Of a stretch of DNA of 64,000 bases, positions 1 through 64,000 are shown one piece after another. The first letter of the stretch is position 1; each line of letters opens with the position of its first letter. The stretch is from Hysterangium stoloniferum (taxonomy: Eukaryota > Basidiomycota > Agaricomycetes > Hysterangiales > Hysterangiaceae). The notes under the pieces were generated by a model that searched no databases, was not told the origin of the DNA, and saw only the letters and a program-made list of their open reading frames with translations. The position numbers and the translations under genes are program-made. The stretch covers positions 1 through 64,000 of the forward strand of contig WHVD01000085.1 in the NCBI GenBank assembly GCA_015178975.1, given 5' to 3'.

Positions 1-18
1 GGTCCACAGTCCAATAGG

Positions 19-1204
19 GTGACTAGCCGATATGCGAGAGAGTTTTCGCAAGTGCCTGAGGGTGGATACTTCGCCGTCGGAGGGCAAGGACAATTCGGAC
101 CACCCTCTGATCCGAGCAGTTCCTCCAGTAGCGATGGGTCAGAGGAATCGTCAAGTAGCACTACAACCGAATGGTCAGCTAATAGGAGTGCAGACTCACC
201 TAATTCTGGGTCGGAGTCAGAGGACAATATTGGAGGCCCATCGAAAGCAGGCCAGAAGAAGAATAGAAAGAAAAACTCACCCAGTTCTCAACGGATAAAA
301 TCTGAAAGACGCAAGCAGTCCACAGCTGATGCCAAGTGGACTAAGAAACTTTTAGTGGGAGTCAAGACAAAGCAAGCTGTGGTGTACACTGGCATGGCTG
401 ACCTTGACGTCCTGGAAGCCTTTGTATATGCCTATGATCTGTGGACAGAAATCAATGGGTTAGATCGGAAATGGGCTGTGAAGTTAATAATTTACTTCTT
501 GGATGGCAAGGCCAGCGCATTCTATATGAAACATGTGGCCTTGAGCCGGAAACGATGGACACTAAAAGCCGTTTATGACGGACTTTTTGATTATTGTTTT
601 CCTGCAGATTATAAGCTGAGGTTGCGGAAACAATTGACCTCAGCCCGGCAGGGTGGAAATTGTTTCCGTGACTTTGCACGCGATGTGGAGAACAGTGCTA
701 CACGTTTCCCTGATATGCAAGAGCGTCAGCTTAAACAAATTGTGTGGGATGGGGTGCACCACTATATCAAAGAAAAGTGGTTGGATAATGGTTTAAATCC
801 AGACAATACCTCGTGGAAGCGACTCATCAAAACAGCAACACGATTTGAAGCTGCTCAGGAATTTCGTCAGGCAGAGAAAGGACGACGAGAGACCCCTTCG
901 ACGGGATCAACCCGATCCTGGCCACGACAGAATGAGCAGGCTAAACAGACAGCGGGTCAGACTGACAGTATGCGAAATACTTTTTCGTCCTACCACTGCC
1001 TCAGGGTCAGGTGTAACGGGAACTGCGACGAAAGTGCAGCAGCAAAAACTCAGTCGAATGGAAATGAATCAGCTTCGGGCAGAGGGGAGGTGTTTCATGT
1101 GTAAGAAAGAAGGTCATGAAGCCCGAAATTGCCCTCAGGGGAAGGTTGTGCCTGCTCCAAAATGGGGAAACCATGTATCAGCTGGGTCTGTGAGGGTGCA
1201 ATGA
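19..1204 (+). pseudogene. gag: Retrotransposon Gag polyprotein, frameshifted
   Basis: The first frame (19-1104) has a Ser-rich acidic N-terminus, a basic stretch and a Retrotrans_gag-like region around residues 120-290. The CCHC zinc knuckle (CFMCKKEGHEARNC, about 1097-1140) lies in the +1 frame, open 845-1204. A single-base frameshift around 950-990 has therefore split capsid from nucleocapsid. That second frame ends in TGA at 1202-1204 and the same frame then continues into pol, so a CGA-to-TGA change is the simplest reading. The product would form the virus-like particle and bind element RNA. The true start may lie upstream of the window. Confidence 0.85.
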
Positions 1205-1213
1205 CTTGCCAAA

Positions 1214-4200
1214 TTGGAAAAGAAGAAGGAGCAGGTTGACATACCTCTTCGAATGGCCTCCTTCATAATGAGCACCGTGGAGATCCAGCAGGAATTTGAT
1301 ACTTTGCACGATCGCATTTACGCTGCCTGGCTGCAGAAGTCAATTACAGAATTCTTCGGGCCAGACACAGCCATAGCTGAGGGACATAATCCGTTGACAC
1401 GGTTTGAGGTTACCTACTCACTTATGGCCTTTCTGGTGAAGGATAATGTCTTACCCGGAACTCTCCTGCGAATTGCAAAGAGAGATTGTAGGGAGCCTGG
1501 GTATCGAGTGGCCCAAAGTATAGAAGATAACGAGCAATGGGCTGTGAAACGGCTCCCTGCCCAAAGCCCTGACCGAGCTAAGGTTGCATCAATTATACAG
1601 CAGTGTTGCTGTGTGCACTTCTCGAATTCTGATTCAGTTGCAGCTGGAATACGACACACTGAACATTTTCAGGTGGTGTTTGACCAGTTATACTGGACAT
1701 ACGAGATTATTGACTGCCTTCAACCCCAATTATACATGGCGATCAGCATGTCAGCCCTCTTCCACAGCGACTGGGCCATTTCACAAGTGGTTAGTACCGC
1801 TATAATCATGGAAGGATCAACAGAGTGGGAAGCGTTACCTGAGGATGATGACTCACCAAATTTAGGGAGCAAGCATGGGACAACAGCTTCTGGGGCTTTG
1901 AAGGAGTACTCCCTGCCAGAAGAAGCGTTGCAGGAAGGCATTTCCCCTGATCTGCGCTTTAGGGTTTACACAGAAGAAGAAGGACTCCGTATCTGGGATG
2001 AGGCCAATACTGATCTCCCATTATTTATGCCTTGGTCAGTTGTAAGGCTTAATGAGGACTTCGAAGATAAAATACAGGCAGTATATGAGGAACACATACC
2101 TGGGTTCTCCCGCGATATGCCCGCCTTTAGAAGATACTGTCGAGATGCAATGTGCCAGTTGTTGGAGCTTCGCTTCCGTGTATATTATACGACGAGTATC
2201 TGTCGAGATGTCTATGGTGTGGAAAGATGGCGGTTCCGAGTCCGTTGTACCGCTGGACGATATGAGATTCACGATTGGGAGTTGGCTGTTAAGTACATAG
2301 TGACTCCAGACCACCTACAACGTGAGGAGTGGAGCATTCCTCAGATACTAGCTCACCAGGCAACCACGGGGGATTCGTCCGAGGCTAGCATTTTTGTAAA
2401 TGCTGTCCATATCCCTAAGGGGAAGCCAGCTGAAAAAAAACATGATCAGTTGCGCTATGGAGGTCTCAAAACAGTCGAGTGTACCTCAATGCAACCCAAG
2501 GATTTTACTCGCTGGTTGCCAAAACCAGTTGTCATTGAAGTGCTCATCAATGGTCAACCAGTGAAGGCTCTCATCGATAGCGGGTCACTTGCGGATTTTA
2601 TGTCAACAGCCTTGGTGGATCAGCTTCAGGTCCTTAAGGAACCACTGACCCTTCAGTTGGCTGTACATGGATCACGGTCCAAGATCAACTTTTCCACAAT
2701 GGCTCAGTTTACCTACCAGGGTATAAGTTGTTCTCGCCGTTTTGACGTGGCTAACCTTGATTCCTATGACTTGATATTGGGAACTCCATTTATTTTTCAA
2801 CACCGAGTTATGCTTGGGTTGAATCCAACACGAGTTAACATCGGGTCAAACCTACCACTTCCCCTCGAAGGGGACACAGTCACCTTACTGCACTCCACGG
2901 CAGCAGAAATCTTTGAGGATGAGTTGGAAAGGTTACGGGTGGACTTACGTGCTGAAGCAGCTGACCTTGATCCTGATACAGCATCAACGAGACTACCCCC
3001 ATTGCGGGCAGTCAATCATACTATCCCTCTGATAGACGAGGCGAAGGTTTACTCATGGCGACCATCCAAGTGCCCTGAAGCCATGCGTCAGCTGTGGCAT
3101 GATAAGAAGAATGCCTACTTACGAAATGGGCGGTGGAGAGTGGCGACGGCAGAATGCGTGTCCAATGCTAATTATTCCCGAAACCACCAAAGGCTGATGG
3201 AGCCTTGCGAATACGCACGGTGGTTGACAAGCATCAGCAAAATGCTAATACATATAAATTAGCCACACCTTTGCCAGATATCGAGGCGATCCTGCGGAAT
3301 GTGGTGCGTCATAAATATTGTAGCCTCATTGATGGCAAAGATGCATATGAGCAAATCCAAGTGGTACCTGAACACGTTTGCCGAACATTGTTCACCTCTC
3401 CTGATGGTACCATGGAAAGTTTGACATTGTAGATTGGTGACTGTAATGGACCATCCACATACCAGACTCTGATGAACCACATTTTTGCATCATACATCAG
3501 GGTGTTTATGGATGTATACCTCGACGACATTGTGGTATATTCGGATTCCATTGAAGATCACGTCAAGCACCTCCGAGTCATTTTCAAGGTGCTCCGTCAG
3601 GAGAAATTATACCTAGCAGTCGACAAGATGCATTTGTTCGCTTCGGAACTAAACATATTGGGGCATGTAATAAATGATAAAGGAGTAAAGATGGACCCAC
3701 ATAAGGTGAACACGGTAGCCAACTGGAAGGTGCCTACCAATAAGGCCCTCTTGGCTGGTTTTCTGGGAGCAGTTGGCTATCTGGCTAATAACTGCGAGGG
3801 CATTCGAATTCTGATGGCCAATCTTGCTGGGCTTACTGGTGTCAACAGGGTGTGGTGATGGGGAGCAACGGAACAACGTGCGTTTGATGATGTAAAGCGA
3901 ATTGTTCAGCTTCATCAAGATTGATATCGAATTGCTTTGGACTACTCACCGGGTCATTCAACCATCAACTTAGTTACAGATGCATGCTTGACAGGTGCCA
4001 GTGGTATCCTGAGTCAAGGCGCAGATATCAAAACGGCAGCTGTGGTGTCCTTCTGGTCCGGGAAGTTCACTTCAGCTCAACAGAACTATCCGGTGCATGA
4101 GCAGGAATTGTTGGCAATTGTCGAATCCTTGAAGCGGTTTCGTCCTCAGTTACTGGGAGTTAAGTTTCGAGTGTGTACTGACCATAAAGGAATAGAGTAT

Positions 4201-6297
4201 ATCCTTACACAGAAGAACCTATCTCCAAGGCAGACACATTGGCTGGACCTTTTGAACGAGTTTGACTTCGATATCCACTTTATTGCCGGAGAGTCAAATA
4301 CATTTGCCGATGCATTGTCGCGGATATATAGTAACGAACCTTTGGGAATTGTAAGGGCGGAGTCTGAGTATGTAACTGATGCTCCACTCCTGGATGATGA
4401 AGAGAAGGGAGCAAAGCCAGTCCCAAGGGTATGGGGGATAGGTGTGTCAACACCATTGTACATGGGGTCTACGGTACTGGTCACCAATGAACCTTCAAGG
4501 AGGTCGAGTAGGTTGGCCACTCGTCCGCATCCATCGTATGCAACCTTAGCTGGAATAGCATCACGGGGACAATGTGGCAGGAAGCCAGAAACACATACCG
4601 AGGGTCAGACCGGGGGAGGTTCCCCTGGTCATCCAGCAGAGAACCCACCACAGGAGATGGGGGCAGGTACACCTAGTGAAACCGCAGAACTCAGCCTTTC
4701 TGCGGAGAGTGCCCCACCATCAACAATGGAGGGCGGGAGGCACCAGTCACAAGGGAGATCGTTTTCCAATTTTTCTCTAGCAAATATTATGTCAGAGCCT
4801 AATCCAGGGTTGGACATTCCTGAGGTATTTCGTGGAAGGTATGGTACTGACCGTTTCTTTTCAAAAATATTGGCCGCACTGCAGGAGTATAAAGGCTTCG
4901 AGTCACAAAATGGCCTTTTGTTTTTCAATATGGCAGGGAGCAAACTCCTTTGTATCCCAGATATTGCTGTGGGCAACCGACGGGTGCGGGAAATGTTGAT
5001 TTCACATGCTCATTCGATTTTGGCTCATTTAGGAGCGCGGAAAACTGCCACATACTTGCGAGCAACGGTGTGGTGGCCATTGATGACAAAGGATGTTGAG
5101 GTGTTTTGCAGGTCATGTAGTGTGTGTGCTACATCCAAATCCGATACGCAGCGATCACAGGAACAACTCCGCACACTAGAAGTACCCTCACATCCATGGG
5201 AGGCCATTGGCATTGACTTTGTTGGTCCGTTGCCGGTGTCAAAGAATCGCCTTGGGGAGTTTGACAGCATTTGCGTAATCATCGACCATTTAACGTGTAT
5301 GGTCCATCTGGTTCCTGCGCAGACCAACTATACCGCTATTCACATGGCGGAAGTGATATTTGAACATGTTTATAAGTTGCATGGATTGCCAGTGAGGATT
5401 GTTAGTGACAGAGACTCACTGTTCACAAGCATATTCTGGAGAGAGATTCATTGGCTGATGGGAGTAGAGTTGCGGATGTCATCGGCGTATCACCCTCAGA
5501 CTGATGGAGCCACTGAACGAGCGAATCGGACTATGATGCAAATGTTGCGGCAGTGTGTAGCACCAAATCAGAGAGACTGGGTCTCAAAATTGCCCGCTAT
5601 CGAGTTCGCAATGAATAACGCTACATCCAAAACTACAGGGTTTTCTCCTTTTTTCCTGAATTATGGTCGGATGCCTCATCCAATGATCTGGGAGAAGAAC
5701 ACAATGTACCCTGGCGTCCAGGATTTTGCAGAGCAAATGAAATTGGTGATTATGACTGCCCACGACGAAATCCTCATCGCTAGGGTGAAGCAGACAAGGC
5801 AGGCCAATCGACACAGGCGGGCTGTTGATTTCAGAGTCAATGATCTCGTATATTTATCTACCAAGAACTTACGGTTGCTGAAGCATCGCACACGAAAGCT
5901 AGTACCCAAGTATATTGGGCCATTCAAGATCATTTGTGAACTTGAGCCAGGGGCCACTTATGAGCTGGAACTGTCCCCCGAGTTAAAGAGACAAGGGATT
6001 AACCCGTCATTTCATGCGTCCTTGTTGCGTATCCACATCCCGAATGACGATCGTCTATTTCCTGGCAGGCAGCTGAAACAGATTCCAGGGTTTGGCCAAT
6101 CATCTAGGGACTGGATCGTGGATAAGATTGTGGCTCACAGTGGGAAAGGCACTGATGCCTTGTTTGAGGTCGTATGGAATACCGGGCAAAATACTTGGCT
6201 TCCATATAGAGATGTGCAGAACTTGCTGCCCTTGCAGGCATACCTGGAGGCTGTTGGTGTTGCAAATGTACGATCATTGAAAACGGGGTCCGGGTGA
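1214..6297 (+). pseudogene. pol: Gypsy Pol polyprotein (protease-RT-RNase H-integrase-chromodomain), disrupted
   Basis: The frame from 1214 carries an aspartic protease with the DSG active site (ALIDSGSLADF, near 2570-2600). A frameshift near 3205-3262 moves the reading to the frame holding RT, with the catalytic YLDD intact near 3515. In that frame there are three stops: TAG 3430-3432, TGA 3856-3858 and TGA 3922-3924. From 3937 the frame is open to 6297. It holds RNase H (LVTDACLTGASG), the integrase HHCC zinc finger (HAHSILAHLG...CRSCSVC), the integrase DDE residues (GIDFVG, SDRDSLF, ATERANR) and a chromodomain at the C-terminus (WIVDKIVAH...TWLPYRDV). A 100-residue low-complexity spacer separates RNase H from integrase. 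The integrase half looks unbroken; the RT half is dead. Confidence 0.92.
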
Positions 6298-6315
6298 TCT
6301 ATCGATCCCACAAGA

Positions 6316-7044
6316 ATGGGTCTGCGGGCTAAAGAGAACGATCGGTTGTCAGTGTCTCACCTGTCAAGCGTGCAGTGTTTACCATGTATTTATGTTGGAT
6401 CAGCTACACCTATTGATATTCCTTCCTCCTCGGGCTGTCACACCATGTCTACCGAGGATGGCCAGACACAGATGGCTTCAGAGTTCTTCACTGCGACTTT
6501 AAATGCTGTACGCGATAGCGCTCTGAAAGGGGTGCAGATCGCGTGGGCATTACAAAGGGAAGAGGTCGAGAGGGCTCACCAACATATTATTGAAATGCAG
6601 GAGCAACAAAGGCGTATGATGACTGATAACACCACTACGCCTCACACTAGGGGCCGCACGCGCATGTGGAGGGAGCAGAATCGGTCTGTGACATTAGTGG
6701 ACAGATTAGAGGCACGTGGGATGACTCCACGGCAGCGCGACAGGGAACAGGGTAGTAGTTGTGGCCGCCATGGAAAACGAAAGAAGCAGAGGGTCGGTTC
6801 TTCTACTGAGGGGTCACTTCTTCAGCGGATTGAACCTATTGCCGCGCTGCAGGAAAGGATGGCGCAAGCTAGTAGTATTGCTACTACGGCTAGCAAACAT
6901 CGTACGGCACAGGAAGCTTCAATGTGGGGTGGAAGGGGTCATGACGCGACCATGTCGATGGAAACGGATATTGGGAGTGGTGGGCAGGATTGGAGCGACG
7001 AACTTGACGAGTTGGAGCAAGGGGTTATGGAACTACACAGTTGA
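6316..7044 (+). CDS. Extra ORF between pol and 3' LTR of the gypsy element, unknown function
   Basis: A 242-residue frame starts 19 bases after the pol stop and ends about 50 bases before the 3' LTR, so it sits in the envelope/third-ORF position. I see no membrane helix, signal peptide or envelope motif. The protein is hydrophilic, Gln/Arg/Glu-rich and probably helical in its middle (REEVERAHQHIIEMQEQQRR), with a basic patch (GRHGKRKKQR) and an acidic C-terminus (DWSDELDELEQ). The first ATG of the frame is at 6316; an internal Met (MSTEDGQTQM) near 6445 is another possible start. It has no stop, unlike pol. It may be an accessory element protein or a captured fragment; I do not recognise it. 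Confidence 0.5.
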   Translation: MGLRAKENDRLSVSHLSSVQCLPCIYVGSATPIDIPSSSGCHTMSTEDGQTQMASEFFTATLNAVRDSALKGVQIAWALQREEVERAHQHIIEMQEQQRRMMTDNTTTPHTRGRTRMWREQNRSVTLVDRLEARGMTPRQRDREQGSSCGRHGKRKKQRVGSSTEGSLLQRIEPIAALQERMAQASSIATTASKHRTAQEASMWGGRGHDATMSMETDIGSGGQDWSDELDELEQGVMELHS

Positions 7045-7081
7045 GTCAGTCCGCCGAGAGTTGCACATTGCCTTGCTGGCA

Positions 7082-7096
7082 GTGTGGGAGGGCGGG
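7082..7096 (+). other. Polypurine tract of the gypsy element
   Basis: A G-rich purine run (GTGTGGGAGGGCGGG) lies directly before the TGTAACA start of the 3' LTR, where plus-strand DNA synthesis is primed in LTR retrotransposons. Confidence 0.6.
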
Positions 7097-7364
7097 TGTA
7101 ACAGTAGCGGACTTGGGTTAGGGAGGACTTGGCATCGGGCTGTTGGGCCCGTATGACCGGAGGTGTCTTAGAATACTATTGTGTTTGTTTCACGGGGTTT
7201 TTGACTGGTTGCCCGGGGCTCTACTACTATTATCATAAATAGGTAGATATCTTGTATGGTTACGATAGTCTCTTATGAATAGGAACCTAGTCCTACTCAT
7301 TTCCTTCCCTTTTGCAAGAGCTCTCTGAGGGATTACGCTACATCTTCATAGCGGAACCCTTACA
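7097..7364 (+). repeat. Probable 3' LTR of the gypsy element (268 bp)
   Basis: Begins TGTAACAG directly after the polypurine tract and ends CCCTTACA, giving TG...CA ends with short inverted termini (TGTAA/TTACA). The partner LTR is outside the window, so the ends rest on these signals alone. Confidence 0.55.
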
Positions 7365-8000
7365 ATAGTAGAAGGCTCTCCCAATCGCGCAAGTCTGAGG
7401 CGCCTTCATTCATTTAGCTACGTATATAAACACTAAAGAATAAAATTATACAAAGGAAACATAGTAAAATAATGAATACATGAAACAAGGGGACAAAGGG
7501 AGCCAACTTGAAAAAAAACAAAGAGAGCTGGTTGTGACACGAGCTTAGGTGATGCTCGAAATCAAACACCCAAAGAACATGGGCTCGTTTCTCTTGGGGC
7601 CGTATGCCAGACAGCATGCAAGAAATTGTTAGAAGTTAGAATTGACTATGGTTATGTCCTCTATTCTTAGCTTCCCGAAACAATCCAAGGGCTTGATTAC
7701 CCGAAGGGTCAAATTGAACCGGATTTAGGAAATTTCAGGAAGCTAGAATTGCTGAGAGCTTTCATAAAGAGCTTTATGTTGATGCAACGGTGGGGGGGGA
7801 AGGGTATGCGCCGGCACACGGTGGACGCAAGCAAAAACAAGCTGAGATTACTGGACTACTACAAAGCCTTGCTAAGTATGTTGATCATGACTCTTTGTGA
7901 CAAAGCTAACTTTATGCCATCCTTTTCACGATGAAACCGCGCTAAATTAATCAAAGGAAGATGAGATGAAAGCCGAAAGACAGTTGATGTTGGCAAAGAG
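7365..8000. other. No gene recognised
   Basis: Right flank of the gypsy element. Short frames here have no recognisable motif and are probably chance. It is not related to the blocks that follow. Confidence 0.4.
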
Positions 8001-9690
8001 CTGCCTCGATGGCAGCAGGAGAATATCAAGCTGATCGATACAACGAGGCAAGCGGAGCCCCCAGATCATGGAGGTTTCACAAGTGTTCTTCTAATGAAAT
8101 TATAATAGAACAGCTACCATTCCGAAGCACATATATAGACAAGTTTGGCAATCAAGCTCCTAATGCAATGTATCTCAGTCCAAATCGAACTTGGCTTGGA
8201 TAGTGTGTTTGGGCTTATGATAATCATCGCCTATTATTACCAAGAAGCCGTGTCAGCGGCTGTCTACCAAACGGACAGTGAGCCTTGGCGTGGGCATGAA
8301 AGGGCTCCTCCGCCTGACGGAACGGGCATCGATCACTCTTTATGTAATTGTAAGTTTCTATCAGGTGGTAATAGTGGCTATTATCCGCAACTGGGTACGC
8401 GACACAACACTTGTCAATCATTGTTGAGGAAAAATTCCTGCTGACAGAGCATTCCATATATAGATATATATTGGGAACTTGCGCAGAGCACAGTAGATAT
8501 AGGACTTGATAAAGTGACTTTACAAAAGTGAATCCGTATATCTATTGAAGATAAGCAGTCCGGGTAAAGCGTCGGGTCAATTGCAAGATAATAGAGAGAG
8601 TCGATCAATTTAGTTTGGGAATTAAGTGTGCGTGTCCATGCATTCACTTTACATGATATCTTTCAACCCTTATTTAATCCCCAACAATGGTGCCACAATC
8701 TCAAGTGACTGGATATTGTGCTCGAATCGTTTAGATAGTTGTCCAAATAACTTGAAATTCACTTCTTTTTTTGGGTTCGATGCCTATCTCCAGTAGGAAG
8801 ATGTCGGAGAAATAGAACATTCTTCCTGAACAGGTGCTGAAGCGGCCTGATTAGGCCTTAGCTATCTCAATTTTGCTGGGCCTATCTCAATTTTAAAACC
8901 CTCGACGTTTGGGATCTTCAGAGGCACTGTATGTCCATAATTCGGGTGCGCCGGACATTGCAGCAATAGATCCAGCAACTGGAACTCGAATGTGTGAGCA
9001 ACGTCCGTTGTTTGGCACCGATCCAAGGATCCTTATGTAAACGCATAACGGTCTACTCTCGAGATAGTGTGTTATACTATATCGGGTTTTGTGCCTGCGA
9101 TCATAATCGCCTGTCATCGCCCAAAAGGCCGTGCTTCTAACAAACCGACGAACTGAACCTTGACGGGACAAGGGTTCGTCGATTATCTTAATATTTAGAA
9201 CTTATGTGCTTTCTATTATATCGGTTCGACGTCGATCATTTCAATTTGGGGGACGAAGGATGCATGCCCAACACATTCACTCTACATTAAATCTGCCAAT
9301 CATTCAACCCTTATTTTCCAAGGAGTGTTGGATTGTTTTTTAACAATTCACAACCTAGAATCTTCCATAAAGAACGAAAAATAACTAGAAACTCATTTTG
9401 GGAAGATTGATTAATTTTTTCCCTTCGATGCCTATTTCTAGCCCGAAAACTCAGGTCCCGTGGGTGACAGGTCTTTACTAAACCACATTCTGATGAACGT
9501 AGATACAGCGGGACTGCTCCACTTTAGAAGTTTGATAGATTCTATGCGATATTTTGTTTGAATAAACGTTGAATAGACGAGAAGTGTATCCATCATGCCT
9601 ACCATATTCCATCATGAGCCTTGTCACAATTGTTTGAGCCATGAGATTGTCGATCATACGAGCCGTGGGCTAGGCAAAAATTTTAAGTTT
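8001..9690. repeat. Mosaic of fragments from the membrane-protein gene blocks
   Basis: 8230-8680 resembles the DNA downstream of copies B and D (compare 41260-41700). 8898-8986 is an exon-6 scrap. 8987-9060 resembles the region downstream of copy E (44661-44720). 9100-9170 again resembles the B/D downstream region. The order differs from the intact blocks, so this is a rearranged, decayed block end. No intact gene is present. Confidence 0.6.
8898..8986 (+). pseudogene. Exon-6 fragment of the 8-Cys membrane-protein family (relic H)
   Basis: About 90 bases match the exon-6 segment that encodes the VWD..AAL..HNSGAPD linker region of copies A-F. The upstream and downstream exons are missing, and the sequence runs straight into DNA resembling the region downstream of copy E. 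It is too short to encode anything. Confidence 0.6.
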
Positions 9691-9922
9691 GAGAAGTAAC
9701 TATATAGATGTAGAGTATTTTACTTACGTATTGTGACTTAACTTGTCCTCGATAGAACGTGACTTTACAATTTAGTTGCCTCTCTTTAAAACATGTTGCG
9801 GTAAGACACTTTTAACAATCTGCACTTGTTCCCGCTATACCAGGTCAAAAAAGCCTTTGGCAGGAGCGATTTGGTGGCAAACCATTCATCTAACTCGTTT
9901 TCGCTCTCGTTGACAACTTCTT

Positions 9923-11276
9923 ATGCTCTCTTTGTGGGTTGTCGCAGGGTGTAGCTCTCGCATCTACACACCGAAGCATTGCGACGGCGGTACGTGCCTC
10001 TGTCGCTGAAAATAACTTCCCACTGAGCGATGTTATTAAGACGACCAACGTAAATTATACTGTAGACCGATGGGTCAGTAATATTCATTCTAACTCGACT
10101 TGTGAGTTTACGTGCCATTTTATATAGACTTATAATCAAGAGAATTTCAGTCCATGGCTGGGTAAGTAAAATTTTCCACAATTCAAATCTAAATACAATC
10201 TCAGCTTGATTCAATGTAGTGGCTTCTGCGCTTCAGGCAGCGTGCAACGGTGGCAGTATGTTCTTTTTCTCATTTTTCCCCTTAGACCATTTACACAGGT
10301 ATTCTCCAGACTGGAATATCTCTCCATTAGACCCAGATATATATTACACTGGTCCCTACCAAGGCGAATCAAACAAATGTATATGCAGTACGGTACTTTA
10401 CTCGCTCATGTCAGCCTGTGGTGCATGTCAGGGACGCGGTATCTCGACGTAAGCACTCATTACGGATATTTTAATTACCTATTCATCTATCATTTACCAT
10501 CCTTAACAGGTGGAGTCAATGGAGCCTAAACTGCACAGCTTCAGACATCGCCATCGGCCAATTTCTCGTCACAATCCCGCCAGGTTTATCCATCCCTAGC
10601 TGGGCTTACCTCAATGTTACAAGTCTCAACGTTTGGGACCCATAAGCAGCTCTTATTTCCCATAATTCCGGCGCACCGGACAGTACAGTAGCAGCTTCAG
10701 CAACAGGAACTCTAGCATCAACTGGAACTCTGACGTCGGTTGGAACTCTGGCGTCAGTCGGAACTCTGCAACAGGAACTCCAACGTCAACCGGAACTCCG
10801 CATAAGAAATCGAACCAGACAGGCGCGATTGCAGGAGGTGTTGTAGGAGGCGTTGTAGGACTTGCGTTGATTGCCATGACTGTGTACGCCTTAATGAGGT
10901 CGCGCAATACCACGCCCCAAGTTTCCACGCCCCAAATTTCCAGTGGTGATGGAGAAAAGTCTGCTCTGGCGGTCAGCGCATGCTCTGGCGGATTCCCCTC
11001 GCCAATTGTCCCAATGCAGACTGAGCCATGCAATTATTATGTAAAGCCTTCGGTGCTATGACGTTTCCTATAACTTACTTTCATCCTCACCAGAATCCTT
11101 CTGATCCGAGTACATCTCCCAACGCTTCTGCTCCAACACTCCCCTCATACGCGCCTGCGGTCGTCTCCTCTGGCAACGTAGCTGCATACTATCATCCGCA
11201 GAATCCCGGGGCATTACCCACCAACGGCAGTCTCAGCGGACAGTATAGAGGGGTTCCTGAGCTATATGAACCTTAA
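9923..11276 (+). pseudogene. 8-Cys ectodomain single-pass membrane protein, copy A (pseudogene)
   Basis: Seven exons by alignment with the intact paralogues: 9923-9989, 10041-10073, 10128-10161, 10220-10255, 10310-10448, 10510-11040, 11094-11276. The ectodomain motif CICSTVLYSLMSACGACQ (exon 5), the glycine-rich membrane helix and the cytoplasmic tail are present. Defects are a one-base insertion in the signal-peptide exon (GCAGGGTGTAGC against GCGGTTGTAGC in C), a TAA at 10643-10645 where copy F has TCA, and a shift in the repeated linker before 10800. The SPC cysteine of exon 3 is Trp (SPWL). Copies A and C are close relatives, sharing the NPSDPST exon-7 start and the ELYEP ending. Confidence 0.8.
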
Positions 11277-12936
11277 CGGTGATCAAGTGGTCATCACGTC
11301 TTTAGTCCATTGGTGATTGAAGGCGAGGCAAGGGTAATTATCCCTAGCTTGCACTGTACTGTTAACCCTTATCTCCACTTACTCACAACGGTTGACTTAA
11401 TATTTTCGCTCTCTTTATGAACTCCTCGGAGCTATACCGTGATCTAAACCCCTTCGCTATTGTTAGGACAATCTATGGCGTTCTTGACTTGGTTGATAGA
11501 TACAAAAAACCGTCATATGTATTTGTGTAGATGGATTAACTCATCGTATTCAATGTTCAGGTATAATTGTCTTTGTGTCCTTCAAGGAGCGTCGCACCCA
11601 TGAGGATGCCACTTGAAGCCGAATCCATGACTCCCCCGGTCCAGTATAGACTCATTTACTGAATTCATACGGTCTACTCTCGACGGTTATTTTGTACAGC
11701 GGATTTGGAAACAAAAAGGGCATGAAAATAGCACCGTATACCGTGAGCTACATAGCAAAACCGCGTGCGTGGCACTCCACCGCTTGCAACATCCTGATTA
11801 AAATATTTCAACACTTTAATGATTAATATCATCGTCGAAGCACTTAGCAATCTGATATGTGTGAAGTGGTCCCTCTGATCAGCGATCATGGCGCAGAGCA
11901 GGTGAAGGTATACACTAGAAGTCTTGTAAAATTAGCCAACGAAGTGTGATTTCACGCTATCTTTGGAATATATATTTGTGGTGTGTCTATGTATGCATTG
12001 AAGGCTTCCGTTGACGGCTCCCTGACCTGTATTAAAGCACTTATAGTGGACTGTAAATTTCACTTCGAATCTTTCAAGCCCAACAAAAGTACTGGAGGAG
12101 AGATTTGAAAAATATTATGTCGTTCAATTTACAACATATTATTTCGTTAGTAGGAATGCAGGAGGATAATACAGAGGAGCCACGGGTGCTTTTGGATGAT
12201 AAAAATGATGTCTTTTGCTAATTGCGTGCATAGCAAATAAAGCGTTGGTTAACATCGCTGGTCCGCCACATCAAATTCATATTTATTGGCAACGAATCCA
12301 CTCTAATGACCATATTGAAAATTTTAGGGCATCACTCGTTAGAAAGGCCTAAAACTTGAGTAAATATATTTAACTACTCATATACACTGATTCTCAATCA
12401 TAGCAGAGCTAGCCGGTCTAGGGGAATATTTATCTAATAAATACCTCATCTAGTCTAATCACCTACCAACCTAGTAGCTGTACACGCCTTCCTGATGGTG
12501 TGTCTGGTCTGGTGCACTTCCGATGCGAGAGAACATCAATAATTCGCCCCATAATTTCCAACGAGTGCCAAATTGCCAATAGTACTGTCATAACATTACG
12601 CAATTGGTTTGGTATTATCTTGTCAAATTATTTAACAATTTACCGCTTCCATGGGTCTAAAATAATTCTAAATCCACTTTGAGATGATTTGGCTGTCATT
12701 CATGTAAGTGAGCTCCTTTCACCTGTCATGCAATTGAATATGGCGCCACTCCATTTTGGGTCCGACCAATAGAACGTTGATTATCATGCGAGAGTTTGCT
12801 TTTTGATGAAAAAAGAATGATGTGTTATCATGTGTAACTTCTTTCAGCGATGACAATGCAAGCAATCTCGTGATGGGATCGTGGAAGCCTTGCACGAGCT
12901 GTAAACTTTGAGTTTGAGCAGGTCCCACAAGGAAGT
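11277..12936. repeat. Intergenic DNA between copies A and B, duplicated at 37801-39610
   Basis: No gene recognised. The stretch parallels the DNA between copies C and D with scattered substitutions and short indels. It provides the empty site (12241-12275) for the 127-bp element inserted at 38782 in the other block. Confidence 0.65.
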
Positions 12937-12939
12937 ACA

Positions 12940-12945
12940 TATATA
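12940..12945 (+). promoter_or_regulatory. TATA-like box upstream of copy B
   Basis: TATATA about 80 bases before the ATG. Copies D (39615) and F (46891) have similar sequences 85-100 bases upstream of theirs. Confidence 0.4.
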
Positions 12946-13024
12946 GAGGGTTCTTAATCTTTAACATGGTTCTACTCTAGCAGGAACGAACTGGGCAGAT
13001 CTTTATTCATTTTCGCTCTCTTTC

Positions 13025-14219
13025 ATGTTCTCTGTGTGGACTCTCGCAATTGTAGCTCTTGCATTTCCATACTTCAGCAGTGCGACAGGGGTATGTGCTA
13101 CTGTTGCTTAGAATAACTTATCACTGAGACTTATTGTCAAGACGAGCACTGTGGCTTGTATTGCAGCTCAATGGGTCTTTAATGCTCATTGTGGCCTAAC
13201 TTGTATACTTACATGCCCATTTTATAGACTTATAATCAGGAGAATTTTAGTCCATGTCAGGGTAAGCTAACTCTTCTACAGGTCTCCAACTGACGTTGAT
13301 TCAATGCAGTTGCCTCTGTTCTTGAGGCAGCATGCATTAGTGGCAGTATGTTTTTATTCTAATGTGACCCCTCGAGTCATTCACACAGGTTTGGTCTCAT
13401 TCAGCCTTGGTGATCGATCCATTAGGCACAGAGCCGTATTATAGTGGTCCCTCCGCAGACAAATCAAACAAGTGTATATGCAGTACAGTGGTTTACTGCC
13501 TCATCTCAGCTTGTGCTCTATGTCAGGAGAAAAATTTCACCACGTAAGCAAATTTCTAATCACAACACTCACTTCTCATTATCATCTTAAACAGGTGGAG
13601 TGCCTGGAGCCAGTATTGTATTGCCTCGGACATCACAATTGGTCAAATCCCCATCACAATCCCACCGCCTATATCCGTCCCTGGCTGGGCCTACCTCAAT
13701 GTCACAATTACCGATGTTTGGGACCCTGCAAAGGCACATGCTGCCCATGATGAAGCTGTGAGAAATAAATCGAGCCATGCAGGCGCGATTGCAGGGGGAG
13801 TTGTTGGTGGTGTCATAGGATTTTCCTTAGTTGCCATTGGTGTATTCCTTTTAATGAGGCGGCGCAATACCACGACCCCGGTGTCCAATGGTGGTAGGGA
13901 AAAGTTAGATGTGGCGGCCAGCCCAACTCGCGGATTCCCCTCGCCAGCCTTCCCAATGCAGGCTGACTGGCAAAGATATTATGTAAATCCCTCGTGTTAC
14001 CTCGTTTTGGGACTTTTCTGTTAACTCACTTTTCATCCACATCAGGATCTCTCTAATCCAGGGACATTTCCCAACTCTTCTGGTCCAACGTTGCCCGTAT
14101 ATGTGCCCGCGACTGCCGCTCCCGACAGCGTAGTCGCATACTACCACCCACAGGGACCCCAGCCATTACTTCCTGACACTCCGCCAAGTGGACGATATAC
14201 AGGCCTTCCTCAAATTTAA
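13025..14219 (+). CDS. 8-Cys ectodomain single-pass membrane protein, copy B (289 aa)
   Basis: Exons 13025-13090, 13142-13174, 13228-13261, 13310-13345, 13405-13543, 13595-13982 and 14046-14219 join into 870 nt with no stop before TAA. All six introns are GT-AG and about 51-63 nt. Residues 1-22 are a signal peptide (MFSVWTLAIVALAF...). The ectodomain has YNQENFSPC, CICSTVVYCLISACALCQ and a WAYLNVT strand. The Ser/Thr linker is much shorter than in D. A Gly/Val-rich helix (AGAIAGGVVGGVIGF..., about residues 160-185) is followed by MRRR, so the tail should be cytoplasmic. The family is an uncharacterised Agaricomycete type; a cell-surface role is inference. It has one extra Cys (VYCL) relative to its paralogues. 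Confidence 0.8.
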
Positions 14220-14517
14220 GCACCCTACCAATGAGAGAATCGACGCCCTGTCCTTAACAGGTTCGCAAGGCAAGTCGATGGTAATTCCCCCACCCCCCCT
14301 TCCCAAATTTCACTATGTTTACCCTCATCTCCACTTACGAACAATGATCTATTTCAAAAATTTCTTTTACTTACGTGACGATCGATGTATGTCCCAGAAC
14401 GTAACGTGGTCTAAGGGCTTCATGATTACAATGATAATCTAGGCGTTCTTGATTTAAGCACGATTTTGTTTTATGCCGGTAAAACATGTCACCAAGAAGC
14501 CATGGCAGCGGCCTTCT

Positions 14518-15205
14518 CACTGGAGGCACCCCAAGATTTTTGGAGTTGCAAAACCTTCAGAAAATCTTGCTATTTGGCCAAATTTGCTAAGCATTCTTTG
14601 AACTGGAAAAACTGTTCGGAAATCTTGAGTTTTAGTAGGTTTTTCTGAGGACAAAAATTGTATCTGAAAACCCTAAAAATGTTGATCAGGAAATTCTAAG
14701 GAAACATTATTGGAAATAGCCTATTTTCTGTGGATTTTCTAAATAGGAAAATTCTTAAAAAACCCTGGGTTTTGTTAGGGTTTTTCCACCCAACAGAATT
14801 CTATGAAAACTGTAATAATTTGCCTAGAGAAATCAATTGAAAACCACATATTTCTACTCAATTTTTCTGCTCAGGGAATTGGGTGAAAACTGTAATATTT
14901 TGCCAGGAAAATCTTGTGCCAAGACAAAGTTTTGTTAATGTTTTGTCAAGGGGAAAACCATAATGAAATTGACAATTTAATTATATGGGAAATCATTGAA
15001 TAATTATAGATTTCAATAAGATTTTCCTTGGCCACAAATACTATGAAAATTCAAAAAATGTGTTGGTGAAATCTTGAAGAAATTAACATTGTCACATGAG
15101 TTTCTTAAAGGTTTTTCAAGATGAGAAACCTTGAACTGATTTTTCCTGATTGAGCATGATTCACAATTGTTTGGAATGGTACAGTGGGATTCACAAATAT
15201 TTAAG
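14518..15205 (+). repeat. Left unique arm of the foldback element
   Basis: AT-rich 688-bp arm, near-identical inverted copy of 18881-19568. It holds no ORF longer than about 45 codons. Confidence 0.85.
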
Positions 15206-18200
15206 AGGATTGTTTTAGATTCAGGTAGATTCTTTTAGATTCAGATAGATTCTTTTAGATTCAGATAGATTCTTTGAGATTCAGATAGATTCAGATAGAT
15301 TCTGTTAGATTCAGATAGATTGTTTTAGATTCACATAGATTCTTTTAGATTCTTTTAGATTCCTTTAGATTCTTTTAGATTCAGGTAGATTCTTTTAGAT
15401 TCAGATAGATTCTTTTGGATTCTTTTAGATTCATTTAGATTCTTTTAGATTCAGGTAGATTCTTGTAAATTCAGATAGATTCAGATAGATTCAGATAGAT
15501 TCTTTTAGATTCACATAGATTATTTTAGATTCAGGTAGATTCTTGTAGATTCAGATAGATTCTTTTAGATTCAGATAGATTCTTTTAGATTCTCTTAGAT
15601 TCAGATAGATTCTTTTAGATTCACATAGATTCAGATAGATTCTTTTAGATTCAGATAGATTCTTTTAGATTCACATAGATTCTTTTAGATTCAGGTAGAT
15701 TCTTTTAGATTCAGGTAGATTCTTTTAGATTCAGATAGATTCTGTTAGATTCTTTTAGATTCAGGTAGATTCTTTTAGATTCAGATAGATTCTTTTGGAT
15801 TCTTTTGGATTCTTTTAGATTCTTTTAGATTCAGGTAGATTCTTGTAAATTCAGATAGATTCAGATAGATTCAGATAGATTCAGATAGATTCTTTTAGAT
15901 TCACATAGATTATTTTAGATTCAGGTAGATTCTTTTAGATTCACATAGATTATTTTAGATTCAGGTAGATTCTTGTAGATTCAGATAGATTCTTTTAGAT
16001 TCAGATAGATTCTTTTAGATTCTCTTAGATTCAGATAGATTCTTTTAGATTCACATAGATTCAGATAGATTCTTTTAGATTCAGATAGATTCTTTTAGAT
16101 TCACATAGATTCTTTTAGATTCAGGTAGATTCTTTTAGATTCAGGTAGATTCTTTTAGATTCAGGTAGATTCTTTTAGATTCAGATAGATTCTGTTAGAT
16201 TCTTTTAGATTCAGGTAGATTCTTTTAGATTCAGATAGATTCTTTTGGATTCTTTTGGATTCTTTTAGATTCTTTTAGATTCAGGTAGATTCTTGTAAAT
16301 TCAGATAGATTCAGATAGATTCAGATAGATTCTTTTAGATTCACATAGATTATTTTAGATTCAGGTAGATTCTTGTAGATTCAGATAGATTCTTTTAGAT
16401 TCAGATAGATTCCTTTAGATTCACATAGATTCAGATAGATTATTTTAGATTCAGGGAGATTCAGATAGATTCAGATAGATTCTTTTAGATTCAGATAGAT
16501 TCTTTTAGATTCAGATAGATTCTTTTAGATTCAGATAGATTCAGATAGATTCTTTTAGATTCTTTTAGATTCACATAGATTATTTTAGATTCAGGTAGAT
16601 TCTTGTAGATTCAGATAGATTCTTTTAGATTCAGATAGATTCCTTTAGATTCACATAGATTCAGATAGATTATTTTAGATTCACATAGATTCTTTTAGAT
16701 TCAGATAGATTCTGTTAGATTCTTTTAGATTCACATAGATTCAGATAGATTCTTTTAGATTCTTTTAGATTCAGATAGATTCTTTTAGATTCAGGTAGAT
16801 TCTTTTAGATTCAGATAGATTCTTTTGGATTCTTTTGGATTCTTTTAGATTCTTTTAGATTCAGGTAGATTCTTGTAGATTCAGATAGATTCAGATAGAT
16901 TCAGATAGATTCTTTTAGATTCACATAGATTATTTTAGATTCAGGTAGATTCTTGTAGATTCAGAGAGATTCTTTTAGATTCAGATAGATTCCTTTAGAT
17001 TCACATAGATTCAGATAGATTATTTTAGATTCAGGTAGATTCTTGTAGATTCAGATAGATTCTTTTAGATTCAGATAGATTCTCTTAGATTCATATAGAT
17101 TCAGATAGATTCTTTTAGATTCACATAGATTCAGATAGATTCTTTTAGATTCACATAGATTCAGATAGATTATTTTAGATTCAGGTAGATTCTCGTAGAT
17201 TCAGGTAGATTCTTTTAGATTCAGATAGATTCTCTTAGATTCACATAGATTCAGATAGATTCTTTTAGATTCACATAGATTATTTTAGATTCAGGTAGAT
17301 CTTGTAGATTCAGATAGATTCTTTTAGATTCAGATAGATTCTTTTAGATTCTCTTAGATTCAGATAGATTCTTTTAGATTCAGGTAGATTCTTGTAGATT
17401 CAGATAGATTCAGATAGATTCAGATAGATTCACATAGATTCAGATAGATTCTAGAATCTATCTGAATCTATGTGAATCTATGTGAATCTATGTGAATCTA
17501 TGTGAATCTATGTGAATCTATGTGAATCTATGTGAATCTATCTGAATCTATCTGAATCTATCTGAATCTATCTGAATCTACAAGAATCTACCTGAATCTA
17601 AAATAATCTATGTGAATCTATTTGAATCTATTTGAATCTATGTGAATCTATTTGAATCTATGTGAATCTATCTGAATCTATGTGAATCTAAAAGAATCTA
17701 AAAGAATCTATCTGAATCTATGTGAATCTAAAAGAATCTATCTGAATTGAAAAGAATCTACCTGAATCTATGTGAATCTAGAAGAATCTATCTGAATCTA
17801 CAAGAATCTACCTGAATCTAAAATAATCTATGTGAATCTAAAAGAATCTATCTGAATCTATGTGAATCTAAGAGAATCTATCTGAATCTAAAAGAATCTA
17901 CCTGAATCTACAAGAATCTACCTGAATCTAAAATAATCTATCTGAATCTATGTGAATCTAAAAGAATCTATCTGAATCTAAAAGAATCTATCTGAATCTA
18001 CAAGAATCTACCTGAATCTAAAATACTCTATGTGAATCTAAAAGAATCTATCTGAATCTAAAAGAATCTAAAAGAATCCAAAAGAATCCAAAAGAATATA
18101 TCTGAATCTAAAAGAATCTACCTGAATCTAAAAGAATCTAAAAGAATCTATCTGAATCTATCTGAATCTAAAAGAATCTAAAAGAATCTAAAAGAATCTA

Positions 18201-18880
18201 AAAGAATCTATCTGAATCTAACAGAATCTAAAAGAATCTAAAATAATCTATGTGAATCTAAAAGAATCTATGTGAATCTATGTGAATCTAAAAGAATCTA
18301 ACAGAATCTATCTGAATCTAAAAGAATCTACCTGAATCTAAAAGAATCTATGTGAATCTAAAAGAATCTATCTGAATCTACAAGAATCTACCTGAATCTA
18401 AAATAATCTATGTGAATCTAAAAGAATCTATCTGAATCTATGTGAATCTAAGAGAATCTATCTGAATCTATGTGAATCTAAAAGAATCTATCTGAATCTA
18501 AAAGAATCTATCTGAATCTAAAAGAATCTATCTGAATCTACAAGAATCTACCTGAATCTAAAATAATCTACCTGAATCTAAAATAATCTATCTGAATCTA
18601 TGTGAATCTAAACGCATCTATCTGAATCTATGTGAATCTAAAAGAATCTATGTGAATCTATGTGAATCTAAAAGAATCTATCTGAATCTATGTGAATCTA
18701 AAAGAATCTAAAAGAATCTAAAAGAATCTATGTGAATCTAAAAGAATCTATCTGAATCTAACAGAATCTATCTGAATCTAAAAGAATCTATCTGAATCTA
18801 TCTGAATCTCACAGAATCTATCTGAATCTAAAAGAATCTATCTGAATCTAAAAGAATCTACCTGAATCTAAAACAATCCT
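15206..18880. repeat. Palindromic 10-bp minisatellite
   Basis: Decamers of the form AGATTCNNNT (AGATTCAGAT, AGATTCTTTT, AGATTCACAT, AGATTCAGGT) run for about 2.25 kb. At TTCTAGAATC near 17454 the strand flips and the complementary decamers continue for about 1.43 kb. Higher-order blocks of a few hundred bases recur (around 15440-15800 and 15840-16300). One unit near 17300 has lost a base and shifts the register. It is non-coding. Confidence 0.95.
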
Positions 18881-19568
18881 CTTAAATATTTGTGAATCCC
18901 ACTGTACCATTCCAAACAATTGTGAATAATGCTCAATCAGGAAAAATCAGTTCAAGGTTTCTCATCTTGAAAAACCTTTAAGAAACTCATGTGAAAATGT
19001 TAATTTCTTCAAGATTTCACCAACACATTTTTTGAATTTCCATAGTGTTTGTGGCCAAGGAAAATCTTATTGAAATCTATAATTATTCAATGATTTCCCA
19101 TATAATTAAATTGTCAATTTCATTATGGTTTTCCCCTTGACAAAACATTAACAAAACTTTGTCTTGGCACAAGATTTTCCTGGCAAAATATTACAGTTTT
19201 CACCCAATTCCCTGAGCAGAAAAATTGAGTAGAAATATGTGGTTTTCAATTGATTTCTCTAGGCAAATTATTACAGTTTTCATAGAATTCTGTTGGGTGG
19301 AAAAACCCTAACAAAACCCAGGGTTTTTTAAGAATTTTCCTATTTAGAAAATCCACAGAAAATAGGCTATTTCCAACAATGTTTCCTTAGAATTTCCTGA
19401 TCAACATTTTTAGGGTTTTCAGATACAATTTTTGTCCTCAGAAAAACCTACTAAAACTCAAGATTTCCGAACAGTTTTTCCAGTTCAAAGAATGCTTAGC
19501 AAATTTGGCCAAATAGCAAGATTTTTTGAAGGTTTTGCAACTCCAAAAATCTTGTGGTGCCTCCAGTG
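18881..19568 (-). repeat. Right unique arm of the foldback element
   Basis: Inverted counterpart of 14518-15205, of the same length, with only scattered substitutions. It ends GGTGCCTCCAGTG. Confidence 0.85.
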
Positions 19569-19571
19569 TCT

Positions 19572-19923
19572 ATCAAACACATGAAAGGAAAGGGGGTCTT
19601 CCGCCTCACGACGGAACGGGCGATCGCTCTTTATTCAATTGTGATGTGGTAATGGTGGCTATTCTCCGCAACTGCCTACGTGACGCAATACTTGTCAATC
19701 ATCGACAAAGAGAAAACATTCATGCCGGACAGAACATTCTACATATGGATATATATGGAGAGCGTGTGCAGAGCAGAGTAGATATAAGACTTTATATAAA
19801 GTGACTTACAAAAGTGAACCCATATACCTATTGAATGTCACATCAGGAAATATTATTGGCAAGGCGAATTGAAGAATTGAATTGAATTGTGCAGGCAGTT
19901 CGGATGGTTGTCTGGTCAATTCC
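19572..19923. repeat. Tail of block A-B, displaced by the foldback insertion
   Basis: Resumes the sequence downstream of copy B and parallels 41265-41640 downstream of copy D. No gene recognised. Confidence 0.6.
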
Positions 19924-20051
19924 TGTTAGATTGAGTAATGCTAGCAGTGCTTCCCAGGGTCAGGTGGTGTAATGGTTAACACCCCTGGTATATATGCAGA
20001 AGCCCTGGGTTCAATCCCCAGTCTGGCCATTCATTTTCTACACTTTTAACA
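19924..20051 (+). mobile_element. 128-bp TG...CA mini-element with tRNA-like core (copy 1)
   Basis: Starts TGTTAGATTG and ends CTTTTAACA, flanked by perfect 5-bp duplications ATTCC (19919-19923 and 20052-20056). The paralogous DNA at 41630-41640 reads GGTCAATTCCAACAGAG without it. TG...CA ends with a 5-bp duplication are LTR-type, so this looks like a solo LTR of a TRIM/SMART-type miniature retrotransposon. A tRNA-headed SINE would be the alternative, but there is no 3' tail. Confidence 0.75.
19958..20028 (+). pseudogene. tRNA-like sequence with Pol III A and B boxes
   Basis: A 7-bp acceptor stem (GGTCAGG/TCTGGCC, with G-U pairs), a 4-bp D stem (GTGT/ACAC) and a 5-bp T stem (CTGGG/CCCAG) with TTCAATC loop are present. 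The A box is TGGTGTAATGG and the B box is GGTTCAATCCC. The anticodon stem keeps only CTG/CAG and position 33 is not U, so a working tRNA is unlikely. The internal promoter looks intact. Confidence 0.6.
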
Positions 20052-20056
20052 ATTCC

Positions 20057-20905
20057 AACAGAGAACATTGATCAATTTCAATTTGGAGAAGCAAGTGCAC
20101 ATGCCCAATGCATTCACTTGTATCTTTCAACCCTTATATAATCTATTAAAAATAGTTGACTTAGTTTGCCAAATTTAAGGAATTTTGCTTCTGTCCACCT
20201 TTGTGGGATATTTTAGACACTATCCCGTGCTGGTGCCTCTTTGGTTCCTGTGGTTGATCAAAAAAAAAACAGTAATATAATGTAGGAAAGATGGCATCTT
20301 CCAAGGCAAAGTTTTTGGTGGTGGTGGTGATGGTGTCACCTTTTTATTGTTCATCTACTTGAGTATACCTGAAACTGCACTTCGCTGTTAATTCAGTGAA
20401 GCTATTTGAAAAGGTAGCGCATGATGAAATCCAGACTTATTTATTTTTAAAAAAGGAAAGAAAAAGAAATGTGATTAATTACTTCTTAATGCATGAGATG
20501 GGACTCTGACCGTGATTATCTATATAGTGGTGTCCCAAAATGGACATGAGGAGAGACTACATTTACAGCCTGAGGCACATATACAGCATTAAATGTGAGC
20601 ATCTACATACCTGGTTAAATTTTGGAAAATGATAAACATATCACTGATATAATAGATGCTTTTAGGCTGTGAAGGCATTGAGTGGGATACTGCATGACAG
20701 GTGGCAAGTGAAGTATATGATTTATATTGACAATTAGAGTCACCAAGAGGCCAGTCTTGCTTGGGCTCCTAACGACACCTTCAGTTGGCAGTTTTGGATT
20801 GGTGGTATGTTTTTTTTTTTTCGTATATACAGTCTTGACATTTACTGGGATTAGGCGGAGCTAAGGTAATCGGAAATACTGCTCAAATGATGGGACCATT
20901 GGTTG
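20057..20905. other. No gene recognised
   Basis: The first 100 bases still resemble 41640-41700 (the end of the gene block). Beyond that the DNA is AT-rich with homopolymer runs near 20265 and 20810 and no frame of note. Confidence 0.4.
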
Positions 20906-20910
20906 CAAAG

Positions 20911-21737
20911 TGTTAGGATACACACACAGGCCGGGTTTCCAGAGAAACCCGCGGGATATCCGGTAGGACTTGGCTTCAGCTTATAGGCTGCGCCCTCGCT
21001 AGATCGTGTTGTCCAATTTCAAACGGATGGATGGGGATCCCGGGGAATCCGGGCGGGGTTTGTGGGTCGTAAGTCGTAAGTCGAGGGTCGTGGGTCGTGA
21101 GTCGTGAGTCGAGTTGGTTGAGAGAGATAGATGCGCCGGAGCCCGTGGGCTCCGACTAGTGCGAGCGATGTGCATCGAGTAAGGTTTTAGAGCGGAAAAT
21201 ATTATTAGATTACTGGGGGGAATCTAAGCTAATTTTCTGACTGGATTGTATGTACAACATCTGCCAGTTTATATAGACCGTGGAATGCATGACATACCAA
21301 ATCCAGTAATAATGAAATGAGAACTAACAAAACATGAAATGGGAATAGTAAACACCAAATTGGTGTTAGGAACGGAACAGAACGGAGCGGAGTCCGAATC
21401 GTGACAAAGCATAACCCATAACGGGAAACGGAGTGGGAGCGGAGTCCTAAATCGTGACAGGTCATTTGACTAAAATGGGAACGGGGCTCGATTAGAGCGG
21501 TGACGGGATGCTAAGTGGGGACCGGTGACTGATGCGTGGGACGAAGACGGACATAGACAGAGACGGAGTCCGGGGGAAGTCCGGTGACTGATATGTGTCG
21601 TAATGAGGTCGAACGTAACGAGTCTTGACATAACGGAGTCTGGGCGGGAAATCCTATAAACAGACGATTGGTGCTTGTAGCGCGTGGGGGCGTACGGGTT
21701 AGTGCCCGGAGTCCGGCAGGATTGTCCGGTCGTAACA
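20911..21737 (-). repeat. Solo LTR of a gypsy family (827 bp), perfect 5-bp TSD
   Basis: Runs TGTTAGGATA...GGTCGTAACA with CAAAG on both sides (20906-20910, 21738-21742). On the minus strand it matches the LTR at 53836-54645, which is followed by a gypsy gag. No internal region remains, so it is an LTR-LTR recombination product. Confidence 0.88.
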
Positions 21738-21948
21738 CAAAGGTTCTATATCTTTGTGAGACCACACATTTGATTCCAATTAGCTTAGCTAATTTTACAG
21801 GAAATCATCAATTTTGGTAAAGAGCATTTTGCTACACGAACATCTGGTGAACCTGGCCCCAATGTTGGATGAGGAATCAGTTTGGCTATTGGGTTATTTT
21901 TTTTACTTTAACTTCTGCTGTGATGCAACAGCAGGTGAGTTGGGCATA

Positions 21949-22809
21949 AGGTAGGCGTCACTTTAGTTCAGCACCTGTTTATGTAAGCAAAAAAGTGACC
22001 TACTTGCACTCCTTTCTGTGCTTCCGCAACATAGATAATCTGTAATTAAAGCCCAGGGAAGTGGAGTTGGGATCCATTCCTCCAGTTCTCAGGTTTAAAA
22101 CTTGAAAAATAATTCACCCTTGCCAAGTAGTAGGACTTACAAATTTTGACTTTTTTTTTTGAGTCTCTGAATGCTTAAAAACTTGTTTCCATGTAATTCT
22201 GAGATTTTCAAAATTTCGCAAGTGTCAGTATTGGCCACTTACATAATCATCACGTGATATATTGGGCAGCCTTGTTTCAAGGGCCTAAAATTGGAAAAGA
22301 AAACTGTATTAAATTCAAATATATATACTTATCTTACTTACATAAAAATTCTCCTAAGAAAAAGAGGGTATAGCTGCACATGTACTTGTGCAGTAAGCTG
22401 TGCACTTGATCACAGGCCACATTACATAAGCAGTGCAGTAGCAAACATGCAGTTGCACAGTTCACAGAAGGTATTTCTCTTATCCTTCTGCCCACTATCT
22501 GATCTCATTGTTTTCCCATGCTAGATATGCAAATAGGTCTGCCCAGTTCATATCAGGTTATTTTCTTGGACTGTCAGGAGTGGAGACTGTGTGGGTCAAC
22601 AAAAGATACCATGGCCATTGTACATTACCTCCAATCATGCTTGCACAAGTACAACAAGCTCAAATTAATATGCCTGTACCATTATAGTAACTCCAATTCA
22701 TTTTTTGACTTCATAATAAATTTTTCAAAAATTTGATTTGCAAATTTGGCCGCTCTTGGCACTTAGTAATATGATTACATAAGGTGCTGAATTAAAGTGA
22801 CGCCTACCT
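21949..22809. mobile_element. 861-bp MITE with about 40-bp terminal inverted repeats
   Basis: Left end AGGTAGGCGTCACTTTAGTT pairs with right end AATTAAAGTGACGCCTACCT. The inverted repeat continues through CAGCACCT to an ATGTAA stretch. TA flanks both ends (21947-21948, 22810-22811), which points to a Tc1/mariner-type target. No transposase is encoded. Confidence 0.7.
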
Positions 22810-22811
22810 TA

Positions 22812-23372
22812 CATCAGTCTACAGATTTTGAAATATTGACAACTATGTGTTATAGTTTTTCTGGCACTCTATGAGCAACAGTGTATTAGCTCGCTCAGCT
22901 CTTATTGCTTCAATTTATGAGAGAGGCATTTTCCTTGCTCCTGCCACCCATCCTGCACACTCGTAATTTCAAATAACATCAAAAATTGTGAATACCATAT
23001 ACTGATCCACCCAAGTGCAAGTCTCTGGTGGACAGGAAAGAATGTCACTGACCAAGTAATCGCACCATTCTAATATTATTACATATAAGTTGGGTCAAAA
23101 TGGTGGGGAAAAAAACATGGTGAGTACTCACCAGCTGCTAATGTACCCACTCCCATAAATTGTAGTTGTACAGGGGCAGGACGAGCGGTGAAAATGACAT
23201 TGTGTACACCCTTGGTGTGGCCTCCAAAATTGATGACTGCCACCACATACATTCAATGGTACTGTTGTGTGTGTGCCCTGTCAACCTTTCTGAGGATGCC
23301 CTACTATGACTTTGAGAGTGTTGTTTAACATTTGTATGGCAAGTCATTCTGCACATTACTTACACTGTGATA
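22812..23372. other. No gene recognised
   Basis: AT-rich spacer between the MITE and the second solo LTR. No convincing motif or intron-exon pattern on either strand. Confidence 0.4.
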
Positions 23373-23377
23373 AGAAT

Positions 23378-24182
23378 TGTTAGGGTACATACATGGCGGG
23401 TTTCCGGAGAAACCCACAGAATATTTGGTAGGACTTGGCTCCAGCTTATAGGCTGCACCCTCACAAGATCGTGTTGTGGACGGGAATCCTGGGGAGTCCG
23501 GGTGGGGTTCGTGGGTTGAGGGGTTGTGGGTCAGAGGTTGTGAGTCAAGACATAAGTTGAGGTAGGTAAGAGAGACAGATGTGCCGGAGCCCGTGGGCTC
23601 CGACTAGTGTGAGCAGTGTAATTCAAGTAGGGTTTTTAGAGCGGAAAATGTATTAGATTACTGGGGGGAATCTAAGCAGATTTTCTGACTATATTGTATG
23701 TACAACATCTGCCAGTTTAAATAGACTGTGGAGTGAATGATATACCAAATCCAGTAATGATGAAACGAAACTAACAAAACATGAAACGGGAATAGTAAAC
23801 ACCAAATTTGGTGTTAGGAACGGGACGGAACGGAGCGGAGTCCAAATCATGACAAATCATAAACCATAATGGGAAACAGAGCGGGAGCAGAGTCCAAATC
23901 GTGACAGGTCATTTGACTAAAACGGGAACGGGGCTCTGTTAGAGGGATGATGGGTTTTATGAGTGGGGTCCGGTGACTGATGCGTGGGACGAGGACGGAC
24001 ATAGACAGGGACAGAGTCTGGTGGGTTTTCCGGTGACTGAAACACAACATAATGAAGTCGAATGTAGACAAGTCTGATGTACGAAGTCCTGTGGGAATTT
24101 TGGTAAACTGATAATGGGTGCATATAGGGCACGGGTGCGTATAAGTTAGTGCCCAGAGTCCGGCAGGATTTCTGTCGTAACA
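23378..24182 (-). repeat. Second solo LTR of the same gypsy family (805 bp), perfect 5-bp TSD
   Basis: Runs TGTTAGGGTA...TGTCGTAACA with AGAAT flanking both sides (23373-23377, 24183-24187). It is in the same orientation as the LTR at 20911 and diverged from it by scattered changes. Confidence 0.88.
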
Positions 24183-24304
24183 AGAATGCACTGCTGATGC
24201 CATTCAAAGGATAATCATTTGCACTCTGTCAGATGTGTCAATACAGGTGATATCATCCAATGAAGATTCCAACTAACATATACTCCATATGTTTACCAGC
24301 GTGG

Positions 24305-25080
24305 TGTCAGGAACCAGAAAACCCGCTGGCCTCCGGGCCCCCAGACCCCATCCTACATGCTCCTGACCCTCTATATTGTATAGTTACAACAGGAGTTCCC
24401 CCCGGAGCCCACACGTCAACTTGTTTATGCCTGACTCTCTGTACACACCCCACCTGTCTGCACCTAACACTCTGTGTCTCATACACCAGTCCTCAGACTC
24501 CATCCGACTCCGGACTCCACCCTACATACACCTGACACTCTCTGTCTTATGTACCAGTCACTGGACTCTGACCAGACTCCCGGAACCCTCTAACAGAGCA
24601 TAGAACCCCGCTCCTGTTATGATCTGTCTCTGCATCTCACACACCAGTCATCGGAAAACCCACCGGACTCCACCGGACCTCCTGCACATCAAACCTGTCT
24701 ATACCCAACACTATCTTGTGCACCAAGTCACCTGACTCTGACCGGACTTCCGGAACCCCTCTAACTGAGCCCCACTCCAGTTATGGTTTAATGACCTGTC
24801 ATGATTTGTTCTCCGCTCCCATTCTGTTCCGTCCCTAATACCTAGTTTGGTATTTACTTGTTTCATTTTATGTTTAATAGTTCTACCTCTCATTAATACC
24901 AGATTTGGTATTATTACATTTCACAGTCTATATAAGTCTCCTATATTCATGTACTTAGAATCCAGTTTCAATCTCGGACAAGTTTTCCCCCGAACAAGTT
25001 TTCCCTTGAATAAGTTTCCCTCATCCTGATCCAGTCTCTAGGATAGTAGTGATAGTGCGATATTGGGATATACAAGTTAC
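24305..25080 (+). repeat. Related gypsy LTR, degenerate
   Basis: Opposite orientation to the two solo LTRs. It shares their CTAACTGAGCCCC..TCC.GTTATGG and TGACCTGTCA segments, the TTTGGTATT segments and the CACAGTCTATATA box region. The left end may be TGTCAGG at 24305; the right end is unclear and no target duplication was found. Confidence 0.55.
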
Positions 25081-25104
25081 TAGAGTGCCAGCGGATTTGT
25101 GGCG

Positions 25105-25565
25105 ACAGAAGAATGGGTTGAATCATGGTGGAAGAAACTTCCTATGGACTCCATTTTACTTGCAGTCACTGAGGTACATTTAATTAATCCTTTCAATTGT
25201 TCTTCAAATAATCATACCATTATATAACTATTAGCTTCTTCCTCTCATACAATCGTCCTCCCCACCATCAGTTGCCCTGCTTGCATCTACAACACTTGTA
25301 GGCATTCTTCCTCCTCCTCCAGCTATAATATCTCGTCAGTTCCAATGGACAGAATGCAGTGCAGTTTGGAGAAAAGTAAACATTTTCTAACCCCTATCTG
25401 TCACTTGCATCATACTCATTTCTTCTCTTTTCCATTAAGCACCATTAACATGGCATGATCAGGTGATTGCAAATGTGACAAGTGCTGTTGGAAACATGTG
25501 GAGTGCCATTGGTGGAGGCAGGACCAGTCAACCTGGCACAGGGAGCCCGAGAAGTAGCAGGGATG
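25105..25565 (+). pseudogene. Possible degraded protein-coding segment with introns, unrecognised
   Basis: Three short stretches read like exons. 25108-25170 gives EEWVESWWKKLPMDSILLAV. 25265-25372 gives SVALLASTTLVGILPPPP...WTECSAVWRK and is followed by GTAAAC. 25465-25562 gives NVTSAVGNMWSAIGGGRTSQ. Amino-acid composition changes sharply outside them. I do not recognise the family; it may be the tail of a captured host gene or an element protein. Confidence 0.3.
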
Positions 25566-25789
25566 GTGGCGAGGGAGGCACGGGATGGAGATGGTGATGA
25601 GGTGCTTGCTGTTTGACAATAAATATTGTTGAAAAAAATTGATATAACTATTGTTCTGTCTGAGTTGGGCTGGGCATGAACACACAGCACTTGCACAAAT
25701 TCTCTTCATAAAGACTGTGTGAAGAGTTGATAGATTCTGACCGTTCAATATACAAAGTATAGTGCTTATTCAACTACTATCGGCCGGTA

Positions 25790-26523
25790 TTGACCGTCCA
25801 GTACAATACTGTAGATTACTAGACTGGCAGTACTAGCAGGGAGGCACGCAACGCGTCACAAGAGCAACTGTACAGTTGCTCTTGATGGCTAGAATGAAAG
25901 AATGAGAGAGTTGACCTTCACGGTACAACTTGTAGTTAGATGTAAGATAGATAATCAACGAAAGACTGAATATCTAAAGTAAAGAGATAGTAGTGCGAGT
26001 CAACTATGAAGCCAACAAGCGCAAAGACCTTAGAGTGGAACTCGACCTTCACGGTTCGAGTTCAAAGTTTGTTAGTATGTGAGAGAATACTACCCTTATA
26101 GGTAGTCGAGATGTTACCCTTGACACCTCTCGCTATTCGACGTCTGGGTCGTTTACAAGGTGGTGTCTGCTGGGTAAAAGTGTCTCTCGTTTGGCGCCAA
26201 GAGTGCCCATAGGTGGCAATCAGAATATCAACTCAGAATACCCTCTTACACCTCTAGCAGTCTCATACTAAGTACTCCACTATCTACCTCTGCATGCGCT
26301 CGCCCACTCTCGGTCTCCAACCCCTTGGCCCAACACTTGACTTATCCTTCGGTTCTGATCAGTAGTTTTGCCGAGAGGTATTCATTAGGACTAGTCTTCG
26401 CCCGTCTGAAATTTAAGGACACCCAACAGATAATTGCGAGGGTGCAGCACCTAAGCTGAAGCCAAGTCCTTCCGATCGGTCCCCGTCAGCCTACTGACAT
26501 TAGTCAGTTTTCAGTTCTTAACA
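25790..26523 (+). repeat. LTR-like repeat, degenerate
   Basis: The right end, read on the minus strand, begins TGTTAAGAACTG and soon reaches AGGACTTGGCTTCAGCTTA followed by GCTGCACCCTCGC. That is the order seen just inside the start of the solo LTR at 20911. The left end is not resolved. Confidence 0.45.
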
Positions 26524-27690
26524 CTATACCAGAACTCACAATAGACTTGAAGATAATATAAAAATAGCAGGTGCATCCCCAAGGTAGAGCAGACTGACAA
26601 TAAGTAAGGAATGTGAGAAGGCAACAATTTTAAATTGCAGAAGACATAATAGACTATTCAGCAACAATAGTGTCAAGAATAGATCTGGGCATACATATGT
26701 GAGCTTGCTCTTCCCGCAATAACTCAATTGATTCCAGTCTGTGAAGGGTATGTATATATGCATAATTGGACAGTGGATTAATATGCACATTATAGTACTT
26801 TATTAACTAGTTTCTATTTCTTTTCTTTAATTCCCTATATCCTTCGAGCATACCCATATTTCTTAGTTCGAAGTCTTGTGTATAACTACAACTACAACGG
26901 GTTCATATACAAGTATTCAGCGTCTAGGAAATAATAACTAGGAGAAGAGTGGAAAACGGTATTGACAAATAAGCTTAACTAGGAACGGGAAGGTTTTGAT
27001 TAGTTCAGAGGCTGTGAATTAACTGAGAGCAGAATTACGAGAAAAGGAAATAGTCTGAGAGTTACAAGTATATATAGACATATGTGAAAACATAGAGTAG
27101 AATGGATCATCATAAAAAAAGGGACGTATCAGAGTTTAACCAGATAGTACGAGTATATTTTGACAGGGGCATAAACAGAGTTTGATCACCATGAAGGCAT
27201 ATGTCAGCATCGGGAAACTGACGGTTTCTGATGTGAGGACTTGAATGATGACTTGAATTGTTGATAGGAGACAATAACCTTGGGGACCATTGGGTTGTGA
27301 CACAGTCGTAACATATAGTAGTGATACAGTACATTTATTGTCAATAAAATCATTGCCCAAGTGGGTGAGAAAACATGATTAGCTTAAGAACACTTGTAAG
27401 ATATTTGAATGGCATACTTCACAAATATATAAATTATCCAAACCCTATCATTTTGCTGCATTTGTTACTGTGGGCTTTAGATATACCCATATTCTTGCTT
27501 CGGCAGGACCTAGCTGTACCATTCTTAATCTTCATCTCATGGATGGCAGCCATCAATCTGGTTGTTCCATCCATGGCCATGGGCCATTTAGCAAGGAACT
27601 CAGACTCATTGCAATTACAGCTATCAACCATTTAGCATGAGTTTTAAATATTTTGTTCAATTTAAAATTACAGAAATACTCACTTGTTTA
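26524..27690. other. No gene recognised
   Basis: AT-rich DNA between the LTR-like repeat and the recombinase gene. The reading frames are short and lack motifs. Confidence 0.4.
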
Positions 27691-28273
27691 TAAGCTCCAT
27701 AGCAATCATTTCTCAGGTGTGAAAATTCATTGCAAATGCAATCCGCCATGATGATGGCCAATCTCTTAGTGGGGGGATGTCATGTTTAGGGTTCCCATCC
27801 TCCCAGTCTCGGATGAAAAGTTGCCATTGTGTGTCTTTTGGTGCATTTGTATAGATTGGCACCTGAATCCCAACAGGAGGAGACAGCATTTCGGAATTTT
27901 CAGTTGTTGATATCTGAGTTAAGGGAGTGTTAACTAAGGTTGCAGTGTGGACAGCTTGGTTATGTCCACTATACTCAGCTGAATGATGCTGAGAATACGA
28001 TAGATTAGGTGTATGTCCAGTTACGCTATTAGTAATCGAGTTTGTTATATGTTGCTCGAGGCCTCCTATCAGTGCCTTGATCTCTCCAACAGTAGCATTC
28101 CGCATATCAGTGTGCTCTCCCATGAAAGATATATCTGCTTCATGCTTGATAGGATGCAGGGCATCACCATGACCCTCTTCATAATAGTGCAGTTCATCCA
28201 ATAGGTATTGAATAAGTGTATCTTTCTAAAATATATGTCAATTGCATGGAACTTGCAGCGGCAGATGTATATA

Positions 28274-29872
28274 CAGTGACTTACAAAACGTATCCAATGT
28301 TTTGTAGTTTCAGCTTATATATGCTATATCCCAGTAGATAAAATAGTAGAAATCGCCAAAATATTTGTGAACATGACCTATCATGTATATATTTAGATGG
28401 TAGAACTATATTATGTAATATCCATATATGGAAACACTATAAATATTTTAATGGAGAGGGTTCATTGGATACGTTTTGTAACTGACAGGTTCTGGCATGA
28501 AAACCATATGCCTATGTTGATTGTTTGCATTTGTTTATGTTTTTCAACATGTCATGTGATCATTCTATACTACAGTATAAGTTGAAGGGTTTTCTCAGCT
28601 TCCCTCAATTCTAACCATGCATCCCCTTTCCACTGCTGCCCAGTATGAGATCCTTTCTCTACTTGATGCTGGCCATTCTGCCAGACAAATTTCAGTTTCT
28701 ACTGGCTATAGCTATGCTACTATCTCTAGACTTCATTCTAAACACCATTCCCACCTTTCTAAGTCCTCTGGTGGTCACCCTTCCAAACTCTCCACAGCCA
28801 ACATCCATATTGCACAATGCCTTATCAGCTCTGGAAAGGCTGATACAGCTGTAGATGCAACGAAGGCACTTTGCACTATCACCAACCAGTCACTCAATCC
28901 TCAAACAGTGCATCATTGACTCAAGGCAGCTGGGATGAAGCCTGTGGTAAAGAAGAAAAGGCCTCTTCTTTCTAAGAGGGATAAAAAGGAGAGAATGGAT
29001 TTTACTTTGGCATATCAGGATTGGACTGTGAAGGATTGGAAGAACGTGGTGTGGTCTGATGAGACCAAAATTAATAGGCTGGGGTCAGATGGCAGGAAGT
29101 GGGTGTGGAAAAGGGCAGGGGAGGGCTTGAGTGACAGGCTGGTTGAGGGAACCCTGAAGTTTGGTGGTGGATCTTTAATGGTTTGGGGGTGCATGCTGTG
29201 GGAGGGGGTTGGGTATGCATGCAAGATTGATGGAAGGATGGATGGGGATCTCTACATCCAGATTCTGGAGGATGACCTGCAAGCCAGTCTTAAGGACTAT
29301 GGTAAATCTGCCAATGGTATCATCTTCCAGCAGGACAATGACCCCAAGCATACCTGTAAGAAGGCCCAGTATTGGTTCCAAGAAAATGGTTTCAGGGTTC
29401 TCTCATGGCCAGCACAGTCTCCTGACTTGAATCCCATTGAACACCTATGGAATGACCTGAAGAGGAGGTTGGCAGGGTATGAGAATGCACCCCAGGGGAT
29501 GGAAGAGTTGTGGGAGAGGGTGGTGGATGAATGGTACAAGATTGATGAAAAGGTGTGTCAGGATTTGATTGAAAGTATGCCTAGGAGGGTTTCAGATATA
29601 TTAAAGGCAAAGGGTGGCTACACTAAGTACTAAATACTAGTAATTTCCTGCCTAAATGTGTCAGTTACAAAACGTATCCAATGAACCCTCTCCATTGAAA
29701 TATTCATAGTGTTTCCATATATGGATATTACATAATATAGTTCTACCATATAAATATATACATGATAGGTCATGTTCACAAATATTTTGGTGATTTCTAC
29801 TATTTTATCTACTGGGATATAGCATATATAAGCTGAAACTACAAAACATTGGATACGTTTTGTAAGTCACTG
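28274..29872 (+). mobile_element. Tc1/mariner element, 1.6 kb, 216-bp TIRs, TA target duplication
   Basis: Ends are CAGTGACTTACAAAACG with TA on each side (28272-28273, 29873-29874). The inverted repeats span 28272-28487 and 29659-29874. Each arm holds the terminal motif and a second inner ACAAAACGTATCCAATG copy next to GTCAGT, the IR/DR arrangement in which transposase binds twice per end. It sits inside an intron of the recombinase gene, just after GEH|GTAAGA. Confidence 0.92.
28617..29633 (+). pseudogene. Tc1 family transposase (DD34E) with one nonsense codon
   Basis: One continuous frame of 339 codons is interrupted only by TGA at 28917-28919, where CGA (Arg) is the likely ancestor. The N-terminal part (28617-28916) has two helix-turn-helix segments (YEILSLLDAGHSARQISVSTGYSYATISRLH). 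The catalytic part has VVWSDETKI (first D), IFQQDNDPKH (second D) and SPDLNPIEHLW (E). The second D and the E are separated by 34 residues. The catalytic half after the stop is open from ATG 28935 but lacks the DNA-binding domain, so this copy could move only with transposase in trans. Confidence 0.9.
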
Positions 29873-32048
29873 TATCTTACATGTTCACCTTCTGCCCAAC
29901 CACCCCACCATCAGATTGCGGCCAGGGTCCATCATTTTCCAATAGGAGCAAACATAAACCAGTATTGAGCTCCACCCCTCCTGAGACAGTGAGTTGTAAG
30001 CTGAACCTTTGAATTATCAATTCCCATGCTTGTTGTAAACTCATCAATCCATTTTTGAACAATGTCATGTGACATTGGTCTCTCAGGATGTGCCATGCCA
30101 TTTACATTGATGGAAGGAAAGAGATAGTCCTCATCTTGCAATGCACTCCCATAGACATGAGTTTCTAGATAATTGATCCAGACCTTCATGTAATAATCCA
30201 GATCTGCTGCAGGCAATTCAGGCTGGGGATAAATTTCATATAAATTAACTCTTACATTACTATAGAAAGAATAGCAGACCTCAGAGTTCAGATTCTTTAC
30301 TCATTTTATTTTGCCAGTTTTTTTGTTGTTCCAGGCTGATTTGTCACAAATTGATTATTCTTCAATAAAGTCGAATAATATTCTACTGATCAAACTTGAA
30401 AGCCTCATTCGATGAAGTATATATTCACCCTGCTGATGAAGTAAGAGGCTATTACCAGTCATGAGAACTCACGAAAGTATTTGTCGAAGAAGCTATGACA
30501 AACTAGATTATTAATATTACTAATTTACAGATATTTCAACTGACTTCCCTTGCTCCTTTCGTGGCCCTTTTATGCTTTCCTTCATATCGTTATGACTATA
30601 TTATGAACTAATAATGAAATCATTCATGACATCAAAATGAGACATGTCGAAAGAGATTCAATGTTGTCAAATAATATTCAGGTTTGTCAAGTCAAATTTG
30701 ATGGATCAAAGAGTTGTTGAATATTACCTTTGAATGTTTGTGACAATATTGTGACTTGTGACAGTTGTGACATGATTTGCCAATATGGGATTCGGAAACA
30801 ATCCTCCGTTACACAATTAAAAGTGAGATGTTTCCATTTCAGCTGTAAAGTTTCAAAATTTCTAAAGATAGCAATGGCAATGTCATTCAGATACATTGTC
30901 CAATATCTGAATATATGTACCTTGTCTGTCCATACTGTCCAACCAATTGAAGACAATACCTGCCAGCCAAGGTGCTTATGGACATTATGTATAACGCTCT
31001 GTAAGTAACATTGTTGTTGCTGGTGGAAGTGATGTCAGCATAGAACACTGCTGCCTTGACTAGGCATAGATGCATTCCAAGTACTGCAGTGACATTGCTC
31101 CTGAGTGTGTCTGTATTCCATCCTCACCAACCTTCTTCTGAACAGCACTAACGGTCTCCTGGATATCATAAGCAGTTGAAGGATTTCCAAAGGTACAGTT
31201 TGCTTCCTCATCCCACCTCCAAGGACCTTGATAAAGGCCTTCCACATCTCTAATAGAAGGAAGGTAAGTGTCAGTGCAAAGGCAGCAGGTTGGATTGAGA
31301 GACTTATGCTCTGTCCCAGTATTCCTGAAATCCAGCATGTATACTCTCTGCTGTTGATTGGCCACAACTATTTGTGAAGCATTTAAATGATATAAATGTT
31401 GCTAGAGCCCATGGTGAAGCCTGGTTTGGTGTTTTGTCAAATGCATGAATTAAATCAAAACTGGTCCATTTCACATCACTAAGTCCCTCTGGACAGCCCC
31501 TGGGATGCTCAAGCCCTTCATTACCTCTTAATTCCTTTGCTACCTCTGCCAGCCACTCCTTTCCTCATCATACATGACCGTCATAGTCCTGTGTTGTTTT
31601 TGCTGTCAAACCATGTTTCTTTTTGGAGGCCTGCTTTGTTTTTGCAATTTCACCAAGGGTGAGTCTTGCTTTCACAGTCTTCTTCTCAGCTTTTCTTGGT
31701 TTTCTACTACCAGGCATTTTATGAGATGATTAAGTGATAGAGAAATATTTTTTGGAACTTTTTGCAATGTCAATTAAGATTTAGATCTGTTTTGTATTCT
31801 AGCAGTGTCAAAATTGAAACAGCAATAAATTGAAATTGAAACAATGATGTATTGGTGTTCATTGCCCTAGCTAGATATGGTACTAGAGATAATGAAGATA
31901 TTGAAATTCCCATCAGAGTATCCACTTACAGAGAATCACCTACAGAGAACCAGTGTGATGAGGGTGAGGAAATAGGGTTGCAGGTTGCAGACTCAATTGA
32001 GTTGCAAGAAAGCTAATCAATAATATATTGATATTTGCAAAGCCTTAC

Positions 32049-32273
32049 CAAGGATGCCAGCAGTAGTTGAGAGAATGGAGGTGCTACCGTATTTGATGCT
32101 CTGGTCAAGTCCCCAGAAGTTACTAGCAGGGTTCATGGACATAATGGACATGAAGGTGATATCTCCTGTGAACTAGCTTGAATCAGTTCTGCCAAAGGTG
32201 ATCTGACCACTAGCCTCAGAGGTGGAGGTGGTCAATTCAAATGAAATACCAATTTGATTGGAAAAGATAGATC
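32049..32273 (-). pseudogene. Single exon of a pepsin-family (A1) aspartic protease, inactivated
   Basis: Between an AG acceptor after 32273 and a GTAAGG donor before 32049, the minus strand reads SIFSNQIGISFELTTSTSEA, then GQITFGRTDSS*FTGDITF, then NFWGLDQSIKYG. These match the central segment of secreted basidiomycete pepsin-like proteases (FGGTD..., FTG.I, FW.IDQS.YG) just before the second catalytic DTG. A TAG near 32158 interrupts it, and the next exon with the second Asp motif is not recognisable downstream. It is an orphan exon, perhaps carried by a transposon. Confidence 0.7.
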
Positions 32274-32495
32274 CTGAATAAAGTGTTAGAAATGTGACTG
32301 GATGGTTTAGAGATGGGGACAACTTTGGGAGAAAAGGTTTTGAAAGGATATAATGAATAACATCCTTTTAATTTACTTGATAGTACTTGCAAAATTTAAG
32401 ACCAAAACACTTAAAATATCCCAACTAAGGCTTAGTGAAGGTTTATCACTCACTGAGAGTATTATTTAGAACTGCGCAAATAATCTCAACAGGTT

Positions 32496-33450
32496 ATGGG
32501 CCCTGCAGAACCTAGTTTCAAGAGTTATGTTGTCCTGAAACTTGACCAAGATGGATCAAATTGGGTTACCAGGAAGAACCAGATGCTGATGGTACTCAGC
32601 GCCAGTAGAGGTCTAAAACATCATCTTGAGGAAACTGCAAGGGAGCTGCTACCACCACCAACATTTGGGGCAAAGCACATAATGTCGGAAGATGATTGAG
32701 CCAAGGTCAAAGCTGCAGAGCAATGACAGGACAAATTTGAACAACACAAGGCGTCTATCAAAGCCCACATCTTCACGACTATTGAACCAAGCCTTCAGAT
32801 CAAAATTCAGAAGTTTCGAACCGTGAAAGAAGTTTGGGACGCACTGTGCACTAAGCACGAAGGCAAGTCACTGTCTGTAAAGATAGATATCAGACGCCAA
32901 ATGTATGGAATGAAATGCAAGGACGATTCAGCAGTCAAGACACACCTTGACGAGTTGACAAAAATGCAGGCTCAACTCGAAGGCATGGGTGCTGGACTCT
33001 CAAATGACGATTTGGTTACCGTTATCCTCGGATCGTTACCAAAGTCGTACCATCCATTAATCAGTGTTATATCAATGTCAGCGAAGTTCTCAGCTACAGC
33101 TTTAGAACCGGTAAAGGTCGTCGACGCCATAATCGAAGAGTACAAACAACTTACCATAGACAAGAAAAAGTCAAAAGGATCCGAGACGGCAATGGCTACT
33201 TCAAAGGGGCACAGCAAGCCAAGAGATAGCAAAAGGCCACACAGATCCGCTGAGAATATCGAATGCTGGAACTGTAGAAGGAAGGGTCATTTTGCAGCCG
33301 ACTGTCGGAAACCGAAGAAAAGGCCTGACGAAAAGGGTGATGGTCATGCAAATAGCAACACAGGCGAGAATGCGAACGTCGACATGTCAAGTAAGGATCT
33401 TGCGTTAATGACAACATTCACCAGACCCACCTCATCGCGAGAAACGAATC
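32496..33450 (+). pseudogene. gag: Copia Gag with CCHC zinc knuckle
   Basis: The frame from ATG 32496 reads KLDQDGSNWVTRKNQMLMVL and continues through the UBN2-type Gag helices (VKEVWDALCTKHEG, LDELTKMQAQLEGMG, ILGSLPKSYHPLI) to the knuckle CWNCRRKGHFAADC near 33265. Two in-frame stops, TGA 32697-32699 and 32724-32726, both fit TGG (Trp) ancestors. After them the frame is open from 32823 to 34217. Confidence 0.85.
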
Positions 33451-34217
33451 CACCCAAGCATACGGAAACTGACGTCTACAATTTGGCAATGTCAAACTAC
33501 AAGTCACCTAACCGCCGTCGATTCCCCGCCTTTAATGAAAACCGCGGGAATCCGGAACTCAAGGCTGAAAAGGGGCGTTGTGTAGGATCCAGCAGCGAAA
33601 GAAAAGGATGCCATACCTATTCACCTGGAAATCGACGCGCCATAGTAGAACGAAAAGTCAAGTTCGATGAATCAGTCGTCGAAATTTTGAACGACGCGCT
33701 GGTTGAGGGAGGGAATGACCCTACGAGCACCCAACGCGTTGTACAAAACACGTTGACCGACTCACCCGTACAATATGGACCACGGGATGAGATCCCGCAT
33801 GCAAGGATGGAACCTCTTGAGGACCTTGATGACATCACGCCAACCCCAGAGTCGGAGACGCTATGTCGAAGCCACCGTGCAGGCAAACCATCGGTATACA
33901 TCCATGATATCACAAGCGGACATGGACCGAATGAGGGAGGCCAAAATGGACCTGCATACCCCAAAGGCATACCGATAACCCCAGTGCTGATCCCCAACCA
34001 CCCACCACGCGACACTGCAGCTGTCACAGAATTGCTGCAGATTGGTAAAACTCTCGAGGATGATATCAATGAGAACTTACCGCCATTTTCGACAACGCTT
34101 GAAAATGCGATGGCCACAGCAATCCACGAATCGGAAGAACCGCTCACTAGTGTTGAGGATACGAGGTGTGGAGCAACCATTGAAGGAAACAATGGATTGA
34201 AGGAAACAATGGATTGA
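33451..34217 (+). pseudogene. Copia linker region fused in frame to Gag
   Basis: Continues the Gag frame without protease or integrase domains. It encodes a Pro/Thr/Glu-rich spacer with SHRAGKPSVYIHD, typical of the stretch between integrase and RT. It stops at TGA 34215-34217, inside the second unit of the 17-bp repeat. The protein therefore spans a deletion of more than 1 kb of normal copia sequence. Confidence 0.6.
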
Positions 34218-34486
34218 AGGAAACAATGGATTGAAGGAAACAATGGATTGAAGGAAACAATGGATTGAAGGAAACAATGGATTGAAGGAAACAATGGATT
34301 GAAGGAAACAATGGATTGAAGGAAACAATGGATTGAAGGAAACAATGGATTGAAGGAAACAATGGATTGAAGGAAACAATGGATTGAAGGAAACAATGGA
34401 TTGAAGGAAACAATGGATTGAAGGAAACAATGGATTGAAGGAAACAATGGATTGAAGGAAACAATGGATTGAAGGAAACAATGGAT
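34183..34486 (+). repeat. 17-bp minisatellite, about 18 units
   Basis: Near-perfect tandem copies of GAAGGAAACAATGGATT inside the copia element. Seventeen is not a multiple of three, and the minus strand of the unit has no stop, so three long artificial reading frames appear opposite it. Confidence 0.95.
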
Positions 34487-34553
34487 CGAACATAGTTGTT
34501 TTGAACGACATACCGCTTGAGGGAGGGAATGGACCCTGGACACTCGGAACGTC

Positions 34554-35693
34554 GTGCAAAACGCACAAAACGGTGAACCCGATGAAATGTTACCAACAGT
34601 TTCAATGCCATATGAAACCGCCATGACAACTGCAATGGAAGAAATCGATGAATCAGCAGCGAATGTCAAAGAGGTAAAATACAGTACTCAGGAACTCGTA
34701 GGACCGCCGGAAAATGATATTAATAGCAAGATCATTCCGCTGTATAAGCATGGGCCAAATGGCGAAATTACCGAATACAAACATAGGTTCGCCGCGCAAG
34801 GTTTTTCGCAGGCCAAAGTCACCGGAATTGACGTCGACGATATGACGATGACCAGAGATTCGAAGTCAGTCATCACGCGATTCAAGGACAAGCTTACAGA
34901 ATGGCTGAAGATAAAAGATCTAGGAGAAGTTCACTGGTTATTTGGAATTCAAGTAGGAAGGGACCGCACGACACGTACTATCTCATTTTTACGACGTACT
35001 AACATCAAGAAAATCGTAGCAAATTTTGGTCTACAGGACGCAAAACTGCTAACCCCACTTGATCCCCACCAGCATCTCTCGATCCAATGCCCAACCATGT
35101 CCCGTCGACGCGAAGATATACAAAACGGATCATATCGCGAAGCAGTTGTATCCCTATTGTTGCAATACATGCAGAACCACAGCCGTCCGCATTGGAAAAC
35201 CGCAAAGAGAGTTTTTCGGTACCTGAAAGGAATGCAAGACAAATCGTTAGTGATTGGCGACAAACATGACGACTCACGCAATGGCATCAAAGTCTTCATG
35301 GACATAGACTGGAACTCGCAAGAGCATCAATACTCGACATCCAGTAATTTTTTCAATATGGATAGACGCACGATTTCCTGGAATTCGAAAAAGAAACCTA
35401 TCGTTGCACTATTATCGACAGAGGCGAAATATATAGGTGCGACTCACGTTATGAAGAAAATTTTTTGGACACAGGCATTTAGAGCCGAAATCGCTTGCCC
35501 GTTCACTTGTCCTATCACCGTCAATTGCGATCGCCGATCAATGATTCCGATTATCAAGACTGGCGAATTTCACACTCCCACGAAGAACATTGATAAGCAA
35601 AATCGCTGTATTCACGATGTAGCTATGAGACGACTCACCTCCATGCCGCTACATCCCTACAGACGACGACCCCGCCGGCCCCCAAAACATTAG
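34554..35693 (+). pseudogene. Copia RT (partial) and RNase H, internally deleted
   Basis: The frame opens with an acidic spacer and the RT entry motif EYKHRFAAQGFSQAK (about 34770-34810). It then jumps to the RT thumb/connection (LTEWLKIKDLGEVHWLFGIQV), so the YxDD catalytic segment is gone. RNase H follows (HWKTAKRVFRYLKG, DIDWNSQ, ISWNSKKKPIVALLSTEAKY) with a conserved STEAKY box. The C-terminus is arginine-rich. The frame is open to TAG 35691-35693 but cannot make an active polymerase. Confidence 0.82.
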
Positions 35694-36504
35694 CTAAATC
35701 GAAGGTCGAAGTTTTCACATGAAGTAACGGCGTTACGTAATCCATATTTGGTAAGCTGGAACATAGTACATATTGGGGAACTGTATAGTTCCCACTACGC
35801 GAGGCATACTATATATAGTTATACCTCCAAACGCGTAACCTCCTAATTAGTGGAGTTATCACTCACTAAGAGTTATTATTAGAACCGCGCATTTTGCGTT
35901 AACACTGACATGATAGGTTAGGTACTAGTTTAGGTGTACACTGGTTTTGTCATGCGGATCTCGAGAGTCAACAATGAGTGATATTCGCGTTTGTCTGCTC
36001 TGTCAAACGCGTAGGGAAAACTAGGAACAGCAACTCGACTAATATATCCTATGAACCAGCTGACGAAACTTCTTGTAGCTTCTAGCACTCGCAATACTAG
36101 ATACTTGTAATTGAGAACGGAAAATAACCTGAAATTCACTTTTCGGGGTTCGATGCTATTTACAGTCTTTCAGATGACAAGAGCTTCAAAGGCGCTAAAG
36201 TTGACTGATCGGGCCCTTTCAGCGCCCCTGTTCGATCTCTGTGATAGATTCCGAACGACAAGTGAACTGTGCCTTAGCTATACTAAATTGAGTTTTGCAT
36301 ATTTTCTATCAATGACTATATAGATGTGGGGCTTTACTCACGTGTCGTGAAGTTTCGAGGATCTGTTCTCGATAGAGTGCACTTTTTAATTCAGTTGCGC
36401 CTCTTTGAAAATATTTTTAACAATGTGCATATATAGCAGGCCTGACGAGCAGTTGGCAGGAGCAATTTGGTAGCAGATCCTTGACCCAGCTAACGACTTT
36501 TTCA

Positions 36505-37800
36505 ATGTTCTCTTTGTGGGCTATCGCGGTTGTAGCTCTCGCATCTACACACCGAAGCATTGAGACGGCGGTGCATGCATATGTGGCTGAAATAGCTTCA
36601 GACGACCACTGCAACTTGTACTACAGACCTATGGGTCTGTAACATTCATTCTAACTCGACTTGTGAATTTACGTGCCATTTTATGTAGACTTCTAATCAG
36701 GAGGGTTCAAGTCCATGTTTGGGTAACTAAACTTTTCTACACTTCAAATCTAAATACAGCCTCAGCTTGATTCAATACAGTCGGTTCTGGGCTTCTCGGC
36801 GCGTGCAACGGTGGTAGTATGTCCTTATTTTCATTTCACCCCTTGGGGATCAATTACACAGGCATTCTCCAGACTGGAATATCCCTCCATTAAACCAATT
36901 TTCGCATTATAGTGGCCCTTACGTATACGAAGTAAACAAATGTCAATGCAGTACGGTGGTTTACTCGCTCCTGTCAGCCTGTAGTGCATGCCAGGGACAC
37001 AGTATCTCGACGTAAACACTCATTATGGATATTTTAATTACCCCACTCATTTACCATTTATCATCCTCAATAGGTGGAATCAATGGAAGACAAACTGTAC
37101 AGCTTCGGACATCACAATCTCTCAATCCCCCGTCACAATCCCCTCCGGTTTTTCCATCCCTAGCTGGGCCTACCTCGATGTTCCTACCCTCGGGGTTTGG
37201 GACATGGCGGCGTCACTTGCTAACCATAATTCTGACCTGCCGGACAGTACAGTAGCAGGATCATCAACTCCAACGTCAAGTGGAATTCCAACGCCAAGTG
37301 GAACTCCAACGCCAAGTGGAACACCGCACAAGACATCGAGCCAGACAGGCGCGATTGCAGGAGCTGTTGTAGAAGGTGTTGTAGGACTTCCCTTGATTGC
37401 CATGACTGTGTACGCCTTAATGAGGTGGCTGAATACCACGCCTCAAGTTTCCACGCCCAAAATTTCCAGTGGTGATGGGAAAAGTCTGCTCTGGCGTTCA
37501 GCGCATCCTCTGGCGGATTCCCCTCGCCAATTGTCCCAATGCAGACTGAGCCATGCAATTATTATGTAAAGCCTTCGGTGCATTGACTTTTCCTATAACT
37601 CACTTTCATCTTCACCAGAATCCTTCTGATCCGAGTACATTTCCCAACGCTTCTGCTCCAACACTCCCTTCATACGCGCCTGTGGTCGTCTCATCTGGCA
37701 ATTAGCTGCATACTATCATCCACAGAATCCCGGGGCATTACCCACCAACGGCAGTCTCAGCAGACAGTATAGAGGGGTTCCTGAGCTATATGAACCTTAA
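36505..37800 (+). pseudogene. 8-Cys ectodomain single-pass membrane protein, copy C (pseudogene)
   Basis: Exons by paralogy: 36505-36570, 36602-36634, 36689-36722, 36781-36816, 36873-37011, 37074-37565, 37619-37800. The ectodomain (SNQEGSSPC, CQCSTVVYSLLSACSACQ) and the helix are readable. Intron 1 has shrunk to 31 nt with a GTGCAT donor, probably too short to splice. A one-base deletion near 37478 shifts the cytoplasmic tail, and another in exon 7 turns AACGTAGCT into AATTAGCT, giving an early TAG. The extracellular part could still be made if intron 1 is removed. Confidence 0.78.
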
Positions 37801-38781
37801 CGGTGATCGAGTGGTCATCCCGTCTTTAGTCCATTGGTGATTGAAGGCGAGGCAAGGGTAATCACCCCTAACTTGCACTGTACTGTGAACCCTTATTTCC
37901 ACTTACTCACAACGGTTGACTTTAACATTTTCGCTCTCTTTTTGTACCCTTCGGAGCTATACCACCCCTTCGCTATTGTTAGGACAATCTATGGCGTTCT
38001 TGACTTGGTTGATAGATAAAAAAAACCGTCATATGTATTTGTGTAGATGTCTTAACTCATCGTATTCAATGTTCAGGTATAATTGTCGTTGTGTCTTTCA
38101 AGGAGCGCTGCACCCATGAGGATGCCACTTGAAGCCGAATCCATGACTGCCCCGGTCTGGTATAGACTCATTCATTGAATTCATACCGTTTACTCTCGAC
38201 GGTTATATTGCACAGCGGATTTGGAAACAAGAAGGGCATGAACATAGCACCGTATGCCGTGAGCTGCAGAGCAAAGCCGCGTGCGTGGCACTCCACCGCG
38301 TGTAACATCCTGATTAAAAGATTTCAACACTTTAATGGTTGATATCACCGCCGAGGCGACTTAGCAATCTGATATGTGTGAAGTGGTCCCTCTGATCAGC
38401 GACCATGGCGCAGAACACGTGAATGTATACACTAGAAGTCTTGAAAAATTAGCCAACAAAGTATTATTTCACGCTATCTTTGGAATATATATTTGTGGTG
38501 TGTCCATGTATGCATTGAAGGTTTCCGTCGACGGTTCCCCGACCTGTATTAAAGCACTTGCAGTGGACTCTGTATTTCACTTCGAGACTTTGAAGTCCAA
38601 CAAAGTACTGGAGAAGAGATTTGAAAAACAAAACTTGTGTCGTTAAATTTATATGATATCATTTCGTTAGCAGGAATGCAGGAGGATAATATAGAGGAGC
38701 CACGAGTGATTTTTGGATGATAAAGATGATGTCTTTTGCTAATTGCGTGCATAGTAAATAAAGCTTTGGTTAACATCACTG
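37801..38781. repeat. Intergenic DNA downstream of copy C, duplicate of 11277-12260
   Basis: Parallels the region downstream of copy A base for base, apart from substitutions and small indels. No gene recognised. Confidence 0.65.
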
Positions 38782-38908
38782 TGTTAAAAGTGTAGAAAAT
38801 GAATGGCCAGACTGGGAATTGGACCCAGGGCTTCTGCATATATAGCAAGGGTGTTACCACCACACCACCTAACCCTGGGAAGTACTGCTAGGATTACTCA
38901 ATCTAACA
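38782..38908 (-). mobile_element. 127-bp TG...CA mini-element with tRNA-like core (copy 2)
   Basis: Minus-strand copy of the element at 19924, beginning TGTTAGATTG and ending TTTTAACA. It is flanked by CACTG on both sides (38777-38781, 38909-38913), and the paralogue at 12241-12275 reads AACATCGCTGGTCCGCC without it. The tRNA-like core has drifted: the B box is GGTCCAATTCC and one base of the D loop is lost. The ends are the same as in copy 1. Confidence 0.75.
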
Positions 38909-38913
38909 CACTG

Positions 38914-39614
38914 GTCCGCCACATCAAATTCATATTTATAGGCAACGAATCCACTCTAATATCCATGTTGAAAATTTTAGCCACATCACGTTAGAAAGAC
39001 CCAAAACTTGAGTAAATATCTTTAACTACTCATATACACTGATTCTCAATCATAGCAGAGCTAGCCGGTCTAGATGAACTACTTATCTAGTAAATACCTC
39101 ATTTAGTCTAATCACCTACCAACTTAGTAGCTGTACATGCGGTCTTGATGGTGTGTCTGGTCTGTTGCACTTCTGATGCGAGAGAACATCAATCATTCGC
39201 CCCATAATTTTTAATGAGTGCCGAATTACCAATAGTACTGTCATAACATTATGTAACTGGTTTGGTATCATCTTGTTAAATTATTTAACAATTAACCACT
39301 TCCATGGAAATCTGAAATAATTCTAAATCCACTTTGAGATGATTGGCCCATTCATGTGAGTGACAAGTCACTGCACATCCTTTCACCTGTCATGCAATTG
39401 AATATGGCGCCACTGCTCTCCATTTGGGTCCGATCGATAGAACTTTGATGGATACATGGATACCATGCGAGATTTTGTTTTTTAATGAAAAGAAAGCGAT
39501 GTGTTATCATGTGTAACTTCTTTCAGCGATGACAATGCAAGCAATCCCGTAATGGGATTGTGCAAGCCTTGCACTAGCTGTAAAATTTGAGTTTGAGCAA
39601 GTCTCACAAGTAAG
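38914..39614. repeat. Intergenic DNA upstream of copy D, duplicate of 12261-12936
   Basis: No gene recognised. Continuous with the block duplication that carries copies C and D. Confidence 0.6.
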
Positions 39615-39620
39615 TATATA
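39615..39620 (+). promoter_or_regulatory. TATA-like box upstream of copy D
   Basis: TATATA about 95 bases before the ATG, in the position conserved with copy B. Confidence 0.4.
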
Positions 39621-39713
39621 GATAGGGGGTTCCTTATCTTTAACATGGTTCCACTCTAGCAGCCCTTACCAGGAACGAACTGGGCAGATCTTTATTCGTT
39701 TTCGCTCTCTTTC

Positions 39714-40987
39714 ATGTTCTCTGTGTGGGCTCTCGCAATTGTAGCTCTCGCATTTCCATACCGAAGCAGTGCGACAGCGGTATGTGCTACTGTTGCTTAG
39801 AATAACTTATCACCGATAATTATTGTCAAGACGACCACTGTAGCTTGTATTACAGATGAATGGGTCTTTAATGCTCATTGTGGCTTAACTTGTACATTTA
39901 CATGCCCATTTTATAGACTTATAATCAGGACCATTTAAGTCCATGTCTGGGTAAGCCAACTCTTCCACAAGTCTCCATCTGACGTTGATTCAATCCAGTT
40001 GCCTCTGCTCTTCAGGCAGCATGTGATGGTGGCAGTATGTTTTTATTCTAATCTGACCCCTTGAGTCATTCACACAGGTTTTGGTTTCTTTCAGCCTGGA
40101 ATGTCGGTCCATTGGGTCCAAATCGGCATTATATCGGTCCCTCCGCAGACGGATCAAACAAATGTATATGCAGTACAGTGGTTTACTCCCTCATCTCAGC
40201 CTGTGCTGAATGTCAGGGGAATAATATCATCACGTAAGCACTCGTTATAAACATTCTAATCACAACACTCACTTCTCATTATCATCTTAAACAGGTGGAG
40301 TCAATGGAGCTTCAATTGCACTGCCTCAGACATCACAATTAGTCAATTCCCCATCACAATCCCACCGGCCATAGCCATCCCTAGCTGGGCCTACCTCAAT
40401 GTTACAACCCCCAATGTTTGGGACTATGCGGCGGCACTTGCTGTCCATAATTCCGGCGCGCCGGATTCCACAGCGGCACCTTCAGCTACTGGGGCTCCGG
40501 CCTCAGCCGGAACTGTGAGAAAGAAATCGAACCATGCAGGCGCGATTGCAGGGGGAGTTGTTGGTGGTGTCGTAGGACTTTCCTTAATTGCCATTGGTGT
40601 GTTCCTTTTAATGAAGCGGCGCAATACCACGACGCCGGTGTCCAATGGTGGTAGGGAAAAGTTCGATGTGGCGGCCAGCCCAACCTCGTCTCGCGGGTTC
40701 CCCTCGCCAACTTTCCCAATGCAGGCCGACTGGCAAAGATATTATGTAAATCCCTCGTGTTACCTGGTTTTGGGACTTTTCTGTTACTCACTTTTAATCC
40801 GAATCAGGATCGCTCTAATCCAAGGACATTTCCCGACTCATCATTGCCCGTATACGTACCCGCGACTGCCACTCCTGACAGCGTAGTCACATACTACCAC
40901 CCGCAGGGACCCCAGTCATTACCCCCCGACAGTCCGCCAGGTGGACAATATACAGGCACTCGTCAATTTCAAGCACCCTACCAATGA
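39714..40987 (+). CDS. 8-Cys ectodomain single-pass membrane protein, copy D (312 aa)
   Basis: Exons 39714-39779, 39831-39863, 39917-39950, 39999-40034, 40095-40233, 40295-40745 and 40808-40987 give 939 nt in one frame ending TGA. Residues 1-22 are a signal peptide. Ectodomain cysteines fall in ACITDEW, NQDHLSPC, AAC, KCIC, SAC, AECQ and FNC (eight in all). A Pro/Ala/Thr linker (about 154-180) precedes the helix at about 186-209 (AIAGGVVGGVVGLSLIAIGVFLLM), followed by KRR. The tail has FPSPTFPM and YTG motifs shared with the paralogues. Exon 1 read alone meets TAG within intron 1, so the 51-nt first intron is essential to the model. It is closest to copy B. Confidence 0.82.
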
Positions 40988-41955
40988 GGGAATCGACGCC
41001 CTGTCCTTAACAGGTTCGCAAGACAGGTCGACGCTAATTCCCCCACCCCCCTCCCCAATTTTCACTGTGTTTACCCCTTATCTCCACTTATGAACAACGG
41101 TCTATTTCAAAAAATTCTTTTTATTTACGTGACGATCGATGTATGTCCCGGAACGTAACGTGGTCTAAGGGCTTCGCGATTACAATGATAATCTAGGCGT
41201 TCTTGATTTAAGCACGATTTTGTTTTATGCCGGTATAACACATCACCAAGAAATCATGGCAGCGGCCTTCTACCAAACGCATGAAATGAAAGGGGGTCCT
41301 CCGCCTGACGACGGAACAGGCGTGGATCACTCTTTATTTAATTGTAATCTTCTATCGAGTGTTAATGACGGCTATTCTCCGCAACTGCGTACGCGACGCA
41401 ATACTTGCCAATCATCGACAAGGAGAAAAAATTCATGCCGGACAGAACATTCTACATATAAATATATATGGGGAGCTTGTGCAGAGCACAGTAGATATGA
41501 CTTTATATAAAGTGACTTACAAAAGTGAACCCATATACCTATTGAATGTCACATCAGGAAATATTCTTGGCAAGGCGAATTGAAGGATTGAATTGAACTG
41601 TGCAGGCAGTTCGGATGGTTGTCGGGTCAATTCCAACAGAGAACGTTGATCAATTTCAATTTGGGGAATCAAGTGTGCATGCCCAATGCATTCACTTTGC
41701 ATCTTTCAACCCGTGATGCCATAACCTCACACAAGTGCTGGATATTCTCCTATCGAATCATTTAACAGTTCACAACTTAGCGTTAAAGTTTCAATGCGGA
41801 TCTCGAGAGCTGACAATGAGTGATATTCGCGTTTGTCTGAGCTCTGTCAAACGCGTGAGGAAAACTAGGAACAGCGACTCGACTAATATATCCTATGAAC
41901 CAGCTGACGAAGCTTCTAGTAGCTTCTAGCGCTCGCAATACTTCAACACTTAGAT
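40988..41955. repeat. DNA downstream of copy D, duplicate of 14220-14514 plus 19572-20150
   Basis: Supplies the uninterrupted target sites of the foldback element (near 41270) and of the 128-bp element (near 41635). No gene recognised. Confidence 0.65.
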
Positions 41956-41963
41956 ACTTGTCA

Positions 41964-42550
41964 TAAGTGTCCTTGCCCTATGACATCACGTGACGTGTGG
42001 GAAGATTGATGAGATATAAATCCAAGTACCGCTATCATTTATGTATGTAAAAAATGATAATGTATGACAAGTACAAGTTTAGAAAAATGGAGACAAGTTC
42101 TGAGTTACGTAGGGAATATTTTGAATCTTGATGAGAAAATGAGAGTTATGTGTTCTTATCAGCAACCGCATGCCTTGTGTGATAAAACATGGCACTGTTT
42201 GTTGACTTATCCCACGTCGGCAGTGTTCCCCCTCGATTACCGTTCATCCTCCTCTCCTTCTCGATACACGAATTCAACATTCGCTGGTCTCGAAATTGTA
42301 TCTGGTTGTCTCTGTCGTGCTGTCTGCAAGAGTCACAGGTTTTATTCTGAGAGCTGGATGGGAAGGTCTTTTTACACCAAGGCTTTGAGCACCTTGGTAT
42401 CAGATGTCACATGCGTGGACATTTGTTGGTTGTATTTTGTGTTTCTACACACTCTCACTTTCAAATCACATGCTTTATTCCTTTTAAGGAAATATCACGT
42501 GCTTCATTCCTTTTAAGGAAATGTCCTAGTGGGGGAGGGCAGCGTCCGCT
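41964..42550. mobile_element. 587-bp insertion with 8-bp target duplication, hAT-like
   Basis: ACTTGTCA occurs on both sides (41956-41963, 42551-42558). The paralogous DNA at 36101-36112 reads ATACTTGTAATTGAGAACGG with a single copy and no insert. The ends form a weak inverted repeat that converges on TGCCCT (TAAGTGTCCTTGCCCT against AGCGGACGCTGCCCT). Eight-base duplications with short inverted repeats suggest hAT. A 150-codon frame fills most of it. Confidence 0.6.
42064..42516 (+). CDS. 150-aa ORF inside the 587-bp insertion, unrecognised
   Basis: An open frame from an ATG that lies about 45 bases after a TATA-like GATATAAATCC. The product is Cys- and aromatic-rich (CLCRAVCKSHRF, CVDICWLYFVFLHTL) with a hydrophobic C-terminal stretch. 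I recognise no domain. It may be a chance frame in a non-autonomous element. Confidence 0.25.
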   Translation: MTSTSLEKWRQVLSYVGNILNLDEKMRVMCSYQQPHALCDKTWHCLLTYPTSAVFPLDYRSSSSPSRYTNSTFAGLEIVSGCLCRAVCKSHRFYSESWMGRSFYTKALSTLVSDVTCVDICWLYFVFLHTLTFKSHALFLLRKYHVLHSF

Positions 42551-43018
42551 ACTTGTCATTGAGAACAGAAATTAACCTGAAATTCACTTTTTTGGGTTCG
42601 ATGGTATTTACAGTATCGGAAGATGTCGAAGAAATAGAAGATCCCTTTTGAACAGCGACAAGAATTTCAAAGGCGCTAACGTTGACTGATCAGGCCCTTT
42701 CACCGCCCCCTGTCACTGTTCGGGAGGGATTTTCTATCTCTGTGATAGATTCCGAACGACAAGTGATCTGTGCCTTAGCTATAAAAAATTGAGTTTGCAT
42801 ACTTTCTATCAATGACTATATAGATGTGGGGCTTTACTCACGTGTCGTGAGGTTTCGAGGCCCTGTTATCGATAGAGCGCACTTTCCAATTCAGTTGCGC
42901 CTCTTTGAAATATTTTTCGGTAAAATATTTTTAACAATGTGCACATATAGCAGGCCTGACGAGGAGTTGGCAGGAGCAATTTGGTAACAGATCCTTGACC
43001 CAGTTAACGACTTTTTTC

Positions 43019-44338
43019 ATGTTCTCTTTGTGGGCTATCGTGGTTGTAGCTCTCGCATCTACACACCGAAGCATTGAGACGGCGGTACGTGCATATGTGG
43101 CTGAAATAGCTTCCTATTGATAGCTGTTATCAAGACGACCGGTGCAACTTGTATTACAGACCTATGGGTCTGTAACATTCATTCTTACTCGACTTGTGAA
43201 TTTACGTGTCATTTTATGTAGACTTTTAATCAGGAGGGGGCGAGCCCATGTTTGGGTAACTAAAATTTTCTACACTTCAAATCTAAATACAGCCTCAACC
43301 TGATTCAATGCAGTCGGTTCTGGGCTTCTCGGCGCGTGCAATGGTGGTAGTATGTTCATATTTTCATTTCACCCCTTGGGGATCATTTACACAGGCATTC
43401 TCCAGACTGGAATATCGTTCCATTAAACCAATATACGTATTATAGTGGCCCCTACCTATACGAAGTAAACAAATGTCAATGCAGTACGGTGGTTTACTCG
43501 CTCCTGTCAGCCTGTAGTGCATGTCAAGGACACGGTATCTCGACGTAAACACTCATTACGGATATTTTAATTACCCCACTCATTTACCATTTATCATCCT
43601 CAACAGGTGGAATCAATGGCAGACAAACTGTTCAGCTTCGGACATCACAATCGCTCAATTCCCCGTCACAATCCCCCCCGGTTTATCCATCCCTAGCTGG
43701 GCCTACATCGATGTTACTATCCCCGGCGTTTGGGACACGGCAGCGGCACTTGCCAACCATAATTCTGGCGCGTCGGACAGTACAGTAGCAGGTTCAGCAA
43801 CTCCAACGTCAAGTGGAACTCCAACGCCAAGTGGAACTCCAACGCCAAGTGGAACTCCAACGCCAAGTGGAACTCCGCACAAGACATCGAGCCAGACAGG
43901 CGCGATTGCAGGAGGTGTTGTTGGTGGTGTTGTAGGACTTGCCTTGATTGCCGTGGCTGCGTACGCCTTAATGAGGCGGCGCAATACCCCGCCCCAAGTT
44001 TCCATTGGTGATGGGGAAAAGTCTGGTCTGGTGGGCAGCCCATCCTCTGCTCAATTCCCCTCGCCAACTGTCCCGATGAAGACAGAGCTGCTGAAACTCT
44101 ATGTAAAGCCTTTAATTTTAGGACCTTTCCTATCACTCACTTTCATCCTTACCAGGACCCCTCTGATCCGAGTACATTTCCCAACGCTTCTGCTCCAACA
44201 CCTCCCTCATACCTGCCTGTGACCGTTGCTCCTGGCAACGTAACTGCATACTACAATCCGCAGAATTCCGGGTCATTAACCCCCAACAGCGAACCCGGTG
44301 CACGGTATAGCGGGATTCCTGAAGTATATAGACGTTAA
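43019..44338 (+). CDS. 8-Cys ectodomain single-pass membrane protein, copy E (328 aa)
   Basis: Exons 43019-43084, 43135-43167, 43222-43255, 43314-43349, 43406-43544, 43607-44102 and 44156-44338 give 987 nt ending TAA. The signal peptide is MFSLWAIVVVALAS.... The ectodomain carries TCITDLW, FNQEGASPC, GACNGG, CQCSTVVYSLLSACSACQ and WQTNC. The linker has four near-identical repeats of about six residues (TPTPSG/TPTSSG), against none in B and fewer in C, so its length varies by repeat number. The helix is AIAGGVVGGVVGLALIAVAAYALM, followed by RRR. The last exon reads DPSDPSTFPNASAPT and ends YSGIPEVYRR. Confidence 0.82.
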
Positions 44339-45896
44339 CGGTGATCTAATGGTCATCCCGTCTTTAGTCGGTTGGTGATTGAAGACGAGCCGACGGTGAT
44401 CCCCCCAATTTCCACTGTATTGTGACCCTATCTCCATGCATTCACGACGTTGACCTTAAATTTTTTCACTTTCTTAATGTACTTTTTGCAACCATGACGT
44501 GGTCTAAGGCCTTCGCTATTACTGGGGCAATTTATTGCGTTCTTGATTTGTTGAACATCTGTGACAAAACAAAGCGTCATGTATATTTGTATGATATTTA
44601 TTAATTCGTTTCTGTGTCCTTCAAGTGGCGACGTATCATGAGGATACCACTTGAAGCCAACGTGTGAGCAACGTCCGTGGTTTGCCAGATCGATCCAGTG
44701 ATTATTAGGGAAACGCATACGATCTGCTCTCGACCGTCCACGACATTGCGAAATTTAGGATTGGAACGATTACCCAGCTCTCAACAGGTTTTGTACACAG
44801 GGCTCGAAAACAAAAGGAGCATCAAAATCGCAGGGTATGCCGTGAGTTGCATAGCAAAGCCGCGTGCGTGGCACCTCACGGCTTGCAACATCCCGATTAA
44901 AATATATCAACACTTTAACGGTCGATATCACCGCCGAATAAAATTAGCAATCTGACGTGTGTGAAGTGGTCTCTCTCATCAATGTTCGCGGTGTAGAGCG
45001 CGTGAATGCATTTACTAGAAGTCTTGTAAAATTTGGCCAACGAAGTATCGTTTATGCTGCCTTCCGAATATATATTTGCGGTGTGTCCATGTATGCATTG
45101 AAGGCATCCGTAGACGGTTTCCCCGATGTGTATTGATGCACTTATAGTAGACTGTGTATTTCACGCCGAAACTTTCAAGCCCAACATTGCCGGAGAAGGG
45201 ATTGGATGATAAGATAATGTATTCTGCTAATTGCGTGCATAATAAAGCTTTGGTTACACAACATCGTTGGTTCGCCACACCAATCCTGTCAAATTATTTA
45301 GCAATCAACCATTTGTTAAGTTTTCGTGGTGCTGTTCCTAGACCGTATAACTTTCCGTTTGTCTGAGTGAGGTGGCAGTACTCGTTGTAAACGGATAAGG
45401 ACTAAACATATACAAATAGACCTTATATAATCCAAAATACGCGGTGAATTCCCAACCGCAGCGACCCGAGCCCTAATGCTCGTGATCCCTCGCTAACCCA
45501 AATCCCAGAAAAGTCAACACAATTCCGATACTGCCGTGAAGAATCTAAATAGTTCTAAATCCACTTTGAGGAGATTAGTCTACCTTTTTCTTTTTTGTAT
45601 TTCCAGCCCGATTGAAATCACGGGAGCGACAAGTCATGCAATTGAATGTGATAGATATCATGCGACATTTTGTTTCACGTGTACCATGTGTAACGTGTTT
45701 CAGCGATGACAGTGTGAGCAATCCTGTGATGGGACTGCAAGCCTTGAATTACTGTAAGATTTGAGTTTGAGAACTCCTATAAGTAAGTACATAGATGGTT
45801 CCTTATCTTGAACAAATTGCGCATGGACCCACTCCCCAGGTCTAACAAGCCCTTACCAGGAACGATCTGGTCTTTCGCCCTCTTGGACAAACTCTT
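44339..45896. repeat. Intergenic DNA downstream of copy E
   Basis: Distant copy of the DNA downstream of copies A and C (compare 44630-45260 with 38100-38780). No gene recognised. Confidence 0.55.
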
Positions 45897-46275
45897 CTTG
45901 CGCTGTGTGTGGGCTCTCGTGATTGTAGGTCTGGCGTCTACATACCGAAGCAGTGAGATAGCGGTATGTGCTAGTGTTACTAAGAATAGCTCATCATTGA
46001 TAACTATTGTCAAGACGAGAGTGCAGCTTGTATTACAGACGAATAGACCTTTAATGCCCATTGTGGCTTAACTTGTACATTTACATGCCACGTTCAATCG
46101 GGATAAATTACGTCCATGTTTTGGGTAAGTCAACTTTTCCACAGATCAAATTTAAATCCAACCTGACCTTGATTCAGTGCAGTTGCACCTGCTCCTCAGG
46201 CAGTATGTTTTATTCTAATTTTGCCCCTTGAGTCATTCACTCAGGTTTTGGTCTCTTTTGCAGTCTGTAATTTAG
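45897..46275 (+). pseudogene. 5' half of an 8-Cys membrane-protein gene (relic I)
   Basis: Exons 1-4 and their introns are recognisable: GTGTGGGCTCTCGTGATTGT (signal peptide), GTATGTGCTAG (donor 1), the GTCAAG acceptor, then TTGCACCTGCTCCTCAGGCAG. The ATG is lost, exon 2 has a one-base deletion and ends in a stop, and exon 5 breaks off after CAGTCTGTAATTT. It lies directly upstream of copy F. Confidence 0.65.
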
Positions 46276-46890
46276 TCCGTCTCGGAAAGACCCGGCACGC
46301 CTTTGAGAGAACGCCTTGAGAGCGCCCATGATTCCAATTTTGTCGGCATGGGTATATATATACATGAAGTCTGCCAATCATTCTGTTTCCTGTAGACGGG
46401 TCTTGTCACTTCTCAGCACTGCATTGCTACATTGATCACGCATGCTCCGACTATATCTATATTCATTTGTACAGTCGTCTGGGTCCCTTTCGAAGTGTTA
46501 AAAGATTGATCGCCTCAGATCGTCCCAACAATTCACGACACCGATACTCTTTAAATTAACTGGAAATTTACTCCCTGGAGATTGTGCCACTTTTGCTTTG
46601 AATGCCTATTTCCGGTCCGAAGATCAAGATCCCATGATTCAGAGTGACAAGTGATTGCAAACTGTGCGATCTTCCACCGTTGCATATGGCGCGCCAGCTC
46701 CATTTGGATCCGATGAAAACCTATAGTTATTACGCAATATTTTGTTTAAAAAAAAAACCAGTGTCTTCCATTCCAACCTTCTACGTGCAAGCCGAAATGC
46801 TGTGCCCGATGTAGCTAATTTGAGCATGTGATCAAGATTACTTCTTCCGGTATAATCACTGGGCGTTTGCGGCAAATCATCTTTGACAGG

Positions 46891-46900
46891 ATATATATAT
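46891..46900 (+). promoter_or_regulatory. TATA-like box upstream of copy F
   Basis: ATATATATAT about 85-95 bases before the ATG. Confidence 0.4.
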
Positions 46901-46984
46901 TAATCCGCTCCAGTCTGTCATGCAAGCCTTTGCTAGGAACCATCTGCGGTCGTGGCTCCTTTTCGCTCTCGTTGACAACCATTC

Positions 46985-48242
46985 ATGTTCCCTCTGTGGG
47001 TTTCTGCGGTTGTAGGTATCGCATATATACACCGAATCAGTGCGACAGCGGTATGTGCCTCCGTCGTTGAAAGAAGCTTTTTCACTGATTAGGATTGCTA
47101 GACGACCGAGGCAATTTGTACCGCAGACCTATGGGTATGTGATGTTCATTCTATCCTCACCTTATGCATTGACATTCCATTTCATAGACTTTTAATAAGG
47201 ACAGTGTTAGTCCATGTCAGGGCAAGCACTCTCGTCTACGTTTCCTAGCTTGATGAAGTCTGATCTTGCCCCAACGCAGTCGCCTCTGATCTTCAAGCAG
47301 CGTGCTCCGGTGGCAGTATGTTCTTTACCATTTCACCCTTGCATCATTCACACGTGCTTCTTCAGTCTGGGATACACCCGCATTGACCCTAGGTTTGAGT
47401 TATATCGGTCCTAAACAAGACCAAGCGAACAAATGTACGTGCAGTACGGTAGTTTACTCGCTCATCTCGGCCTGTGGTGCATGTCAAGGAGGCACGATTA
47501 TCACGTGAATACTTGTTACAAGTATCCTAATTACAATATTGACTTTTCGTCTGTCATCCTAAATAGGTGGAGTCAATGGAGCCTAAATTGCACATCATCG
47601 GACATCACGCTCAGCCAATACCCCCTCACAATCCCACAGAACACATCCATTCCTAGTTGGGCTTATCTCAATGTTACAGGTACTAACGTATGGGACCCAT
47701 CAGCAGCGTTTGCTGACCATAATTCGGGCGCGGCGGACTCTACAGCGGTACCTTCAGCTACTGGAATTCCAACGTCTACGGGAAAGAAATCGAACCCTGC
47801 AGGCCCGATTGCAGGAGGCGTTGTTGGTGGTGTCGTAGGACTTGCCTTGATAGCCGTTGGTGTGTTCGTCTTAATGAAACGTCGTAACGTCGTGCGCCCG
47901 GTTTCAGGTGGTGAGAAGGAAAAGATCGATCTGGCGGCCAGCCCATCGTTTCACGGAGGATACCCTTCGCCCTCTTTCCAGATGCATACCGATCCGCATA
48001 AACTTTATGTAATGCCCTCATGTTAAAACTTAAAGCTTTATACATTACTCACTTTTTGTCCTCACCAGGATCCCTCTGATCCAAGTACATTTCCCAGGTC
48101 GCCTGCCCCGACATCCCCCACACAGGCGCCTTCGATGATTGCTTCTGACAGCGTAGCCACATACTATAATCGGCAGAGTGCCCATTCATTACCCGCCCAA
48201 AGTAGGCCAGGCGGCCAGTATACAGGCGTTCCTGAGATATAA
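46985..48242 (+). CDS. 8-Cys ectodomain single-pass membrane protein, copy F (307 aa)
   Basis: Exons 46985-47050, 47102-47134, 47188-47221, 47280-47315, 47366-47504, 47567-48008 and 48069-48242 give 924 nt ending TAA. It is the copy with the most canonical signals: introns 1 and 2 both start GTATGT, and intron 1 ends CTAG. Intron 3 starts GCAAGC instead of GTAAG, so it would be a GC-AG intron. Motifs are FNKDSVSPC, SDLQAACSGG, CTCSTVVYSLISACGACQ and WAYLNVTGTNVWDPSAAFADHNSG. The linker is short and the helix is PIAGGVVGGVVGLALIAVGVFVLM, followed by KRR. It is the most diverged intact member. Its 3' end is duplicated at 60409. Confidence 0.82.
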
Positions 48243-48381
48243 AGACCCTCCCACGATGGTTGTTTCTGGTCCAACTGACGCTGAACTTTTGACCCCTATC
48301 TCCACTTACTCACAACGTTGTATTTCAAAAAAATATCTTTTTACTTATGTAACGATTAATTTATCTTTCTGAATTATACTG

Positions 48382-49005
48382 TAGTCGACGTGCGGAATTC
48401 AAAATCAAGAATGTGGGAGAGCTGAAATGGTTTTTTAGGCACCAATGTAAGGGAGTGTGACTCCCTACACTGCGTTTTGTTGATATTTGGTCCCATTGTT
48501 CTCCACTAGTATATATTATGTACAGGTGGACGTGAATAAAGTAGTGGTTTGTTCCCCATCACTCATTCTAGTGTCTGTCTGCAGCTGCAGCAGATACTAG
48601 TCTTACACCAAAGTCAAGCGGAATCATACGGAAAGAACGATGTCATTTCCCAACGTTCGTATATTGACAAAATGATAGTGCATTTCGGTCTACAGCACGC
48701 GGCGTCGCTATCTACGCCACTTGATCCCATCATCACCTATCCATTTCCCAATCCCCCAGTATCCCTTGTCAGTATGAAGACATGTGTGATGTTCCCTATC
48801 TCGAAGCTATAGGGCCACTAATGTACGCCACCCTCGGTGCCCGTCCAGATATAGCATTTGCCGTTTCTTTTCTCGCGCACTTTATGCAAAACCCGGGTCG
48901 GCCGCAATGGGAAGAGGGTAAAAAGTGTGTTCAGGTATCAGAAGGAACAAGAGATCAATGGCTCGTGTTCGGAGATAGACGACACCGTTCACAAAATGGA
49001 AAGTA
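48382..49005 (+). pseudogene. Copia RT/RNase H fragment (copy 1)
   Basis: Reads FKIKNVGELKWFF, then, after a small LTR insertion, SYIDKMIVHFGLQHAASLST, then [20 protein letters not shown]. It ends with a broken HW..VKRVFRYLKGT-type segment. Several frameshifts; no catalytic core. Confidence 0.75.
48446..48607 (+). repeat. 162-bp solo mini-LTR inside the copia fragment (copy 1)
   Basis: TGTAAGGGAG...CTAGTCTTACA splits the copia GTK segment. ACCAA precedes it and CCAA follows, so the target duplication is 4-5 bp depending on how the shared A is assigned. It has a TATATTAT box and AATAAA, as expected for an LTR. Confidence 0.55.
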
Positions 49006-49304
49006 GCATTAATCCAATTCATTGCACTTTAAGAATGCCAATCGCTCTGGCAATTGTGGTCACTATAACTATCTGTACCATGGTCTCACTTTATGCCTAA
49101 CTTTGATCTGCCGTAAGATGCATCTGGGGTCGACTGTACAGGTTTTCAGACTAGATTGGATAATGCCGTATTACAAAACGACTCAGGCTATGTTTTTAAA
49201 AGAGTATTATTACATAAAGGACAAATCATGATGTTTGAAGACGCTTAGACCATACATATTTCACACTTTGGTGGTGCTGCCCAGTTCTCAGCTTCGTTTC
49301 GTAT

Positions 49305-49760
49305 TTAGAAGCAGTCGGTGCACTGGGAGATCTATAGTGGAGGGTGAAAATATGTTAGCATTTTTCAAAAGCTAAAAACACAACTGACGTTGACTTCCGC
49401 GTTGACAGCAGCAGAGAAACATGCCGCATCTGCAAAGGGGTCTGTGGATTTTTGAGCTATTATTATGATCCACGCCAACTCCAGTCAACTCACCCAAGCC
49501 CTCCATTGAAGCGGCAACACCACAGGCAGCAACTGGGAATATGAGTAAGTCATCAATGTTGTCAACACAGTATTCCACCAGTCTCACATTCACCGGCGAG
49601 TGCGGAAACACAACCTGTAAAAGCGTCAGGCTCTGTATGGACACTGTTGAATACCCTAAGACTTACCTCCAGGGTTGCATGCGCGAGGGTACAATGGAGG
49701 GGTCCCAGTAACGGTTGCAATCATGATAGAAACAAAGACAATGACTTGAGAGAATTGCAT
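49305..49760 (-). CDS. Small secreted six-cysteine protein, copy 1
   Basis: Same five-exon structure as the genes in the terminal inverted repeat (see 63523), here 456 nt from ATG 49760 to TAA 49305. Differences from the other copies are substitutions that keep the frame (VTGTPP for VSATPA after the signal peptide, MEGL for MGGL, CTDCF for CSDCF) and one base lost within intron 4. All six cysteines are kept. A signal peptide followed by three likely disulfides indicates secretion. Confidence 0.7.
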
Positions 49761-49827
49761 GACGAAAAAGTGATAAAAACTATGGAGTCTTAGAGAGCAG
49801 CAACTGTGCTTGCGCGGTGGAAGTAAT

Positions 49828-51016
49828 TCAAGGCGAAGTGATGAAGATGATATGCATTCACCTCAATCCTTTTAAACTCTATGAAGGTGGTATAAACGAA
49901 TTTTTGAAGGAACCCGAACGCCCCGTTAAGCTACAGGGCGAGAGAGAGCAATCACCATCGGATTGAATTGTTTGTTGATAGAACAACATATCACATATTG
50001 CCAGAAGTTCGTTCGAATTGGTCGATCGTGTTTGCCTTGACGATAAATTGTAAAGCGTATCGGTTTTGTCAATTATGACAATCATTAGAGTTGGGCAATG
50101 AGCAATTGACTTACATAACCTCCATTCACATATCGATCATTTACTGATCTGATCAAGAAGCAGTGTGACGTCAAAGTCGCTAAGCTCCTCACGCATCATT
50201 CACAACTTTCACCGCTGAATTGCAGCGTTTACCCCACACACAATCTACCTGACAACAGATTGTGAGTTGTCAATGGATGCAAACAAGTCCATGTGGCAAG
50301 GCGTCATCCTTCAACTTTTGAGGAAAAGCGGCTGATACAGTGTTTCAGTAGGTTCTAAAGGAAGGCAAGGCAATAATTGCAGCTCTTTTATTGATTTATA
50401 GTCATTTAAGAACTAGTATTATTGTCTGAAAATCATGTAAGAATTAAATTAACACACACAGTATCAGGGTTTATTGCCATCTTTAGAGGAGTTTAAAAAC
50501 ATCACTAGATTAATGCTTTGGATGATGAAGAGACGAAAGGAGTAAACGGCTCGATTGTCAAAGTAATCTCAGATAGCGTATATCTGAACTTCGAAAAAGA
50601 GGGTGTAGAATAATGTATGGTGATACATACTGTCAGGCATTTCCTATGTTTCGAATTTGATCATCACGAAAGCTAATCGATATCACCAATTATGGTGATT
50701 ATTAAAACTGAACAATAGCAATTGTTTAACCACGAATCATTTATTGATCGTGTGGCCTAGCGCAACGAATTTTATTGCCGAATTAAGCGTCTGGTGCCGG
50801 CTGGCTAATTAAGCAATAATAGGTCGAGTGTGACATGGGGAGTACTGGCATCGAAGTCAAAAATATCGACAGACAATTCAATCCGATGGTGATTGCTCTC
50901 TCTCGCCCTGTAGCTTAACGGGACGTTCGGGTTCCTTCAAAAATTCACTTATACCACCTTCAAAGAGTTTAAAAAGGATTATGGTGAATGCATATCATCT
51001 TCACCACTTCGCCTTG
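49828..51016. repeat. Older, truncated version of the inverted repeat
   Basis: Arms 49828-49980 and 50864-51016 are reverse complements with a few mismatches, separated by an AT-rich 880-bp centre without a gene. The right arm is cut at 51016, before its own copy of the secreted-protein gene. Confidence 0.75.
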
Positions 51017-51049
51017 TAACAAAATATGCTATGATACATTTTAGTGAGC

Positions 51050-51298
51050 TGACTGTAACTGAGACTATGGGGATAATAACATACCTCAGTCAACACGTAA
51101 GAGTGGTTCGACTGAGGTATGAGGCTGCTACTGTGCTAGCTAAATAGGTTTTGGATATACAAAAGAAAAGAAATACAATAGTGGTATACATGTCTAAGGC
51201 ATAAAATGGCTTGGTATGGTCATGTTAACTTGACATAGAGTAGGGCGGTACTGCTTAGTGTTGTCATGTAGGCTTGGGTGCTCAAGTCTATCTCAACA
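51050..51298 (-). repeat. 3' LTR of the minus-strand copia remnant (249 bp)
   Basis: On the minus strand it begins TGTTGAGATAGAC right after GCCAGGGGAG and ends AGTTACAGTCA. The CA-side 105 bases recur at 56546-56650. Confidence 0.7.
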
Positions 51299-53835
51299 CT
51301 CCCCTGGCTTGGTGCACTCTTGCAAAGTTGTAATGCAATGCAGTGTTTGTTGAAGAGCACCTTAGCCAACAGTTTCATGAACATATTGGCAAGGTGTTCA
51401 TTAGAGGGTATGTGATATACTCACACAAGGCATGAAACAGATACTATGGATGTATGTGGCCATGGATGAAGTCGGGTTCCCACAACAGAAGCCAGCCATT
51501 TTGTACAACAATAATTCTGGGGCAGTTCTTTTGACTAAAAACACAAAACACAAAACACAAGTCAAACACATTGACATATGATACCACTATATACAGGAAC
51601 ACGCTGAAGAAGGGGACATAGAAGTGCCATATATTCTGACTCTGTCATGGACAATGCAACTGTTGGTTGATACTTTGAATCCCAATTGGTAGGACCCCCT
51701 GCCTGGATGAAAACATATCCAGAACAGGATCGGCATGTGTCAATGTCTCCAGCATAGTCAGCATTGATATATCCCACTGGGGTCAGATTCCTGTGTGAGC
51801 TGCCATAAGTGATACTATAATCAAGGGTCCCCTTGATGTAATGGAGGATGTGGGTCAACACCTTCCAATGTGCCCATCCTGGGTTCAAGGCAAATTTGCT
51901 AAGCATGGAAACTGTGTATGAGAGGTGTGGTCATGTTGTGATTTGTGCATACATGATCAATCCCAGTAACTTGTGATATGGTTTATCAGAGATAAAGATG
52001 CAATCCTCAGTTGTTTGAGGGGCCTGCTCCTTGGTCAGTATGATACCCAGTGGTAATGGCATGTTGTGAGAGTTTGATTCTGCCATTCCAAAGTGTTCAA
52101 GGATGTGTTTGAGGTAAGCATGTTGCAATATTCTGATGGTTCCATGTTCCCTGTCTTGATTGATCTGTATTCCTAGTACTAGGTTCGCATCTCCCAGATC
52201 CTTAGTTTTGTAAGTCCAGCCTAACTCTTTCTTTGCCCATTCTGCTTCTTCTTTTGAGGATGAGATCCCTGTAGTATCATCAATATAGGTACCCGTGAGT
52301 GTGGTGTTTCCATTTGAATGTCAAGAATGTACTGACAGGTCAGCTTTTGACTGATAATAGCTCAACTCACTCATCTCTCTATCCAAAGTCCCCCACCAAT
52401 TGTTTGCCCCATCCATAGTACCATATAGTGTCTTTACCAGTTGCCCAACCTTTCCTTCTTCTTTTGCCCCATTGGGCAGTTCAATGTATGTCATGGCTTG
52501 GAAGATGGAGTTGAGGTTTGCTGCAATGTAGTCAATTTGCCATGCTTCCATGTTGGTGGCAGTGGCAATGGCTAAATTCATTCATAGCAACTCATATCAT
52601 ACAACTGATGCATACATCTTGAAAGAATTGATGCTGGGAATTTGCATGAAACCTTTAGTGACAAGGCACACCTTACACATGATGAGTTTCCCATTACTGT
52701 CATACTTGTTTGTGAACGTCTACTGAGTTTTTATCAGTCTTGCATCCTTGAGACAGTCCACTACTGTCCAAACTCCATGTTTCTTCATTACCACCGGTTC
52801 TTTGCTTATTGAACCCCCCCATATGTCAGGATGCATCATCGCCTCATTATATGTATTGGGGAGCCAAAAGTTTATGGGGTCTGGGATCACATTGGTGTCT
52901 GTGTGAAAGGCCCTGACTTGGTCATGATCAGTTGTGTGTCTTGTCATCTGCCCATCCAGCGGCCTTAGCATCTCGTATATTATTTTTGGAATTTATTGAG
53001 CTTTGAAGTGCCTTTGTTGGTACAGAAACACATGATGAGCAATGTGGTGTGGGTTCAATAATGGTTGGTTTGGGGGCAGATGAAGAAGTATTAGTTGGAG
53101 GTATATGGTCGTGCACTGGTGCTAGTCCCCTGTGAGTCTCATATGATTTCTCACTTATTGGTGTGTTAAGTGTAACATGGCCAGTGTTAATCACCTCCTC
53201 CTCACTCGATACATCATTTAGCATTCTGTGACTATAGGTTTCTTCGAAGATGATGTTGTGAGAACAGAAAATACATCAGGTTTCTGGGTCATAAATTCAG
53301 TAAGCATCAATCCAAAATATCCTACATGAATCTCTTGGATAGAGCATGGATCCAGTTTTACCCAGCCCACCTCCTGCTTCAACTGGGATCTTCACATAGG
53401 TGATACATCTGAGTGGTCATAGGTGAGAGATGTCAGGTTTTCGTCCATACCACAGCTCAAAGGGAGTTGCATCAGGGTGCCTAGAGGTGGGGATAAAGTC
53501 CATCATGTATGCAATTGCTGCTGTGATTTTGCACCATAGTGATGGTGGAAGATTGTTTTTGTACAGGCAAATGCAGGCCCTTTCAATGATGGTGTGGTGA
53601 CACTGTTTGACGATGCCATTGGATGAGAAGGAATAGGTGGTGGTAGACTCATGTATAATGGTTGCTGTCCACCCATTCTTCCCTGTGTATGGCTTGTACA
53701 ATGCAAAGTTGTCTATGTTGGTAAAGAAGTGGTCACTCACCACTGAATTGGCATAAGTGACAATGGTCAGTATCACTGGCTCTGCCTGTGTCATAAGTGC
53801 ATAGAATTCCCCAGATCCAGGAGTAAAGGGGTAGA
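51050..53835 (-). mobile_element. Ty1/copia retrotransposon remnant, minus strand
   Basis: From right to left: an integrase segment (53417-53794, SNGIVKQCHHTIIERACICLYK...FELWYGRKPDISHL), a spacer, RT pieces (52321-52970, KTLYGTMDGANNWW; 51931-52128, LKHILEHFGM...YHKLLGLIMYAQITT) and RNase H (51562-51906, YINADYAGDIDTCRSCSGYV, SMTESEYMAL). A purine tract GCCAGGGGAG and the LTR follow. Many stops and frameshifts. The right side is cut by a gypsy LTR at 53836. Confidence 0.85.
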
Positions 53836-54645
53836 TGTTACGACTGGAATTCCCACTGAACTCTGGGCACTAACCTATATGCACCTGCACCCTATACGTA
53901 CCAATTGTCAGTTTACCAGAATTCCCACTGGACTCCATACATCAGACCTGTCCATGTTCGACCTCCATTACTTCATGTATCAGTCACAGGAATACCCGCA
54001 GGACTCCGTCCCTGTTTATCTCTGACCCTGTCCCATGCATCAGTCACCGGACCCTGCCTCGGAAAACCTGTCATCCTTCTAACTGAGCCCCATTCCCATT
54101 ATAGTCAAATGACCTGTCACAATTCAGACTTCACTCCCATCCCATTCCTGTTATGGTTTTATGACCTGTCACAATTCAGACTCCGCTCTGTTCCATCCTG
54201 TTCCTAACACCAAGTTTGGTGTTTATTTATCTTGTTTTATGTTTGTTAGTTTAGTTGTCATTATTACTGGATTTGGTATGTTATTCATTCCACAGTCTAT
54301 ATAGTCTGGCAGATGTTGTACATACAATCCAGTCAGAAAATCAGCTTAGATTCTCCCCAGTAATCTTAGTATATTTTCTGCTCTAAATTCCTCTTTGAAT
54401 CACACCATTCTTACTAGTTGGAGCCCACGGGCTCTGATGCATCTATCACTTGACCTCCGACTTATCTATCTTGACTCCCCGACCTCTCAGCCCATGAACC
54501 CCACCCGGACTCCCCAGGATTCCCGTCTGCCCATTTGAAATTGGACAACACGATCTCATGATGGTGCAGCCTATAAGCTGAACCCAAGTCTTACCAGCTT
54601 TCCCACGGATTTCTCTGGAAACCCTCCATGTATGCACCTTTAACA
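53836..54645 (+). repeat. 5' LTR of a gypsy element (810 bp)
   Basis: TGTTACGACTGGAATTCC...CACCTTTAACA. It is the plus-strand version of the solo LTRs at 20911 and 23378, and a gag frame follows 25 bases later, which ties this LTR family to gypsy. Confidence 0.85.
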
Positions 54646-54670
54646 GTATTTTCTGACTAAGACTTGCAGA

Positions 54671-55390
54671 TTGTTCAATATGCCACCAAGAAGAAAAGCA
54701 CACATACAGGCATCATTACCTGGACCATCGACTCTTCATTCCCCACTTACTTTGTATACCAGCCAGATACTCACAAACCAGCTGGATGCCATGGAAGAAG
54801 CCTGTATTGAAGAAGTCCCAGAAAACCAGGACAAATCTGAGCACAAGGACAAGTCCATGGCCCCCAACAAGGGCAAGGGTGTCGAAAATTCCCCATCTAA
54901 CGATCAACTGCCACTTTCGGACCCCGCCTCTGAGTATTTAGCAATCACTTTAGAAAGATTGATGAATCATATGCTCAGAGAAGGCAAAAAGAAGGATCCA
55001 GAACCTCTACGGTCAAAAGTCAATGTTCTGGAACTCTTCATGGGTTCCAACCCAAACAAACTTTCCACTTTCCTCATGCAATGTCACTTCAATTTCCATG
55101 ATCAATCTGCTGCATTCTCCACAGACTCCCAAAAAGTCAACTTTGCACTTTCATACTTGTTGGGATCCACTTTGAAATGGTTCAAACTGGCTTTTAGCAG
55201 ACTTTCCAAGGAAGAGCTGCTTTGGCTCAAAGATTGGGATGCTTTTGTTGAGGAGCTAGAAACCAACTTTGGCCTGTATGACCTGACAGGAGAAGCCAAG
55301 AATAGTCTCACTAATCTTCATATGAAGGACATGCAGCACATCACAGACTATATCATCCAATTCAATAATCTTGCAGCTCGTTGTCAGTGA
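54671..55390 (+). CDS. gag: Gypsy Gag, N-terminal/capsid part, truncated element
   Basis: A 239-residue frame starts MFNMPPRRKAH 25 bases after the LTR. It has an acidic, Lys-rich N-terminal third and a Retrotrans_gag domain (KLSTFLMQCHFNF, SYLLGSTLKWFKLAF, LKDWDAFVEELETNFGLYD, ITDYIIQFNNLAARCQ). It stops at TGA 55388-55390 where the frame GDPTLRHQFYAGLLSHLKD continues, so CGA-to-TGA is again likely. The element breaks off near 55625, before any zinc knuckle or pol. Confidence 0.82.
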   Translation: MFNMPPRRKAHIQASLPGPSTLHSPLTLYTSQILTNQLDAMEEACIEEVPENQDKSEHKDKSMAPNKGKGVENSPSNDQLPLSDPASEYLAITLERLMNHMLREGKKKDPEPLRSKVNVLELFMGSNPNKLSTFLMQCHFNFHDQSAAFSTDSQKVNFALSYLLGSTLKWFKLAFSRLSKEELLWLKDWDAFVEELETNFGLYDLTGEAKNSLTNLHMKDMQHITDYIIQFNNLAARCQ

Positions 55391-55629
55391 GGTGATCCCA
55401 CTCTCCGCCACCAATTCTATGCTGGTCTGCTGTCCCACCTTAAAGACAAAGTCTCGAAAGGAGAAGATGGCAAGCTAAAAACACTGTCCTGTATGCACCT
55501 TAAGGCTCAAAATGTGGACACACATTATTGGGAACATCACATGGAAGTTGCCCACAAGACCTCTGCAGACAAAGTCAACAAGTCCACGGCCAATAAAACC
55601 AACAACAACACTTCGTCTACCAGCAACCA

Positions 55630-55765
55630 AAACTCCACACAACTCATGTTTTTCCGCTTCTTCTGCCTCCTTCAATTCCCACATCAACATTCTCTCCTCC
55701 TCTTCTTGTTGTCGCTTCAATTCCTCCATCCTCTGTCGTTTTCATTGAAGTTCTTTGACCTTTGA
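55630..55765 (-). pseudogene. Fragment of a Glu/Arg-rich coiled-coil protein
   Basis: The minus strand reads MSKVKELQ*KRQRMEELKRQ, then QEEEERMLMWELKEAEEAEK, with one TGA where Arg would fit. The heptad-like charged pattern suggests a coiled coil. It lies at the broken end of the gypsy gag and is probably a piece of another element or host gene. Confidence 0.35.
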
Positions 55766-56024
55766 CATTTTAGTGAGTAGGGCAATTTCAGCATCTGAAC
55801 CTTCCAGAGTGTTGGCAAATAACTGTTGACGAATTGACATGCAAGTTGTGGTAAAAGAAACGAAATCATTAATTTAAATATTTGGAAGTTTTTATACTCA
55901 GACCAGCAGCTGAAACTCTCACTTCTAGAATTGCATAAATTTCATGACACATAATGATCAACCGTTGCTTCAACACTCAGTACCTAATCGCTCTATGGGA
56001 CTTCAGCCTAACAGGGGGGTACTG

Positions 56025-56545
56025 TTACAACCCATTCCCAGATATCATCAATATCCAATATTATCTAAAACATTCTGACATTCACCCCAAGTCTCTGATA
56101 TGACATCCATCTCAGCATCTGACCCAGACTTCCAACTATGGAACAATCACAGGTCCCATAATTCGAGATTTCATCCTTGTTCCACATATGGTAACTTGTT
56201 GTTTGACAAGTATTCACTTGTTTACTTATTGTATTCCCATTTTGCAATAAATTCCCTATTCCATCTTATTGTATTCCCATTTTGGAATAACTTCTGTTTC
56301 CATCTTATTATGATGCTAATTTGTAGTACAATAATGAGATGATCTATATTAGTTTCCAGGAATTGTACTTTACTTTAGATCTGATATCAACTTAGTTTCT
56401 TATTCCAACTTCCATCTTTCTGCATGCTCAATATTCAAAACTCTTCGGAACTCTGAATATCCATATCTTCCAGCATAAGTTTTCATTGCTGAAATTAAGG
56501 ACTCCTGAGCATTTGTGTAGAGGTGCAGTACATAAGCTAGCTGAC
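56025..56545 (+). repeat. LTR of a third retrotransposon family, truncated at right
   Basis: Starts TGTTACAACCCATTCCC directly after AACAGGGGGGTAC, a polypurine tract. Shared segments (CTTCCAACTA, TGGTAACTTGT..GTTTGACAAGTATTCACT) recur at 59769-60120. It is cut by copia LTR sequence at about 56546. Confidence 0.6.
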
Positions 56546-56650
56546 TGTAACTGAGACTATGGGGATAATAATGTACAGTACCTCAGTCGACATGTAAGAA
56601 TGGTTCAACTGAGGGATGAGGCTGCTACTACATATGCTAGCTACATAGGT
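56546..56650 (-). repeat. Copia LTR fragment
   Basis: Matches the first 105 bases of 51050-51298 (TGACTGTAACTGAGACTATG...). Confidence 0.7.
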
Positions 56651-56654
56651 TTGT

Positions 56655-57431
56655 TGTCCAATTTCAGACAGGCAGACAGGAATCCCGGGGAGTCCGGGCG
56701 GGGTTTGTGGGTTGAGGGGTCATAGGTTGGAGGTTGTGGGTTGAGAGGTTGTGGGTTGAGAGGTTATGGGTTGAGAGGTTGTGGGTTGAGAGGTCGGGAG
56801 TTGAGATAAATGAGAGAGATAGATGTGCCGGAGCTCGTGGGCTCCGACTAGCATGAGCGGTGTAATTCAAGTAGGAGTTTAGAGTGGAAAATGTATTAGA
56901 TTACTGGGGGGAATCTAAGCTGATTTTCTGACTGGATTGTATGTACAACATCTGCCAGTTTATATAGACCATGGAGTGAATGACATACCAAATCCAGTAA
57001 TGGCAAAACGAAACTAACAAAACATGAAACGAGAATAGTAAACACCAAATTGGTGTTAGGAATGGAACGGAACAGAGCGGAGTCTGAATCGTGACAAAGC
57101 ATAACCCATAACGGGAAACGGAGTGGGAGCAGAGTCCTAAATCATGACAGGTCATTTGACTAAAATGGGAACGGGGCTTGATTAGAGCGGTGATGGGATT
57201 CTAAGCGGGGTCCAGTGACTGATGTGTGGGATGAAGACGGACATAGACAGAGACGGAGTCGATCCAGGGGAAGTCTGGTGACTGATATGTGTCGTAATGA
57301 GGTTGAACGTAACGAGTCTTGATGTAACAGAGTCCGGGCGGGAAATCCTATAAACAGATGATTGGTGCTTGTAGTGTGTGGGGGCGTACGGGTTAGTGCC
57401 CGGAGTCTGGCAGGATTGTCCGGTCGTAACA
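56655..57431 (-). repeat. Gypsy LTR, truncated, minus orientation
   Basis: Matches 21005-21737: the TGTTAGG end is missing and the GTCGTAACA end is present. A five-fold GGTTGTGGGTTGAGA repeat at 56705-56800 is expanded relative to the solo LTRs. It abuts an oppositely oriented partial LTR. Confidence 0.8.
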
Positions 57432-58043
57432 CCGGACCCCACTTGGAAAACCCATCATCCCTCTAACTGAGCCCCATTCCCATTATAGTCAAATGACCTG
57501 TCACAATTCAGACTCCACTCCCACTCCATTCCTGTTATGGTTTTATGACCTGTCACAATTTGGACTCCACTCCATTCCATCCCATTCCTAACATCAAGTT
57601 TGGTATTTACTTATCTTGTTTTATGTTTGCTAGTTTCATTTTCATTATTACTGGATTTGGTATGTTATTCATTCCACAGTCTATATAGTCTGGCAGATAT
57701 TGTACATACAATCTAGTCAGAAAATCAGCTTAGATTCTCCCCAGTAATCTTAATATATTTTCCACTCTAAACTCCTCTTTGAATTACACCACTCTCACTA
57801 GTCGGAGCCTACGGGCTCCAATGCATCTATCACTCAACCTCCAACTTATCTATCTCAAATCCCCAACCTCTCGACCCATGACCTCTCGACCCATGAACCC
57901 TGCCCAGACTCCCCAGGATTCCCATCTACCCATTTGAAATTGGACAACACAATCTCGTGAGGGCACAGCCTATAAGCTGAAGCCAAGTCCTACTAGATTT
58001 CCCACAGGTTTCTCTGGAAACCCTCCATGTATGCACCCTTAAC
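57432..58043 (+). repeat. Gypsy LTR, truncated, plus orientation
   Basis: Matches 54046-54645 of the intact LTR. It lacks the first 200 bases and ends CCCTTAAC(G). It is joined head-on to the minus-oriented copy with no spacer. Confidence 0.8.
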
Positions 58044-59768
58044 GTTGGTGATTCACAATATAATAGTCTCAGAATAGATACCACTATTTAAAGATGAAGT
58101 TTTGTAGCAATATTGCTTTTATTAGTAAACATTTGATATTATAATGATCACAGACAACCTCCATATGCAATTCCCAGAATGTACACCAATTTATAATGGA
58201 TTTGGCTATTTACTCTCTCAAATAGTTTAACAAATGTTGATGTGGCAAGGGTTTCAAGAAATAAAGGTGCAGTAATTTAAATACTGATAGATTGATTAGC
58301 TGCACTATTCAGCTTAAACAACTAAACTCAATATTTGTTTAATCTCTTTCCAAATTCAGATGAACTTGTAGTGACATGCTCTATGAAGGCCAAGCTCTTT
58401 TTGAGAATAAACATCAGGGGCTGAATGTACATATGTGCAATAATAGTGAAAACTTGTCATAAGCCTTTGCTTTCTTGTAGCTTTTGAGTTTACTATTTAC
58501 ATATAAAGATTTAATAAGCTGTTAAATACTTTATAAATAGAGAAATTGTCCAAGTAAATATCAATTAACTGTGCTGTTAATATGGACTCTTGAATGGCCT
58601 AAATGGGCAGGAATTTCAGGAATAAGACTTTAGATACTTATGTGATTAGTAAGCCTAAAGGATGCTGGGAGGCCAAGAGAACTTAGGGTAGACTATACTA
58701 GGAATAAAGATTGAGGTGGAATAGGAACAAGTCTAGGGGACACAATAAGCAAATGAATGAATGCATGTATGTCAAACAGAGTCAAGGGCAGATCAGAACA
58801 AGAGATCTTCAAGCAATCTTCAAGCCTCTGGAGGGATCAGGATATCCAAACAGAGTCTGATAGATCATCCTAGACAAAAGAGAGAAGTGCTATTGGCTAA
58901 TATGTATCTGGGGCCAGCAGGCCCCCCAACCCTAGTTTGCCTATAACAATGCCCCCAATACTACTGGTGCTTTCCCTTCCCTTGCAAACAAAGGAGGATA
59001 GTCACAATTCATTGAATATACAAAAGTTTATGGAAAGGTCCTCATATTTTTAAGTGAGATTATTTCCTCTGGCTATAACTATATGTTTTAGGGATTTATA
59101 TTTCATTACTCCAAAATTTCATCTTTAAGACTTGTATGCTCTTTTAAAATATGCACAAATGTCATGGTTATACAAGATTATCTGGGTTGTTACCTGATCT
59201 TTGGGATAAAATGCATTCTCTAGTATCTCTGTGACTTTTAAAAGATGCACAAACATCATAGTTAAACAAGATTATTTGGGTTATGATTTAATCTTTGGAA
59301 TAAAATGCATTCTTTTGTATATATGCAAACTTTCAAATATAGTTCATATGATTTGAATTTATTTGGTTTAGAAAGTTGACCAGAACTACCTGGCTAACCA
59401 ATCCATATTGTGGAATTTATCTCCAAAAGGATAATCTATATATGTTTGTTTGACTAACTTTGGTCAGATACAAGATAAATATTAATATTTCCTTATTCTC
59501 CAGAATGTCATCTGATAGACTGAATTTGATTTAATCTTATTTTCACCAAACAATATAAATATATATACTTTAGTGGATAAATAACTTTTAAAGTTTTGGG
59601 TTATCCTCCAAAGGCTATAGCCCCAACATTATAGTCCACCTGGAATGTGATCTAGTCTCTGACCATGCTCAGGAGTTGGTCACAAATCTATGTAGATAAA
59701 CTTCACCAAACCCTCTGATGTCTATCCTCAATGCTCAAGCCTATATACAAAGTCAGCAGACTGTGTTA
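58044..59768. other. No gene recognised; AT-rich
   Basis: No domain, intron pattern or LTR end identified. It contains an imperfect tandem duplication of about 97 bp (59139-59222 and 59235-59314, both with AAGATTAT.TGGGTT and AAAATGCATTCT). Confidence 0.4.
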
Positions 59769-60120
59769 CGACCTGTTCCTGGATGTTTCAATATCTGACT
59801 TCAACTTCTCACTTCAACTTCCAACTACAGAACATCATAATTCCTGTATCTCCTGTAATCTTCCCTTGTTCTGCATTTGGTAACTTGTCTGTTGACAAGT
59901 ATTCACTCATTTGTTTATTATATGTATGTTCTGACCTGAACTTCCTTTGTCCCTGTATTTAGTATACATATTATCAAGTTTGACAGGTATTCACTTGCTT
60001 GTTTTTGGAAAATGTTTCTGAAAATGTCTTATTATGCTCTTGATCAGTAATACAATTATGGTATAAGTTATATAGTTGTACCTACACTCCAGTTTGAATA
60101 TTGACTTAGTTTAGCCTATT
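59769..60120 (+). repeat. LTR fragment related to 56025-56545
   Basis: Begins TGTTACGACCTGTTCC and shares TTCCAACTA and TGGTAACTTGTCTGTTGACAA with the other copy. The right end is not defined. Confidence 0.5.
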
Positions 60121-60408
60121 TGTTGAGGTGTCAAGGAGCATATGGGAATAAAGTGGAAGACTGGGAGGCCAAATGTACTGAACTGGAAGGTCCAGTTTTA
60201 GAGACAAGTGGAGCTCAGCTTCAACTTATGTGTGCCCTCACACAAACTATCTGGTGTTCCAGTATTCAACACAAACAAGGAGTATGTTTAAAACTGAAAT
60301 TAACTGATACTTAGCTAATAACTGGGAGGCTGGAGTCTAAATTCAAAAGTCTTGGACTTGCCAATGACTGAGTTATGAGAGTAGGGATAATGCTAAGAGT
60401 AGAGCAGG

Positions 60409-60708
60409 CCATCGTTTCATGGAGGATACCCTTCGCCCTCCTTCCAGATGCATACCGATCTGCAGAAACTTTATGTAATACCCTCATGTTAAAACTTAAA
60501 GCTTTATACATTACTCACTTTTCATCCTCACCAGGATCCCTCTGATCCAAGTACATTTCCCAGGTCACCTGGTCCGACATCCCCCCCACACGCGCCTTCG
60601 ATGACTGCTTCTGACAGTGTAGCCACATACTATCACCGGCAGAGTAGCCATTCATTACCTGCCCACAGTAGGCCAGGCGGCCAGTATACAGGCGTTCCTG
60701 AGATATAA
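60409..60708 (+). pseudogene. 3' end of copy F, duplicated (relic G)
   Basis: Holds the last 66 bases of exon 6, intron 6 and exon 7 up to TAA 60706-60708. It has no promoter or 5' exons, so it is a passenger of the segmental duplication. Confidence 0.85.
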
Positions 60709-60849
60709 AGACCCTCCCACGACGGTTGTTTCCGGTCCAAATGACGCTGCACTTTTGACCGCCTATCTCCACTTACTCACAACGCTGTATTTTTTTTTTA
60801 AATATCTTTTTACTTATGTAACGATTAATTTATCTTCCTAAATTATACT

Positions 60850-61470
60850 GTAGTCAACGTGCGGAATTCAGAATCAAGAATTTGGGAGAGCTGAAATGGT
60901 TTTTTAGGCACCAATGTAAGGGAGTGTGACTCCCTACATTGTGTTTTGGTAATATTTGGTCCCATTGTTCTCCACTTGTATATATTATGTACATGAGGAC
61001 TTGAATAAAGGAGTGGTTTGTTCCCCATCACTCATTCTAGTGTCTGTCTGCATCTGCAGCAGATACTAACTAGTCTTACACCAAAGTCAAGCGGAATCAT
61101 ATAGAAAGAACGATGTCATTTCCCAACGTTCGTATATCGACAAAATCTTAGTGTATTTCGGTCTACAGCACGCGGAGTCGCTATCTACGCCACTTGATCC
61201 CATCACCCCTATCCATTTACCAATCCCCCAGTATCCCTTGTCAGTATGAAGACATGTGTGATGTTCCCTATCTCGAAGCTATAGGGCCACTAATGTACGC
61301 CACCCTCGGTGCCCGTCCAGATATAGCATTCGCCGTTTCTTTTCTCGCGCACTTTATGCAAAACCCAGTCGGCATCAATGGGAAGAGGTAAAAAGAGTGT
61401 TCAGGTATCAGAAGGAACAAGGGATCAATGGCTCGTGCTCGGAGATAGACGACACCGTTCACAAAATGGA
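60850..61470 (+). pseudogene. Copia RT/RNase H fragment (copy 2)
   Basis: Duplicate of 48382-49005 with the same frameshifts ([20 protein letters not shown] is open from 61194). Confidence 0.75.
60915..61080 (+). repeat. Solo mini-LTR inside the copia fragment (copy 2)
   Basis: Duplicate of 48446-48607 with a 4-base expansion (ACTAACTAGT). The LTR therefore inserted before the segmental duplication. Confidence 0.55.
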
Positions 61471-61748
61471 AAGTAGCATTAATCCAAATTCGTTACACTT
61501 TAAGAATGCCAATCGCTCTGGCAATTGTTATCACTATAACTATCTGTACCATGGTCTCACTTTATGCCTAACTTTGATCTTCCGTAAGATGCATGTGGGG
61601 TCGACTGTACAGGTTTTCAGACTAGATTGAATAATGCCGTACAAAACGACTCAGGCTATGCTTTAAGAGTATTATTACATAAAGGACAAATCATGATTTT
61701 TGAAGACGATTAGACCATACATATTTGACACTTTGGTGGTGCTGCCCA

Positions 61749-62445
61749 GTTCTCAGCTTCGTTTCGTATTTAGAAGCAGTCGCTGCACTGGGAGATCTAT
61801 AGCGGAGGGTAAAAATATGTTGGCATTTTTCAAAAAGTTAAAAACACAACTGACGTTGACTTCCGCGTTGACAGCAGCAGAGAAACATGCCGCATCTGCA
61901 AAGGGGTCTGTGGATTTTTGAGCTATTGTTATGATCCACGCCAACTCCATTCAGCTCACCCAAGCCCCCCATTGAAGCCGCAACACCACAGGCAGCAACT
62001 GGGAATATGAGTAAGTCATCAATGTTGTCAACACAGTATTCCACTAGTCTCACATTCACCGGCGAGTGCGGAAACACAACCTGTAAAAGCGTCAGGCTCT
62101 GTATGGACACTGTTGAATACCTTAAGACTTACCTCCAGGGTTGCATGCGCGAGGGTACAATGCAGGGGTCGCAGAAACGGTTGCAATCATGATAGAAACA
62201 AAGACAATGACTTGAGAGAATTGCATGACGAAAAAGTGATAAAAACTATGGAGTTTAGAGAGCAGCAACTGTGTCTGTGCGGTGGAAGTAATTCAAGGCG
62301 AAGTGGTGAAGATGATCTGCATTCACCTCAATCCTTTTAAACTCTTTGAAGGTGGTATAAGTGAATTTTTGAAGGAACCCGAACGTCCCGTTAAGCTACA
62401 GGGTGAGAGAGAGCAATCACCATCGGATTGAATTGTCTGTTGATA
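61749..62445 (-). repeat. Left arm of a terminal inverted repeat (at least 697 bp)
   Basis: Reverse complement of 63304-64000 with no difference that I could see. The arms are separated by 858 bp (62446-63303) without a gene. The outer limit is unknown because the window ends. Confidence 0.9.
61770..62226 (-). CDS. Small secreted six-cysteine protein, copy 2 (84 aa)
   Basis: Exact inverted counterpart of the gene at 63523-63979. On the minus strand the exons are 62226-62133, 62080-62054, 61998-61960, 61922-61855 and 61796-61770. It is divergent from copy 3, with about 1.3 kb between the two start codons, so the two could share the central promoter region. Confidence 0.72.
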
Positions 62446-63303
62446 GAACAACATATCACGTTTCAATTGCCAGAAGTTCGTTCGAATTGGTCGATCGTGT
62501 TTGCCTTGACGACAAATTGCAAAGCGTATCGGTTTTGTCAATTATGACAATCATTAGAGTTGGGCAATGAGCAATTGACTTACATAACCTCCATTCACAT
62601 ATCGATCATTTACTGATCTGATCAAGAAGCAGTGTGACGTCAAAGTCGCTAAGCTCCTCACGCATCATTCACAACTTTCACCGCTGAATTGCAGCGTTTA
62701 CCCCCACACAATCTACCTGACAACAGATTGTGAGTTGTCAATGGATGCAAACAAGTCCATGTGGCAAGGCGTCATCCTTCAACTTTTGAGGAAAAGCGGC
62801 TGATATAGTGTTTCAGTAGGTTCTAAAGGAAGGCAAGGCAATAATTGCAGCTCTTTTATTGAATTATAGCTATTTAAGAACTAGTATTATTGTCTGAAAA
62901 TTATGTAAGAATTAAATCAATACACACAGTATCAGGTTTTATTGCCATATTTAGAGGAGTTTAAAAACATCACTAGATTAATGCTTTGGATGATGAAGAG
63001 ACGAAAGGAGTAAACGGCTCGATTGTCAAAGTAATCTCAGATAGCGTATATCTGAACTTCGAAAAAGAGGGTGTAGAATAATGTATGGTGATACATACTG
63101 TCAGGCATTTCCTATGTTTCGAATTTGATCATCACGAAAGCTAATCGATGTCACCAATTATGGTGATTATTAAAACTGAACAATAGCAATTGTTTAACCA
63201 CGAATCATTTATTGATCGTGTGGCCTCGAAAGCGCAACGAATTTCATTGCCGAATTAAGCGTCTCGAGTGTGACATGTGGAGTACTGGCATCGAAGTCAA
63301 AAA
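62446..63303. other. Centre of the inverted repeat, no gene
   Basis: AT-rich. It contains short dyads (CAATTATGGTGATTATTAAAA, GTCAATTATGAC) but no reading frame of note. It is the possible shared upstream region of the two secreted-protein genes, and is conserved in the older copy at 49981-50863. Confidence 0.5.
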
Positions 63304-64000
63304 TATCGACAGACAATTCAATCCGATGGTGATTGCTCTCTCTCACCCTGTAGCTTAACGGGACGTTCGGGTTCCTTCAAAAATTCACTTATACCACCTT
63401 CAAAGAGTTTAAAAGGATTGAGGTGAATGCAGATCATCTTCACCACTTCGCCTTGAATTACTTCCACCGCACAGACACAGTTGCTGCTCTCTAAACTCCA
63501 TAGTTTTTATCACTTTTTCGTCATGCAATTCTCTCAAGTCATTGTCTTTGTTTCTATCATGATTGCAACCGTTTCTGCGACCCCTGCATTGTACCCTCGC
63601 GCATGCAACCCTGGAGGTAAGTCTTAAGGTATTCAACAGTGTCCATACAGAGCCTGACGCTTTTACAGGTTGTGTTTCCGCACTCGCCGGTGAATGTGAG
63701 ACTAGTGGAATACTGTGTTGACAACATTGATGACTTACTCATATTCCCAGTTGCTGCCTGTGGTGTTGCGGCTTCAATGGGGGGCTTGGGTGAGCTGAAT
63801 GGAGTTGGCGTGGATCATAACAATAGCTCAAAAATCCACAGACCCCTTTGCAGATGCGGCATGTTTCTCTGCTGCTGTCAACGCGGAAGTCAACGTCAGT
63901 TGTGTTTTTAACTTTTTGAAAAATGCCAACATATTTTTACCCTCCGCTATAGATCTCCCAGTGCAGCGACTGCTTCTAAATACGAAACGAAGCTGAGAAC
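63304..64000 (+). repeat. Right arm of the terminal inverted repeat (runs to window end)
   Basis: Reverse complement of 61749-62445. The first 152 bases also match 50864-51016 in copy 1 of the segmental duplication. Confidence 0.9.
63523..63979 (+). CDS. Small secreted six-cysteine protein, copy 3 (84 aa)
   Basis: Exons 63523-63616, 63669-63695, 63751-63789, 63827-63894 and 63953-63979 join in one frame (255 nt with TAA). The start is MQFSQVIVFVSIMIATVSA, a clear signal peptide of about 19 residues. The mature part carries cysteines at 28, 33, 44, 66, 80 and 83, in segments RACNPGGCVSALAGEFAACG, DPFADAACFSAAVN and a final CSDCF. The spacing and the D..AC..AA core resemble fungal small secreted proteins of the calcium-binding-protein (CBP1-like) type; that link is tentative. 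Introns are GT-AG; intron 3 is only 37 nt, the weakest point of the model. No single ORF longer than 91 codons shows it. Confidence 0.72.

Follow-up and report, generated by a model that had tools for sequence, protein, structure and literature searches.

Two solo LTRs with tRNA-like cores in the window

The window analysed here, 64,000 nucleotides of the Hysterangium stoloniferum contig WHVD01000085.1, contains two copies of a short element that we refer to as family F1. Copy 1 is a solo LTR of 128 bp on the forward strand (19924..20051), and copy 2 is a diverged solo LTR of 127 bp on the minus strand (38782..38908). Both have TGTTA...TAACA ends, and each is flanked by a perfect 5-bp target site duplication (TSD) of its own, ATTCC for copy 1 (19919..19923 and 20052..20056) and CACTG for copy 2 (38777..38781 and 38909..38913); ends, coordinates and duplications had been proposed from the letters of the window alone (the sequence-only reading) and proved exact. 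The same reading had claimed an empty paralogous site inside the window for each insertion, and alignment of both flanks bore this out: they meet with a 5-bp overlap at 41630..41634 (copy 1) and align at approximately 12256..12260 (copy 2). The duplicated stretches that contain the two empty sites lie near a tandem protein family (10666-11061, 13560-14024, 36985-37569, 40260-40886, 43518-44222 and 47415-48026), whose members look single-membrane-spanning by eye and have a Pfam match below the cut-off; the five best protein relatives of one member, taken as a stop-to-stop frame, all came from H. stoloniferum (41-55% identity). Other mobile-element remains in the window include Gypsy-type retroelement pieces (797-6297), with RNase H, integrase zinc-binding and core, and Tf2-1-like SH3 domains at 3925-6297, and a Tc1/mariner-like transposase fragment (DDE_3, 28920-29633).

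Across its whole length (128/128 bp), copy 1 shares 98-99% identity with 39 further places in the genome (best 40 scored of 541 candidates), and copy 2 is 93-94% identical to other scored full-length copies (40 scored of 535 candidates). A tRNA-like core in copy 1 (19958..20029, forward strand) matched the Rfam tRNA model RF00005 with 41.7 bits (E value of 2e-05 for the whole window) in the covariance-type search that had been recommended for it. The three tRNA stems claimed are complete in both copies (acceptor 7/7, D 4/4 and T 5/5 pairs); the anticodon arm of copy 1 looks poor by eye. By the consensus sequences of the two promoter boxes, an A box (TGGTGTAATGG) was assigned to 19965..19975 and a B box (GGTTCAATCC) to 20008..20017, both on the forward strand and identical in their letters to LTR positions 42-52 and 85-94 of a sister copy. 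They are followed on the same strand by TTTT at 20034..20037, a candidate weak Pol III terminator, and by a second TTTT at 20044-20047. The core of copy 2, in which the B box is altered, fell below the Rfam gathering score and was called tRNA-Ile(TAT) by ARAGORN (38804..38874, minus strand).

F1 is a family of 411-bp elements with paired LTRs

The whole genome (111 Mb, 554 contigs) was surveyed with words from the LTR and from the internal region, allowing up to 3 mismatches, which gave 471 LTR and 79 internal matches; the reversed control patterns of both words had 0 matches each. A complete F1 element consists of an LTR of 128 bp, an internal region of 155 bp and a second LTR of 128 bp (411 bp in total), and is non-coding. 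The internal region ends with AAGGGAGTG before the 3' LTR, a purine-rich stretch with one T that is a candidate polypurine tract. Among the complete copies at the fetched loci, an exact 5-bp TSD was found for 37 of 40, namely 22 of the 24 solo LTRs and 15 of the 16 two-LTR copies (including L015, whose 3' LTR is truncated); in both solo LTRs lacking an exact TSD the mismatch is a single base, and the target sequence varies between copies. These sets leave out incomplete-end fragments as well as four internal-LTR composites and three LTR-internal fragments without a matching TSD. Where the LTRs of a two-LTR copy could be compared base by base, 11 of 13 pairs were identical and the other two differed at one base, so that F1 was active recently; two further TSD-flanked copies, L015 (truncated) and L068 (indels), lie outside this comparison. 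Given 471 LTRs against 79 internal regions, most F1 copies are solo LTRs.

The sequence-only reading had suggested a genome search for directly oriented LTR pairs that enclose a short internal region and a primer-binding site in it, and such pairs are present. It had also named features that would speak for another kind of element, and these were sought: there is no poly-A tail, the TSDs are fixed at 5 bp, leaving no SINE signature, and no inverted repeat of at least 12 bp occurs within 19600-20400. A DNA transposon or MITE was rejected on this last result together with the paired direct LTRs. Paired LTRs and exact 5-bp TSDs identify F1 as a terminal-repeat retrotransposon in miniature (TRIM) and not as a SINE or DNA element, and the original reading was right in that the element is miniature, is of LTR type and has a tRNA-type promoter sequence inside it.

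The primer-binding site matches the host initiator tRNA

Immediately after the LTR, the internal region of F1 opens with GGTTATGGGCCCCGC, the primer-binding site (PBS). Over 15 nt it is perfectly complementary to the anticodon arm of the initiator tRNA-Met (iMet) of the host, GCGGGGCCCATAACC, as read in two of the three genes (L096 and L097); a first pattern for the host iMet genes had no match, and a relaxed one found 3 places, all called tRNA-Met. The complementarity to the anticodon arm implies that the primer is a fragment of the tRNA, cleaved within its anticodon loop, a mode of priming stated for Drosophila copia and yeast Ty5 (PMC10886601). The tRNA-like part of the LTR itself was ruled out as primer by eye, as the PBS pairs with host iMet; in Helenus elements, likewise, no complementarity was found between their own tRNA-like part and the PBS (PMC10886601). 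With up to 1 mismatch allowed, the junction of TAACA and PBS has 1,005 matches in the genome (none for the reversed control) and is thus common to many retroelements. Beyond the PBS, the 155-bp internal region of F1 had no Copia match in the loci examined.

A separate repeat with a tRNA-Lys(CTT)-like core and an intron-like insert was seen at L106-L110 and L125 (on C98, C526, C112, C410, C68 and C61), with a period of about 420 bp where pairs were seen. Many similar 94-95-nt tRNA matches were listed on C112, one stretch of which was read (L108). The primer site GGTTATGGGCCC is missing from this repeat at the three loci checked (L106-L108).

A second family with its own tRNA-like part

A second family, F2, has an LTR of 251 bp, an internal region of 66 bp, the same PBS as F1 and a tRNA-like part of its own. 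The tRNA-like parts of F1 and F2 differ in sequence, and both form 16/16 of the counted stem pairs (acceptor 7, D 4, T 5). Several stem pairs are changed on both sides between the families, which may reflect descent from two different tRNAs and nothing more; owing to this possible origin the paired changes were not used as evidence of selection. One F2 tandem array (L080-L082, C4:59677-60879) has four LTRs of 251 bp each, with three internal regions of 66-67 bp between them.

F1 and F2 are fused to Copia-type elements at the primer site

Two pattern scans, for an F1 LTR end followed by the PBS and then by non-F1 internal sequence, revealed six sites at which an F1 LTR runs exactly at the LTR/PBS boundary into the internal part of another retroelement (C58, C135, C533, C140, C290 and C540). 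Three of them came from the first scan (C58, C135 and C533). Among the 42 matches of the second, five were F1 ends (C58, C135, C290, C540 and C140), and the remainder, judged by their letters, were 35 usual junctions of the F2-partner Copia and two cases of the LTR of this Copia running into the F2 internal region. Matching outer TSDs were present in four of the six composites: AATAC in C58, GCCAT in C135 (with one extra G at the 3' side), TGAGA in C533 (whose 3' partner LTR carries an insert) and AGGTA in C140. The order in C58, C135 and C533 is partner LTR, F1 internal region, F1 LTR, partner internal region and partner LTR; C290, read without its 3' end, has the junctions of C58, and C540 is truncated both at its 5' side and in its F1 part. 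The partner sequences of C540 and C290 are 99% identical over 121 bp, and the F1-to-partner junction is common to both. In C140 the order is reversed: an F1-related LTR is followed by the partner internal region, almost no partner LTR, the F1 internal region and again an F1-related LTR (read from both ends), the F1-related LTRs being 90% identical to F1, and the stretch before the F1 internal region has 79% identity with the 3' coding part of the F2-partner Copia. Pfam searches identified a Copia gag domain in C135, and gag and integrase core domains in C533.

At least five of the 79 F1 internal regions lie in composites (C58, C135, C533, C290 and C140), a lower bound from filtered scans and not a rate; that of C540 is too truncated to count among the 79. 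Junction contexts were read for 24 distinct F1 internal regions of the 79, some of them chosen as odd-looking, and four of these were in composites; C140 and C540 were added later. Counterparts free of F1, in which the partner LTR is joined directly to its internal region, were found for C135 (L066) and C533 (window 32443-32791), and none for C58 or C290 in the loci searched. The counterpart in the window belongs to a decayed Copia element (32443..35693, forward strand) with an LTR end, an iMet-type PBS and Pfam gag and RVT_2 pieces; joined without F1, the last 50 bp of its LTR and 300 bp of its internal region are 86% and 80% identical, respectively, to the C533 partner, whose LTR as used in comparisons was 10 bases too long at the 5' side. 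By eye, minus-strand repetitive frames at 34077-34687 (with FLQSIVSFNPLFPSIHC repeated) are a tandem repeat inside this decayed Copia. At the 3' partner LTR of C135 (L104), the extra G, which separates the LTR from the TSD copy, equals the first base of the PBS and may stem from imprecise primer removal.

Similar structures involve F2. At C2:477284-482106, an F2 LTR, a Copia internal region, a Copia LTR, an F2 internal region and an F2 LTR lie between TTTTT duplications, a TSD that is weak because it is simple sequence, and the Copia part has one 1,212-aa frame with RVT_2, an integrase core and three more pol-type domains. In C14, a Copia element contains an F2 LTR that is continued by another Copia internal region, and the outer Copia LTRs have the TSD GGAAC. 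C35 and C68 contain a Copia LTR, an F2 internal region and an F2 LTR with the junction seen in C2 (one end read).

Every F1 or F2 composite joint that was read falls at the LTR/PBS boundary, the place at which LTR retroelements undergo strand transfer and cDNA joining. The LTR end and PBS are common to F1 and several Copia-type families, which would allow F1 and Copia cDNAs to be joined there. We give about an even chance to the proposal that this Helenus-type element shares particles with several unrelated Copia families and becomes covalently linked to them at the iMet half-tRNA site in the course of reverse transcription, making new integrating elements, in some of which a Copia coding region lies between two outer LTRs of the Pol III type (C2 and C140). 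The composites could instead have arisen after insertion and without co-packaging, through recombination of an F1 or Copia cDNA or chromosomal copy by homology at the 20-odd common bases of LTR end and PBS, and this we regard as a serious contender, if somewhat short of probable. A single TSD around one outer LTR pair fits insertion first and exchange later, the F1 parts and partner LTRs are similarly diverged, which is compatible with either order, and the tandem arrays of F1 and F2, which are of the same form, could be produced by either route. However, the homology in the one case measured (C58) is limited to 22 identical bases shared by F1 and partner, which is short for ordinary recombination; moreover, the joints read are all at the LTR/PBS boundary, and C290 and C540, with their common junction and nearly identical partner, look as if a composite had moved or been duplicated.

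The tRNA-like part is a putative Pol III promoter

From its sequence we infer that F1 would be transcribed by Pol III from the tRNA-like part. The LTRs of F1 and F2, in spite of their different tRNA-like sequences, both fit the A- and B-box patterns, whereas the four partner LTRs tested fit neither and two of them contain a TATATA word. Only 34 bp of the F1 LTR lie upstream of the tRNA-like part, without a TATA-like word by eye, which leaves little room for a Pol II core promoter. An F1 transcribed by Pol II, the usual polymerase of LTR retroelements, with the tRNA-like part kept as a relic or for RNA structure instead of as a working promoter, is consequently unlikely, though it draws on several observations. 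TTTT stands 4 nt after the tRNA-like part in each F1 LTR and could stop Pol III before the internal region, and in 15 distinct ungapped F1 LTRs, which are nearly invariant, the A and B boxes are no more conserved than the remainder of the LTR, so that these LTRs lend no support to selection on the promoter. As to termination, a run of at least five T within 50 nt was found at 13 of 17 host tRNA-like loci (some of which may be pseudogenes or repeats, L124 being of the tRNA-Lys-like kind), whereas F1 and F2 have only T4, which we take as favouring weak termination.

Two further readings have next to no probability. A tRNA-derived SINE family mobilised by a LINE would account for a short element of high copy number with A and B boxes, but is contradicted by the paired-LTR copies with an internal PBS, by constant TGTTA...TAACA termini with nearly always exact TSDs, and by the lack of an A-rich tail. 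A functional tRNA gene spread by chance was rejected in spite of tRNA-Ile(TAT) calls by ARAGORN in 4 of the 6 F1 loci scanned, as the spreading unit is the whole 128-bp LTR with its TSDs and copy 1 received no call, which also makes it unlikely that F1 RNA is a working tRNA.

A model for F1 propagation

We consider it very probable that F1 is a 411-bp Helenus-type TRIM with a tRNA-derived A/B-box Pol III promoter in its LTR, and propose that it is mobilised by Copia elements and sometimes joined to them as cDNA. According to this model, TFIIIC and Pol III would start RNA synthesis in the 5' LTR, either at the tRNA-like part or a short distance upstream. Some of the transcripts would pass the weak T4 of this LTR and terminate at that of the 3' LTR, and the tRNA-like part would thereby form the repeated R region, supplying every new copy with a promoter. 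The minus strand would be primed at GGTTATGGGCCCCGC by a piece of host initiator tRNA-Met cleaved within the anticodon loop, and Copia proteins acting in trans would package, copy and integrate F1 with its 5-bp TSD. Recombination between LTRs would leave solo LTRs such as the two copies in the window, and the cDNAs of F1 and of several Copia-type elements would sometimes be joined at their common LTR end and PBS to give composite insertions. Pol III transcription, read-through of T4, the end in the 3' LTR and the role of Copia in trans are steps that we infer from sequence. The dependence on Copia proteins is the probable meaning of the common PBS and the fusions, and the protein-coding retrotransposons fused to F1 are probably those that mobilise it.

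Relation to Helenus and other miniature retrotransposons

TRIMs with a tRNA-like sequence in the LTR have been described as Helenus from fungi, animals and one plant, and grouped with Cassandra and Ajax as TRIMp3 (Kojima 2024, PMC10886601); the arrangement is therefore not new, as the sequence-only reading had supposed, and is already known from fungi. F1 has two direct LTRs with a tRNA-derived part, a length below about 1 kb, no coding capacity, a PBS and 5-bp TSDs, and joins the Helenus-type TRIMs as a further family, likened to the catalogued ones by their published description. Its 411 bp lie within the Helenus range of 311-1263 bp (PMC10886601). In fungi, Helenus elements have 5-bp TSDs, the PBS in most of them matches the anticodon loop of a tRNA, most often iMet, and their partner is likely to be Copia (PMC10886601); F1 resembles them in its TSDs and PBS, in its many solo LTRs and in having Copia as a likely partner. 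It differs from the Helenus report in its physical fusions with Copia elements in one genome. The Copia dependence of Helenus was inferred from PBS similarity and one cross-species internal match, and Pol III promoter activity is unproved there as well (PMC10886601).

An LTR of 128 bp is also not among the smallest, as had been suggested: one Helenus LTR has 120 bp (PMC10886601), and FRetro129, a SMART element of 292 bp in total, has LTRs of 85 bp according to excerpts of its description (PMC3281118). As excerpted, FRetro129 is like F1 a very small LTR element with a 5-bp TSD, a putative Copia partner and LTRs unrelated to those of the partner, but it is smaller, these excerpts mention no tRNA-like promoter, and its internal region is 96% identical to that of the partner, a match of a kind not seen for F1 (PMC3281118). 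Cassandra of plants is another TRIM with a small-RNA-gene promoter in its LTR (PMC10886601), and an excerpted source describes tandem arrays for it, as seen for F1 and F2 (PMC7215508). The Cassandra LTR is derived from 5S rRNA and accompanied by a plant PBS, whereas that of F1 is tRNA-derived; a Cassandra reading of F1 was rejected, as the window has no 5S match at the Rfam gathering score, which only the RF00005 tRNA reached. In cereals, complexes with an inner LTR and one 5-bp TSD have been attributed to template switching when two RNAs packaged together are reverse-transcribed (Sabot and Schulman 2007, PMC1950507). These join members of one family with the switch at the R region, whereas in the composites described here the joined families have unrelated LTRs and meet at the PBS. 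In the excerpts of the open-access literature consulted, no Helenus-Copia or other TRIM-Copia fusions of this kind were found.

The fungal hosts of Helenus are Pucciniales, Agaricus bisporus and Coprinopsis cinerea in the host table, from which Hysterangiales and Phallomycetidae are missing, and Amylostereum areolatum in the text (PMC10886601); excerpts of one paper naming Hysterangium stoloniferum do not mention Helenus. F1 extends Helenus TRIMs to Hysterangium and thus to the subclass Phallomycetidae. Elements of the F1 kind have been known since 2024, and it is the fusions that should interest specialists, as their position at the primer site names candidate partners for a Pol III TRIM with LTRs unlike those of any autonomous element. 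If the composites do result from shared reverse transcription, they would provide testable TRIM-Copia pairs, a genomic record of the autonomous elements used by a TRIM, and a mechanism of LTR-type exchange by which a coding retrotransposon could swap to tRNA-type LTRs.
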